Notes: generated by a model not told the origin, from the sequence alone. 47,104 nucleotides of DNA from a virus (IMGVR_UViG_3300029787_000089:1-47104); one strand, 5' to 3'; shown: positions 1 to 47,104, numbered from the stretch's first letter. Program-made: numbers and translations.

Positions 1-1152
1 CGACAGCCTTTTGTACAGGCATATGCTGGTACAGATTCTGATGCTGGAGTAATTATTGATGTTGGTCAAAGCGGTTGGGAAACTACAGTTACAGGATTTA
101 AGAATTTAACTTTAGCAAATGCCTACGACGAACCAGCAATCGCTGACCCATCAAAATATTTTCAGTCAACGCTGTACACCGGCAATGGATCAACCCAATC
201 CATTAATCAATCTGGTAATAGTACATTTCAGCCTGATTGGGTCTGGATCAAAAATAGAGATGCTGCTGATAGCCACATCTGGACGGATGCTGTGCGTGGT
301 GCGACAAAAATTATGGAATCCAATGATGCCGATGCCGAAGTCACGGATGATGATACACTAACTGGTTTTGAATCAGATGGGTTTGCTTTAGGCGATGATG
401 ATAAAGTAAACACAAATACGGAAAATTATGTCGCTTGGCAATGGAAGGCTAACGGTGCAGGTTCCAGCAATGAAGATGGAACCATAAACACCACTGCTAC
501 ATCTGTTAATACTACGACAGGCGTGTCTATTTCCACTTATACCGGCACCGGATCAAACGCTACAGTAGGGCATGGGCTTGGCGTTGCTCCGAAGATGGTG
601 ATCGTAAAACGACGCAACACCTCTGAAAGCTGGCGAGTGTGGCACACCGCCATGACCGATGGCAGTTATTTTATGAATTTAGAAAACACAGATGGACAGG
701 CCAGCATTGCTGCTATCTGGAACTCTACTGCGCCGACCAGCAGTGTGGTTTCCGTTGGCACAAACGCCAGCGTCAACGGCAGCAGTGACACTCATGTGAT
801 GTATGCGTTTGCAGATGTAGAAGGGTTTAGCAAGTTTGGTGCCTACACTGGAAATAATAACAACGATGGTACTTTTGTTTATACAGGGTTCAAACCGGCT
901 TTCCTGATGTTTAAAGTGGTTTCGACGACAGACTCTTGGCAGGTCTATGATACAGCAAGACAGGATTTTAACGTGTTTGGAAGATCATTAACGCCAAATG
1001 AAAATGCTGTTGAAAGCAGTTTTTCTGCCCGTGTTGATTTGTTAAGTAACGGTTTTAAGGCAAGGTCAACCAACACAGCAATTAACGGCAGTCAAACTTA
1101 TTTATTTATGGCTTACGCTGAAACACCTTTTAAAACAGCAACTGGTCGATAG
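1..1152 (+). CDS. Tail fibre / receptor-binding protein, 3' part (5' end outside window)
   Basis: The reading frame is open from base 1 to the stop at 1152, giving 383 visible residues with no N-terminus. The visible part holds about three copies of a module of the form YTGNG...GF.P..v.iK.....W.vyD, near residues 60, 180 and 278. Examples are YTGNGSTQS followed by QPDWVWIKNRDAAD, and YTGTG followed by GLGVAPKMVIVKRR. This repeat is common in tail fibres of marine phages and is thought to build beta-rich distal fibre domains that contact the host. The + strand genes that follow are also fibre or virion genes. Fibre identity is firm at family level; the receptor is unknown. Confidence 0.8.
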   Translation, partial: RQPFVQAYAGTDSDAGVIIDVGQSGWETTVTGFKNLTLANAYDEPAIADPSKYFQSTLYTGNGSTQSINQSGNSTFQPDWVWIKNRDAADSHIWTDAVRGATKIMESNDADAEVTDDDTLTGFESDGFALGDDDKVNTNTENYVAWQWKANGAGSSNEDGTINTTATSVNTTTGVSISTYTGTGSNATVGHGLGVAPKMVIVKRRNTSESWRVWHTAMTDGSYFMNLENTDGQASIAAIWNSTAPTSSVVSVGTNASVNGSSDTHVMYAFADVEGFSKFGAYTGNNNNDGTFVYTGFKPAFLMFKVVSTTDSWQVYDTARQDFNVFGRSLTPNENAVESSFSARVDLLSNGFKARSTNTAINGSQTYLFMAYAETPFKTATGR

Positions 1153-1164
1153 GAGAATAAAGTA

Positions 1165-1698
1165 ATGTGGAAACATAATGGCAGAACAATCAGAGTGGGT
1201 AAAGCATGGACTGCTGATAATGGTGTTCAGAATCCTGCTAACTGGCATATCTGGTCTGCCTCAGAAAAGATTGCTGCTGGTGTTGTTGAGGTAATAGAAG
1301 AAACACCACCGGATAGCCGTCTCTATGCTTGGTCTATGGGTTCAGATGGTAAGATAAGTAAAACTGCTAGAAATTTAGATGATACTGGTTCTGGTGATGC
1401 TTTAGCTCTTGGTGTAAAATCTAATTTAAAACAAGAAGTTAAAAACCAACAAGGAGCCTTGCTCAGTCAAACAGATTGGGCTATTATTCGTAAGGCAGAT
1501 AAAGGTACAGCTATACCTAGTAATATTCAAACATGGAGGGATGGCATTCGTACAAAGGCTACACAAATGGAAACAGCTATAGATAATGCAGCAGATACAG
1601 ATGCGGTAGCTGCGCTGTTCGTGACGTATACGACCAATGCAGACGGTAGTCAAACAAAGTCTGGTATATTGTACGATTGGCCTGAATTAGGAGATTAA
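1165..1698 (+). CDS. Fibre-associated protein, possible tail fibre assembly protein
   Basis: 177 aa, preceded by a good Shine-Dalgarno (AGGAGAATAAAGTA then ATG). The C-terminal half contains LLSQTDWAIIRKADKG followed by IPSNIQTWRDGIRTK. This matches the 'sqTDW...R..e.g...p..i..wR..iR' signature of phage tail-fibre assembly chaperones and DUF4376-type fibre proteins. The N-terminus (MWKHNGRTIRVGKAWTADNG) has no such match. The position directly after a fibre gene and before another fibre gene supports a role in fibre folding or attachment. The exact role is inference. Confidence 0.6.
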   Translation: MWKHNGRTIRVGKAWTADNGVQNPANWHIWSASEKIAAGVVEVIEETPPDSRLYAWSMGSDGKISKTARNLDDTGSGDALALGVKSNLKQEVKNQQGALLSQTDWAIIRKADKGTAIPSNIQTWRDGIRTKATQMETAIDNAADTDAVAALFVTYTTNADGSQTKSGILYDWPELGD

Positions 1699-1901
1699 TG
1701 TATTATTTTATTTCAGTTATTATAATTTCTATACTACCAACTGGAGAGCCTGTTATAGAACGATCTGTTACAGGTCCATTTCCAAGTCAGGGTGACTGTA
1801 GTTTGTATACTAAAGTAATTGAAGATATTGTTAAACAAGTACCAACATCTCACATAATAGAAGCAGAATGTAAAAAAGAAGATAAAGGAAAGGCAGTTTA
1901 A
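1698..1901 (+). CDS. Small protein with N-terminal hydrophobic segment
   Basis: 67 aa. The start codon overlaps the previous stop (TAATG) and the stop overlaps the next start in the same way, so the gene is translationally coupled on both sides. The first 15 residues (MYYFISVIIISILPT) are hydrophobic, like a signal peptide or membrane anchor. Two cysteines (in GDCSLY and ECKKED) follow. I do not recognise a family; a small exported or membrane-anchored protein is the most that can be said. Confidence 0.6.
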   Translation: MYYFISVIIISILPTGEPVIERSVTGPFPSQGDCSLYTKVIEDIVKQVPTSHIIEAECKKEDKGKAV

Positions 1902-2884
1902 TGGCAAGCACATACACAACAAATCTTCGTCTAACAAAACAAGCAGACGGAGAAAATCCAAACAGTTGGGGTCAAATCCTCAACGATGGAGTTATCAGTC
2001 TTGTTGATGATGCTATCGCTGGATACACTACTGTATCACTTGGTAGTGCTGCAACCGTAACTTTAACTAATGTTCAGGGTGCTGGAGATCAATCTAGATC
2101 GGCTATACTAGAATTTAAGGGAACTGTTGGTGGAACGCATGACACTATTAATGTTCTTATTCCTAATAATTCAAAATCATATGTTGTAAAAAATTCTGTT
2201 TCTTATAATGATAGCACTGATGCTATTGTTCTGAAGGTAGCTGGTAATACTGGTGTAACTGTTGCTGATGATTCTTCTGCAATGTATGTTACAAATGGAA
2301 CCACTGTTATTCCTGTGGCGCAAACAACTTTTACTAATATTACAGCAAGTGGTGATCTGGCTGTGAAAGGTAATGCAAGTGTAAGTGGCACCCTTACTGT
2401 AGGAGGAGCCGTTAGTCTGGCTTCTACTTTAAATGTTGGTAGTACACTTACAGTAGCAGGAGCGGTAAGTCTTGCCTCTACTCTGAGCGTTGCGGGTGCT
2501 GCATACTTTGGCAGTACAGTTACTGTATCTGGTAGAGGTAAGTTTATGGCCGGTGGTTTTTCCACTATTGCTACTCTTTCAGATAATTCATCTATCGTAC
2601 CCGACCTTAATACCAGTAACGTCTTTACTGTTACATTAGGTGGAAACAGAACTCTTGCTGCCCCTACAAATACCACTACTAATATTGGAGCAACTGGACA
2701 TATATTTATTGTTCAAGATGATACTGGAGATCGGACACTAAGTTATAATTCAGTCTATCAATTCTCTCAGGCTGGTGTACCTGTGCTTACAACTGCATCA
2801 GCCGCTGTGGATATTTTCTTCTATGCAGTAAGAACTACTACTAAAGTTGATTCAATTCTTATAAAGAACTTTACTCGAAACTAA
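1901..2884 (+). CDS. Tail fibre protein with beta-repeat region
   Basis: 327 aa. The N-terminus (MASTYTTNLRLTKQADGENP, then SWGQ) is the typical start of marine phage tail fibre or tail repeat proteins ('rL..p..Ge.s..Wg..lN'). Residues about 150-220 hold short tandem beta repeats of the type VGGAVSLASTLNVGSTLTVA, a usual trimeric fibre shaft motif. A C-terminal domain of about 110 residues follows. It lies between another fibre gene and the gp10-like gene, so it is a virion component. Whether it is the adhesin or a connector is not clear. Confidence 0.75.
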   Translation: MASTYTTNLRLTKQADGENPNSWGQILNDGVISLVDDAIAGYTTVSLGSAATVTLTNVQGAGDQSRSAILEFKGTVGGTHDTINVLIPNNSKSYVVKNSVSYNDSTDAIVLKVAGNTGVTVADDSSAMYVTNGTTVIPVAQTTFTNITASGDLAVKGNASVSGTLTVGGAVSLASTLNVGSTLTVAGAVSLASTLSVAGAAYFGSTVTVSGRGKFMAGGFSTIATLSDNSSIVPDLNTSNVFTVTLGGNRTLAAPTNTTTNIGATGHIFIVQDDTGDRTLSYNSVYQFSQAGVPVLTTASAAVDIFFYAVRTTTKVDSILIKNFTRN

Positions 2885-2898
2885 CAAGGCTAATCTAA

Positions 2899-4749
2899 AT
2901 GGCGGAACTTAAAAAGTTTGATTTTCAACAGGGCTTTAATCGGGAAACCACCCAATACGCTGAAGAGGGTAGGTGGTTTGACGGTAATAGAGTTCGCTTC
3001 CGTGCGGGTCGCCCAGAAAATTTAAGAGGATATCAAACAAGAGCTTTGGGTTCCACGTTTGATGGATCGGCCAGAGATTTGATTACATGGTCAGACAGTG
3101 CTGGAACAAGTAGAATTGTTTTTGGTACGCCTGATAAACTTTACGAACAAGATGGCGATCAGTTATATGACATTACTCCTATTGTTACTGCTGTTACATT
3201 AGCAAACTGTTTTGGAACAAGCTCTGGACAAACAAGAGTATGTTGTTCGGATGCTAATCATGGAGCGCAGTTGGGAGACTATGTTTTGTTTACTTCTTCA
3301 GCAGCGTTTAATGCTGTTAGTTTACAAGGTAAAGTATTTCCCATTGCTTCTATTGCAAGTGCTAATGTATTTACTATTGAAGTTACAGGAGCGGCAGATG
3401 CAACAGGCAGTGATGCGGGATCGGCAACATTTAATTATTATATTCCTACAGGATTTTCTGTTCTTGCCGGTGGCTTTGGTTATGGTACTGCTAAATATCA
3501 GGCTACTGTCTGTGCATCACAAACAAGAGCATGGAATCAACCAGCATCTGCCGGATCATCTGGAATTACCTTTAATGTTACTCAATGGAGTTTAGATAAT
3601 TGGGGCGAAGACATTATAGCTAATCGTAGTGGAAGTAATATTTTTTATTGGGATTCTGACTCGTCTACAATACCCGGAGAGGTACATGCAACATCTATAA
3701 CAACTTCTCCTATTAGTGTAAACTCTATACTTGTTTCTCCAAATGATAGACATCTTATTGCTTTTGGAACCAATGAGTATTCTGCCACGGCAACTGTAAG
3801 TGGTACATTTAATCCAATGTTAGTTAGATGGTCTGACCAAGACAATAAAAGTAATTGGGTTCCTGCTGCTGATACAACTGCTGGTGAGGTTGTTCTTACA
3901 GACGGTACTGAAATTGTTGGTGCAAAGCGTTCAAAGAATGCTATTAATATTTGGACAGACAATTCTTTGTGGACTATGGCTTTTGCTGGACCGCCCTTTA
4001 CATTTAGGTTTACACAGGCTGGTAGTAATTGTGGTTTGGTTGGACCTCATGCCGGTATTGATTTTAACGGCGTAACATACTGGATGGGCTTTGGTAACTT
4101 CCATAGATTTAGTGGTCAAGTAGAAACTGTACCCTGCACAGTTCGTAGATATGTCTTTGATGATATTAATGTAAACTATTACACTAAAGTATACGCAGGA
4201 ACAAACTCAGAGTTTAACGAAATTATTTGGTTATATCCTTCAGGCAACAAAACAGAGTGCGATAAATATGTTATCTACAATCCTGTTGATAATTATTGGG
4301 TATACGGTAGTATGTTTTTTACTACTTTTAACGATAAAGAAGTATTTGGAAATACCATTACAACTGGCGTTACAGCGGCAGGTAATAATGTTTATAATAA
4401 TGAACCTGTCTCTGTATTTGTTGGTGCTGACAATGAAACACTAGATTCATTTGTTGAGTCTGCTGATTTTGATATTGCAGATGGCAATTCCATTATGTTT
4501 ATGAACAGAATTATTCCTGATTATGAAATGGCAAACGGTGGTAAAATTAAAATGAAGATTACTACTCAGCAGTTTCCAGAATCTTCTCAGGAAGTTACAA
4601 AAGAATTTGATATTACAAATGCAACAGAAAAGGTTGACTTCAGAAGTAGAGGAAGGCAAGCTAAGGTTAGGGTGTCTTGTGACTCTAATGGTACAAGTTG
4701 GAGATGGGGATCACTTCGACTTGCATTACAGGGAGATGGTAGAAGATAA
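2899..4749 (+). CDS. P22 gp10-like packaged-DNA stabilisation / tail hub protein
   Basis: 616 aa. The N-terminus has the feature '..F..G.nr..t.y..egrW.dgnrVRFR.GrpEnlrGy', seen here as QQGFNRETTQYAEEGRWFDG and NRVRFRAGRPENLRGYQ. It is followed by a long beta-rich body with repeated W and F positions (for example RWSDQDNKSNW and NIWTDNSLW). This is the pattern of the P22 gp10-like stabilisation proteins that plug the portal and carry the tail needle in short-tailed phages. It is consistent with the P22-type portal at 41798. The family call rests on recognition, not a search. Confidence 0.65.
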   Translation: MAELKKFDFQQGFNRETTQYAEEGRWFDGNRVRFRAGRPENLRGYQTRALGSTFDGSARDLITWSDSAGTSRIVFGTPDKLYEQDGDQLYDITPIVTAVTLANCFGTSSGQTRVCCSDANHGAQLGDYVLFTSSAAFNAVSLQGKVFPIASIASANVFTIEVTGAADATGSDAGSATFNYYIPTGFSVLAGGFGYGTAKYQATVCASQTRAWNQPASAGSSGITFNVTQWSLDNWGEDIIANRSGSNIFYWDSDSSTIPGEVHATSITTSPISVNSILVSPNDRHLIAFGTNEYSATATVSGTFNPMLVRWSDQDNKSNWVPAADTTAGEVVLTDGTEIVGAKRSKNAINIWTDNSLWTMAFAGPPFTFRFTQAGSNCGLVGPHAGIDFNGVTYWMGFGNFHRFSGQVETVPCTVRRYVFDDINVNYYTKVYAGTNSEFNEIIWLYPSGNKTECDKYVIYNPVDNYWVYGSMFFTTFNDKEVFGNTITTGVTAAGNNVYNNEPVSVFVGADNETLDSFVESADFDIADGNSIMFMNRIIPDYEMANGGKIKMKITTQQFPESSQEVTKEFDITNATEKVDFRSRGRQAKVRVSCDSNGTSWRWGSLRLALQGDGRR

Positions 4750-5024
4750 TGGCAAGATACCCTACTTTACCTTTTGTTATTAACGGTGACAAAATAGAAG
4801 ATGCCTACAGTACAGTAAGAGATTGGGCGTCTACTTTAATTAATGATTTAGATACAAGGGATGTTCAGGTAGATACAAGACCATCTACTAATATATATAC
4901 GGTTACAACAGTCACAGAAATAGGACGACCAAAGAAAGGCGACATAGCTTATTCAGTAAGTTCTGGTAAATTTAAAGGGTATGTAAGTCTTGGAGCAGAA
5001 ACATCTTGGCAGGATTTAAACTAA
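4749..5024 (+). CDS. Small virion-region protein, unknown function
   Basis: 91 aa, starting in a TAATG overlap with the gp10-like gene. The sequence is soluble and lacks obvious motifs. It contains DLDTRDVQVDTRPSTNIYTV and a C-terminal segment rich in beta-type residues (GDIAYSVSSGKFKGYVSLG). Small proteins at this place are frequent in marine podoviruses; function is not known to me. Confidence 0.7.
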   Translation: MARYPTLPFVINGDKIEDAYSTVRDWASTLINDLDTRDVQVDTRPSTNIYTVTTVTEIGRPKKGDIAYSVSSGKFKGYVSLGAETSWQDLN

Positions 5025-5230
5025 TGAACTCAATTAGTGATCATATGAAAATGATACAAGACAGTACTCTATTAAAGAACTATAATACTGGTCAGGCCGT
5101 TGATCCTTCTAGATTTAGAATAGATCAGGCGCAGGAACAATTTGGCAAAATGAATAAAATAGGGTATAATAGTAGTAACTTTATAGCAGAGCAGACAGCA
5201 CCACAATCTAATTATGGGAAGTTAAAATAA
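5024..5230 (+). CDS. Small virion-region protein, unknown function
   Basis: 68 aa from the ATG at 5024, which overlaps the preceding stop as TAATG; its own stop overlaps the next start in the same way. A TTG further upstream would add six residues but lacks support. The sequence is polar and largely helical (MNSISDHMKMIQDSTLLKN). It belongs to the tightly coupled structural operon; no family recognised. Confidence 0.65.
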   Translation: MNSISDHMKMIQDSTLLKNYNTGQAVDPSRFRIDQAQEQFGKMNKIGYNSSNFIAEQTAPQSNYGKLK

Positions 5231-6612
5231 TGGCATTAAGAGAAATGATGGAAATGAAAGAAACAATGGGTGGTCAGGGAATGCCTCAAAGCCTTGATAC
5301 TATGGCTGCTGTTCGTGGTGGTGGTATGCCGCCCCAACCGCAAGGTATGATGCCTTCTGCTCCTCCTCCTGCAATGGCTCCTCAAGGAGCGCCCGTACCT
5401 GCTATACCCCCTTCTGGTCTTGCTGGTATCTCTCCTCAAGTAGCTCCTCAACCACAAGTAGACCCTCTTAAAATTATGGGAGGTATTGCTCTTGCTACTC
5501 TTATGGAACGTGGTGAAAAAAAGAATATGCTTGAACAGTTTAGTCAGGCAGCAGAAGATAGAGGTGTAAATCTTCCTTCTCAATTTTCCGAAGAAACAGG
5601 CGGCTTGATGAGGCTTGCTGCTGAAGGTGGTCCCGTTCTCTATCGTAGAGAAGGTGGAATCTCTAAAGATACTAAGCCACAAAGAGACAGCATTATTGCA
5701 CAAATGCGAAGGCTTGAAAATATGTTCGGCGCTAAAGTTCCTAAAATAGGAGAACCTCTTGATTACTTCAGTAATAACCCATTAGTATCTTTTAGTGGTG
5801 GAGGAGGAGAGGATGAAGGAACTCCTGTCGGTGAATTATATGTTCGTGATTTTGATGCTCCCGGCGGGATACGTAGTCAGAGCGGTAGAGGGACTAATAG
5901 AAATTTTGAAAGAGAATATCAATCTTTAGCGGGGCAACTACAAGACTTAAATAAGCAGCCGGAAGAACCAGTTTCCGTTGGCTTTACTCCACTATCAGAC
6001 ATGAGTTATGGTAGTTTAAATGATCCTAATCTACCAGCCTTTGATGCGGCTCAACAGAGATTGCAATATAGACAGAATGTTGGTTTCTTTGATCAGCCGC
6101 CCGGACCAACAGCAAATACTCAACGCCTTCTTGCTCAAGCTTATGGCGAAGGAACTCCTATTTATGAAGAAGTGCTGCAAGGTCTTCAGCCCACTCCCAC
6201 TCAACCAGTTAGCACAGAAACAGCAATGGAAGCTTACTATGGTTTGCCGGGAGTTGTATATAATCCTCAACAAGAGGTTCAGGTTGAAGCTCAAACTGGC
6301 GGTGGATTGTATGAGTTAGCTGCCGGTGGTGAGTTTTCTGGCAGGGTTCCCGGTGATGGCGGTGGAATGCAAGACAATGTATACATGCCAATTAGGGAGG
6401 GACAAGAACAGGTAGCCACTCTAGCCGTTAGTCCCACTGAATATGTGGTAGATAGTCATACAATGGCTGCACTTGGTAATGGTAACCCTGATAAGGGTGC
6501 CGACTACATGGATCAGGTTGTTAAGAACATACGTCAAGAAGCTTACGGAACAGATCAGCAGCCTAATGAAATAGATGGGCTGGCAGCACTGCAAGCTAAT
6601 ATGATGGGGTAA
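5230..6612 (+). CDS. Structural protein, Met/Pro/Gln-rich N-terminus
   Basis: 460 aa. Residues 1-80 are low complexity (repeated M, P, Q, G, A). The C-terminal about 110 residues contain GGEFSGRVPGDGGGMQDNVY and LAVSPTEYVVDSHTMAALGN, followed by GADYMDQVVKNIRQEAYG. This 'sGrVpG.gdGmsD...a.lSpgEyVv..d.va.lGnG..d.Ga..ld' region is a conserved block in many podovirus structural proteins, probably processed or packaged in the capsid. The gene starts and ends in TAATG overlaps. The exact virion location is unknown. Confidence 0.65.
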   Translation: MALREMMEMKETMGGQGMPQSLDTMAAVRGGGMPPQPQGMMPSAPPPAMAPQGAPVPAIPPSGLAGISPQVAPQPQVDPLKIMGGIALATLMERGEKKNMLEQFSQAAEDRGVNLPSQFSEETGGLMRLAAEGGPVLYRREGGISKDTKPQRDSIIAQMRRLENMFGAKVPKIGEPLDYFSNNPLVSFSGGGGEDEGTPVGELYVRDFDAPGGIRSQSGRGTNRNFEREYQSLAGQLQDLNKQPEEPVSVGFTPLSDMSYGSLNDPNLPAFDAAQQRLQYRQNVGFFDQPPGPTANTQRLLAQAYGEGTPIYEEVLQGLQPTPTQPVSTETAMEAYYGLPGVVYNPQQEVQVEAQTGGGLYELAAGGEFSGRVPGDGGGMQDNVYMPIREGQEQVATLAVSPTEYVVDSHTMAALGNGNPDKGADYMDQVVKNIRQEAYGTDQQPNEIDGLAALQANMMG

Positions 6613-7043
6613 TGAAGTTTATAAAAGTAGAACCACAATCAGTAAGTATTCTTTGGCCGTTAGTTAAGGACTTAGTACAAAAACCAGTAGATCAAAACTT
6701 AGGTGAGTTTAATATAAAGGATGTATATAATTGGCTGGTCAGTGGTTATATGCATCTGTGGATTATAGGTGACAAAGAAGAAATAGTAGTAGCAGTAGTT
6801 ACAGAGTTTGTTGAATATCCAAGAGAGAAGAGATTACGAATAGTTCTTGCTGGTGGTAAGAAAAACAATATGAACAAGTGGTTCGATATCTTTTGGGATA
6901 AGGATTCAGAGATACACAAGTTTGCTAAACAAAATAATGTAAAAAGATTTGAAGTATGTGGTAGAGATGGTTGGCTCAGAGTACTTGCAAGAGTTGGCTT
7001 TAAAAAGTTCTGCACTGTTCTAACAAGGGAAGTGGAAATATGA
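6612..7043 (+). CDS. T7 gp13-like internal virion / GNAT-fold protein
   Basis: 143 aa. Secondary structure and residue pattern resemble the GNAT fold used by T7 gp13-like internal proteins: a helix with PLVKDLVQKPVDQN, then LWIIGDKEEIVVAVVTEFVE, LRIVLAGGKK, and a C-terminal KRFEVCGRDGWLRVLARVGF. The last segment (cGR.GW.rvl.r.GF) is typical. It lies just before two large ejection proteins, as gp13 does in T7. Whether it acts as an acetyltransferase is doubtful; an assembly role is more likely. Confidence 0.6.
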   Translation: MKFIKVEPQSVSILWPLVKDLVQKPVDQNLGEFNIKDVYNWLVSGYMHLWIIGDKEEIVVAVVTEFVEYPREKRLRIVLAGGKKNNMNKWFDIFWDKDSEIHKFAKQNNVKRFEVCGRDGWLRVLARVGFKKFCTVLTREVEI

Positions 7044-9565
7044 CTGTGAAACAAGATATAAAAATGTTTTTAGATAATCTATCCGTAAGAGATAAGGTTG
7101 AGGTTCTTAAAGAACTGTATAAAGACATTGCGGGACTTGGTGTTGAGGGAGATACTCAGCTTGCTCATATCAATACCTTTGAGGCCAACCTTCTGGTAAA
7201 GTGTGGTGGCTCCGGTACTCTTCATCCAGTTACCGGATTGCCTCAGTATAAAGGTGGCGGAGGTGGTACTCCTCAAGCTACTTTCCAAAACACCAACCAG
7301 TTCTCCAGAATACCTGATGAGGTAGCTCCATATGCTGCTGATGTTTTAACAGAAGCTCAGGACTACTACCGCATGATAATGAATCAGGGATACGATCCCT
7401 ATACTGGTGCTGTAACCGCTCCTCAGACAGCAGAACAGACAGAGGCACAGTCAGGTCTAGCTGCTCTTGGTAGAGGAGCGCAGGGAACTGCTCTGCAACA
7501 GGAAGCTCTTGATCTACAACGGCAGCAAAGCGAAAGATTTACTCCTGAAGTAGCACAAGAGTACATGTCTCCTTATCAGAGGGCAGTCACTGATATAGAA
7601 AAGAGACAGGCTGTTGAAGACTTTGAACGTAATATCATGCCACAGTTTGAAAAACAGGCTGTAGATGCTGGCGGTATGTCTGGTCTTGGCTCACGGGCTG
7701 GTGTACAGGCTGGTATACTTGGAGAGAACTTGCAGCAGCGTCTTGGTGATATCGAAGCTAAAGGATTACAGTCAGCATTTCTTAATGCTCAAAGACAATT
7801 TCAAGATCAGAAAAGGAGAGAGGCTGCACAGGCTCAACAAACTGCTGCGCTTGGTCCTGCCATGTTTAGTCAAGGTCTTGCCCAGCAGGGAGCGTTACAG
7901 ACCGTTGGTGAGCAGAAGCAGACACTTGCTCAGAAAGCCTTGGATGAACAGTATTATAAATTCTTGGAACAGAAAGCATTTCCAGAAGAGCAGCTTGCTA
8001 AGTATTCTGGTTTTGTTTATGGTAATCCTCTACTGGCTCAACGTGATGTGACCAGTACATCGCAGGGTGGTCGTAACTTTAATCAGCCCAGTAGTGGCGC
8101 ACAGTTGCTTGGTACTGGTCTTGCTGCTGCCAATACATTCCGTCAGATTGCACCACAGACTTTTGGTTCCTTTACTGGTGCATTAGGATTTAGTAAAACT
8201 GGCGGTGGTTTGTCTGATATTGTTTATCGAGATAACGGTGGAGAAGTAGTTGATTTTACTGCTGCACCTTTGATTCCCCGATCTGAAAGACGGCGAGCCA
8301 TGAGTGACGAAGGTTTTGATCCAGAAATAACTGGTAAAAGAATGAGTGATTTAGCTCGTACAGATATTGGAAAGGGAACAGATTCAGAAATAGTACAGCT
8401 TCAAACGCTAATGCGAAGAGGTGATGCTATTCCCGCTCAAGAAAGAAGATTAGCGGAACTTATACAAATACGAGAGGCTGGACGAAAGGGATACCTTTCT
8501 ACCGATGATACGGGTTTGGGAGGAACTGGTCCTGCGCCAGAAGGTTATACAGCAGGAATGGAAGAAGTTACTGTTCCTATAAGCCAAGATGGATTGGCAA
8601 AATTAGCCGCTCAAACACCGAAGATGAGTGTTGGTGGTGTTAGTGCTGAAGGTTATAATAGATTTGGAGATAAAAATAGACTTAGTGAAGAGGAGGTTGC
8701 TGCAAGAATGCGGCCTGACATTTATGATCCTGAGTTTATAAGGAGACAGGCAGAAGAAAGGGAGCGCAGGAGAACAGGCTTCTATGATAAGTCTGACAAA
8801 GGAAGGAGAGAGTTTAACAGGCGCATGGCTGATCGTCGGCGTGCCGAGAGAGAACGAGACTATCAACGCAGAAGGGAGCTTGTTGGTGAGGCTGATCCTA
8901 TAGGAACCCTTCTGTCACAGTTATCTCAGAGCCTTCTCAGAACAAGAGACTATGACGAAACAACTGGTATCGGTGCCAGACTTGCCGAAGGTCTTACTCA
9001 AACAACTTCCAAGTTAAGCGAAGCAGACAAAAAACGTAGAGAGCAGCTTCTTGAAATTGAAGATCAGTTTGGAAGAAGGCAAGCTGAAGAAACTGAGAAA
9101 GAGTTTGGGGCTGAAGGTCAGCTATTGTCCAGAACAGAAGAGCGCAAAGCTCTGGCCTTGGCTAGAGAGTTTAAGCTTGAGGATAAGATACTTGACCTGC
9201 CATACGCTAAACAGCGTCAAGCACTTGAACTTATTAATGCTGGCTTGAAAGGTAAGAAACTTAAAGCAGAGATTAAAAAGCTAGAAGCTGAAGCAGAAGC
9301 TGAACGTGGGACTGAGTTAAGTCCTACTGAAACTAATGCTCTTATAAAAATGTTTGATAAAAATAATGCTGCAATTTTTGGGCAAGGCTTTATTGATGGA
9401 CAACCATTTCCTGAAATTGAAGCAGACCTAAACGAAGCTAGACAAAGAGCTATACGAGTTGGTAATACACAAGGCGTGCAAGCAGCAAATGCAGAATATA
9501 TGAAGATAGCTAAACAAATAAAAGATGCTTATAACGCAGGAAAGTATAATCAAAATAAGGTATAA
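7040..9565 (+). CDS. Large structural protein, putative internal virion (ejection) protein
   Basis: 841 aa; its start overlaps the previous stop (ATATGACTG). After about 80 residues there is a Gly-rich linker (YKGGGGGTPQ), then a helical Gln/Ala-rich region (residues about 100-310). A very charged Arg/Glu region follows (RRQAEERERRRTGFYDKSDK, about 560-620), then a C-terminal coiled coil. No enzymatic motif is visible. Size and place, between the gp13-like gene and the 1421-aa protein, suggest one of the proteins that leave the capsid ahead of the DNA. Confidence 0.6.
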   Translation: MTVKQDIKMFLDNLSVRDKVEVLKELYKDIAGLGVEGDTQLAHINTFEANLLVKCGGSGTLHPVTGLPQYKGGGGGTPQATFQNTNQFSRIPDEVAPYAADVLTEAQDYYRMIMNQGYDPYTGAVTAPQTAEQTEAQSGLAALGRGAQGTALQQEALDLQRQQSERFTPEVAQEYMSPYQRAVTDIEKRQAVEDFERNIMPQFEKQAVDAGGMSGLGSRAGVQAGILGENLQQRLGDIEAKGLQSAFLNAQRQFQDQKRREAAQAQQTAALGPAMFSQGLAQQGALQTVGEQKQTLAQKALDEQYYKFLEQKAFPEEQLAKYSGFVYGNPLLAQRDVTSTSQGGRNFNQPSSGAQLLGTGLAAANTFRQIAPQTFGSFTGALGFSKTGGGLSDIVYRDNGGEVVDFTAAPLIPRSERRRAMSDEGFDPEITGKRMSDLARTDIGKGTDSEIVQLQTLMRRGDAIPAQERRLAELIQIREAGRKGYLSTDDTGLGGTGPAPEGYTAGMEEVTVPISQDGLAKLAAQTPKMSVGGVSAEGYNRFGDKNRLSEEEVAARMRPDIYDPEFIRRQAEERERRRTGFYDKSDKGRREFNRRMADRRRAERERDYQRRRELVGEADPIGTLLSQLSQSLLRTRDYDETTGIGARLAEGLTQTTSKLSEADKKRREQLLEIEDQFGRRQAEETEKEFGAEGQLLSRTEERKALALAREFKLEDKILDLPYAKQRQALELINAGLKGKKLKAEIKKLEAEAEAERGTELSPTETNALIKMFDKNNAAIFGQGFIDGQPFPEIEADLNEARQRAIRVGNTQGVQAANAEYMKIAKQIKDAYNAGKYNQNKV

Positions 9566-9569
9566 TTAA

Positions 9570-12500
9570 ATGGCAACTAACTTTAGTATTTTTACTGAGG
9601 AACAAGCTACTCCTGCTGAAAATGTTATACCAGAGAATCAAGAAAAATCTTCTGGAAACTTTTCTATCTTTGGCACTACTGAACAAACTCAACAAGCACC
9701 TGCAAAAACTGCGGAGCCTGAAGAGTTTACTATGGATAATCTTGTTAAGAATCAGGGTTGGTTAAGAGATGCTAAGACTATCTATAAGCATGAGAAGGGT
9801 GAGGACTATAAAGGTTCTGACAAAGACTTAGACTATTGGTTTAGGAATAGACATTCTCGCTTTGCTAATGACCTAACTAACTTAGGTATGACTGCCTACG
9901 ATGCTTCTGAATTAATGAGCGATGATGTTAAACGTGCATGGGTTAATTCAATAGATACGTGGGATAATACAGAAGCTAGCATTGGTTCTTTTGCTAACGC
10001 TGTGTTTCAAACTCTAACCGATCCTACGGCTCTTGCTGCAATGGCTGCTACCCCTATTACTGGTGGCGGAAGTTTAGCAGCTAGATTTGGTGGCGCAACG
10101 GCTGCTAGATTTGCTGCTAAAAAAGCATTACAAAAACAACTACAATCAGAGATTAAAGATAAAGCTGTTAAAGAGACTGCAAAAACAAAAGTCAGTAAAG
10201 AAGTTGCTGAAGAAGCTGTAAAGAAAGAGGCCATAGAAAAGAGTGGTGTAAGAGTAGTAGGAGGAACTGCGCTTCGTGCGGGAGGTGCTGGCGCTGCGTA
10301 TGGTGGAGCAGCCGACCTTCTATATCAATCTTTCGACATTGATACTCAAGAAGCTATGGAAGACCCTCTAACAACTGAAACAGATTATTTACAAACCGCT
10401 ATAACCACTTTTGCTTCTGGTTTGTTTGGTGGTGTATTGGGCGGTTTAGGTAAAGGCGCTTCAAGAAGGCTTGGTAGAAAAAGACAGGCCAGAAGAGAAG
10501 CAGCAGAGCAACAACGTATAGCAGATGAGCAGCCTAAAGCTACCGAAACAACCAAGATGCACTCTCATAAAACTGATGGTGTCGTCGGCGCTAGAAAGAT
10601 AGCAGATGAGGCGCAGGAAGAGCTAGAAGTAGATGGCGTTTTAACTATGGATATTGGTGAGGTTGTTCCTCTACAAAGTCTTAGAGAAATTAACGAACAG
10701 CTTAACGCTGCTGGATTTAGTGATGTTGCAAAGATAGGACCGGGTAAGTATGCTGCAACAAAACTAGCTCAGTTAAGATCGCTTAGACCAGAAGACAGGG
10801 ATATAGCTCGCACACGCACACAACGAATATTAGGTCGTGTTGGCAGAATATTTCGCTCTGATGCTGGCGTTAAAGGAACTACGGAGGAAGCGCAGCAGCG
10901 TCTATCAACCGGACGACGCAGAGTAGATACCGCTCGTCAGCTTGCTGAAAGACAGCTAGAAACATCATTCAAAAGATTAAACAAAGCTGTCAAGAAAGAT
11001 TTTGGTGTAAAAAATCTTGCGCCTGCTCAAGCTAAATTAGTTAACGATGCTCTTCGTGGTAGTGAAGAAGCTGTAGAAGAACTTGCAAAAACTGCGCCAG
11101 ATGTTTTAAAAGAAGTACAGACTATGAGAGGCAATGTAGCTTCTCTTCAGAATGAATTGCTGGAAACAGGCGCTATTAGAGAAGGCTCTAATCTAGAAAC
11201 AAAGATTAAAAGCTCTATGGGTATGGAAGGCAAGGATGAGCTATACCTAACAACTTCATATGAAAAGTTTGATAATCCTAATTGGGGTAAAGAAGTTACT
11301 ACTCGTACAGGCAAGCGTGGCAAAACTATTATTGAAGAGGCGGAAGATTATCTTGTCTCTCAGGCTGCGGCAAATAACAAAGACTTTAGCATTGCTTTGA
11401 ATAAGTTTCGTGCAGGAAAAACTTTAAATGCTAAAGAACAAGAAGTATATAATAGGTTTATGTCTAGAGATGGAGAGATAAACAATACTATTGCTAAGAT
11501 ACTAGATACAAACGAAGATGATGTTCTTAAAGTATTTTCTGATAATGCAATTATTTCTAAAGGAAATGCTGCTAAAATTCTTAGTGGAAAGAAAGCTATT
11601 CCTGAAGAAATTAGAATGTTAATGGGTGAGTATGAAGACCCGTTTGTTAACTACGCAAAAACTGTGTCTAAGTTAAATCAAACTATAGCACAAATTGATT
11701 ATGAAAAAGATATAGTTGAGCTTGCCAACAAAGGATTGATACAAGGCGTAAGAACCAGCAAGTCTTCCAGCGGAGACTTTGTTCCCGTAAGAGATGTTCT
11801 GCCAGCAAGAAAAGACATTGATCCTAAGCTTGGTATGGAAGATATTGACACAGGTATGGGCGGTATATATGCATATCCTGAAGTTGCTGCTGGTATTATT
11901 AATGGTAATGAAATTTTTCAAACAACTCTTAGACCTCTTCAAGCTTACCTTGCTTTGCAGGGCCATACCAGAGCAGCCAAGACTGTGTACAGTCCCACTG
12001 CTATTGCTCGTAACTTTATAGGTGCTGGTTGGATGGCTGCTGGTGCTGGCTATCTAAATCCACGCAATCTTAGTGAGATACCAAAAATTATGAAGGGTCT
12101 TTACAAGATGAGCGATGAAGACCTCAATGCCGAAATGGAAAAGGGTATTGCTCTTGGTTATCTGCAAAGTGGCACTGACTTAGGTTCTTTCCGTGCAGCA
12201 CTTAGCGATGCAGGAGATAATTCTTTCTGGAACTTTACCAATAAATCTTTGTCGGATAAAAATAGTTTAGCTAAAAGAGCTAGAAAGTTTAATGTTGAGG
12301 CTGTTAAATTCTATCAGGCAATGGATGACATGTGGAAGCAGTACGCTTTCCTAAATGAGAAAGGAACTTACAGACAGGTTCTTGCTGATAAAGGTATTGA
12401 TCCAGACAGAGTTGTAAGAACATTTAATACTGGTGATGGTAAGCTTGTTCGTATAACAGAACTGGATGAATATGCTGCTAATGAAGTTGCAAAGCATATG

Positions 12501-13835
12501 CAGAACTATGCAGGTGTACCACAGTTTGTCCGTACTGCTAGACTGCTTCCGGCGGCAGACTTCTTTGCCTTCACCACAGAGATTATACGGACTCAAAAAA
12601 ATATTATTAAGACTTCTCTTAAAGATATAAAAGAGGGGCGAGACTTAATGAAGCTTGGCGAGAGGAATGCTGACGGTGCATTGAGAGGTCAGGCACAATC
12701 AAGGGCTGGTCAACGTAGGCTTGGCTCTGTTATAGCTGCACAGTCTGCTGCTCCTGCACTGGCTGCTGCCGGTTATGCAGTAACAGGAATGGATCAACCT
12801 GCTGTGGACGAGAATGGTAAAGAGCTACCATACACAGTCAAGGAAGGCTACGAAGCCTTTGATCAGGATTGGCAGAAGGGTGCGGACTTCCTGTATCTTG
12901 GTGTTCCTGAAAACGGTAAGGCCAGAAGGGTTAATCTTAGCTATCTTAATCCGTGGTCTAAGACGCAAGACCCAATTCGTGCTGGCATCAGAGCATTGTC
13001 TTCTGATAGTGATATTGATAGTAGTCTTAATAATGCTTTTGCTGAGTCTGTATGGCAACCTCTTAAAGAAACATTTGGTCCTTCCATGTTGGCTGATGCA
13101 GCACTGAGCATGGCATATAATGTAGATGCTTTTGGCAGACCAATTTTTAAAGAGACTGATACTGCTGGTGAGAAGTTCAGAAGTGGTGTGGTAACAACAC
13201 TGGAAACATTTGAGCCGGGACTTATTAAATCTGCAAGAGATATCAGCACATCTTTAGGAACTCCTGACTCAAAAATAAAAGATGCTTTTGGTGTTGGAGA
13301 AGGGTTTACCAGAAGCGGAAGGATAAAAAGATTTGATGATCAGATTGTAGGTTTGAGTGGCATTAAGCCAGAGACTATAGATATTAAAGATACAGTTGGA
13401 TTTAAACTCAGTGCGTTGAAACGAAACATGGGTGAGTCTGGTAAGACTTTTGAAAAAGCATACCAACAAAGAACTCCCATAACATCTGATGAACTTGTTG
13501 AGGCGTACTCAGATGGACTGAGAAAAGAATATGAATACGCAAAAGAAATGTTTGATGTTATTACCAAAGCTAAAAGTATTGGTCTTTCAAATGCAGAGAT
13601 CATACGTGCTGTAACTGATGAGGGATTATTTAAGAATAGGTTGGATAAGTCTATGCTTCTAAACCTTGTTAATCGTGGCGTATTTGTTCCTGCTCCACCT
13701 AAAATGAAGGATATCTATAAATGGGGTATCTCCACTAAAAGACGAACAGGAACAAAACCACCTATTGACGAAGCTCAAAAAGAAATATTTAAAATATATC
13801 GTCGGTATGCTGGCGCAACTACGGGACAAAGATAA
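9570..13835 (+). CDS. Very large internal virion / DNA ejection protein
   Basis: 1421 aa, the largest gene here, in the position of T7 gp16. The N-terminus has a short repeat (NFSIFTEEQ and NFSIFGTTEQ), then a conserved-looking block (LDYWFRNRHSRFANDLTNLG). Gly/Ala-rich hydrophobic stretches near residues 155-190 and 285-305 could insert in membranes. Long helical regions follow, then a C-terminal domain. I see no lysozyme or transglycosylase motif, unlike T7 gp16. Role: forming the channel that passes DNA through the host envelope (inferred from size, membrane-type segments and order). Confidence 0.6.
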   Translation: MATNFSIFTEEQATPAENVIPENQEKSSGNFSIFGTTEQTQQAPAKTAEPEEFTMDNLVKNQGWLRDAKTIYKHEKGEDYKGSDKDLDYWFRNRHSRFANDLTNLGMTAYDASELMSDDVKRAWVNSIDTWDNTEASIGSFANAVFQTLTDPTALAAMAATPITGGGSLAARFGGATAARFAAKKALQKQLQSEIKDKAVKETAKTKVSKEVAEEAVKKEAIEKSGVRVVGGTALRAGGAGAAYGGAADLLYQSFDIDTQEAMEDPLTTETDYLQTAITTFASGLFGGVLGGLGKGASRRLGRKRQARREAAEQQRIADEQPKATETTKMHSHKTDGVVGARKIADEAQEELEVDGVLTMDIGEVVPLQSLREINEQLNAAGFSDVAKIGPGKYAATKLAQLRSLRPEDRDIARTRTQRILGRVGRIFRSDAGVKGTTEEAQQRLSTGRRRVDTARQLAERQLETSFKRLNKAVKKDFGVKNLAPAQAKLVNDALRGSEEAVEELAKTAPDVLKEVQTMRGNVASLQNELLETGAIREGSNLETKIKSSMGMEGKDELYLTTSYEKFDNPNWGKEVTTRTGKRGKTIIEEAEDYLVSQAAANNKDFSIALNKFRAGKTLNAKEQEVYNRFMSRDGEINNTIAKILDTNEDDVLKVFSDNAIISKGNAAKILSGKKAIPEEIRMLMGEYEDPFVNYAKTVSKLNQTIAQIDYEKDIVELANKGLIQGVRTSKSSSGDFVPVRDVLPARKDIDPKLGMEDIDTGMGGIYAYPEVAAGIINGNEIFQTTLRPLQAYLALQGHTRAAKTVYSPTAIARNFIGAGWMAAGAGYLNPRNLSEIPKIMKGLYKMSDEDLNAEMEKGIALGYLQSGTDLGSFRAALSDAGDNSFWNFTNKSLSDKNSLAKRARKFNVEAVKFYQAMDDMWKQYAFLNEKGTYRQVLADKGIDPDRVVRTFNTGDGKLVRITELDEYAANEVAKHMQNYAGVPQFVRTARLLPAADFFAFTTEIIRTQKNIIKTSLKDIKEGRDLMKLGERNADGALRGQAQSRAGQRRLGSVIAAQSAAPALAAAGYAVTGMDQPAVDENGKELPYTVKEGYEAFDQDWQKGADFLYLGVPENGKARRVNLSYLNPWSKTQDPIRAGIRALSSDSDIDSSLNNAFAESVWQPLKETFGPSMLADAALSMAYNVDAFGRPIFKETDTAGEKFRSGVVTTLETFEPGLIKSARDISTSLGTPDSKIKDAFGVGEGFTRSGRIKRFDDQIVGLSGIKPETIDIKDTVGFKLSALKRNMGESGKTFEKAYQQRTPITSDELVEAYSDGLRKEYEYAKEMFDVITKAKSIGLSNAEIIRAVTDEGLFKNRLDKSMLLNLVNRGVFVPAPPKMKDIYKWGISTKRRTGTKPPIDEAQKEIFKIYRRYAGATTGQR

Positions 13836-14086
13836 TGTTTGAAGATGCAGCAATGTTATGGAATGGCGTACTCACTATAGCTATAGGTGCATTCCTGTGG
13901 TGGATACGTGGTACTAACTCACAGATAGATAATCTTTGGAAGCTTGTGTCTCAGACAAGAGAGGAGATACCAAAGACATATGCTACCAAGGTAGATGTTG
14001 CAAGAGATGTGGAAAAGATCATGGATCGCTTTGATCGACTGGATAGTAAGATGGATAATTTGTTAGAAAGGATTAACCGTGGCTGA
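13835..14086 (+). CDS. Single-TM protein with coiled coil (holin or spanin-like)
   Basis: 83 aa; starts in a TAATG overlap with the large ejection gene. One transmembrane segment (residues about 7-25, LWNGVLTIAIGAFLWWIRG) is followed by a heptad-like C-terminal half (VARDVEKIMDRFDRLDSKMD). Its stop overlaps the start of the M15 peptidase, so it is probably part of the lysis cassette. Similar small proteins exist next to phage endolysins. Its exact class is not established. Confidence 0.65.
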   Translation: MFEDAAMLWNGVLTIAIGAFLWWIRGTNSQIDNLWKLVSQTREEIPKTYATKVDVARDVEKIMDRFDRLDSKMDNLLERINRG

Positions 14087-14462
14087 TTGGGAATACTTTA
14101 CTGAAGAAGAAATGAGTTGTAAAGGCACAGGTGAGTGCCAGATGGACGAGGAGTTTATGGAAAGGCTCATACGTCTAAGAGAAGACTATGGCAAGGCTAT
14201 GATTGTTTCTTCAGGATACAGGGACATTGCATATAATACTACAATAGGTGGCTCTCCTAACTCTGCGCATATCTATGGCAGGGCTGCTGATATTGTAGTA
14301 GGTGGTCACGACGCTTACAGGCTGATGCGTCTGGCAATCGTTCACGAGTTTACAGGTATTGGTGTTTCTCAACGAGGCATGTTTGAGCGTAGGTTTATAC
14401 ATCTTGATACAATGGAAGATGGGGATCACCATCCTCGTCCGTGGGTGTGGAGCTATAAGTAA
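14079..14462 (+). CDS. Endolysin-type peptidase M15 (D,D-/L,D-carboxypeptidase fold)
   Basis: 127 aa. The zinc motif SxHxxGxAxD is present as SAHIYGRAADI, with H64 and D71 as metal ligands and a third ligand H108 in RFIHLD. The general-base segment upstream is SSGYRDI. These define the M15A family, which cuts peptide cross-links in peptidoglycan. The protein has no signal peptide, so it needs a holin. Neighbouring TM proteins (13835, 16258, 17039) could serve; another holin candidate is at 18341 on the other strand. Length matches the single-domain phage members. Confidence 0.85.
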   Translation: MADWEYFTEEEMSCKGTGECQMDEEFMERLIRLREDYGKAMIVSSGYRDIAYNTTIGGSPNSAHIYGRAADIVVGGHDAYRLMRLAIVHEFTGIGVSQRGMFERRFIHLDTMEDGDHHPRPWVWSYK

Positions 14463-14992
14463 TGGTCGGTCGTGTACTACTTGCATGGATTATAGCAGTA
14501 ATTGTTACGGCGGTAACTACACACAATGTAAGGGCCGCTGACACTAATACTGTGTCTTCCACGGTAGTCACAGACAAAACTCCACCCACTGCCTCTGCAC
14601 CATCTGTTGTGGTTAATAATACAGACGTATGTAAGAGCGGTAAGAGTGCAGCAGTACAGACCCAGATATTTGGTATTGCCAGTGGTATAACTATCACAGA
14701 TGAAACATGCGAACTGTTAAAGCTAAGTCGTAGTCTTTATGGAATGGGAATGAAGGTTGCTGGTGTTAGCTTGCTGTGTTCGGATCATAGAGTATTTGAT
14801 GCTATGTGGATGGCAGGTACGCCCTGTCCCTACAAAGGAAAGATAGGAGACGAAGCAAGGATTGCATGGGAAGCCAACATGAAAGATGCACCCGAAGGAA
14901 ATACAGTGTTAATTGAGAAAGAAGAGAAGTCTAATTATTCAGTACGGAACGAGAGCTATGAGTTTCCAGACGAATATGAAAACTATGATTAG
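14462..14992 (+). CDS. Secreted Cys-containing protein, unknown function
   Basis: 176 aa. A clear signal peptide (VLLAWIIAVIVTAVT, cleavage likely after HNVRA-A near residue 26) leads into a Thr/Ser/Val-rich linker. A domain with paired cysteines follows (DVCKSG, ITDETCELL, LLCSDHRVF, GTPCPYKG). The start overlaps the M15 stop (TAATGG). Cysteine spacing suggests disulphides in the periplasm. No family recognised; position suggests a lysis or envelope-related task. Confidence 0.65.
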   Translation: MVGRVLLAWIIAVIVTAVTTHNVRAADTNTVSSTVVTDKTPPTASAPSVVVNNTDVCKSGKSAAVQTQIFGIASGITITDETCELLKLSRSLYGMGMKVAGVSLLCSDHRVFDAMWMAGTPCPYKGKIGDEARIAWEANMKDAPEGNTVLIEKEEKSNYSVRNESYEFPDEYENYD

Positions 14993-16256
14993 ATGGCTTA
15001 TTTTTCTGTCTGTCCTTCTTGGCATTGTCATGGTGTCCTTTTGTTCTGTTGCAGAAGAGACAGAGATTGTAACAGGACAGGAGACTAGCCCAAACTATAT
15101 ACCTGAGATGGGACAGTTTACCAGATCAGGTGGCACCAATACAGGTGGTGGCAGAGGATGTTCTTCAGGCAACTTCTGTACTGCCGGTAAGCAGGGGCCG
15201 GGAGGAACGTATACAAGTACATTTGATCTGGAAGACAACATGACAATAGACCAGATCAACCGTGGCTTTGATATGAACTACGGCATGGACGTTGAATCCC
15301 ACTCAAGTAACTCTGTGTTGTCTTCATGTGTCGGTGGCAACGTCATGCAGAACAGCGACTGTCGAGATATATTTAATCTTACCGTTACTCTGCTGGATGT
15401 AGATAATGTTGTACATAAGTTCGAGCATGAGGTTGAACTGGACTTCACAGGCACACGTCCTTTTGCTTTTTCTCAGGTCATACCGGAAAATACTTTCACA
15501 GGACTACGGGGGGAGTTTGAATTATTCGGCATAGATGCGGGGTTTCCAACTGGATTTTTTGGTCCAAGATTTGACAACCCCTTTCTCACCACGACTTTTG
15601 ATCTTGTTACGATTTTAGAAACAGAAGTTTTAAATATAATTGATTTACAGCAAGAGGTAGAGGTTGTTGATATACAGGAGATAGAGGTAGAACTTGAGCC
15701 TGTAGAGCCTGAAGAAGTAGAGATAGCCACAGAAATAGTGGTTGAAGAAATTGAAACCGTGGAACTGGAAATAGAAATACAGCAGCCTGTAGAGCCGGAA
15801 ACTGCACAGGAAGAAATGGAAGTCACGGCAGAGGTTGAGGAAGAAATACAAGAAGCAGAAGTGGCTGAACAAGATGTTGCAGAACAAGAAACTCCTACCG
15901 AAACTGCTAGTGCAGAGGAGCCAGAAGAACAGCAGGAAGAACAGGCTGAACCCGCTCAGAAGAAAACTGTTGCTCAGAAAGTTAAAGAGAAAGTTGCCAA
16001 GAAAATTATGAGCAAGATGAATGACAAGAGCAAGTATGACTCAACTAATCAGATAAGGACACTTGCAGTCATGGGCGTTCTTGGTAACAGTCGTAGCTTC
16101 TTTGGTACACAGGCTACCCTGCAAGACACGCCCGGTTTCTTCAGTGGGGCTACCATACCAGACAGTACGCTGCCAACAAATAATATGGCACAGTACTTAA
16201 TGTTTGGTGGAAGTAGTCAGGCGCATTCTGAAATTGTAAATAGTCAGTGGCGATGA
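14976..16256 (+). CDS. Secreted acidic repeat protein
   Basis: 426 aa from the ATG at 14976; starts at 14913 and 14985 are possible. The chosen start places a signal peptide (MIRWLIFLSVLLGIVMVSF) at the N-terminus. Residues about 70-190 form a cysteine-containing domain. Residues about 210-320 are extremely acidic, with alternating Glu/Val and Pro (for example VELEPVEPEEVEIATEIV). A basic segment (KKTVAQKVKEKVAKKIMSKM) and a conserved-looking C-terminal tail follow. The acidic part gives Ser-rich false frames on the other strand. I do not recognise the family; it may be an envelope-spanning or virion decoration protein. Confidence 0.6.
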   Translation: MKTMIRWLIFLSVLLGIVMVSFCSVAEETEIVTGQETSPNYIPEMGQFTRSGGTNTGGGRGCSSGNFCTAGKQGPGGTYTSTFDLEDNMTIDQINRGFDMNYGMDVESHSSNSVLSSCVGGNVMQNSDCRDIFNLTVTLLDVDNVVHKFEHEVELDFTGTRPFAFSQVIPENTFTGLRGEFELFGIDAGFPTGFFGPRFDNPFLTTTFDLVTILETEVLNIIDLQQEVEVVDIQEIEVELEPVEPEEVEIATEIVVEEIETVELEIEIQQPVEPETAQEEMEVTAEVEEEIQEAEVAEQDVAEQETPTETASAEEPEEQQEEQAEPAQKKTVAQKVKEKVAKKIMSKMNDKSKYDSTNQIRTLAVMGVLGNSRSFFGTQATLQDTPGFFSGATIPDSTLPTNNMAQYLMFGGSSQAHSEIVNSQWR

Positions 16257-16257
16257 T

Positions 16258-16503
16258 ATGGACTTTATCAAAGAATACTGGTCCCAGATATTTGCGCTGG
16301 TTGCAATCTTGGTTGCGGCGGTGAAGTTAAACTCACTTGTTCAGATACTGAGAAGGGATGTAGATACTTTAGATAAGGATATCAAGAGAAGAGATACCTA
16401 TGTGGAAACAGTCAAACTGAGGGCAGAGGTAGATCAGTTAAATAAAAATATATCAGCTTTGTGGGAACATCTAAATAAACTAAAGGACAGGAACAATGGC
16501 TGA
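16258..16503 (+). CDS. Single-TM coiled-coil protein (spanin/holin-like)
   Basis: 81 aa, beginning directly after the acidic gene's stop. One N-terminal TM helix (IFALVAILVAAVKLNSLV) is followed by a charged coiled coil (VDTLDKDIKRRDTYVETVKL and LRAEVDQLNKNISALWEHLN). The architecture is like an i-spanin or a structural membrane adaptor. Its end overlaps the next gene by 8 nt, and that gene has the same layout, so the two may form a complex. Confidence 0.6.
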   Translation: MDFIKEYWSQIFALVAILVAAVKLNSLVQILRRDVDTLDKDIKRRDTYVETVKLRAEVDQLNKNISALWEHLNKLKDRNNG

Positions 16504-17035
16504 ACTGGAATATAAAGGTATTAAGATTGGAGGCAGTAAGCTGTTACTTCTTTTCCCTCTTGTGGGTACAGTGGTTGGTGGTTTATGGGGAGGCTTTGAA
16601 GTTTACAAAGACTATATGAATATGCGTTCAAAGATAGAAAAATACAAAGCTCCTGATTTGTCTGCCTTTGATAAGAAGCTGGCCGTACTGAGACAGGACA
16701 TGAATAATCTTAGAGAACTGGAGTCCGTGATTAAACAGTCAGCTTCTGATGCCAGAGACTATGCAAGAGATATAAAGAATGATTTGAAGGATGAGATTAT
16801 ACGAACAGAAAAGTTAGTTGAGGGGGTAGATCGTAGGACCAAGACTATGCAAGATGAAGTTCGTAATATGATGGACAAAGAGAATGATCGTAACAATACT
16901 TTGCGAGATAGAATTAATTCTCGTATGGATAGCCTTGATGAATCTCTTACAAATAAAATGAAATCACTGGAAGATCAAACCAAAGCAACAATTAAAAAAG
17001 CACTGGACAATCCATTAAGTAATATGAGGAGATAA
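16496..17035 (+). CDS. Single-TM protein with long coiled coil
   Basis: 179 aa. After a short cytoplasmic start (MAELEYKGIKIGGS) there is one TM segment (KLLLLFPLVGTVVGGLWGG), then about 130 residues of charged helix (for example NNLRELESVIKQSASDARDY). It overlaps the previous TM coiled-coil gene. Function unknown; a membrane-tethered scaffold or spanin-like role is plausible. Confidence 0.6.
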   Translation: MAELEYKGIKIGGSKLLLLFPLVGTVVGGLWGGFEVYKDYMNMRSKIEKYKAPDLSAFDKKLAVLRQDMNNLRELESVIKQSASDARDYARDIKNDLKDEIIRTEKLVEGVDRRTKTMQDEVRNMMDKENDRNNTLRDRINSRMDSLDESLTNKMKSLEDQTKATIKKALDNPLSNMRR

Positions 17036-17038
17036 ATT

Positions 17039-17278
17039 ATGGCTGAAGCCAAAGACAACATTCCTGATAAAGAAACATATCAAGCTAACAGACGTAGAAT
17101 GTGTTGGGTTGTTCTTGTAATGATGGCTGCTATGACTGTGGCAATCATAGGATGGCCGGAAAGATATGAGAATGCCAACGTAATGGAGATGGCATATCTG
17201 GCATTATCAGGTCTTGTCGCTGCATACTTTGGTGCAACCGCATTTCAGACAGTTAAAAAAACTGTTAAGAAAAAGTGA
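17039..17278 (+). CDS. Two-TM protein, holin-like
   Basis: 79 aa with two hydrophobic helices (MCWVVLVMMAAMTVAIIGW and MAYLALSGLVAAYFGATAF) and a basic tail (VKKTVKKK). Small size, two TM segments, a charged C-terminus and closeness to the M15 peptidase are the marks of a class II holin. No sequence family was recognised, so this is a topology-based call. Confidence 0.55.
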   Translation: MAEAKDNIPDKETYQANRRRMCWVVLVMMAAMTVAIIGWPERYENANVMEMAYLALSGLVAAYFGATAFQTVKKTVKKK

Positions 17279-17538
17279 TAACAAAGTTTGATATTGAAGA
17301 AGTGCTGGCTGAGAAGGTTGTTCCCTCCTTGGCTATGCATGGAGGAGGAATAGAATTACTAGACTATAATACAGACACTGGTAATGTGCATGTCAGGCTC
17401 ATGGGATCGTGTGCGGGATGTGCTGCCAGTATGATTACATTAAAGATGGGTGTGGAAAATACATTGTTTTATTACTTTCCAGAGGATATACAGACCATAA
17501 CCCACGAAGAAGCGGAAATAACCAACCCATTTTACTAA
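17275..17538 (+). CDS. NifU/Nfu C-terminal-domain Fe-S scaffold protein
   Basis: 87 aa from GTG at 17275, overlapping the previous stop. It is a stand-alone NifU C-terminal domain. The conserved first helix is IEEVLAEKVVPSLAMHGGGI, and the CxxC Fe-S ligand motif is GSCAGC (C46, C49), followed by a helix ending in YYFPE. In bacteria such domains hand 4Fe-4S clusters to target proteins. Here it is the last gene of the rightward block, just before the terminator. A 4Fe-4S-type nuclease (25813) is a possible client; this link is inference. Confidence 0.85.
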   Translation: MITKFDIEEVLAEKVVPSLAMHGGGIELLDYNTDTGNVHVRLMGSCAGCAASMITLKMGVENTLFYYFPEDIQTITHEEAEITNPFY

Positions 17539-17604
17539 ATCCTCTGTGTCAAGCTAGGAGCGTCATACAGAAGAATCAGTACTTCTGGGCTATGCACACA
17601 CCTG

Positions 17605-17649
17605 ACGGGTTAGAGAAGGCTACTCAGTGGCTTTCCTAGCCCGTTTTTT
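17605..17649 (+). terminator. Rho-independent terminator ending the rightward late block
   Basis: The outer stem ACGGGTTAG/CTAGCCCGT (9 bp, one U-G) continues into an inner stem GAAGGC/GCTTTC (one G-U) with a loop TACTCAGTG, and is followed directly by TTTTTT. The U-run lies on the + side only, so it stops + transcription coming from 17538. The hairpin covers the last codons of terS on the opposite strand, where no U-run follows. Confidence 0.85.
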
Positions 17650-18091
17650 CTGGCTCATCTTCCACATTTTCTTCAAATAGTGCATCAGCGAAGTTACATT
17701 TAGATAAAAGCTGTATAACCTTCTCTTCTCCCAATACATTAAGGCAACCAACGATAGCTGCCTCTAATGTATCTTTGTCCATAGATAAACCAGTATCACT
17801 ATTTGCACCACGAATACGAGACAGTAACTCAAGTGCTTTGATGGCGCTGTTGGTATGTCCGTTTGCTTTGGCAAACTCATACTGGTTTTCAATCTCTTCT
17901 ATTACATTAACATCAGTCTCAAGCTGTTGCTCTAACTCATGCACTCTATCAATTACTTCTTGGCTTTGAAGTAAGCGATACCCTTGATTGTATGCGGAGG
18001 CTTCAGCATAACCAGCAGCCTTTGCAGCTTCAGTTGCATTACGGTGCAGCACATAGGACTGTGCAAACTTTTCTTGCTTCTCATTTAACAT
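17636..18091 (-). CDS. terS: Terminase small subunit
   Basis: 151 aa. The N-terminus has the terminase_2-type helix-turn-helix signature: LNEKQEKFAQSYVLHRNATE, then AAKAAGYAEASAYNQGYRLL and an EVIDRVHELEQQL coiled coil. It recognises phage DNA and feeds it to the large subunit. It is the terminal gene of the leftward block, about 22 kb from terL, which is on the other strand. Its 3' end lies inside the terminator hairpin of the converging block. Confidence 0.8.
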   Translation of the reverse strand: MLNEKQEKFAQSYVLHRNATEAAKAAGYAEASAYNQGYRLLQSQEVIDRVHELEQQLETDVNVIEEIENQYEFAKANGHTNSAIKALELLSRIRGANSDTGLSMDKDTLEAAIVGCLNVLGEEKVIQLLSKCNFADALFEENVEDEPEKTG

Positions 18092-18341
18092 AATAAGTTA
18101 ACAATCCATTTGCTAGGATGGCAAGAGATACAGCATTAATAACAATCAAAGCTCTGTCGTTCCATATCATTGCTACGATAAACCATCCAGCAAGACCTAC
18201 CACATGAAAGTAAAGATTTAAAGGGTAAATGTTATTAGCAGTGAAGAGCATTCCAATAATAAGAACTATGGATGCTGCCCACTTAATATACCAATCTTTA
18301 GTTTTGTGTGGCGTTGTCTTTCTCAAATTATATTCGGGCAT
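18081..18341 (-). CDS. Small three-TM membrane protein
   Basis: 86 aa; its end overlaps the terS start. Hydrophobic segments: WYIKWAASIVLIIGMLF, LYFHVVGLAGWFIVAMIW and ALIVINAVSLAILANGLLTY. It overlaps the holin candidate's stop by one base, so the two are coupled. This type of small membrane protein is common in marine phages. Function unknown, perhaps lysis-related because of its neighbour. Confidence 0.6.
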   Translation of the reverse strand: MPEYNLRKTTPHKTKDWYIKWAASIVLIIGMLFTANNIYPLNLYFHVVGLAGWFIVAMIWNDRALIVINAVSLAILANGLLTYYVK

Positions 18342-18745
18342 TATTTCATATTACTTCTGGCAACACCCTTCCACTTCTCTGCTGTACGCATACCGCCAAG
18401 ACCAAGAAGCGCCATGATCAAGCTGATCAATTCATTAGTCTCCAGCACAGGGAGCGTTACCTGTGGATACCAAGTGATAATAACCCAAGATAGAATGGGT
18501 GCTAATATAAACTGCCATGCCAGAGCAAAGCAACATACCCACATGATAGCTGGTCTAGCTCCGCTGACAAAGATAGAAGGATGCTTCGCCTGTTCTATAT
18601 TCGCCTGTGCTTGAGCAAGGTCCAGTGATACCATCTGTGTCTGAAGCTCATGCTCCAGCTTTTTCTTCAGGTCTTTGTCCTCTACAAACTTGTCAAGAAC
18701 TTTACCAGCTACTCCAATTACGGAGTCTGCAATACCTAATACCAT
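18341..18745 (-). CDS. Holin of the 3TM gene-transfer-release type
   Basis: 134 aa. An amphipathic charged N-terminal helix (VLDKFVEDKDLKKKLEHELQ) is followed by the conserved SGARPAIMWVCCFALAWQF segment, a second TM (IIT-type, around ILSWVIITW) and a C-terminal helix ending in GGMRTAEKWKG. The 'ARPai.w....y' and 'lGmrt.EK.kG' blocks are typical of the GTA_holin_3TM family. It forms inner-membrane lesions for lysis. It is on the opposite strand to the M15 endolysin, so timing of the two must be coordinated. Confidence 0.75.
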   Translation of the reverse strand: MVLGIADSVIGVAGKVLDKFVEDKDLKKKLEHELQTQMVSLDLAQAQANIEQAKHPSIFVSGARPAIMWVCCFALAWQFILAPILSWVIITWYPQVTLPVLETNELISLIMALLGLGGMRTAEKWKGVARSNMK

Positions 18746-19431
18746 TATTCCTCCTCCTGCTTCTTCAGTTTAACTATACGAGGATACTGATCTATCCTGT
18801 AACCTTCAGTATAAAAAGTCTTGGTGTCTTGGTTCTCCATTGTATCAGCAAAGAGATAAATTTTCAAGTGTTTAAACTTCATGCTTTTCTCAGCCAACAT
18901 CTGAAGCCAATCGTCAGGAGAGAAGACAGAGATGTGAGCATTCCTCCCATCAGGTAGAATCTTCAAAGCTTCAAAGCAAGCTACGTTCAGGAAGACCATC
19001 TTCTTTGCATACGAAAAAATTTCTTCTACTACCCAACCCAAGTCTTCTTCTGCGATATGTTCAAGAACATCTGTACATATGACAGCATCTTTCTTATGTA
19101 TGGGAAGTTTGCTGTGCTTTTCATAGCCGGGATCAAAGAGTTCACACTCGTCCAACTCCCAATACTCAGGAAGGGGGCAGTCGATTTCATCAGTAATCTC
19201 TGAGAACTTATCCGTGTAAAGCACTGCCTTACCGCAACCGTAATCAAGAACAGTCTTGCAGTTATTGTTTTGTAGATATAATTTTATGAGGTCTACAAAC
19301 TTTAGAAGGCTTCGCCCATTGAACATGCCCTCTCCCTGATCATGCTTCTCCTCATACATCTTGACAAGATTAACATAATCATCAGAGGGGTTATGTCTAC
19401 TATTAGTATTATCTACATTAATATCAGCCAT
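18745..19431 (-). CDS. SAM-dependent class I methyltransferase
   Basis: 228 aa. Motif I is VLDYGCGKAVLYTDKF (residues about 60-75), and a later acidic/hydrophobic strand is AVICTDVLEHIAEEDLGWVV. This is the class I Rossmann pattern of the Methyltransf_11/23 groups. Substrate unknown. It overlaps the next gene by 8 nt, and that gene also contains a methyltransferase-like and glycan-type domain, so a role in glycan or surface modification is likelier than DNA methylation. Confidence 0.75.
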   Translation of the reverse strand: MADINVDNTNSRHNPSDDYVNLVKMYEEKHDQGEGMFNGRSLLKFVDLIKLYLQNNNCKTVLDYGCGKAVLYTDKFSEITDEIDCPLPEYWELDECELFDPGYEKHSKLPIHKKDAVICTDVLEHIAEEDLGWVVEEIFSYAKKMVFLNVACFEALKILPDGRNAHISVFSPDDWLQMLAEKSMKFKHLKIYLFADTMENQDTKTFYTEGYRIDQYPRIVKLKKQEEE

Positions 19432-21799
19432 CGTAGTATCCTTTAAATTTAATTCGAGGGTCTTGCTCTTCCTTGATCTTCCAAAGATCGGCTACCATAG
19501 TATTCTCACCGTGAAAACACAGTACGCCATCAAGACCGGGATCATTAAATACTTTCTCACAGTCCTGTGCCATAGCAAGCAACTCACCCGTAGTCCAGTA
19601 TGTCTGGTCTTTCACGTTGACCTGTATGTACTTAGGCTTGGGAGTTTCTCCTCCTTCAAGATCACCAGTAGTTTCAGTCTTCTCCTCGTCAGAAGGCTCG
19701 TCCCTGCAACAGTCATAGCCAAACAAGTGCAAGTCTCTGAAGCCCATTGTGTGCATCATACCAATGCCACGCATGGCAGCACAAGTACCTCCAGTAATAA
19801 GAGTGGCTCCCTGCGGAATGCCAAGCTCTTCATTAAGCTTAACCTGCTGGTTCTTTATCTGATCTCCCTGCTCCTCCTCTGTTCTTAGCGAGTCGGTAAA
19901 GGCGTGCCACCCCCACAGTTTGACATCACGTTCTTTAAGGTATTCAGTTACTGAAGGATCAGTCATGGATGCTACAAAAAAATTAATATCCTCATGTATA
20001 GTCTTGAACAGGTCTTTACGCACGATATTGTGTGTGCTTTTCTGAGTGATCGGTCGAGGATCAAGAACTATACATCCCCACGGAATAATATTATTCTTCA
20101 TCAAACCGGGCAGTGCGTGCTTAACGGCAAGCACCTTGCAGTTGGGGTGATCGTCAATAAACTTTCCAAGCTTATCATAGTCAAGATAAGGACCAGCGGA
20201 AACAATAACCCCCACCTCTCTGTGTGGAGGATGTTTCTGTACCCACTTATTTTCATCAATACTTTTTAGATTAGATTTAATATTGTTGGCAATATAATCT
20301 TTTGGTACAGAATCTCGTGGATGCACTACAATCGGCACACGCTTTAAATCTTCTGGCACTTCTTCCAGTGAGGAGTCGTGAAGTATAACAGCAAGGTGAG
20401 TATGTCCTGCTGGTAAAACTTTATCAGAAGAAGGCAGCACATGTTTTCTTGTTGGTACGCTTTCATCAAACTCTGTCCAACCATCTTCGGTAGTTTTTTC
20501 TGCGTGAACTTTCTTTGTGGGTATAGCATCAAAGACTTTCTTAATACCTTGATACTTTTCATCAGGTATAACCACTGCATCGGGGTTGGGATTGTCCTCG
20601 TCCTCACGTTCTTTTGTAAAGAAGTGATCCATGACCACAACAGGAGTGTTCTTCAGACAGTCGTACTCATGTTGCACTGTTTGTTCGCTGTTGCCGCTAC
20701 CCATAAGAGCAAAGTCTGCCACGAAAGGATCGTTTCTTTTTTCAAGAGTGTTACGAACATTACCTTTGTGTAACTCAAAGGAAAATTCTTTATTCTTTTC
20801 CTTCTTCATGTGCGTGGCAAACTCTTCCAATCTTTTTTCAACAGCGGCCACAGTGTTGTGAGGCTTCACATTATTTTCTTCAGCATCTGTCTCTGCCGTA
20901 GCATCTTCAAATAAGTCGTAGCCAATATAATGCACTGCATCAGTTCTGTCAAATGCAGCAAGAGCCATCTCAACAGCACGGCCTCCATTCCAAGTTCCGG
21001 TTTCAAGAATGGTCTGAGGTTTATAGAACCGAATCAAGTCTGCAAGTTGTTTGTACCTGTTGGGAAGAATGTCTGGCGTCGTGTCTGTTTCTGAAAGGGA
21101 GACAACTCTATTGCCGGAACTATCTCTAAAGTTTTGAGAAGACTTGTCTGCCAGATTAATAAACAACTCTCTGAAAGAATTAGAGGTTTGTAGAGTGCAG
21201 CCATGTGCGTTGTAAATTGTAAGCAGTCGGCTTAGTATGAAGGTTGTTGACCACTCCCTATAGTTAAGGTATTCACCAGAAACATAGGCACCTCTGAGAT
21301 CACCAAGAAGATCAACAGATGTCTGTCTTGAAATATTAAATGCAGCAAAGTAATCTGCATCTTCCATGCAAATAAAATCTGCCTTGTTATTTAAATATCT
21401 TTCTAGAGTAGATATTCTAATATCTTTTGTTGGTAGGCTCAGAGGCTCTAACCAGAGAAGCCATGCATCAGCATTATCAAAGGCACACTCGCTGATTGCA
21501 AAGGCTTTCGGTGCAGCAGCAAGACCATCAAGAGCCTCGCTATAGTTTATGGCTCCCCCTTCTGTACCATTGTGTTCCTTGTTGTCCTCTACAAACTGAC
21601 TGTAATCTTTAACATCTTCTAGGTTGTGGTAAAAGATATTCTTTTGTTCGGGAACACTATAGTTACTAATATCCATGTTATAGTAATAACAATGGAACTC
21701 AAAATCAGGTTGCCACTTATCTTTAAATGACTCCAGAAGTTTGTGTCCGTTTTGTTTAAAAAGCTTTTCATCAAAAGCTGTGACTACTTTAAATTTCAT
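19424..21799 (-). CDS. Multidomain glycosyltransferase / methyltransferase / DUF115-like fusion
   Basis: 791 aa from the ATG at 21799 (an upstream ATG at 21928 would overlap the previous gene by 140 nt). Domain 1 (about 1-230) starts MKFKVVTAFDEKLFKQNG and resembles a nucleotide-sugar transferase. Domain 2 (about 250-460) has TILETGTWNGGRAVEMALAA and VVVMDHFF, like Methyltransf_24. Domain 3 (about 540-770) has VGVIVSAGPYLDYDKLGKF, WGCIVLDPRPI and ITGGTCAAMRGIGMMHTMGF, like the DUF115/MptE-like family. Such domains act in surface glycan assembly. The fusion order is unusual. Upstream is another glycosyltransferase, downstream a methyltransferase. Confidence 0.65.
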   Translation of the reverse strand: MKFKVVTAFDEKLFKQNGHKLLESFKDKWQPDFEFHCYYYNMDISNYSVPEQKNIFYHNLEDVKDYSQFVEDNKEHNGTEGGAINYSEALDGLAAAPKAFAISECAFDNADAWLLWLEPLSLPTKDIRISTLERYLNNKADFICMEDADYFAAFNISRQTSVDLLGDLRGAYVSGEYLNYREWSTTFILSRLLTIYNAHGCTLQTSNSFRELFINLADKSSQNFRDSSGNRVVSLSETDTTPDILPNRYKQLADLIRFYKPQTILETGTWNGGRAVEMALAAFDRTDAVHYIGYDLFEDATAETDAEENNVKPHNTVAAVEKRLEEFATHMKKEKNKEFSFELHKGNVRNTLEKRNDPFVADFALMGSGNSEQTVQHEYDCLKNTPVVVMDHFFTKEREDEDNPNPDAVVIPDEKYQGIKKVFDAIPTKKVHAEKTTEDGWTEFDESVPTRKHVLPSSDKVLPAGHTHLAVILHDSSLEEVPEDLKRVPIVVHPRDSVPKDYIANNIKSNLKSIDENKWVQKHPPHREVGVIVSAGPYLDYDKLGKFIDDHPNCKVLAVKHALPGLMKNNIIPWGCIVLDPRPITQKSTHNIVRKDLFKTIHEDINFFVASMTDPSVTEYLKERDVKLWGWHAFTDSLRTEEEQGDQIKNQQVKLNEELGIPQGATLITGGTCAAMRGIGMMHTMGFRDLHLFGYDCCRDEPSDEEKTETTGDLEGGETPKPKYIQVNVKDQTYWTTGELLAMAQDCEKVFNDPGLDGVLCFHGENTMVADLWKIKEEQDPRIKFKGYYDG

Positions 21800-22559
21800 A
21801 GGGATTGACAAGTCCTTTTCCGGCAAGGTAGGTATAATCTCCATTCCATTCGGCAGCGTATCTTCCGTCAATATCTCTTCCGCATTTCCATTCTCTGAAC
21901 CACGGTCCTCCTGTAGTGAAATGTACATTCTTTGCTTCTACCTCCTCCGGTGAATGCCCGTCAAGCCAGTTCCATTCCTGATGTATGCTACCAATGTCGC
22001 CTTCTTTATCAGGCAACCACTGAAAGCCATGAAGCCAAGAGCCTGTCTGGGTGTTTACTTCTAGAGGGGTTAGCCTCTTGTTAAGTTCGTGTCCACAGTT
22101 CCAAAGAATAAGACTTGACCAGTTCTTTCTGCGATAGTGTTCTTGTTTCTTTCCATCCATCTTGTATTCTTCAGTGGGTTCATACTGATGCTTAACACAA
22201 TACAGTGGGTAGTAGTCCATGTTATATTCTTCAAACAACTCATTGATGTCAGTGCGAAGGTACATGTCGCAGTCCATGTATAATGCCCAGCCCTGATACA
22301 TATTCAAGGCAGGAACAAGGAAACGTGTGAAGCTAAAGTCTGTGGAGAAGGGCTTGCCATCTATGTCATCAATCATCTGCCCGTCTTTAACGCTGTGCTT
22401 GCGGTTGTACAATCCCATGCGCTCTACAACATCTTTGCGAATCGGTTTGACATCCACATTCTCAACGGCAATACGTTCAATCGTAAACTTTAATACTTCA
22501 TAGGCTACATCTTCTCTTGGATCGTAACCAATATAAACTGTGTTGGGTGACTTTCTCAT
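21789..22559 (-). CDS. Glycosyltransferase with DxD motif (GT8-like)
   Basis: 256 aa from the ATG at 22559, which has a good Shine-Dalgarno (AGGAGATACA). An upstream start at 22607 lies inside the terminator hairpin and is rejected. The first strand is VYIGYDPREDVAYEVLKF. The catalytic metal motif is in WALYMDCDMYLRTDINELF (DCD), and the end has HFTTGGPWF, giving a GT-A fold. It probably transfers a sugar to a virion or host component together with the next two genes. Its 3' end overlaps the multidomain gene by 11 nt. Confidence 0.75.
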   Translation of the reverse strand: MRKSPNTVYIGYDPREDVAYEVLKFTIERIAVENVDVKPIRKDVVERMGLYNRKHSVKDGQMIDDIDGKPFSTDFSFTRFLVPALNMYQGWALYMDCDMYLRTDINELFEEYNMDYYPLYCVKHQYEPTEEYKMDGKKQEHYRRKNWSSLILWNCGHELNKRLTPLEVNTQTGSWLHGFQWLPDKEGDIGSIHQEWNWLDGHSPEEVEAKNVHFTTGGPWFREWKCGRDIDGRYAAEWNGDYTYLAGKGLVNPYEI

Positions 22560-22578
22560 TGTATCTCCTATGTAAAAT

Positions 22579-22605
22579 GGGGGAGCAAACGCTACGCACT
22601 CCCCC
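22579..22605 (-). terminator. Hairpin with short U-run after hsp20
   Basis: On the - strand GGGGGAG and CTCCCCC (7 bp) flank a 13-nt loop and are followed by ATTTTA. It lies between the Hsp20 stop (22614) and the Shine-Dalgarno of the glycosyltransferase. The U-run is weak, so it may only reduce read-through. Its stem resembles that of the hairpin at 26684. Confidence 0.6.
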
Positions 22606-22613
22606 AAATTTAG

Positions 22614-23057
22614 TTACAGGCTGTAAATCTTTTCTTTCTTGTCTTCAGGTATTACCTGTTGAAGATTAATGGTAATCATCCCATCTTTGAAAGATACCTC
22701 ATCTACAACCACGTCACCGGCAAGATGAAAAGTTTTTGTAAAGGGCCGCTTTGCTATGCCTTTTTGTGCGAACCTTTCGTCATCTTCCTCTTCTTTTTTC
22801 TTGCCGGATATGGCTAGCGTACTGTCCTCAGTTTTTACTTCCAACTCCTCTTTACTGAAGCCAGCAACGGCTAACTCAATCACATATTGTCCATTGTCGT
22901 TCTTAATTAGGTTGTGAGGCGGATAAGAACTGGCTGAATAAGTAGGCATCTTATCTGCCATCCTTAACATGTCTTTAAATAATCTATCATGTCCAATAGC
23001 CCATGTAGAAAACCTAGAAAAGAACGGATCATCACTTAGTTTCATATACGCATTCAT
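22614..23057 (-). CDS. Small heat shock protein (Hsp20/IbpA family)
   Basis: 147 aa with the alpha-crystallin domain: PPHNLIKNDNGQYVIELAVA, then GFSKEELEVKTEDSTLAISG, GIAKRPFTKTFHLAGDVVVD and DGMITINLQQVIPE. The N-terminus (DPFFSRFSTWAIGHDRLFKD) is of the IbpA class. It binds unfolding proteins without ATP. It has its own strong promoter (23116-23144) and Shine-Dalgarno (AAGGAG), and a hairpin behind it, so it can be a single-gene unit. Phage Hsp20 is frequent in marine myo- and podoviruses. Confidence 0.9.
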   Translation of the reverse strand: MNAYMKLSDDPFFSRFSTWAIGHDRLFKDMLRMADKMPTYSASSYPPHNLIKNDNGQYVIELAVAGFSKEELEVKTEDSTLAISGKKKEEEDDERFAQKGIAKRPFTKTFHLAGDVVVDEVSFKDGMITINLQQVIPEDKKEKIYSL

Positions 23058-23115
23058 ATCATTTCTCCTTATAGCAAGTTGATATTGTGTGACCCATTAT
23101 TGGCATCACACATAT

Positions 23116-23144
23116 ATTATAGTGCATAAAGTGGCTTTTGTCAA
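23116..23144 (-). promoter_or_regulatory. Consensus sigma70 promoter for hsp20
   Basis: On the - strand TTGACA (23144-23139) and TATAAT (23121-23116) are both perfect, with a 17-nt spacer. It is placed just after the ribonucleotide reductase stop and about 60 nt before the Hsp20 start. Confidence 0.85.
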
Positions 23145-23153
23145 GAACTTTTT

Positions 23154-24839
23154 TTAAACACCACAGGAGCCACCATGTCCTGTGATATCGCAGATGTCAT
23201 GTGTTTCCAATCCCTCCTCAAATTCCTCTCCAAGTTTCTCTACAGCTTCACTGTAAGGCACACTGCTAAGTGGTTGTCCTCCTCTGCATCCGTCAGGGTA
23301 CACGGTGAAACCTCGCAACCTGTGAGCGTAAGAGGCAAGAGTATCAGTAAACTCATCCACAGTATCCTCATTGTTTAACTTGCTCCCCCACTTAGGTAGA
23401 TTGATTGTGCTGCTGATGGACATATCAACATAGTCCTGCACGTCTGCCTGAAACTTCATACGCCTCTTGTAATCCTCTGCTAGATCAAGAGCGGACTCAA
23501 TCTTGTTGGGATCAACACCATACAGATCAATGATCTCCTGTGCCGCACTGTCCACCACATACTGATAGTGCCAGCGATTACCACCTTTCAGATACCTGCG
23601 CTTGTAGGCTACGGCAAAGATAGGCTCAACACCTGTGGATGTTCCCGCAAGAATACCTATTGAGCCGGTAGGAGCAATGGCACGATTTGCGACAGGACGA
23701 CTACACCCAAGAGTATTACTAAAGTCGGCGCTAACGTGATCACTAACTCCTTTATAGACTGCCAACCACTTGTGAAGTCCTTCGGTAACTTCATACTTCT
23801 CGCCTCCTTTAATCAGCCACTCATGCATACCCATCAGGCCAAGACCAAGCCTACGGTTCTTCTCCCTGACCTTATATACCTTATCGTATGGCAGCTTTGC
23901 CCGAAGTGTTCCGCATAGCAGGAACTTGGTAGCAAGTTCTACTACATCTGCAAACTCTTTCAGGTCATCAATGCGGCCCATATTAACAGACCCAAGATTA
24001 CAAACATCAGAATCATCTTCAGATGTAACCTCCGTGCAAGCATTACGCAGCGTCTCCTTTTCCTTTTCGAAAAAATTAAATGAGAAGCCCGGTTCTGCGC
24101 TTCTAAGAGCCTGATGTACATTAGTCCTAAAGACATCTCCTGTATCTCCTGTCTTCCAATAGTTAAGTAACCATTCAGTATCGTAGTTCACGCTGATGTT
24201 TGTCATGTCCAGCGGTGCTGTAAAGTTAAAGTCTTGCTCCTTGACCTGACCAATGGAGAAACCTGTTTCGCCTACTGGCATATCATACCAGTTTTTACTG
24301 GCAAGAAACTTGTCCACGTCAGGGTGCTTCCAGTTAAGGCTGGCATAGATAGCAGAGCGGCGACTACCACCCTGCATAACACGCCTACCAATCTCATTGA
24401 CCATCTGCATCTTTGGAATAGGACCAGAGGCAAGACCTCCCGTACCATTCAACAGCCGTCCTTCTTCACGGTACATAGAGTAGTCCACTCCGATACCACC
24501 ACCCGTCATAAGACAGGACTCGGACTTCCAAGAGATGTCAGCCCAATCTTCTCTGGTATCCTCCTCTGCTTTGAGAAGGTAACAGTTATTAAAGAACTTA
24601 TTCTCACGTCCTGCATAATAAAGATAACGACCACCGGGAATAAACTTCAGGTCAGTGATCATACGTTTCAGTTCGTCCTTGTCCTCCTTGCTGATATATT
24701 CCTGACATACATCATCTACCAATGTGGACGACAGTGCATCCCATGTCTCACACCCATGATGGGCATACTTGTGTTTAAAGATGTCTTCGCTAAACTTGGA
24801 GCGAAACATCGGGTTCTCATTAGATCGAAATTGTGGCAT
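23154..24839 (-). CDS. nrdJ: Ribonucleotide reductase, class II (adenosylcobalamin-dependent) type
   Basis: 561 aa. The catalytic NxCxE motif is NACTEV (N266, C268, E270). The redox cysteine pair is probably C86 (FFNNCYLL) and C280 (SDVCNLGSVNMG). The C-terminal shuttle cysteines lie in CDITGHGGSCGV. The phosphate-binding region includes APTGSIGILAGTSTGVEP. It reduces ribonucleotides for phage DNA synthesis. No small NrdB subunit and no NrdG activase is present, which with the sequence style points to class II and thus to host vitamin B12. The upstream Shine-Dalgarno is AAGGGG. Confidence 0.85.
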   Translation of the reverse strand: MPQFRSNENPMFRSKFSEDIFKHKYAHHGCETWDALSSTLVDDVCQEYISKEDKDELKRMITDLKFIPGGRYLYYAGRENKFFNNCYLLKAEEDTREDWADISWKSESCLMTGGGIGVDYSMYREEGRLLNGTGGLASGPIPKMQMVNEIGRRVMQGGSRRSAIYASLNWKHPDVDKFLASKNWYDMPVGETGFSIGQVKEQDFNFTAPLDMTNISVNYDTEWLLNYWKTGDTGDVFRTNVHQALRSAEPGFSFNFFEKEKETLRNACTEVTSEDDSDVCNLGSVNMGRIDDLKEFADVVELATKFLLCGTLRAKLPYDKVYKVREKNRRLGLGLMGMHEWLIKGGEKYEVTEGLHKWLAVYKGVSDHVSADFSNTLGCSRPVANRAIAPTGSIGILAGTSTGVEPIFAVAYKRRYLKGGNRWHYQYVVDSAAQEIIDLYGVDPNKIESALDLAEDYKRRMKFQADVQDYVDMSISSTINLPKWGSKLNNEDTVDEFTDTLASYAHRLRGFTVYPDGCRGGQPLSSVPYSEAVEKLGEEFEEGLETHDICDITGHGGSCGV

Positions 24840-24854
24840 AGCTTTGTTCCCCTT

Positions 24855-25142
24855 CTAGTTATCATATTCCATTTCCAATATGAGTTGGGCATAGTGGATT
24901 GCTTTCTCGATATCCTTCCTGCCTTCTCCTTTAGTACGGTGTCGTGTGATGTATTTTATCACATTCCCTTCCAGATAGTCAAGCCCGTTGGCATGAATAT
25001 ACTCAACCGGCTGTATCTTACATCCCTTGTAGTGTTGTCCTCCTACTTGTTGGTCCAGTGGTTTTTGTTCTTTCATCATGCGAAGATAGTAATCATAGTT
25101 ACGTTCGTCATAGGAATGAGTTAATCTTTCGTCTGATTTCAT
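24855..25142 (-). CDS. DUF3310 family protein
   Basis: 95 aa. Signature: QQVGGQHYKGCKIQPVEYIH, then NGLDYLEGNVIKYITRHRTK and DIEKAIHYAQLILEME. This small helical family is widespread in phages and sometimes annotated as a nucleotide kinase-like protein without proof. The start at 25142 has GGAGAATGTAA upstream and overlaps the preceding gene by 35 nt. A role near nucleotide metabolism fits its place behind nucleases and before ribonucleotide reductase. Confidence 0.85.
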   Translation of the reverse strand: MKSDERLTHSYDERNYDYYLRMMKEQKPLDQQVGGQHYKGCKIQPVEYIHANGLDYLEGNVIKYITRHRTKGEGRKDIEKAIHYAQLILEMEYDN

Positions 25143-25428
25143 TTACATTCTCCGATGTTACGGCCTTGAGTGCAAAGTCTCTAACGATATCTGGTTCAAG
25201 ACCGGCTAGATGGCAGGTGTTTTCAAAGTTCTCACACGTCACACCAACAGAGGCGAACACCCATGCCGATGCCTGATCTCTTTGAAGAACAGTCTCATTA
25301 GTTTCATTAGGTTCTTTTGGTTTACTCATATCCAGCAGTGCCTGAAGTATAATAGCCAGATTAAGAGTTCTATCCGGGTTCTTCTGCGTTAGATCATAGA
25401 GGCTGTCAAAGTCTAGGATGTCACTCAT
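25108..25428 (-). CDS. Hypothetical phage protein
   Basis: 106 aa from the ATG at 25428, which has an ideal Shine-Dalgarno (AGGAGG, 6 nt before) and overlaps the previous stop by 8 nt; an upstream start at 25494 is not needed. The C-terminal half has ASAWVFASVGVTCENFENTC and HLAGLEPDIVRDFALKAVTS. This helical 'W.f......F...C...gldp..vr' pattern is known from many phage proteins of unknown function. Confidence 0.7.
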   Translation of the reverse strand: MSDILDFDSLYDLTQKNPDRTLNLAIILQALLDMSKPKEPNETNETVLQRDQASAWVFASVGVTCENFENTCHLAGLEPDIVRDFALKAVTSENVNEIRRKINSFL

Positions 25429-25816
25429 CTTCAACCTCCTGAACCGGACGATAAAATTTCCCGCCCACATAGTTATTGTAGTAGGCGGGTTCATCCGTGC
25501 CTTCTAACTTAGCTGTCAGAACTTTATAGATCATCTGAAAATAACATTCATAATACCGAAGGCTCCTCTTATTTTTGTATTCTCCTATAACTTGGAATCG
25601 AAAGTGTTTCTTGCCAAGCTTCTTTATATCTTCGTTTAGATACTTGCTAGAGCCTGTATATGTACGCCAGTTGGATTCTACTTTCTTACCCTTACGTGTT
25701 ACATAGTATTGTTTGCAACCAATGTAGGCTTTCTTAGTTTTCTTGTTGGTTATTCGATAGACAAAACCAAAGCTGTCCTTCTTGTCAAACTCCTTGTGGT
25801 ACTCCCAATGCGTCAC
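25421..25816 (-). CDS. GIY-YIG-like endonuclease
   Basis: 131 aa. FGFVYRITNKKTKKAYIGCK contains a variant GIY (FVY) and an intact YIG spaced as in GIY-YIG nucleases. TYTGSSKYLNEDIKKLGKKH and RYYECYFQMIYKV supply further positions (the Glu in YYECYF may be the metal-binding Glu). It may be a small free-standing nuclease of homing or repair type. It overlaps the exonuclease stop (ATGACGC at 25813-25816). Confidence 0.65.
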   Translation of the reverse strand: MTHWEYHKEFDKKDSFGFVYRITNKKTKKAYIGCKQYYVTRKGKKVESNWRTYTGSSKYLNEDIKKLGKKHFRFQVIGEYKNKRSLRYYECYFQMIYKVLTAKLEGTDEPAYYNNYVGGKFYRPVQEVEDE

Positions 25817-26673
25817 CAGCTAGTTACTTCCTCCACGTCAGGCTGCTTAACTACCTGCGTAAGATACCTCTTGCCTTGAGAATATTTGAACGCACGAAGA
25901 CCTTTGCCGTTGTTAGCATCAGACCAACAGTCTCTTTTATACTCACAATAAACACAACCAACAGAAAGCCTACGGTTGCCAGACTTACCATCAGGTAAAT
26001 CGGGATAGCACCTATCAGGTACAAAAGGCGCTGAAACCACATCTTTAAGGTGAGTAATTCTTTCTTTAGCATTAATCATATCCATACTGTGCAGTTGAGA
26101 GAGACATACTTCACCAGTAGATTTGTTGATGGCGAGGAAGGCAGCACGATCCAGACCGTTGGCTGTGGCGTAAGCGGATACCTGTGCAACATAACCAAAA
26201 GGATCGTCTTCTGTTAGCCTATTGTATTTAAACTTATCAAACCCCGCACCGCTTGCTGACTTAACATCAACGAGAACACCATCAATAATAGAATCCTGAT
26301 GTCCGACCACGCCCTCAAGCGTGATCTCTTTCTGTTGATCTGTAACCTCATGTCCCGCCACCGTAGCGCAGAGCAATAAAAGCTCTTCAAGAATATACCC
26401 ATAAAGAAACTTAATTCTTGTGGACGGTGGTAACGTCTCTGCTGTTAGTTTTTTGTTAACATCATACCAAAGCTTTCGGTCTGGCTTACCGATAGCAGAC
26501 AGGCGTAGGCTACCTCTGTCTCTTGGCTTTTCATATAGAAAACTTTTCAGGTGTACCTTCAACATCTCACCAAAGGTATCAATATGTTTGTCTACTTCTG
26601 CTTCATCCATATCGATAGGTGTCAGATCAAACAGATCATAGATATCTTCTACAAGAGTTTCTATTGTTTTCAT
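25813..26673 (-). CDS. PD-(D/E)XK exonuclease, Cas4/RecB-like with Fe-S cysteines
   Basis: 286 aa. Nuclease motifs: EGVVGHQDSIIDGVLVDVKS (GHxD with D127, catalytic D136-V-K138) and YVAQVSAYATA (QxxxY). Cys222, and C240, C243 and C249 in GCVYCEYKRDC, match the cluster ligands of Cas4/AddB-like nucleases, where a 4Fe-4S cluster stabilises the fold. It probably degrades host DNA or processes phage DNA ends. The start codon lies only 6 nt after a terminator-like U-run and has no Shine-Dalgarno, which is odd. Confidence 0.8.
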   Translation of the reverse strand: MKTIETLVEDIYDLFDLTPIDMDEAEVDKHIDTFGEMLKVHLKSFLYEKPRDRGSLRLSAIGKPDRKLWYDVNKKLTAETLPPSTRIKFLYGYILEELLLLCATVAGHEVTDQQKEITLEGVVGHQDSIIDGVLVDVKSASGAGFDKFKYNRLTEDDPFGYVAQVSAYATANGLDRAAFLAINKSTGEVCLSQLHSMDMINAKERITHLKDVVSAPFVPDRCYPDLPDGKSGNRRLSVGCVYCEYKRDCWSDANNGKGLRAFKYSQGKRYLTQVVKQPDVEEVTSW

Positions 26674-26683
26674 AATAGAAAAA

Positions 26684-26715
26684 GGGGGAGAGAAAAATAC
26701 AAAAAACTCTCCCCC
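26684..26715 (-). terminator. Rho-independent terminator or attenuator between SSB and exonuclease
   Basis: On the - strand the 9-bp stem CTCTCCCCC complement pairs around a 14-nt AT-rich loop (GGGGGAGAG at 26715-26707 with CTCTCCCCC at 26692-26684), followed directly by TTTTT (26683-26679). It lies behind SSB and immediately before the exonuclease start at 26673, so expression of the exonuclease depends on read-through. Confidence 0.85.
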
Positions 26716-26732
26716 CTTCCTTTCTATGCTAG

Positions 26733-27197
26733 TTAAAAGGGTACAGCTTCCGACGCTGCTTCTTGAACATAACCGCCCTCAACAGGGGCGAAGTCTTCTT
26801 TGCCATCCATGTACTCGATGAAGTCTACGACCTGTACGGCAGCAAGATCAGATGATACTCCTGACTTACCAGCATAGTTCCAATCATAAGGAATTGCTTT
26901 TACATTTACTAAGCTACCATTAGCAATTTTCTTTCCATCCCACAGATTATTCTGTGAGTCTTTAACGATGGGTGCCTGACGTTCAGTCCCATCCTTACGC
27001 ATAACCTTACGCTTAATAGTAACAAAGTCACCACGCTCATCTCCCTTATTAGAGATAGGAAGATTAGCAGCTTCGATGGTTGAGCGGTTGTCGTCGTTAA
27101 CCTCAACCTGAATGCTCCAAACCGGATCGAACTTGGTATTCGGCTCAGTGATGGAAGCATAGTGGCACTTACCAGAAATGTAAATAGGATCGTTCAT
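26733..27197 (-). CDS. Single-stranded DNA-binding protein (T7 gp2.5-like)
   Basis: 154 aa. The order of segments fits the T7-type SSB: YISGKCHYASITEPNTKFDP, then VWSIQVEVNDDN, FVTIKRKVMRKDGTERQAPI, LWDGKKIANGSLVNVKAIPY and AVQVVDFIEY. The C-terminus is acidic-poor but ends in SEAVPF with the terminal Phe typical of gp2.5-like proteins. It coats single strands and contacts polymerase and helicase. It has its own consensus promoter, a structured leader and a terminator, so it can be expressed as a separate high-level unit. Confidence 0.8.
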   Translation of the reverse strand: MNDPIYISGKCHYASITEPNTKFDPVWSIQVEVNDDNRSTIEAANLPISNKGDERGDFVTIKRKVMRKDGTERQAPIVKDSQNNLWDGKKIANGSLVNVKAIPYDWNYAGKSGVSSDLAAVQVVDFIEYMDGKEDFAPVEGGYVQEAASEAVPF

Positions 27198-27216
27198 TTT
27201 ATTCTCCTTTTAAATA

Positions 27217-27252
27217 CCGCACCATTGCGGCCATGAGTGGGGATCATTCCCC
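27217..27252 (-). promoter_or_regulatory. Structured leader of the SSB mRNA
   Basis: The roughly 85-nt leader between the SSB promoter and start contains two small perfect hairpins: GGGG/CCCC at 27252-27239, and CCGCA/TGCGG with a 4-nt loop at 27230-27217. The Shine-Dalgarno AAAAGGAG follows. Such a leader could serve autogenous control by SSB; that is inference. Confidence 0.4.
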
Positions 27253-27287
27253 GTTAGGTTGTCTACTACTAACTAAACAACGAGTGC

Positions 27288-27317
27288 ATTATAGCACATC
27301 GCCTATCTGGATGTCAA
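27288..27317 (-). promoter_or_regulatory. Consensus sigma70 promoter for SSB
   Basis: On the - strand TTGACA (27317-27312) and TATAAT (27293-27288) are both perfect, separated by 18 nt. The -35 box overlaps the last codons of the endonuclease VII-like gene. Transcription should start near 27281, giving a leader of about 85 nt. Confidence 0.85.
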
Positions 27318-27763
27318 CACTTTTTTTCGTGTTTCTCCAAATAACTTACAGCATTTCGCAAAAGATTAACATCATCGTTAAAGTTTCCCAATGCTGAATT
27401 ACACTTGTTACATAAGTAATCTCTTATTTCCATCGTATCGTGGTCGTGGTCCAGAACAAAAGTCAGAACTGTGGTTGCCAGAGGATTTAGTTTTTCAACA
27501 AGTTGTTCTAATGAGCTTTTACATATTGGGCAAACATGTCCTTCTGGAACAGGCATAGTTTTTCTTGCTCTATTCGTCAAGACTTTATGTGGTCTTCTGC
27601 AAGCGTTACAGAAATTTTTGTACATAATTGTACCATCTTTTCTGTAGGCAACCGTTTGAAAAGAAGTTAAGGGCTTTTCTAGATTACATTTATGACAAAC
27701 TTTGCTACCTTTTGAATCATCAATAGAATGTACTGCCTTAAACAAGTCCATTTGATTTGTCAT
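27314..27763 (-). CDS. Endonuclease VII-like (HNH/His-Me finger) nuclease
   Basis: 149 aa from ATG at 27763, which overlaps the polymerase stop as ATGA. Zinc-type cysteines: KVCHKCNLEKP, NFCNACRRP and HVCPICKSS. The catalytic region is TFVLDHDHDTMEIRDYLCNK followed by CNSALGNFNDDVNLLRNAV, the hallmark of T4 endonuclease VII-like recombination nucleases (LDHDH...iRG.LCn.CN..lG...d). It probably resolves branched DNA before packaging or acts as a free homing nuclease. Confidence 0.85.
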   Translation of the reverse strand: MTNQMDLFKAVHSIDDSKGSKVCHKCNLEKPLTSFQTVAYRKDGTIMYKNFCNACRRPHKVLTNRARKTMPVPEGHVCPICKSSLEQLVEKLNPLATTVLTFVLDHDHDTMEIRDYLCNKCNSALGNFNDDVNLLRNAVSYLEKHEKKC

Positions 27764-29394
27764 CAGTGCGTCTCCGCCCAATTGTTTCCAACCTTAAAGT
27801 CTGAATCAAGATCACACCTGAAGTTTAGTATTTCCTGTGTTGTGTACATAGCCTCCTTTGTTATCTTGGTAAAGCTATCTATGTCTGGCTTGGCTACCTC
27901 AAACTGATACTCATCATGTACTGAGGCAACAAGCTTGGCATCAAGGCCATGTTCCCAAATCATACGGTCCATCTCTACCAGCCACTGCTTACATACGACA
28001 GCACCGGCACCCTGAAGCAGAGTATTAAGAGCAGCATGTGCGTGTCTGATGTGTAACATGCGCCCATCAAGACCACGTATCAAACCACTTGAAGCTACCT
28101 CACCTATATCTTTACGTAGCTTATTAAGGGCTGGCATATTCTTCAGGAACTTTGCAATAAGTTTCTGTCCGTCAGACGCTCTACCACCAACCACGCTACC
28201 AATCTTGGCGGGACCAGCACCGTACAGGAATGCATAGATAAATGTTTTTGCTTGATCACGGTTGCTTAGACCTGCTGCCTTCATGTTGGCTGTGTGTACG
28301 TCACCTGTCAGTACTTCGTTGGTAAACTTGGCATCGTTCATGTAGTGTGCAAGGCAACGAAGTTCAAGACCACTGGCATCAGTACCTACTAGCTGATGGG
28401 TATCAGTATTAGATACTGTCCACAGTTCCCTGCACTCCTTACCGAAAGGACTGTACACTGCCGGAACCTGTGCCATGTTAGGGCCGTGATGTGCCATCCT
28501 ACCTGTGATAGTCTTGAGAGTAAGAACCCTGCCATGCACTCTGTCGTGTTCGCTGCACGCCTGTATCCACGCCTTCAGTAGACCAGTACGTTTCTGTAGC
28601 AGGAAGTAACGGGAGAACATCTTGGCCTCTGGCATATTAATCGTATCCAGTACTGCCTCATTGACAATAACATTGCCTTTGTCTGTTTTCTTTTTAGGCT
28701 TCCAACCCTTCTCAATAAGACGTTCGGCAATCTGCTTACGACTTGCTATATTAAAAGGTATTTCTTTTGTCTTTGTCTTTAGCTCTACAATGGTAGGTGG
28801 AAACATATCGTGAGCCTTCTCTTCAAGGGAGTACAACTCATCCATAAGTTTAGCTTCCAGTGTCATGCCCTTCATCAAGTCAAAGGCAAAGCCGTTGCTC
28901 TGTTGTTTGTCTACGATGCTACGAACGCTTCGTTCCAGATCGTAGGATTTATCAGAGAACTTCACGCCCTCTACCTGAAGATAATCCGAAACCTCCCTCG
29001 TAAGTTGCGTATCAGTGTAACAATATTTAAGCATGTCTTCGTTGAATGTAGCGAAGTCATGGTAGTCTCCTTTCTTATGTCCTAAAAAATTACCCCACGC
29101 TTCAAGTGAGTGACCGTCCTCACGAATAGGATTATATAATTGTGACTTTATGAGGGTGTCATCAATCTGATTTACTTTGATATCAGAACCAGTAAATTTA
29201 TTAAGAAGGGGAGCATCAAAGCTGATACCATTGTGCATAATAAAAGTATCTATTTTCTTTGACCACTCCCCAAACTCACGGCACTGATCTCCTATCCAGT
29301 GTCTTGTCTCTCCTGTGTCTGCCCTCCTTGCTACGATACAGTGTATCTTGGTTGCGTTAATAGCATCTGTTTCTATATCAACTACTGCTCTCAT
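27763..29394 (-). CDS. DNA polymerase I family (T7-like) replicative polymerase
   Basis: 543 aa. The N-terminal 3'-5' exonuclease has DIETD (D6, E8), HNGISFD near 54-60 and a later YTDTQ. The polymerase part has TGRMAHHGPNMAQVP, motif A GTDASGLELR (D339), motif B RDQAKTFIYAFLYGAG (K383, Y387) and motif C VHDEYQFEV (D494). The residue matching E. coli F762 and T7 Y526 is Tyr (Y387), which normally permits dideoxynucleotide use and is associated with fast, faithful lytic replication. Short (T7 gp5 is about 700 aa) and without a thioredoxin-binding insert that I can see. It overlaps neighbours on both sides. Confidence 0.95.
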   Translation of the reverse strand: MRAVVDIETDAINATKIHCIVARRADTGETRHWIGDQCREFGEWSKKIDTFIMHNGISFDAPLLNKFTGSDIKVNQIDDTLIKSQLYNPIREDGHSLEAWGNFLGHKKGDYHDFATFNEDMLKYCYTDTQLTREVSDYLQVEGVKFSDKSYDLERSVRSIVDKQQSNGFAFDLMKGMTLEAKLMDELYSLEEKAHDMFPPTIVELKTKTKEIPFNIASRKQIAERLIEKGWKPKKKTDKGNVIVNEAVLDTINMPEAKMFSRYFLLQKRTGLLKAWIQACSEHDRVHGRVLTLKTITGRMAHHGPNMAQVPAVYSPFGKECRELWTVSNTDTHQLVGTDASGLELRCLAHYMNDAKFTNEVLTGDVHTANMKAAGLSNRDQAKTFIYAFLYGAGPAKIGSVVGGRASDGQKLIAKFLKNMPALNKLRKDIGEVASSGLIRGLDGRMLHIRHAHAALNTLLQGAGAVVCKQWLVEMDRMIWEHGLDAKLVASVHDEYQFEVAKPDIDSFTKITKEAMYTTQEILNFRCDLDSDFKVGNNWAETH

Positions 29395-29857
29395 TTGTCA
29401 TATCCATTAAGTATGCATCTTCTACGGGAATGTGAAAGAATTTTTCTCCCTTTCTTATCTTGTAGTTAGAGGCTTCCTTAACCTCGCAGTCCAGCAATGT
29501 GTTACCATCTACGTGCCACGCTCTTGTGCAGTCATGGTTGAAGACTACAAAAGTAAGAAGATCATTATCACATTCTTTCTTCCACTTGTCAAGAAGTCTT
29601 TGCTTGCGGTGAGGGATGCGTAACTCTTTCCAACTGTCGGGCCACTCGTTACCCTTCCAAGAATACTTCACCTCCACTTCATAGAGATGTCTGGGAAGGT
29701 CTGGTCCTACAGTTGAAACAATATCAAAGTAAGTTGTTTCATTGGTATCAATGTTAATATGATCATGTTCTTTTAACCAAGATACCATAGCTTCTTTAGC
29801 TTCTCTATCCGCTTTCTCATAGAGATTACGATCAAATCTTTTTCTAACCTCACTCAT
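29378..29857 (-). CDS. Putative PD-(D/E)XK nuclease-like protein
   Basis: 159 aa from ATG at 29857, overlapping the primase-helicase stop as ATGAGTGA. The block YFDIVSTVG...HLYEVEVKYSW gives D-x(n)-E-x-K, the arrangement of PD-(D/E)XK nucleases. The rest (ELRIPHRKQRLLDKWKKE, FVVFNHDCTRAWHV) matches proteins found beside phage replication genes. The place between primase-helicase and polymerase fits a replication or Holliday-junction nuclease such as T7 endonuclease I, but identity to it is not shown. Confidence 0.55.
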   Translation of the reverse strand: MSEVRKRFDRNLYEKADREAKEAMVSWLKEHDHINIDTNETTYFDIVSTVGPDLPRHLYEVEVKYSWKGNEWPDSWKELRIPHRKQRLLDKWKKECDNDLLTFVVFNHDCTRAWHVDGNTLLDCEVKEASNYKIRKGEKFFHIPVEDAYLMDMTNESSS

Positions 29858-31472
29858 TATCTTCCTCCACGAAGGGGTTATCAATCTGTGTCATACGTCC
29901 TGTATCACCATCATAGTGAAGGTGACAAGCTATACCAGTATCTCCGGTGTACCTGTTCTTTAAGATACGGACAGAGGTGGTGTTCGCTTCGATGGGATCG
30001 TCTGCCTGTTGGTTACGCTCCAATGCAATCACGGCATCAGACAGGTGAGCAATAGAGGCAGAGCCACGTAGGTGTGACAAAGTAACCTCACGTCCATTCT
30101 CATGTCCGTTATCGCCGGATGGCCTACGCAGATGGCTGACCAGAAGCAGGGCAATGCCTGTCTCCTCAACAAGAGAGCGAAGCTTGGTCATCAGAATGTC
30201 AATGGACTTGCGTTCATCTCCGTTGTCCTCCTGACCAGAGACAAGGATAGACAGGTGATCAAGAAAGACCCACTTGCAATTAAGAGCCTTTGCCATGTAC
30301 CTGACACGTCCAAGAATCTCGTCGTTGTCCATGCTGCCAAAGTGATCGAAGGCAAAGAACCTGCCAGAGTCAATCGTCTTGGCTTGCCAATCATCCAACT
30401 GTTCCTGCGTGTACTGTTTGCGAATCTCCTTAATGTATAGTCGGGCATTGGCCTCGACACTCATAAGATTGAAGGCAGTCTGCTTCGTGTTCTCTTCCAT
30501 AGCAAGAACGCCGATGTTGTCTTCGGTATTGTGCATGATATGATACATTAGTTCACGCATGATACTTGACTTGCCCATGCCAGCACCGCTGGTAAACGTG
30601 ACAAGTTCTCCGGTACGCATACCATAAGTCTTATCGTTCATACCGGACCACGGATAGGGACAAGTCTCGTTGTGTGTTTCATCGTACAGGCTGCGGCCAA
30701 GATCAGCAAGGTTGATGATACCTGCTGGTGTGTAGGTACGTGCGCTCCACCATGCCTGAGTAAACTTTTCACGCTGCCCCGTCTTCAGATACTCGTTGGC
30801 ATCCTTCAGTTCAAGTTCCATAATCTTACACTTGTTAGGCTCAAACAGTTTAGCAACCTCTTGCGCTGCATCTTTGCCCTGCTGGTCATTGTCAAAGCAG
30901 AGGACAACGGTATCAAACTTGTTTAGATACTCCAACGATTGCTGGCAGTTCTTAACGGCAGACTGTGCGCCATTCTTGATAGAAACTGAAGGCCACTTCG
31001 ATCCCATCAGTTCAAAGGCACTCATGGCATCCAGTTCACCCTCACAAATAGTAATAAACTTTCCTGTCTGACCAAAGATATTCTGACCAAACAAACCGCA
31101 CTGAGAGAGGTTGCCTTCAGACCAGAACTGCTTGTCGCTGGTTCGACGGAACTTCGATGCAACATGATTGCCCTTCTGATCATAGTACCTATACATGTGC
31201 TTGTCTATCATAGTACCGTTCTTGGTAACATACACTCCATACTTCTTACAGGTATCCAAGCTGATCTTTCGATCAGGAATTGCTGAGAAAATAAAAGAGG
31301 ATGGGTTTTCATCGTGCATTTTAACGACCTGTTTTGGTTGGCTATTCATTCTTTCTCCGTTTCTGTAAGGCTTGGTTTCATCACAACTAAAACATTTGGT
31401 TCCCCACTCGTAGTATGCCAGTGCATCTGACGAACCACAGTCGGGACAGGGCTGGTGTGTTTTAAGTTCCAT
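29850..31472 (-). CDS. Primase-helicase (T7 gp4-like)
   Basis: 540 aa from the ATG at 31472, which has GGAG 6 nt upstream; an ATG at 31484 lies just behind a hairpin and is the alternative. Zinc motif: C9-PD-C12 and C27-FS-C30. Toprim motifs: TICEGELDAMSAFELMG and VVLCFDNDQQGKDAAQ. The helicase has Walker A TSGAGMGKSS, Walker B WVFLDHLSIL, and SHLRRPSG, a RecA-type motif of the DnaB/gp4 class. It unwinds the fork and makes primers. Confidence 0.95.
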   Translation of the reverse strand: MELKTHQPCPDCGSSDALAYYEWGTKCFSCDETKPYRNGERMNSQPKQVVKMHDENPSSFIFSAIPDRKISLDTCKKYGVYVTKNGTMIDKHMYRYYDQKGNHVASKFRRTSDKQFWSEGNLSQCGLFGQNIFGQTGKFITICEGELDAMSAFELMGSKWPSVSIKNGAQSAVKNCQQSLEYLNKFDTVVLCFDNDQQGKDAAQEVAKLFEPNKCKIMELELKDANEYLKTGQREKFTQAWWSARTYTPAGIINLADLGRSLYDETHNETCPYPWSGMNDKTYGMRTGELVTFTSGAGMGKSSIMRELMYHIMHNTEDNIGVLAMEENTKQTAFNLMSVEANARLYIKEIRKQYTQEQLDDWQAKTIDSGRFFAFDHFGSMDNDEILGRVRYMAKALNCKWVFLDHLSILVSGQEDNGDERKSIDILMTKLRSLVEETGIALLLVSHLRRPSGDNGHENGREVTLSHLRGSASIAHLSDAVIALERNQQADDPIEANTTSVRILKNRYTGDTGIACHLHYDGDTGRMTQIDNPFVEEDNE

Positions 31473-31485
31473 AAACTTCTCCATA

Positions 31486-31537
31486 TTAATTGAGCCTTAG
31501 TAGTTTCGTAGAAACTCTACTACTAAGACTCAATTAA
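31486..31537 (-). ncRNA. Early-transcript hairpin, copy 1 (variant core)
   Basis: As - strand RNA: outer stem TTAATTGAG/CTCAATTAA, one U-G wobble, then CTTAGTA/TACTAAG, a GTAGA bulge on the 5' side, inner stem GTTTC/GAAAC and a short loop. The inner stem differs from the other copies (GTATC/GATAC) by a compensated A-U to U-A change, which supports this fold. It lies between the 105-aa gene and the primase-helicase start. Confidence 0.8.
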
Positions 31538-31539
31538 GT

Positions 31540-31857
31540 TTACCATTTACCTTTGCTGTGTTTATGTAGTTCAGAAGATATTTCTTTTCGTTGTGCAACT
31601 AACTCCCTCTCCAGTGATATTAATGTTTCGATTTTATCCACCCTCTCAAGACCACGCCATGCTGCCTTGAAGGATGTTTCAATCTTGCCTCGTGTCTTTG
31701 GTTTGTATACTTCAATAAGAACGTCCATGTCTCTATCCCTTTTGGATTTTATAAACTCCTCTTGCAGTTCTTCTGGTAAGATGCCGAATGAGTCCGGTTC
31801 TGTTTCGCAGTTCGTCTTCTGCTTCTTTCTTCGTGCGAAAATTCTGAACAACCACAT
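31540..31857 (-). CDS. Hypothetical protein, basic and helical
   Basis: 105 aa from the ATG at 31857, preceded by AAGGAG at 7 nt. It starts MWLFRIFARRKKQK and continues with charged helices (FIKSKRDRDMDVLIEVYKP and ERELVAQRKEISSELHKHSK). The N-terminus could lie at a membrane surface. No family recognised. Located between thyX and primase-helicase. Confidence 0.6.
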   Translation of the reverse strand: MWLFRIFARRKKQKTNCETEPDSFGILPEELQEEFIKSKRDRDMDVLIEVYKPKTRGKIETSFKAAWRGLERVDKIETLISLERELVAQRKEISSELHKHSKGKW

Positions 31858-31878
31858 CACCAAACTCCTTCTTTAAGA

Positions 31879-32508
31879 TTAACTTCCACATAATGCACTC
31901 CACGACACAGGAAAAAGTTCCTTCATATGAGTATCAATATCTTTTGCAATAGCTCTAGTCTCTAGCTGTGCGTCCTTGCTGCTGCGTAGAGCAACAACTC
32001 TGGAGAAGGCCATAAGTGTACCAGACCAGTACCATTCTGTCAATAGACTTTGTGGTAGTATTGCTCTGGCCTGTTCTGCACACACCCCTGATTCAAGCAT
32101 GGCTTTGTAAGCATCAGCGCAGTGACGCTCTGCATCAGAAAACATATGATCCATCACAGTTTGCGATGCCACTTTCTTTCTGAGTGATCCTTGCTTGACA
32201 TCATCCGCCCCCTGCCGCCAGTAGTCAGGCTTCCAGAACTCCGGGTCAGTCTTGACATAGCGACGGCTTACCTCATTCCAGACAAGACCTATCTGATGTT
32301 TCATCAGTTGTCGTGCCACAAAGATCGGAGCCTTGATCCTGAACTGTGCAGAGGCATGGCCGAAAGGTGTCCAGTGATTATGCTTTGCCAGATACTTTAT
32401 CAGTTTGGTATCTCCGTCTGAGAGTTCTTTACTTTCCTTGTTAAAGCTTACTCTTGCGGCGTTAACAACAGACAGATCACTACCCATATGATCAATCAAT
32501 TCAACAGT
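31879..32508 (-). CDS. thyX: Flavin-dependent thymidylate synthase ThyX
   Basis: 209 aa from ATG at 32508, overlapping the previous stop (TGATGAC). Conserved parts: SVVNAARVSFNKESKEL, HNHWTPFGHASAQFRIKAPI and RQLMKHQIGLVWNEVSRRY. The usual RHRxxxxxxxS signature is changed to KHQ-type with one extra residue before NEVSRRY; this variant is, as far as I know, seen in phage ThyX. It makes dTMP from dUMP with methylenetetrahydrofolate and FAD/NADPH. Together with ribonucleotide reductase it boosts dNTP supply. Confidence 0.9.
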   Translation of the reverse strand, partial: TVELIDHMGSDLSVVNAARVSFNKESKELSDGDTKLIKYLAKHNHWTPFGHASAQFRIKAPIFVARQLMKHQIGLVWNEVSRRYVKTDPEFWKPDYWRQGADDVKQGSLRKKVASQTVMDHMFSDAERHCADAYKAMLESGVCAEQARAILPQSLLTEWYWSGTLMAFSRVVALRSSKDAQLETRAIAKDIDTHMKELFPVSWSALCGS

Positions 32509-32686
32509 CATCAAAACTATCTTCCCATAAATCATGTACAAAAGAAACTTTATCTTCCATAATATTATCTGCTTCTTTCTTGGCTAGTTTCTTAGCTTCT
32601 TTATACTCATAACCATCATCAACATACTCCCTGATAAGGTCACGCATTAATCCGCTACGTTCTTTTTGCCATAGATTTTTAGCCAT
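32501..32686 (-). CDS. Small hypothetical protein, charged helical
   Basis: 61 aa. The sequence LIREYVDDGYEYKEAKKLAK is a charged helix and the C-terminus is VHDLWEDSFDDC. It overlaps the ThyX start by 8 nt and begins just after the stop of the upstream small gene. Related short proteins occur in other phages' early regions; function unknown. Confidence 0.65.
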   Translation of the reverse strand: MAKNLWQKERSGLMRDLIREYVDDGYEYKEAKKLAKKEADNIMEDKVSFVHDLWEDSFDDC

Positions 32687-32687
32687 C

Positions 32688-32858
32688 TCACTCTAAGTCC
32701 TCTAAGTCTTTGAAAAACTCTTCTCTATCTGTGGCACTGTTAACATTGTATCCTGAGTCTTTCATTAACTGCCACACATCTGTGGAAAATCCAAGACTTT
32801 TTCTCAGTATATCTTCTTTCTGTAGGCGATGCCAATCAAAGTCGTAAACTTTTGTCAT
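32688..32858 (-). CDS. Small acidic hypothetical protein
   Basis: 56 aa: starts MTKVYDFDWHRLQKED and ends DREEFFKDLEDLE. The frame is closed by TGA 1 nt before the next ATG (TGAGATG) and its start lies inside the upstream coiled-coil gene. Tight coupling on both sides and a plausible composition support a real gene. No family recognised. Confidence 0.6.
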   Translation of the reverse strand: MTKVYDFDWHRLQKEDILRKSLGFSTDVWQLMKDSGYNVNSATDREEFFKDLEDLE

Positions 32859-33018
32859 CGTGTTCCACCCATTTAGTATTTGCCTCTGCTTGTTTTAACT
32901 GTGCTACTTCTTCTCTCAGTTCCTTAATAGTATTCTCTTGTTCTTTCACTCTAGCTTTGAGTAGTTTAACATGAGTGTTAAGCGTTTCCCAAGCCGACTG
33001 TAACTTTTTATCTGACAC
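32836..33018 (-). CDS. Small coiled-coil protein
   Basis: 60 aa from a GTG start at 33018 with AAAGGAG at a good distance. Nearly the whole sequence is one heptad-rich helix (VKLLKARVKEQENTIKELRE and EVAQLKQAEANTKW). Its 3' end overlaps the next gene by 23 nt. Function unknown. Confidence 0.6.
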   Translation of the reverse strand: MSDKKLQSAWETLNTHVKLLKARVKEQENTIKELREEVAQLKQAEANTKWVEHDDKSLRL

Positions 33019-33030
33019 AGTATACTCCTT

Positions 33031-33525
33031 TTAGTTACGGGTGTCAACGTAAAAGATGTGGCTCCCGACCTGACCAAGCACCATGAACTCCTCGTCCATT
33101 GACCAGTAGGGTGTGACATAGGCAGCATGATAGTGCGTGGCACCACCTGTCTGACTGAGTATCGCACCCTGCAAAGCAAGTTCTGCTGCGCTGACAGACT
33201 CCTGATACGCATCAACATTAGCTATAGTTTCAGGCTTACCGTCACACCAGTAGGAGAACTGGCACTTGTTTCGTATTGGTTTACCCTTCCACTTCTTACT
33301 CTGATGGACAACATCACAGATGCTATCTGGATAGCGATCCGACTCCACCCTCGCAAGGACAACATTAGCTACAGCAAGCTGTGCAATGAAAGGTTCAGAC
33401 CGTGCTTCAAAGTATACTGCTTCAGCAAGACATGACAAGTTGTCTGCTCTTAATATCTGCGATGTAAAGAGAGACAGTAGTACAAAGAATATAAAATTAA
33501 GAATAATAATTTTAAAATAGTTCAT
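33031..33525 (-). CDS. Secreted cell-wall hydrolase, SleB/Hydrolase_2 family
   Basis: 164 aa. An N-terminal signal peptide or anchor (IIILNFIFFVLLSLFTSQIL) precedes the hydrolase domain. Domain motifs: LAEAVYFEARSEP with the catalytic-type Glu, AVANVVLARVESDRYPDSIC, CQFSYWCDG, and ATHYHAAYVTPYW. Family members cleave peptidoglycan glycan strands. This is a second murein enzyme besides the late M15 peptidase, but it is in the early block and carries its own export signal, so it may act in superinfection control or lysis without a holin. Confidence 0.85.
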   Translation of the reverse strand: MNYFKIIILNFIFFVLLSLFTSQILRADNLSCLAEAVYFEARSEPFIAQLAVANVVLARVESDRYPDSICDVVHQSKKWKGKPIRNKCQFSYWCDGKPETIANVDAYQESVSAAELALQGAILSQTGGATHYHAAYVTPYWSMDEEFMVLGQVGSHIFYVDTRN

Positions 33526-33719
33526 TGCATTCTCTCAATCTTAATACCAAATGGGAAGCCACTTTGAAGTTCCCTTATACCATGACACATAAGATATGCG
33601 GCAGCTTCTTCGTATGTTGGAAAGGTCTGGATTTTTTCATCCTCTTCAGAGATCATTGCGTCAACACTATCAATGTCAGTCACTCCGGTGTCGTCCACTT
33701 GTGTTATTATATAATCCAT
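33522..33719 (-). CDS. Small acidic hypothetical protein
   Basis: 65 aa: begins MDYIITQVDDTGVTDIDSVD and ends GFPFGIKIERMQ; a middle part, FPTYEEAAAYLMCHGIRE, looks like a small alpha/beta domain. It overlaps the SleB start (ATGA) and starts one base after the upstream stop. No function known. Confidence 0.65.
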   Translation of the reverse strand: MDYIITQVDDTGVTDIDSVDAMISEEDEKIQTFPTYEEAAAYLMCHGIRELQSGFPFGIKIERMQ

Positions 33720-33862
33720 TATCTTCCTTGTCCTCTATATTTTTTCCAGTTAAGTCTCTTGTGTTTATTTTTGGGACGGGATAAGTGTCCCGCCCCTATT
33801 GATGTACGCTTCTTGATCCGACGCTCTGCCGGGTCGTACTTGTTGTCAGTCTTCTTTGCCAT
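33719..33862 (-). CDS. Very basic small protein
   Basis: 47 aa. It starts MAKKTDNKYDPAERRIKKRT and ends SRPKNKHKRLNWKKYRGQGR. High Lys/Arg content and the strongly patterned tail suggest nucleic acid binding. The start overlaps the previous stop (TAATGG). A GC-rich hairpin (GGGAC/GTCCC) lies within its codons. Similar short basic proteins occur in marine phage early regions; the role is unknown. Confidence 0.65.
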   Translation of the reverse strand: MAKKTDNKYDPAERRIKKRTSIGAGHLSRPKNKHKRLNWKKYRGQGR

Positions 33863-34101
33863 TATGAAATCCACCACTCCCAAGAAAACATTTCAGGTGC
33901 TTTCTTTTTGGGTGCTTTCTTAGCAGCAGCAGGGCGTGACTTGACAGCCTTGCCCTTCTTGGTCTTTGTTTCTATCATCTTGTCAACAACGCTCAGAGCT
34001 TCTTTTACATTTGCCCATTCGACGCCACTGCGAAACAGCCTGTTCAGGACTTCTTCTTCCAAGATGTATTTAATTTTCTTCAGATTTTGTAGGTCAGTCA
34101 C
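33862..34101 (-). CDS. Small protein with Lys/Ala/Pro-rich tail
   Basis: 79 aa. The N-terminal half is helical (LKKIKYILEEEVLNRLFRSG). Residues about 46-70 are a histone-like KAVKSRPAAAKKAPKKKAPE tail, ending in EMFSWEWWIS. The tail suggests DNA or RNA contact. It overlaps the DUF932 gene's stop by 4 nt. No family recognised. Confidence 0.65.
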   Translation of the reverse strand: MTDLQNLKKIKYILEEEVLNRLFRSGVEWANVKEALSVVDKMIETKTKKGKAVKSRPAAAKKAPKKKAPEMFSWEWWIS

Positions 34102-34982
34102 GCTGCTTCCTCCAATTCTTTCCAGTGAGTTGAGTCCATCATCTTCCGTACCTTGTCTTCACGGATGACCCGTGTGTTGGGCTTTGGCACATGGGTAGAC
34201 CATGACGTAGCTGCCTGATACGCAGTCCAGAGAGTACCTTCCGTGCGTTCTCCGTACTTCTCATAGTTACCTTGCCCAATCAAGTGACGGTTCTCTTCGT
34301 CAAATGTTTTCATCAGGTTGGACAGCATCACCTTGTTAGGCACCTGTGCTTTGGTCACGTTATCAAGACGCTTTGCCAGTGTACGGCTAAACAAATTGAT
34401 AGCCTGATCTCTGGACACAGGCGTTTGATACCAGCGGTGCATCTTGTTTATTCCATCGTTGGAGATATAGTCTGATGCTGCCCTGATCTTACTTGCAAAG
34501 CTAGGCACAGAGAAGTTCTTGGAGTGACGACCATACACATACGCCAGCTTGTTACCATCAACCAGAGTATTATAACATGCGGAACGGAAGTATCCCATCA
34601 TGCCGTTGTTAGCCCATGTCCTGTTGTGGCTGGTACGGAACTTGAACTGTGGTGTGACCGTATCATTCTTACCATCTATGGTTGCAGCTTCAGAGTTGAA
34701 CTTGGCAGTAAGTTCTAGCTGTTCTCCATGACCAATCACATTGGTCTGGAACTCGGCCCCATCAAGATCAATACCTGACATACTGATCGCCTCTTCAAGA
34801 TTCTCCACGATATCAAGATATTGTACAGGCTCATAGCTATCAGACACAATAGCTATTGGTTCTCCGCTGTCAGTGCGGCGTAGACCCACGCCCAGTGAGG
34901 GATCAATCCTCCCTCTGGCACCTGTAAAGGGGGCAAGAGAAAACTTCTCCACATTAAAGTTAAGTACATCATGGTTAAACAT
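34098..34982 (-). CDS. DUF932 phage/plasmid-like protein
   Basis: 294 aa. Conserved blocks: VGLRRTDSGEPIAIVSDSYE, PVQYLDIVENLEEAISMSG, RTSHNRTWANNGMMGYFRS and ACYNTLVDGNKLAYVYGRHS. These match the DUF932 family (TIGR03299-like), common in phages and plasmids, whose biochemical role is still unknown. It is the largest gene within the array of small early genes, which suggests an early host-takeover or replication-associated role. Confidence 0.8.
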   Translation of the reverse strand: MFNHDVLNFNVEKFSLAPFTGARGRIDPSLGVGLRRTDSGEPIAIVSDSYEPVQYLDIVENLEEAISMSGIDLDGAEFQTNVIGHGEQLELTAKFNSEAATIDGKNDTVTPQFKFRTSHNRTWANNGMMGYFRSACYNTLVDGNKLAYVYGRHSKNFSVPSFASKIRAASDYISNDGINKMHRWYQTPVSRDQAINLFSRTLAKRLDNVTKAQVPNKVMLSNLMKTFDEENRHLIGQGNYEKYGERTEGTLWTAYQAATSWSTHVPKPNTRVIREDKVRKMMDSTHWKELEEAA

Positions 34983-35136
34983 TTTGGTTCTCTTTCATCT
35001 TTAGGTTGAAACAAATTCGTTCTAGTTGTTGTATACACTGCGACACTTTGTCGCCATTAGTCATAGTTACTCTACCATTCAACTGAAGTTGGCTTAGTAT
35101 TTCCAGTGTCTCCTCTACTGCTTCAATAGTGTTCAT
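34975..35136 (-). CDS. Small helical hypothetical protein
   Basis: 53 aa: begins MNTIEAVEETLEILSQLQLN and ends ERICFNLKMKENQNV. It overlaps DUF932 by 8 nt and the upstream gene by 14 nt. Its codons include the palindrome GCGACA-N3-TGTCGC at 35040-35054, which recurs in non-coding form at 37748-37762. Confidence 0.6.
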   Translation of the reverse strand: MNTIEAVEETLEILSQLQLNGRVTMTNGDKVSQCIQQLERICFNLKMKENQNV

Positions 35137-35341
35137 CGCCCCAATCCCTGTAACCTTCTTGCACAGAGAGAAGCTCGTGTTCTAGCCAGCCATTGAGTTC
35201 TTCAATATCAATTTCTTCTGGCTTTGTATCGAAGGCAATAAGTTCCATGTACTCCTCCACCATTGGTCGGCACCATTCATCACCGCCATAGCGAAGAAAC
35301 TTCTGCACATCTTCGATGTCTTTAAACTCAGGAATATTCAC
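35123..35341 (-). CDS. Small acidic hypothetical protein
   Basis: 72 aa: starts MNIPEFKDIEDVQKFLRYGG and ends VQEGYRDWGDEHY; strongly acidic (EEYMELIAFDTKPEEIDIEE). An acidic, compact early protein could be a DNA mimic or inhibitor of a host enzyme, but nothing in the sequence proves it. It begins 1 nt after the upstream stop. Confidence 0.6.
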   Translation of the reverse strand: MNIPEFKDIEDVQKFLRYGGDEWCRPMVEEYMELIAFDTKPEEIDIEELNGWLEHELLSVQEGYRDWGDEHY

Positions 35342-35342
35342 G

Positions 35343-35558
35343 TTACTCTCCTTTTATTTGGATATCTTTTAATGTGTACTCTGCAAGTATACCATTAAAC
35401 GTGTTGGAAATCAAGCACAATCCGTTCAGTACGGACGGTGCATTAGTCATAGTAAAAACCATAGCCGCCATCAAAGACTGCTCGGCTATTTCTAGGTCGT
35501 CCTTGCCCTCCTGTTGTAGCAGTGTCTGTTCGTTGTAGACCTGATCGAATACTTCCAT
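35343..35558 (-). CDS. Small hypothetical protein
   Basis: 71 aa: MEVFDQVYNEQTLLQQEGKD followed by a helical middle (LMAAMVFTMTNAPSVLNGLC). Shine-Dalgarno GAGGAG lies 7 nt upstream. A competing frame beginning at 35595 through the same DNA was rejected. A possible extended -10 promoter (TGATATAAT) lies just upstream. Confidence 0.6.
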   Translation of the reverse strand: MEVFDQVYNEQTLLQQEGKDDLEIAEQSLMAAMVFTMTNAPSVLNGLCLISNTFNGILAEYTLKDIQIKGE

Positions 35559-35572
35559 TTTTCTGCTCCTCT

Positions 35573-35581
35573 ATTATATCA
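35573..35581 (-). promoter_or_regulatory. Possible extended -10 promoter
   Basis: On the - strand TGATATAAT is a full extended -10 element (TGn followed by TATAAT), 15 nt before the start of the 71-aa gene. No good -35 is visible. It may be an internal promoter of the early operon. Confidence 0.35.
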
Positions 35582-35591
35582 TACCATGCGT

Positions 35592-35723
35592 TCATTCGTC
35601 TTCAATCTTCGGTTTAACATCCTTCTTCTTATTGGGAAGGATGCGGTTACGGTACAGGTATTGTTCCAATACTTTAGCGGACGGATTTCTCCTCACTCCA
35701 TGTCCACGGTTGGACTTCCCCAC
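35592..35723 (-). CDS. Very small basic protein (GTG start)
   Basis: 43 aa from GTG at 35723: MGKSNRGHGVRRNPSAKVLE, then QYLYRNRILPNKKKD and a polar end. It lies partly inside the 3' end of the 62-aa gene in another frame. The 'RRNP..k.LE.YL.RNr..PNKKK' style looks like a conserved early phage micro-protein and not a chance frame. The start codon is the best fit and not proven. Confidence 0.5.
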   Translation of the reverse strand: MGKSNRGHGVRRNPSAKVLEQYLYRNRILPNKKKDVKPKIEDE

Positions 35724-35881
35724 AGAACTTTTATATTTTTCTTTTCCTTTTCTTGCCATTGTTCACATCCTTTCACGTATGCTTCATAGTTTGCATCACG
35801 TTGTTCTCTGTTATACCACCACTTAGGCATCACATTATAGGACAACTGTTGCAGTTCGTCCCACTCCTGTTTAGATAACAT
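35693..35881 (-). CDS. Small hypothetical protein
   Basis: 62 aa: MLSKQEWDELQQLSYNVMPK followed by WWYNREQRDANYEAYVKGCE. Rich in W, Y and Q; helical. It overlaps the upstream gene's stop by 11 nt. No known family. Confidence 0.6.
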   Translation of the reverse strand: MLSKQEWDELQQLSYNVMPKWWYNREQRDANYEAYVKGCEQWQEKEKKNIKVLWGSPTVDME

Positions 35882-36086
35882 AGACCTGATCCCTCTTTAG
35901 CCATTCAAGTTGCATCATAGCTATGTCATAAGCCTGTGCTGGCGTCAACTCTGTCAGAGAATATATCGTGTACATAAGACCAGCCTTTTCGCCTGTAGTC
36001 TTGATCTTTTTACGTCGATTATAATCCCACGATATCTTCCAGTTATCGCCACCAAGTTCTACCTCTACGAAGTCAATCGTTGTCAT
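35871..36086 (-). CDS. Small hypothetical protein
   Basis: 71 aa from the ATG at 36086 (MTTIDFVEVELGGDNWKISW). A longer version from 36140 would overlap the upstream gene by 68 nt and is not favoured. C-terminal LTPAQAYDIAMMQLEWLKRD is helical. The 'veleg.n..i.wdy....' start suggests a small beta sheet. Function unknown. Confidence 0.6.
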   Translation of the reverse strand: MTTIDFVEVELGGDNWKISWDYNRRKKIKTTGEKAGLMYTIYSLTELTPAQAYDIAMMQLEWLKRDQVYVI

Positions 36087-36252
36087 GCTCCACCTCCAGA
36101 TTAGGTACAAAATCTTTATCTGTAAACAACTGTAATTCAAATTTTTTGTTATCTCTATCTGTAACAGTCACGGTTACAGTTGCGAAAGTACTAAAGCTGC
36201 TATCCTGCTTTACTTTGATATTGTTTACGTTGTGTATTCTGAGTCCGTTCAT
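36073..36252 (-). CDS. Small beta-rich hypothetical protein
   Basis: 59 aa from the ATG at 36252 in a TAATG overlap, with GGAG upstream. It is a short beta-type sequence (FATVTVTVTDRDNKKFELQL) with an acidic end. It shares its fold style with the next upstream protein at 36394. Function unknown. Confidence 0.6.
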   Translation of the reverse strand: MNGLRIHNVNNIKVKQDSSFSTFATVTVTVTDRDNKKFELQLFTDKDFVPNLEVEHDND

Positions 36253-36401
36253 TAGTTCATCTCCAGCCATTCTGATTCAGTTCTACGTGCAGCTTCTGCG
36301 TAGGTTTCATTGCAGCCTTTCGGCCACCCATCCAACTCCAGATACTCCACCCACATGTCAAAGATATTCTCTTTGAGCATTTCGTTTTCATGGTTACTCA
36401 T
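36252..36401 (-). CDS. Very small acidic protein
   Basis: 49 aa: begins MSNHENEMLKENIFDMWVEY and ends RRTESEWLEMN. Coupled on both sides: the stop forms TAATG with the next start and the start overlaps the upstream stop by 8 nt. The sequence is helical and acidic. No family recognised. Confidence 0.6.
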   Translation of the reverse strand: MSNHENEMLKENIFDMWVEYLELDGWPKGCNETYAEAARRTESEWLEMN

Positions 36402-36615
36402 TTATCTTTACCTCTGCTTCGGTTTCGATCCACACTTTAGCGCCACAACTCAGTGGCTTGTCAGGACTATATACTATTTTACACGGTCCGTCAACATAAA
36501 CTTCGTGAGCATAGTTATTATCTTTGTATGTCTTCACGGTTATCACTGGCTCACGTTCGCCACTCTTAGCGTTACTCTTGATAACGTGCTGATTTATATG
36601 AATAACTTTTTTCAT
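36394..36615 (-). CDS. Small beta-rich hypothetical protein
   Basis: 73 aa: MKKVIHINQHVIKSNAKSGE, then EPVITVKTYKDNNYAHEVYV and a C-terminal VWIETEAEVKINE. A strong Shine-Dalgarno (TTGGAGG) precedes it, directly behind the tRNA-like RNA. Short beta protein of unknown function, perhaps related to the phage 'DUF' beta-sandwich micro-proteins. Confidence 0.65.
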   Translation of the reverse strand: MKKVIHINQHVIKSNAKSGEREPVITVKTYKDNNYAHEVYVDGPCKIVYSPDKPLSCGAKVWIETEAEVKINE

Positions 36616-36633
36616 ACGACCTCCAATAAATTA

Positions 36634-36777
36634 GGTGGGGGTGAAGGGAATCGAACCCTTCGTTAGGTAGCTGTACCTACCTTGCTGAGTTTGGCCGACA
36701 TTAGTACAGTTCTTTGAAGCAACATTGCTCCTTAATGTACTGGCTTCTTCACAACATTCACTCAAACCAGAACCCCC
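36634..36777 (-). ncRNA. tRNA-like structured RNA (T-arm and acceptor stem, non-canonical body)
   Basis: As - strand RNA the 3' part is a perfect tRNA end: T-stem AAGGG/CCCTT, T-loop TTCGATT, acceptor strand CACCCCC, discriminator A and CC (then T, not A). The 5' end GGGGGT pairs with it. The body is about 50 nt too long for a tRNA. It holds an arm CTGGTTT/AAGCCAG (one U-G), a stem ACATTA/TAATGT enclosing GGAGCA/TGCTTC (one G-U), and a hairpin AGGTAG/CTACCT. Wobbles occur only in the - strand reading. It starts 5 nt after hairpin copy 2. It could be a reduced tmRNA-like molecule, an intron-containing tRNA or a tRNA mimic. Confidence 0.65.
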
Positions 36778-36781
36778 ATAT

Positions 36782-36834
36782 TTAATAGGCGTTATGTAGT
36801 ATCGTAAGATACTCTACTACATAACACCTATTAA
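36782..36834 (-). ncRNA. Early-transcript hairpin, copy 2
   Basis: As - strand RNA: TTAATAGG/CCTATTAA, one U-G wobble, GTTATGTA/TACATAAC, GTAGA bulge, inner stem GTATC/GATAC, loop TTAC. It begins right after the stop of the Cys-rich gene and ends 5 nt before the tRNA-like RNA. Confidence 0.85.
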
Positions 36835-36835
36835 G

Positions 36836-37504
36836 TCAAGCGGCAATCGCTGCTGCCTTCTTCTTACTTGTACCGTGGGCGGGGAAGCCCACTACTACAT
36901 TGCGATCCCACTTCTCACATAGCATACATGATGCACATGATACGTCATCTTTGTATGTAGCAGGACATACCACAACTTTCCTGCCCTTCGGCGTCACGGT
37001 ATTTGTTGTCTGCTCAATCGGCAATACAGTAGCCACCGGAGCTATGTCAAGATCGCATAGCTGGTCTGCATGTTCAAGATTGTTAGCCGATACATTAACA
37101 GTGAAGCCTAAGTGGTTCATCATATTGACAGTTATGGCGTTCTGGAAATTGTCCAATACGTCATAGTGTGTGTATGTAAACCCACGCTTGCCCTCATTAG
37201 CTTTGGCAAGATCGACACATTTGGTACTGTCAAGGTCTTGTGTGTCACCCGGCAGATCACCAGCTTGATTGTGTCGCCACTTGCTACCAGCAGGTAGGTC
37301 TTTGATCTTGTCAATGAACGTAGACCAATCGTCACCACGCTTACCTTCGGTGACTTTGAGCCAGTGCAGCTTCAGCGGTCCACTCTCTGCATAGCATCCG
37401 TTATCTCTGAACGGACACGCAGTGGGACATGTTGTCGCAGTGCTAGTCGTCACCGCCATCTTGCCTACCTTGGCATTCTTTGATTTAGGCGTAATGTGAA
37501 ACAT
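36836..37504 (-). CDS. Cysteine-rich phage protein, unknown function
   Basis: 222 aa. Cysteines cluster as CPTACPFRDNGCYAESG near residues 26-42 and as VVVCPATYKDDVSCASCMLC near 185-205, suggesting Zn or Fe-S binding. Middle: WRHNQAGDLPGDTQDLDSTK and GFTYTHYDVLDN, resembling a TIM-barrel-like pattern seen in uncharacterised phage proteins. The end is Lys/Ala rich. Because a NifU-like protein is also encoded, an Fe-S enzyme is conceivable; not shown. Confidence 0.65.
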   Translation of the reverse strand: MFHITPKSKNAKVGKMAVTTSTATTCPTACPFRDNGCYAESGPLKLHWLKVTEGKRGDDWSTFIDKIKDLPAGSKWRHNQAGDLPGDTQDLDSTKCVDLAKANEGKRGFTYTHYDVLDNFQNAITVNMMNHLGFTVNVSANNLEHADQLCDLDIAPVATVLPIEQTTNTVTPKGRKVVVCPATYKDDVSCASCMLCEKWDRNVVVGFPAHGTSKKKAAAIAA

Positions 37505-37709
37505 TTATTTCCTCCAGATAATCTTCGGTTTCAAAGTAACGCACATCGGCGTCGGTGGTAAAGGCATCTTTATTTTTAATGCCTTCCGCAATCCGCCTGT
37601 TAAGTTCGTTGCGCTGTTCCACGGTCAGTTCATCCAACCATGACTTGTACTGAGTACCTAAAACTCTCCATATTTTGTACTCAATATCTGAAATATAATC
37701 CATAGACAT
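37485..37709 (-). CDS. Small hypothetical protein
   Basis: 74 aa from the ATG at 37709 with GGAG 7 nt upstream. A longer start at 37754 would run through the nested hairpin at 37735-37778. Contains DIEYKIWRVLGTQYKSWLDE and ELTVEQRNELNRRIAEG; helical. It overlaps the Cys-rich gene by 20 nt. Confidence 0.6.
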   Translation of the reverse strand: MSMDYISDIEYKIWRVLGTQYKSWLDELTVEQRNELNRRIAEGIKNKDAFTTDADVRYFETEDYLEEINVSHYA

Positions 37710-37734
37710 AGGTTTTCTCCATAGTTTGCACATA

Positions 37735-37778
37735 AGATAGGGAGTCTGCGACATAGTGTCGCCACAAGCACCCTATCT
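37735..37778 (-). ncRNA. Nested intergenic hairpin (second type)
   Basis: Outer stem AGATAGGG/CCCTATCT (8 bp) encloses a perfect inner stem GCGACA/TGTCGC with a 3-nt loop; internal loops are asymmetric (8 and 5 nt). It lies between two small genes just upstream of a Shine-Dalgarno. The inner palindrome with flanks (CTGCGACA-N3-TGTCGCCA) recurs at 35038-35056. Confidence 0.65.
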
Positions 37779-37787
37779 CTGTATAAA

Positions 37788-38063
37788 CTAAGCCGCTTCG
37801 GACAGCAGTTCTGCTATGGCCCGTGAGGTATTTTCCTTAGACTTCAGCACCTTGATAAGCTGCCGTGCAATGACACGCTGATGGTCACGCATCCGTCCAC
37901 CGTCTACTGACTTGCGGTGGCGTGCCAGCTTTGCTACGGCCCGGTCAAACTTACCCCAATTGCCGATGGTAACATTTTCTTCGATAAGCTTTTCAAGCTT
38001 GGGATCGGCATAGAGATTGTATTTGCCACGGCGTTCGGTGTACTGAATTGCAGGAGTTGTCAT
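37788..38063 (-). CDS. Small basic hypothetical protein
   Basis: 91 aa: MTTPAIQYTERRGKYNLYAD, then RAVAKLARHRKSVDGGRMRD and RAIAELLSEAA. Basic helical middle part, possibly DNA or RNA binding. It lies between two hairpins. No family recognised. Confidence 0.6.
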   Translation of the reverse strand: MTTPAIQYTERRGKYNLYADPKLEKLIEENVTIGNWGKFDRAVAKLARHRKSVDGGRMRDHQRVIARQLIKVLKSKENTSRAIAELLSEAA

Positions 38064-38095
38064 AGTATATATCTTTCTATTGAGTTAGGAATAAT

Positions 38096-38121
38096 GCAAG
38101 GCTTATAGTGAGGTGCCTTGC
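38096..38121 (-). repeat. Small intergenic hairpin
   Basis: GCAAGGC/GCCTTGC (7 bp) with a 12-nt loop in the gap between the 98-aa and 91-aa genes. The loop on the - strand contains CTCACTATA, which resembles part of a T7 promoter by chance. Confidence 0.45.
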
Positions 38122-38137
38122 CAACCCCCTGTAAGAG

Positions 38138-38434
38138 CTACGCTCCGACCATTGCCGGATCGACAGCCATAGCCTCATCTTCTTTGACAGCTTTGGCTAT
38201 GATCTTGTTAGCCCGTTTGTGGGCCGCTTCCAGCTTTTCCTCTACAGCCTTCGGCTTAGTGCTGGTAGCTGCTACAGTTTCCGGCAGCTTGTCATCATTG
38301 CGGATGACTTTGAAGTTCCCGTTTGGGTGTACAACCCTGATCGGGACGCCAGAGTTAGCAGCCTTCGCAAAAAGTTCCCGGCCCTTCGCAAGTTCAACCC
38401 ACTTGCCTGATACAAAAGTTTCCATGATCGCCAT
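38138..38434 (-). CDS. Small Lys/Ala-rich hypothetical protein
   Basis: 98 aa from the ATG at 38434, which has GGAG at 6 nt; an ATG at 38473 directly behind hairpin copy 3 would add 13 residues. Includes GVPIRVVHPNGNFKVIRNDD (beta) and a charged helical C-terminus (VEEKLEAAHKRANKIIAKAV). Unknown function. Confidence 0.6.
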   Translation of the reverse strand: MAIMETFVSGKWVELAKGRELFAKAANSGVPIRVVHPNGNFKVIRNDDKLPETVAATSTKPKAVEEKLEAAHKRANKIIAKAVKEDEAMAVDPAMVGA

Positions 38435-38476
38435 GATATTCTCCATTGTTGGCGGTTTCGGCAAAATTGCCATAGT

Positions 38477-38529
38477 TTAATTAACGTCTTACAGTATCGT
38501 AAGATACTCTACTGTAAGACATTAATTAA
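38477..38529 (-). ncRNA. Early-transcript hairpin, copy 3
   Basis: As - strand RNA: TTAATTAA/TTAATTAA, one U-G wobble, GTCTTACA/TGTAAGAC, GTAGA bulge, inner stem GTATC/GATAC, loop TTAC. The outer stem differs completely from the other copies but is fully paired. It lies between the two-TM gene and the 98-aa gene. Confidence 0.85.
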
Positions 38530-38530
38530 G

Positions 38531-38695
38531 TTACTCGCAGCCTTCGGTAAGCCAAGCACATAAGGCTATAAACACAAAAGGCAATGCCCAAAGTATCGGG
38601 AATGTGTCCCAGCCTTTGAACATGAACCCGTACATGCCCACCAGCACGGCGGGAAACGTCAATAATAAAGATACGTTTCTGATCTTCTCAAACAT
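38531..38695 (-). CDS. Small two-TM membrane protein
   Basis: 54 aa from ATG at 38695 (AGGA upstream; overlaps the previous stop by 8 nt). Two hydrophobic helices: VSLLLTFPAVLVGMYGFMF and FPILWALPFVFIALCAWL. It could alter the host membrane early in infection. No family recognised. Confidence 0.6.
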   Translation of the reverse strand: MFEKIRNVSLLLTFPAVLVGMYGFMFKGWDTFPILWALPFVFIALCAWLTEGCE

Positions 38696-38897
38696 ACCAA
38701 TCCTCATCTTCAAATGGTTGCGCTTCCAGAAACTTATCAGTTTCTTCCTGTATGTTACGATACAGCTTTTCAGCGTGAAGTTTGAATTGTTCTTCTTCTT
38801 GAAAGAACCCGCATATCGTCAGGTGATCTTGATCCTGATTGACGGGATGGTTTTGCAATTCAAACAAGTTATACTTGTCTAGCATTTCTCTGAGCAT
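38688..38897 (-). CDS. Small acidic hypothetical protein
   Basis: 69 aa: MLREMLDKYNLFELQNHPVN followed by FFQEEEQFKLHAEKLYRNIQ and an acidic end (PFEDEDWYV). The start is in a TAATG overlap with the upstream gene. Function unknown. Confidence 0.6.
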   Translation of the reverse strand: MLREMLDKYNLFELQNHPVNQDQDHLTICGFFQEEEQFKLHAEKLYRNIQEETDKFLEAQPFEDEDWYV

Positions 38898-39181
38898 TAG
38901 CTAACCCTCAATAATTGAAACAAAGTTTTACCAACGTTAGTTGGTATTTGTTGCGACACTCCGCAGAACAATTGGCTTATGTTGCAATACTGTTTTGGTA
39001 TGGCAGACCACACTTGCAAAACAGCTTGCGCTTGCGACCAGCTTTGATAGGTCGTCGAGCCAGTGGGTACGCCCCTCACCAAGCAAACTTGAGCGGAGAT
39101 GTACGCCTTGATGCCGCTTTTAGGGCAAACCAACGCAATAGTGGTTATACCACTACTTTGGAAGACTTGGATCGTCGCCAT
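38897..39181 (-). CDS. Small hypothetical protein behind structured RNA
   Basis: 94 aa with a strong Shine-Dalgarno (GGAGG, 5 nt upstream). Composition is unlike its neighbours: S, Q, V and four Cys, few charges (SYQSWSQ-type segment YQSWSQAQAVLQVWSAIPKQ). The start follows the closed RNA element at 39211-39336 by about 30 nt. No family recognised. Confidence 0.5.
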   Translation of the reverse strand: MATIQVFQSSGITTIALVCPKSGIKAYISAQVCLVRGVPTGSTTYQSWSQAQAVLQVWSAIPKQYCNISQLFCGVSQQIPTNVGKTLFQLLRVS

Positions 39182-39210
39182 CAGAACCTCCGGTTATTGG
39201 TGAAAATTTA

Positions 39211-39336
39211 ATTAAGCTATCCGACTTTGCCATGTCCCGATTTAGCGATGCTGCATCGTATGCATCCAACGTAGCATCCGGGCTGCCTCCGTAAAGGCAT
39301 GAGGGAATCGAACCCAAACCCATCGAATAGCTTAAT
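39211..39336 (-). ncRNA. Closed structured RNA with T-arm-like hairpin
   Basis: As - strand RNA the ends pair over 14 bp (ATTAAGCTATTCGA with TCGGATAGCTTAAT, one U-G wobble that would be C-A on the other strand). Inside, in order: GGGTTCGATTCCC (a tRNA T-loop on a 3-bp stem), TGCCT/AGGCA with a 6-nt loop, and CCCG plus GATGCT paired with AGCATC and CGGG. The order T-arm, acceptor-like hairpin, D-side, closed by a long stem, resembles a circularly permuted tRNA-like domain. No CCA is present, so this reading is speculative. Confidence 0.5.
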
Positions 39337-39351
39337 CAAAGTTTCACTAAA

Positions 39352-39404
39352 CTAATTAACCCTCCATAGTATCGTAAGATACTCTACTATGGAGGGCTAA
39401 TTAG
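39352..39404 (-). ncRNA. Early-transcript hairpin, copy 4
   Basis: As - strand RNA: CTAATTAG/TTAATTAG base (one G-U wobble), CCCTCCATA/TATGGAGGG, GTAGA bulge, inner stem GTATC/GATAC, loop TTAC. It lies behind the 64-aa gene, before the closed RNA element. Confidence 0.85.
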
Positions 39405-39413
39405 GTGTGTCGA

Positions 39414-39608
39414 TTATTTTCCGCAATATCCGGGGAGGAGCAGAACGACAACTTCCTCAAGACACGCCTCATCAGCGTCTAGCGTGCCAAGATATTCCCC
39501 GCCCTCACCGTGCAGGTCAATGGCTCCGCCACACACAGATGCGTGAACTTGGAAAGCTCCATCAAGAAACAAATCAATCTCCGATTGAAGTACGGTAATG
39601 TTGGTCAT
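39414..39608 (-). CDS. First leftward gene: small acidic protein
   Basis: 64 aa: MTNITVLQSEIDLFLDGAFQ, then VCGGAIDLHGEGGEYLGTLD and DADEACLEEVVVLLLPGYCG. GGAG upstream. It is the most promoter-proximal gene I can support in the leftward block and lies between hairpin copies 4 and 5. Acidic; function unknown, possibly an early host-directed protein. Confidence 0.6.
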   Translation of the reverse strand: MTNITVLQSEIDLFLDGAFQVHASVCGGAIDLHGEGGEYLGTLDADEACLEEVVVLLLPGYCGK

Positions 39609-39624
39609 TGGTCAATCTCCAAAG

Positions 39625-39678
39625 TTTAATTAACGCCCTGTAGTATCGTAAGATACTCTACTACAGGGCTTAAATTAA
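39625..39678 (-). ncRNA. Early-transcript hairpin, copy 5
   Basis: As - strand RNA: AT-rich base (TTAATTTAA with TTAATTAA, imperfect), GCCCTGTA/TACAGGGC, GTAGA bulge, inner stem GTATC/GATAC, loop TTAC. It lies about 10 nt before the Shine-Dalgarno of the 64-aa gene. Confidence 0.85.
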
Positions 39679-39798
39679 CCTCATCATTTGCCGTTGTCAA
39701 GCTTCGTCAAATGCCAAAGCATTTCATCGTGCGCATGACAGTCTTGCAAAGACTGCATAGCGTGTAAAAGCTCTGCTTTGTCAAAGGCTTATCGAGGT

Positions 39799-39829
39799 TT
39801 CTAGAGTTACTACGAAGTAGTAGAAAGCC
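39799..39829 (+). repeat. Palindrome with asymmetric bulge, opposite orientation
   Basis: GG-TTTCTA pairs with TAGAAA-G-CC; inside is CTAC-GAA-GTAG, with a bulge GAGTTA on the 5' side when read on the + strand. The layout resembles the early hairpin family but is inverted relative to it and has a different core. Confidence 0.4.
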
Positions 39830-39870
39830 GACAACAAGACATCCAATGGATGAAATTGTCAAAGCTACTA

Positions 39871-39924
39871 CCAATTACTCTCCTCCGTAGTAACATTCTG
39901 TTCCTACTACGGAGAGATAATTGG
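39871..39924 (-). ncRNA. Early-transcript hairpin, copy 6 (diverged)
   Basis: As - strand RNA: CCAATTA/TAATTGG, then TCCGTA/TACGGA with a small 3' side bulge, a GTAG-type bulge on the 5' side, inner AACA/TGTT and loop GAA. The architecture is that of the other copies but the inner hairpin sequence is different. Confidence 0.6.
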
Positions 39925-40150
39925 GTTCCCATCAGCAAAGGCTTTTTGGCAGCTTCGCTGCAATGCGGGGGGGTGCGAAAAAAAACCTGCACATGTATAT
40001 ATATATAAACAACCACTCTCATATACAGACAAAAATCTACGGACTACTCATCAAAATAAAATAAGGTATCCATACTGTGACATAATTACAACAAAGCGGT
40101 ACTAATTAGTTCTTTATTAGTATTTTTTTATTATTTTTTTAGTATCTCTA

Positions 40151-40179
40151 TTGTAGAACTTTACAGTATAGTGTATAAT
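40151..40179 (+). promoter_or_regulatory. Promoter candidate giving a leaderless terL mRNA
   Basis: TATAAT (40174-40179, perfect) lies 17 nt behind TTGTAG (40151-40156, weak -35). Start of transcription would fall at or next to the A of the terL ATG (40186), so the mRNA would have no leader. No Shine-Dalgarno precedes terL, which fits. Confidence 0.5.
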
Positions 40180-40185
40180 ATTACT

Positions 40186-41727
40186 ATGGAGTATTTAAAT
40201 AGTAATTATATAGAAGAGTTTATCAACCTTGAAACTTTACTGAAGCAACAGGTTGATACTCAGTGCAATGAAGACTTCTTGTCCTTTGTAAGATTAATGG
40301 CACCTTCGATTGTGTCTGACTTTAGAATGGGTCGTCACATTGAAGTTATATCAGATAAACTACAACAGGTACAGGATGGTCAAATAAAACGACTGATGGT
40401 GTTTTTACCACCACGTTCCTCCAAGTCTGTTGTCTGTTCCAAGTTGTTTCCCGCATGGTATCTTGGTAAGAACCCTGAACATGAGATACTGAGCATATCT
40501 CACAGCGATCAACTGGCAAGTGACTTTGGCCGATCAGTACGTGACATAGTAAACACTGAAGAATATCAGAAGGTGTTTAGGGGTGTCTCCCTGAGAAGTG
40601 ATGTCAGGGCTGCTGGTAAGTGGAAGACAAACCATAATGGTACTTACTATGCTGCCGGTGTCCGATCCCAGATTGCAGGTCGTGGCGCACACGTAGCTAT
40701 ACTTGATGATGCAATGTCGGAAGAGGATGCTATCTCCAGCGCAGGTAGGCGCTTTATCAAGGAATGGTATCCTGCTGGTTTACGTACACGTATCATGCCT
40801 GACGGGGCTATCGTAATAATCAACACCCGATATCACTATGATGATCTCTGTGGCTGGCTTCTCAAGCAACAGGAAAACATGTCCGACTATGAAACGATAC
40901 CGTGGGAGGTAGTGAAGATACCGGCATGGCTGGATGAGGACGCCTCAGAACTACTGGACCTTCCTGTAGGAACGAGTTACTTTCCACAATGGAAACCGGA
41001 TCGGGTACTGCGAATGGACGAAAGTGAGATCAAGGCCAGCAACGGAAGCCGGTACTGGAACTCACTGTACATGCAAGACCCCACACCTGAAGAGGGTGGT
41101 CTTATAAAGAAACGCTGGATACAGGATTGGCAATATGAAGACCCGCCCAACTGTGAGTTTGTCATACAGACATACGATACTGCCTTCTCTACTTCTACCA
41201 CCGCTGACTACAGCGTAATACAAACATGGGGCATATTCTACATGTATGACCAAGATGAAGAAGGTAAGGAGGACTTTGCAGCCCACCTGATACTTCTTGG
41301 CAACATCAAAGGCCGCTTTGAGTATCCAGAACTGAGGCGGCTGGCACAGAAGTTGTATAACCAACATAAGCCTGATGTCTGCATGGTGGAGAAGAAGGCA
41401 TCCGGTCAGTCTCTGATACAGGATATGCGTAGAGCGGGACTCCCGGTAATGGAATATAATCCTGACAGGGATAAGGTATCCAGAGTTTATGCGGCCAGCC
41501 CCATCATGGAGGCAGGTAGGCTGTGGATACCCAAGAGTAAGAAGTGGGCAGATGATCTCATAGAAGAACTAGTAAGGTTTCCCAATGCAGCGCATGATGA
41601 CCAAGTAGATGCCCTGACAATGGCAGTGCATTATATGAAGGAATCATGGCACCTTTCCCATCCCGAAGACCCCGAAGAAGAAGAGGATCGGGTAAGAGGG
41701 GGCAGGGCAACATACTGGAATGTCTGA
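40186..41727 (+). CDS. terL: Terminase large subunit
   Basis: 513 aa from the ATG at 40186; a GTG at 40171 lies in the -10 box and is less likely. ATPase: Walker A-like LPPRSSKS (74-81), Walker B VAILDDAM (about 170-177), preceded by SQIAGRGAH. Nuclease (RNase H fold): IQTYDTAFSTSTTADYS (D331), MVEKKASGQSLIQDM, and HDDQVDALTMAV near the end. It packages DNA into the prohead with TerS, which is encoded 22 kb away on the other strand. It is the first gene of the rightward head module. Confidence 0.95.
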   Translation: MEYLNSNYIEEFINLETLLKQQVDTQCNEDFLSFVRLMAPSIVSDFRMGRHIEVISDKLQQVQDGQIKRLMVFLPPRSSKSVVCSKLFPAWYLGKNPEHEILSISHSDQLASDFGRSVRDIVNTEEYQKVFRGVSLRSDVRAAGKWKTNHNGTYYAAGVRSQIAGRGAHVAILDDAMSEEDAISSAGRRFIKEWYPAGLRTRIMPDGAIVIINTRYHYDDLCGWLLKQQENMSDYETIPWEVVKIPAWLDEDASELLDLPVGTSYFPQWKPDRVLRMDESEIKASNGSRYWNSLYMQDPTPEEGGLIKKRWIQDWQYEDPPNCEFVIQTYDTAFSTSTTADYSVIQTWGIFYMYDQDEEGKEDFAAHLILLGNIKGRFEYPELRRLAQKLYNQHKPDVCMVEKKASGQSLIQDMRRAGLPVMEYNPDRDKVSRVYAASPIMEAGRLWIPKSKKWADDLIEELVRFPNAAHDDQVDALTMAVHYMKESWHLSHPEDPEEEEDRVRGGRATYWNV

Positions 41728-41734
41728 TAAAGAT

Positions 41735-41763
41735 TTGGGATTTAGCAGTTTATGTGCTATAAT
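41735..41763 (+). promoter_or_regulatory. Promoter for portal (GATTTGGGA type)
   Basis: -35 TTGGGA (41735-41740), spacer 17 nt, -10 TATAAT (41758-41763). The -35 and its left flank GATTTGGGA are identical to the promoter at 45132. It is in the gap between terL and portal. Confidence 0.75.
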
Positions 41764-41797
41764 TAATGCAGGGAACAAATTTTGAATAGGGAAATAA

Positions 41798-44344
41798 ATG
41801 GCTACTGAAAGAAATCCATACGATATAATGCCAGAAGAAGTTGGTGATGTTGTTGCGATGCCTATGGAAGAAGAGGCCAGCGCAACCTTTGAACTTGATC
41901 CTTCAGACGGTGGTGTTATTGTTGACTTCTCTGAACAGACTGTAGATATGGAAGCATCAGAAGATATTGCTGAATGGTTTGGTGATATGTCTGAACTTCT
42001 TGAAGAAGATGAACTAAATGATATCGCCAACGATGTTATTGAAAACTATCAGTCTGATAAAGATTCCCGTGCTGAATGGGAGTCCATGTTTGAGAGTGGC
42101 TTTGACCTTCTCGGTCTTAAACTGGAGCAGGGTTCAGAACCCTTCGAAGGTGCATGTACCGCTGTACATCCCCTCCTGATTGAGTCGGCAGTCAAGTTCC
42201 AATCCAAGGCATCCGGGGAACTGTTTCCATCAAACGGTCCTGTCAAGGCACAGATACTTGGTAAGTCAGACACAGAAAAAGAATTACAGGCCAATAGGGT
42301 TCAGAACTTTATGAACTATCAGGTAACGGAGCAGATGCCCGAATACTTTGATGAGTTTGAAAGAATGCTGTTTCATCTCCCGATTATCGGATCGGCGTTT
42401 AAAAAGCTGTATTATGACGCCACGACCAAGCGTCCTAAATCTGAGTTTATTCCCATTGATCAGTTCTATGTTTCATACTATGCAACTGATCTGTCTAACG
42501 CAGACAGGTACACACATGTAATCTACCGTAGTCCTGTTGAAATAGCACGGGATATTAATGCTGGTGTTTATCAGGCTGTTGATCTTCCCGTACCATCAGT
42601 TAATAATATTACGACCTTTGCAGAGAAGATGGATACAATCATTGGATTGTCTCCCTCCTCTGATAGTGATCCTCAGTATGTGTTGCTGGAACAACACTGC
42701 TATCTTGATATTGAGGGGGAAGACATTCCCCTCCCTTATATTGTTACTGTTGAGAGTCAGTCTCGACAGATACTAAGTATTCGTAGAAACTATAAACAAG
42801 ACGATCCAAACAAAGAGAAAATAGAACATTTCGTTCATTACAGGTTTGTACCGGGTTTTGGTTTTTACGGTCTTGGTCTTATACATTTCCTTGGTAATTT
42901 GACTATGAGTGCTACTGCAGCAATGCGTTCGCTAATAGATGCAGGGCAGTTTGCAAATCTACCGGGAGGGTTTAAGGCTAAAGGAGTAAGGATGGTTGGC
43001 GACAACGAACCCATTGCTCCCGGCGAGTTCAAGGAGGTTGAAGCAACTGGTATAGATTTGTCAAAGGCTATTGTTCCCCTTCCTTATAAAGAGCCTTCCT
43101 CTACTTTATTCCAGATGTTGAATTTCGTAGCTACTGCTGGACAGAAGTTTGCGGACAGCACGGAGCAGGTTATCTCCGATGCTGCCTCCTATGGACCCGT
43201 TGGAACCACTATGGCTTTGCTGGAAGCAAGCAGTAAATTTTTCTCAGCAATCCATAAACGGCTTCACAAGTCTCAGAAAGATGAGTTCCGTATTCTTGCT
43301 CGCATTGACTATGACTATCTTCCTACTGAATATCCTTATGATGTTCCATACGAAGATCGTAGTATCTTTAAGCAGGACTTTGACGGACGTGTAGATATTA
43401 TTCCGGTATCTGATCCTAACATCCCATCTAACGCACATCGCATGATGATGGCGAACATGGCACTACAGATGGCGCAGCAGTCTCCTCCCGGTATGTTCAA
43501 TCTGGAGGAACTGAACAGAACAATTCTCAATGCAGCCAACATGCCTAATGTTGATCAGATACTTCCACCGAAGATTGAACCCAAACCGCTTGATCCTGTA
43601 TCGGATATCATGGCTGCTACTAAGGGTGTGCCTATTGCTGCATTCCCCGGACAGAACCATGATGCACATGTACAGATTAAGATGGCATATCTGCAAGACC
43701 CTCTAAACGGTAAGAACCCAATCATGCAACGTATTGCACCGATACTTCAGGCTAACATTCAAGAACATTCTATTATGAAGTATCAGGAACAGATGAACGG
43801 CATGACTGATCAGATGATGCAGGGAGTTAGCCCCGAAGAAGCGCAGAACCCCGCTATCGTTGAGATGGTCATGGCACAAGCTGCACAACAAATTCTTAAT
43901 GCCAATCAGGCAATGGGTCAGGCGCAGTCTCCCGAACAGCAGCTTGTATCGCTGGAACAGGCCAAGGTTGAACTTGAGAAACAGAAACTGGAGTCTGATA
44001 CTATGGTTCAGGCTGCTGAGATGGAACTCAAGACCAAGAAACTTAAACTTGAAGAAGCTGATCAGATCATTGATCTTCTCAAGACTAATGCCACTAACAG
44101 CATGAAAGAAGAAAAATCAGAGCTTGATCGGGATGCCAAAGAACGTCTCAAGGAATTGGATATTGAAGGAAAGCTGGACCTTGAAGATTTTAAAGTAACA
44201 GCAGAAAATGAAAGAGAAGTTGCCCGAACAATTAAAGATATGTTAGAGGCAAGAATGCAAGATGACAAAGACATGGAAGAAAAAGCTCTTGAAGCTTTAA
44301 CACAATTAGCAGTATCTCAGAGGGAGAATAATTATGATGACTAA
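41798..44344 (+). CDS. Portal protein (P22-like)
   Basis: 848 aa. Conserved blocks: ESGFDLLGLKLEQGSEPFEG, FYVSYYATDLSNADRYTHVI, RFVPGFGFYGLGLIHFLGNL and SYGPVGTTMALLEASSKFFS, typical of P22-like portals. The C-terminal about 170 residues are Met/Gln-rich, then a long coiled coil (LEQAKVELEKQKLESDTMVQ), comparable with the helical barrel of P22 portal. It forms the dodecameric DNA gate. Start has GGG upstream and its own promoter. Confidence 0.85.
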   Translation: MATERNPYDIMPEEVGDVVAMPMEEEASATFELDPSDGGVIVDFSEQTVDMEASEDIAEWFGDMSELLEEDELNDIANDVIENYQSDKDSRAEWESMFESGFDLLGLKLEQGSEPFEGACTAVHPLLIESAVKFQSKASGELFPSNGPVKAQILGKSDTEKELQANRVQNFMNYQVTEQMPEYFDEFERMLFHLPIIGSAFKKLYYDATTKRPKSEFIPIDQFYVSYYATDLSNADRYTHVIYRSPVEIARDINAGVYQAVDLPVPSVNNITTFAEKMDTIIGLSPSSDSDPQYVLLEQHCYLDIEGEDIPLPYIVTVESQSRQILSIRRNYKQDDPNKEKIEHFVHYRFVPGFGFYGLGLIHFLGNLTMSATAAMRSLIDAGQFANLPGGFKAKGVRMVGDNEPIAPGEFKEVEATGIDLSKAIVPLPYKEPSSTLFQMLNFVATAGQKFADSTEQVISDAASYGPVGTTMALLEASSKFFSAIHKRLHKSQKDEFRILARIDYDYLPTEYPYDVPYEDRSIFKQDFDGRVDIIPVSDPNIPSNAHRMMMANMALQMAQQSPPGMFNLEELNRTILNAANMPNVDQILPPKIEPKPLDPVSDIMAATKGVPIAAFPGQNHDAHVQIKMAYLQDPLNGKNPIMQRIAPILQANIQEHSIMKYQEQMNGMTDQMMQGVSPEEAQNPAIVEMVMAQAAQQILNANQAMGQAQSPEQQLVSLEQAKVELEKQKLESDTMVQAAEMELKTKKLKLEEADQIIDLLKTNATNSMKEEKSELDRDAKERLKELDIEGKLDLEDFKVTAENEREVARTIKDMLEARMQDDKDMEEKALEALTQLAVSQRENNYDD

Positions 44345-44507
44345 AGGTAAGGGGTATCCTGAACATGTAAAGGATACTGGTAAAAGTTTTGGCGATGCCT
44401 ATGCACAGGATGTAACGGGTGGTCGCAATGTTCGTTCTGTTCTTAATGAATGGGATGAATTCTCTTGGAAGGCTTCTGATGGCAAGAAGGGTTCTAAAAA
44501 GAAGTAG
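44334..44507 (+). CDS. Small hypothetical protein in head module
   Basis: 57 aa from ATG at 44334 (or 44337), overlapping the portal end by 11 nt. Sequence: MMTKGKGYPEHVKDTGKSFG, then GGRNVRSVLNEWDEFSWKAS and a Lys-rich tail GKKGSKKK. The next gene starts directly after its stop (TAGATG). A short protein of this kind after the portal is usual in related phages; function unknown. Confidence 0.65.
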   Translation: MMTKGKGYPEHVKDTGKSFGDAYAQDVTGGRNVRSVLNEWDEFSWKASDGKKGSKKK

Positions 44508-44702
44508 ATGAATATTTGGGATGAAGTAGTTCAGGGGTTTAACGAAGAAATAAATAAACTCAGACTTACATTATCAAACGGTTCTGCGGAAGACTATTCA
44601 CATTACCGCCAAATAGTAGGGTCCATCTCAAGTCTTGAGTGGGCCAGAGATAACTTAACAGACATAGTAAAAAAACGTATGTACATGGAGGACGACGAGT
44701 AG
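44508..44702 (+). CDS. Small hypothetical protein in head module
   Basis: 64 aa: MNIWDEVVQGFNEEINKLRL, then SHYRQIVGSISSLEWARDNL. Helical; the 'a...hyr...G.i..le.a.....d..' pattern is common in small proteins next to phage portals. The ATG touches the preceding stop. Role unknown. Confidence 0.65.
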   Translation: MNIWDEVVQGFNEEINKLRLTLSNGSAEDYSHYRQIVGSISSLEWARDNLTDIVKKRMYMEDDE

Positions 44703-44704
44703 TA

Positions 44705-45130
44705 ATGCAACAAGTAGGTTTAGGTGGCGCACTAAAAAATGATATGTGGATAACTGAGGATGACGCCCCCGATCCAAGTCCACTACCCACTTTACCGGGC
44801 TTTCACGTTTTAGTGCGCCCCGTTACAGTAAAGAGTGTAACCAAAGGCGGTATTCTTATACCGGATTCAACCAAGGATGATATGTCATATCTCACCACTG
44901 TCGCACAGGTTCTAGCGTTAGGAGACTTGGCATACATGGATAAAGAGAAGTTTCCGGCAGGAGCATGGTGTAATGTAGGTGACTATGTATGCTATGGTAA
45001 ACATGCCGGAACTAAATTATTTTACAAGGGTATACGTCTCATACTCTTGTTTGATGATCAGATTATTATGAAAGTAGAAGACGCTAAAGACCTTGATCCA
45101 ACTTTTAATCTAGGAAAAAGTTCTAACTGA
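44705..45130 (+). CDS. GroES-like co-chaperonin (Cpn10 fold)
   Basis: 141 aa. After about 30 residues the Cpn10 pattern follows: GFHVLVRPVTVKSVTKGGIL, then IPDSTKDDMSYLTTVAQVLA (mobile-loop region), LGDLAY, WCNVGDYVCYGKHAGTKLFY and LILLFDDQIIMKVED. T4 gp31 and similar phage proteins replace host GroES so that GroEL can fold the capsid protein. Here the gene is placed between portal and scaffold. A rather short mobile loop and extra ends are the main differences from GroES. Confidence 0.85.
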   Translation: MQQVGLGGALKNDMWITEDDAPDPSPLPTLPGFHVLVRPVTVKSVTKGGILIPDSTKDDMSYLTTVAQVLALGDLAYMDKEKFPAGAWCNVGDYVCYGKHAGTKLFYKGIRLILLFDDQIIMKVEDAKDLDPTFNLGKSSN

Positions 45131-45131
45131 T

Positions 45132-45160
45132 TTGGGAAATCTACATTTTTGTGATATAAT
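45132..45160 (+). promoter_or_regulatory. Promoter for scaffold/head genes (GATTTGGGA type)
   Basis: -35 TTGGGA (45132-45137), spacer 17 nt, -10 TATAAT (45155-45160). Its box and flank are identical to those of the promoter at 41735, with the same spacer length. Start of the scaffold gene is about 45 nt downstream. Confidence 0.8.
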
Positions 45161-45204
45161 ATAATAAACGTAAATCGTTTGTGTCGTTAACAACGGAGAG
45201 TGAA

Positions 45205-46155
45205 ATGTCAGAACAAGATGGCTGGAGCGATATTGAAGTTCCAGAAGAAGATAAGATTGAAATTGAAATTGAACAGGATGAGCCTGAAGAAGTTAAAGAA
45301 GAAGAGGCGCAGCCTGTAGTAGAAGCTAAAGAAGAGCCTAAAGAAGAAGAAATTAAAGAAGAGCCTCCTGAACTGGAGGGTATTGAAACTAAAGGTGCTG
45401 AAAAAAGAATACGTCAGCTTATTCGCCAACGCAAAGATCGTGAAGAAGAAGTTGAACAGCTATTAGAAACTAATAGAAAACTTACTGAAACATTAAAACA
45501 AAAAGAAGAAGAAGTTTTTAATGTTAGTAAAGATAGTCTTGAAGCATCTGAGAAACAGCTAACAGATAAGATTGACTTAGCTCGTCAGGCTTATCTTGAA
45601 GCATTTGAAGAAGGCAATAAGGAACGAGTACTTCAAGCACAGGAAATGCTTAATGATGCTCAAGCCGATTTAAAAAACGTAACTTCAGTAAAGTCTCGTT
45701 ACTCTGAAGAATATTCTGAGCCTGTTCAGCAAGAAGCACAACCTCCCGCACCAAGACGCAGGGATAGGCGTGCAGAAGAATGGGCAAGTAACAATGAGTG
45801 GTTTGGTCAGGATAAGGTTATGACTGCCGCTGCTTTGGCAATCGACGCTGATCTAAAGGAGCAAGGATATGATCCAGATGATGAAGACTTCTATAACGAA
45901 GTTAATAACAGGATTCAAGAAGCCTTTCCACACAAGTTTGGAGAGGTTCAGGAACGTGTGCAGGAAAACACGAACAAACCTGCTCAAGTGGTATCGGGGG
46001 CTTCACGCTCGTCTCCGAACTCAAATAGGAAGATTAAGCTTTCGAAAGAAGACGTAAATCTTGCTAATAAATGGGGTATCCCACTTGAAAAGTATGCCGC
46101 CGAAAAGCTGAAGGTAACTTCGGCTGACGGTGAATATACTGATATAAACATGTAA
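45205..46155 (+). CDS. Scaffolding-type protein
   Basis: 316 aa from ATG at 45205 (GGAGAG upstream). The N-terminal 75 residues are Glu/Pro/Lys-rich (EIEIEQDEPEEVKEEEAQPV). A coiled coil follows (RKDREEEVEQLLETNRKLTE and LKQKEEEVFNVSKDSLEASE), then a region with RRDRRAEEWASNNEWFGQDK. This composition and place before the coat gene are usual for capsid scaffolds, which guide shell assembly and then leave. No protease gene is visible. Confidence 0.75.
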   Translation: MSEQDGWSDIEVPEEDKIEIEIEQDEPEEVKEEEAQPVVEAKEEPKEEEIKEEPPELEGIETKGAEKRIRQLIRQRKDREEEVEQLLETNRKLTETLKQKEEEVFNVSKDSLEASEKQLTDKIDLARQAYLEAFEEGNKERVLQAQEMLNDAQADLKNVTSVKSRYSEEYSEPVQQEAQPPAPRRRDRRAEEWASNNEWFGQDKVMTAAALAIDADLKEQGYDPDDEDFYNEVNNRIQEAFPHKFGEVQERVQENTNKPAQVVSGASRSSPNSNRKIKLSKEDVNLANKWGIPLEKYAAEKLKVTSADGEYTDINM

Positions 46156-46171
46156 GCGTGGAGGAAAGAAT

Positions 46172-46660
46172 ATGACACGAAATGAATCACGTACTGAGAG
46201 TATGAGAGAACAGAATACCAGAGAAGAAGATTGGACCTTTGAAGAGCCAAATGCCCTTGATATCCCTGAAAACGTAAAAGCACGTTTTGATAATGAGGGT
46301 ATGGCATTGCGTTGGATACGAGTCTCCCTTCAAGGCAAAGATGACATCACGAATGTTGGCAAGAAAATGCAAGCAGGATGGGTGTTCGTAACTCCTGATG
46401 AAGTTCCCGAAATGGCTCTAACATCCTTCGTGAGGGATGAAGGCAGGTATCAAGGCTCCGTGTGTCGAGGTGATGTAGCCTTGGTTAAAATGCCCGCCGG
46501 AAAAGTGAACGCTCGTAGGAAATTCTATGAAGGTAAATCTAATGATCAGATGGATGCAGTCAACTCTCAGTTGATGAAGAACTCTGATTCACGCTTTCCC
46601 ATTTCCAATACGAGTCGTTCTGTCACAACAAAGGGAAGGCAACCGTCCTTTCAGGACTAA
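46172..46660 (+). CDS. Head-module protein, unknown function
   Basis: 162 aa, Shine-Dalgarno GGAGGAAAGAAT. Central block: RFDNEGMALRWIRVSLQGKD, then NVGKKMQAGWVFVTPDEVPE and GRYQGSVCRGDVALVKMPAG. It ends with a Ser/Asn-rich tail. Proteins of this type (gm.lRWir......D..nv..r...Gw..V...e.p) occur between scaffold and capsid genes in marine podoviruses. A minor head role is inferred. Confidence 0.7.
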   Translation: MTRNESRTESMREQNTREEDWTFEEPNALDIPENVKARFDNEGMALRWIRVSLQGKDDITNVGKKMQAGWVFVTPDEVPEMALTSFVRDEGRYQGSVCRGDVALVKMPAGKVNARRKFYEGKSNDQMDAVNSQLMKNSDSRFPISNTSRSVTTKGRQPSFQD

Positions 46661-46684
46661 CTTCCCCAACTAAGGAGATGAAAC

Positions 46685-47104
46685 ATGTCTACTACTAAAG
46701 CATTTCGTGGTTTCATTCCTGCTCGTAAGAAGGGTGGCGGCTACAACAATGAAGCCGTGACCGACATGATTACTCTGACCTCAACGGGTCAGGCCCAATC
46801 GCCCTCCAACAGCATCTTTACCGGTGATCCGGTGGTGCTTCCCGGTGCGAACTTTGCAACGATTTCTCCGTATATCGCTGCAACGCTCAAGCCGTCTGGA
46901 GTGTTCATGGGTTGTCAGTATGTTGAAAATGGCGAGCAGAAATTCTCCCGGTATTGGCCGGGTGGAGTGTCAGCCACGGACATTAAATTCTTTGTAATCA
47001 CTGATCCCGATCAGACGTATTACATTCAGGCTTCTCTGTCGCTGTCGGCGGCTGAGTTGGCTATTGTCAGAAACTACAACGTAACCGTTAGCTCCACTGC
47101 CTCT
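46685..47104 (+). CDS. Head structural protein, N-terminal part (runs off the window)
   Basis: 140 residues visible, frame open to the end. Shine-Dalgarno AAGGAGATGAAAC. Starts MSTTKAFRGFIPARKKGGGY, then FTGDPVVLPGANFATISPYI and GVFMGCQYVENGEQKFSRYW. The 'fRGFiPark.gggynn' start and 'GvfmGceY.d' element are known from capsid-associated (decoration-type) proteins of marine phages. The major coat gene would then follow outside. The alternative is that this is the coat itself. Confidence 0.6.
   Translation, partial: MSTTKAFRGFIPARKKGGGYNNEAVTDMITLTSTGQAQSPSNSIFTGDPVVLPGANFATISPYIAATLKPSGVFMGCQYVENGEQKFSRYWPGGVSATDIKFFVITDPDQTYYIQASLSLSAAELAIVRNYNVTVSSTAS

Follow-up and report, generated by a model that had tools for sequence, protein, structure and literature searches.

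Intergenic RNA hairpins with a constant tip and covarying stems in the early transcripts of marine phages

A hairpin family between early genes

Why should the leftward early transcript of one viral contig (IMGVR_UViG_3300029787_000089) carry what appears to be the same hairpin several times, between different genes? The initial annotation of this contig, whose whole analysed length of 47,104 nt is referred to below as the window, described a family of six copies, four of them with a common core. The core, GTATCGTAAGATACTCTAC, has exactly four exact matches in the window (at 36799, 38494, 39369 and 39643), compared with 0.01 expected occurrences of this 19-nt sequence in the shuffled window. 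A covariance model built from other copies picks out five sites of the window, each of them on the minus strand (31489, 36785, 38480, 39355 and 39629); the sixth proposed copy (39871-39924) does not score in the family covariance-model search at E <= 0.1, which leaves five members. All five lie outside the genes of the leftward transcript, between early genes as annotated, and the minus-strand folds of the four core copies and of the copy at 31486 have z values of -7 to -9 relative to shuffles. The features are:

36782-36834, minus strand: hairpin copy 1; 8 bp, a U.G, 8 bp, then the tip GTA-GA-GTA-TCT-TAC-GA-TAC; directly after the stop of the gene at 36836-37504 (minus strand)
38477-38529, minus strand: hairpin copy 2; copy-1 tip on an unrelated stem with one U.G; about 50 nt upstream of the likely start of the downstream gene (Shine-Dalgarno GGAG, ATGGCGATC)
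39352-39404, minus strand: hairpin copy 3; copy-1 tip, one G.U; 9 nt past the gene at 39414-39608 (minus strand)
39626-39678, minus strand: hairpin copy 4; copy-1 tip, stem mismatches A.G and U.U; Shine-Dalgarno TTTGGAG and ATG of the gene at 39414-39608 directly 3'
31486-31537, minus strand: hairpin copy 5; variant tip GUAGAGUUUCUACGAAAC, one U.G, shorter loop, GTTTC/GAAAC; Shine-Dalgarno ATGGAG and ATG of the primase-helicase gene (start 31472) directly 3'
29850-31472, minus strand: primase-helicase gene (PHROG 239), downstream of copy 5
39871-39924, minus strand: long hairpin ("copy 6") at the head of the early region; a non-member by the covariance model

In the four core copies the element measures 53 nt, with the core at its centre and 17 positions on each side; the tip is common to the copies and the stems are unrelated in sequence. 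The stems had been described as unrelated yet fully paired, with a single U.G or G.U in each of copies 1-4. One such pair is present in copies 1, 2 and 3, and also in copy 5, but copy 4 departs from the description with its A.G and U.U. The compensated inner-stem change of copy 5 (GTTTC/GAAAC) had been read correctly. Orthologues of the primase-helicase in other genomes also lie downstream of a family hairpin.

Two neighbouring sequences are recorded here as separate observations. Directly downstream of copy 1 is a 145-nt tRNA/tmRNA-like sequence (36633-36777, minus strand; 5' GGGGGUUCUGG, 3' GGUUCGAUUCC...ACCCCCACC) with a fold of -48 kcal/mol and a full-length, sub-threshold match to the Rfam tmRNA model (15.5 bits, E=0.005). 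It may be a tmRNA in reduced form or the captured end of a tRNA; four related loci gave zero Rfam matches for it. Downstream of copy 3 is a second T-arm-like sequence, GGGTTCGATTCCC (39303-39315, minus strand).

Fold of the element

Scans of contigs for the structure yielded further tips (GAGTTCTTACGA, AAGTTCTTACGA, GACTATCTTAGGA, GACTATAAGGA, GAACTTTAGTGA, GAACAGTAGTGA, GACTTCTTAGGA and GATTACTTAAGA). In the folds obtained for tip variants, a long helix leads to a 2x2 internal loop, GA/GA, above which 2-3 bp carry a short loop; one common tip class has AA/GA in place of GA/GA. Both pairs above the GA/GA loop are formed in 12 of 12 tip variants, with both sides changing (100% paired), and the closing pair under the loop is A-U or U-A without exception. 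The helix below the internal loop is sharply limited to 20 bp. At positions 11-12, an A-form turn down from the tip, it has a directional weak point, either G.U or an A of the 5' arm opposite a G of the 3' arm. Pairing is at background level from position 21, and positions 1-9 contain a single G.U among 152 unique copies; these profiles are affected by the structural scans, which demanded five Watson-Crick pairs beside the tip plus a minimum total and so selected positions 1-5 outright, a selection that the core-only set does not have. The tip is the most conserved part and the stems are variable. With flanks, the mean folding energy is -26 kcal/mol, and in the model helix, loop and mini-hairpin would together amount to about 24-25 stacked pairs.

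The GUAGA bulge that had been proposed as the conserved feature does not hold up: in copy 1 the bulge model lies 5.2 kcal/mol above the predicted fold, and its inner helix is 63% paired across variants. A K-turn reading of the GA pairs was also discarded, since both arms are paired and no unpaired 3-nt bulge is left. The pattern GTAGAACN{2,4}AGTGATAC proved too loose for interpretation.

Other tips were seen on similar hairpins. A second class, with the constant tip ACTTA-GCTTTC-TTT-GAAAGC, a true 5' bulge and variable paired arms, occurs in 24 stretches (in L018, L023, L024, L029, L061, G001, G006 and G024), apparently about once per genome, close to where the hairpin array begins. Paired arms also flank a third kind of tip, GTAGTAAC-GAAG-TGTTAC, in G003 (L072, about 1783 and 2295), L047 and L053. 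The tip of copy 6 (GUAG..GUUAC) resembles a separate class found in G003, and copy 6 perhaps belongs to the third class. The tips of copy 5 and of the minority GTAAC..GTTAC class of G003 fold somewhat differently from the rest.

Covariation of the stems

An exact scan of IMG/VR viral contigs found the 19-nt core in 61 stretches, and almost all of the copies in these contigs have complementary arms that differ in sequence between copies. For the covariation analysis, 25 stem clusters were drawn from this core-only scan, so that structure was not selected for. In all 25, 7 or 8 of the 8 flanking positions are Watson-Crick paired, against 3.8 of 8 when arms are mixed between clusters, and the six pairs just outside the constant core are formed in every cluster with zero wobble. 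The covariation score is 0.557, compared with 0.168 for shuffled alignments (0 of 500 as high) and at most 0.178 for slid partners. Covariation in homologues, on which the initial annotation had staked its proposal, is thus present. At orthologous sites, defined by the same downstream gene family, the hairpin is kept while its arms have changed yet remain complementary. The hairpins are real, numerous and not due to chance, and the covariation of their arms requires selection for pairing.

Orientation and position relative to genes

PolA was identified in twelve whole records, and 48 of the 48 hairpins in these lie on its coding strand. Among unique copies, stem mismatches are G.U rather than A.C in a ratio of 40:8 (p=3e-6), and the bias persists when one copy per stem cluster is counted (18:4, p=0.004). 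Both results bear out the earlier view that the minus-strand, coding RNA is the conserved form. A start codon with a Shine-Dalgarno sequence follows the arm end by no more than 40 nt in 148 sense cases, against 9 antisense controls; the helix ends 0-10 nt before the Shine-Dalgarno sequence in many copies, and the upstream stop codon is mostly 0-15 nt ahead of the stem. The copies are restricted to the early operon rather than spread over the genome. That the element acts as a sense-strand RNA hairpin is well supported.

The hairpins also move between different neighbouring genes, in the manner of a linker: a single downstream gene family can be preceded by as many as 13 upstream families, and upstream families likewise vary in what follows them. 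They resemble intrinsic terminators and intercistronic stabilising hairpins in being stable and in lying between a stop codon and the next gene, but differ in their constant tip, fixed length and lack of a U-tract. TTTT follows within about 10 nt in 9 of 239 hairpins, while an SD-like sequence follows in 146 of 239; the hairpins are therefore not intrinsic terminators.

Occurrence in phages and cellular genomes

The window and nine other genomes (G001-G007, G023 and G024) form one clade by TerL, portal, PolA, primase-helicase and ribonucleotide reductase. A second lineage (G017, G018 and G020) has replication genes in common with Pelagibacter phage HTVC103P and with the window clade but is without the window's head genes. 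A further record, G019 (75.5 kb, 54% GC), has only head and other structural genes in common with the window clade and carries one clear family member with a GC-rich stem; it shares zero proteins with G017 at BLAST E<1e-3. No protein common to all hairpin lineages was found from shared gene content at BLAST sensitivity, which small divergent proteins may escape and for which some records are incomplete, and this favours a host reader.

A 201-aa protein (G004_32129_32734; G004 32129-32734, minus strand), which by eye looks like a helix-hairpin-helix DNA glycosylase and has homologues in L100-L150, lies downstream of a family hairpin and follows the hairpin in two otherwise unrelated phage lineages. 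It was considered as a cognate phage protein and rejected, being absent from many hairpin phages. An 834-aa protein of the window (19424-21928, minus strand), which matches no PHROG but has an MptE-like domain at 548-742, is present in 10 of 10 clade records. Outside the family, G017 (L308, 12986-13440) and G020 (L320) have further long intergenic hairpins with near-perfect pairing, which form a cluster; their tips include AAGCTCCATAGAGCTTC and ATGCCCGCCCCTC.

With up to 50 kb scanned per record, no family hairpin was detected in the cultured phages HTVC103P, HTVC023P, HTVC027P, CRP-804, CRP-901, CRP-902, DSL-LC04, seawater phage 023Pt_psg01 or the T7 early region. None of 84,980 bacterial and archaeal genomes contains the 19-nt core. 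With the AGTTC-type tip, just two true hairpins came up in bacteria, each lone and near-perfect with the tip GTGAGTTCTTACGAAC. One is in a Rhodospirillales single-cell genome (L329, about 5970-6015, minus strand), near PD-(D/E)XK and WYL genes, and the other is in a Planctomycetota bin (L338, about 2924-2969, minus strand), upstream of an aspartyl-protease-like gene. A search with model R1 under strict filters of 199 genomes from each of these two bacterial groups returned no further hairpins. In the window, none of 4227 Rfam models matched at the gathering score, a relaxed search gave only a chance-level miRNA match at copy 5. When one hairpin was compared with INPHARED by blastn, all matches were at chance level. 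No earlier description was found in the open-licence papers searched. This is a real, widely shared and apparently undescribed phage RNA element.

Comparison with described elements

The early polycistronic mRNA of phage T7 has five sites at which it is cut by RNase III (PMC4858673). The T7 sites R0.3 to R1.3 resemble the marine hairpins in that there are several per genome, in intergenic positions of an early polycistronic transcript, some 27-35 nt upstream of start codons and with roughly 20-25 interrupted base pairs. The marine hairpins are likewise sense-strand, intergenic, early and upstream of starts, and their 20-bp helix with GA/GA and 2-3 bp corresponds to about two helical turns of double-stranded RNA. 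In our folds, which use the cut positions of the T7 literature, R0.3, R0.5, R1 and R1.1 have an asymmetric internal loop in mid-helix, and R1.3 as folded here lacks it. In the marine hairpins the 2x2 loop is symmetric and lies close to the tip, mid-helix has no more than one weak pair, and an asymmetric loop holding a cut site there is absent. Their constant tip and variable stems are a further difference, and T7 scores nothing with the family model. By placement and length, the hairpins may work like the T7 intergenic processing hairpins, and to that extent the likeness drawn by the initial annotation stands; we make no claim to the T7 site family, because its defining internal-loop arrangement is absent and cleavage is only putative.

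The ESAS elements of cluster K mycobacteriophages are inverted repeats of about 17 bp that immediately precede the translation start in some genes; almost all point the same way, and no function is assigned to them (PMC3203893). Size, pre-start position and mostly single orientation are similar, but conservation is reversed: in ESAS the arms and the adjacent 13-bp SAS, GGGATAGGAGCCC, are conserved and the spacer varies, whereas in the marine family the spacer, here the tip, is conserved and the arms are unrelated between copies. REP palindromes have arms conserved within one genome; the window copies share only the tip.

Possible roles of the hairpin

We tentatively favour a role as RNase III-type processing hairpins that insulate neighbouring early genes, a reading that is plausible though short of probable. 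The element would act in cis within the early polycistronic mRNA, as part of the coding-strand transcript, where the segment from stop codon to Shine-Dalgarno sequence would fold into the 20-bp helix, the GA/GA (or AA/GA) loop and the mini-hairpin of 2-3 bp. A host endonuclease specific for double-stranded RNA, most likely RNase III, would bind this hairpin and cut the transcript. The 3' end of the upstream message would thereby be a structured one, and the downstream gene would gain a fresh 5' end just ahead of its ribosome-binding site. Neighbouring early genes could then be expressed and decay independently, and the tip, with the weak A.G or G.U that lies a helical turn further down, may set the register of cutting. 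A host enzyme of this kind would fit the placement, the constant length of two turns and the absence of a phage protein common to the lineages. Structure, covariation, length, placement and movement between genes are observed; the enzyme's identity, the cleavage and the effect on expression are what we infer.

Several features count against RNase III: (i) An exact 19-nt core across unrelated stems suggests a partner that reads sequence, and we know of no requirement of RNase III for so constant a tip. (ii) The near absence of G.U from the upper nine pairs (one in 152 copies) is stricter than expected. (iii) A long, near-perfect helix is normally cut on both strands, which would destroy the hairpin. 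(iv) The internal loop is near the tip, whereas in T7 it is in mid-helix.

A protein that reads the tip is the main rival to processing. It could be a dedicated factor, either a host protein that unrelated marine phages have co-opted or an unrecognised phage protein, for which the GA/GA-capped hairpin would serve as portable operon punctuation, dividing early operons into units under separate control; we regard this as possible but rather doubtful. Alternatively, a host or phage RNA-binding protein could use the GA/GA tip as an operator and repress, activate or coordinate early-gene translation. The conserved tip on variable stems, the invariable A-U or U-A pair below GA/GA, the weak A.G or G.U one helical turn under the tip and the many helices that end 0-10 nt before a Shine-Dalgarno sequence would all suit such an operator, which we nevertheless consider unlikely: at BLAST sensitivity the hairpin lineages do not all have any one phage protein in common, the helix leaves the Shine-Dalgarno sequence free and hence does not in itself occlude it, and a fixed 20-bp helix is needless for a small tip-binding protein.

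It is improbable that the hairpins are passive stabilisers, blocking exonucleases at the upstream 3' end and shielding the downstream 5' end without a specific reader. Their helices are very stable, and in most copies the stem begins within about 15 nt of a stop codon, as a stabiliser would require, but any stable hairpin would serve, which leaves the constant tip, the 20-bp length and the near absence of G.U from the upper half unexplained. Nor do we give much weight to an element of the DNA itself, namely a single-stranded or cruciform hairpin for replication, packaging or recombination, which seems very improbable. The palindromes are almost perfect, and the G.T-type mismatches on one strand only would also suit a single-stranded DNA hairpin; however, orientation matches transcription in 48 of 48 cases, position is tied to stop codons and Shine-Dalgarno sequences, and the copies are confined to the early operon instead of being spaced genome-wide. 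REP-like dispersed palindromes, mobile or selfish DNA without function for the phage, are scarcely credible despite the many copies per genome with a core in common, since the arms are unrelated among copies of one genome, orthologous positions retain the hairpin with changed but matching arms, and arm covariation requires selection for pairing.

Implications

In the open-licence papers searched, we found no RNA-level work on these phages. The hairpins are an RNA family supported by covariation and present in several uncultured marine phage lineages, and the family is not in Rfam. The element is short and modular. It provides a handle on how early gene expression is organised in uncultured marine phages, and on which host RNA enzyme these phages may use.
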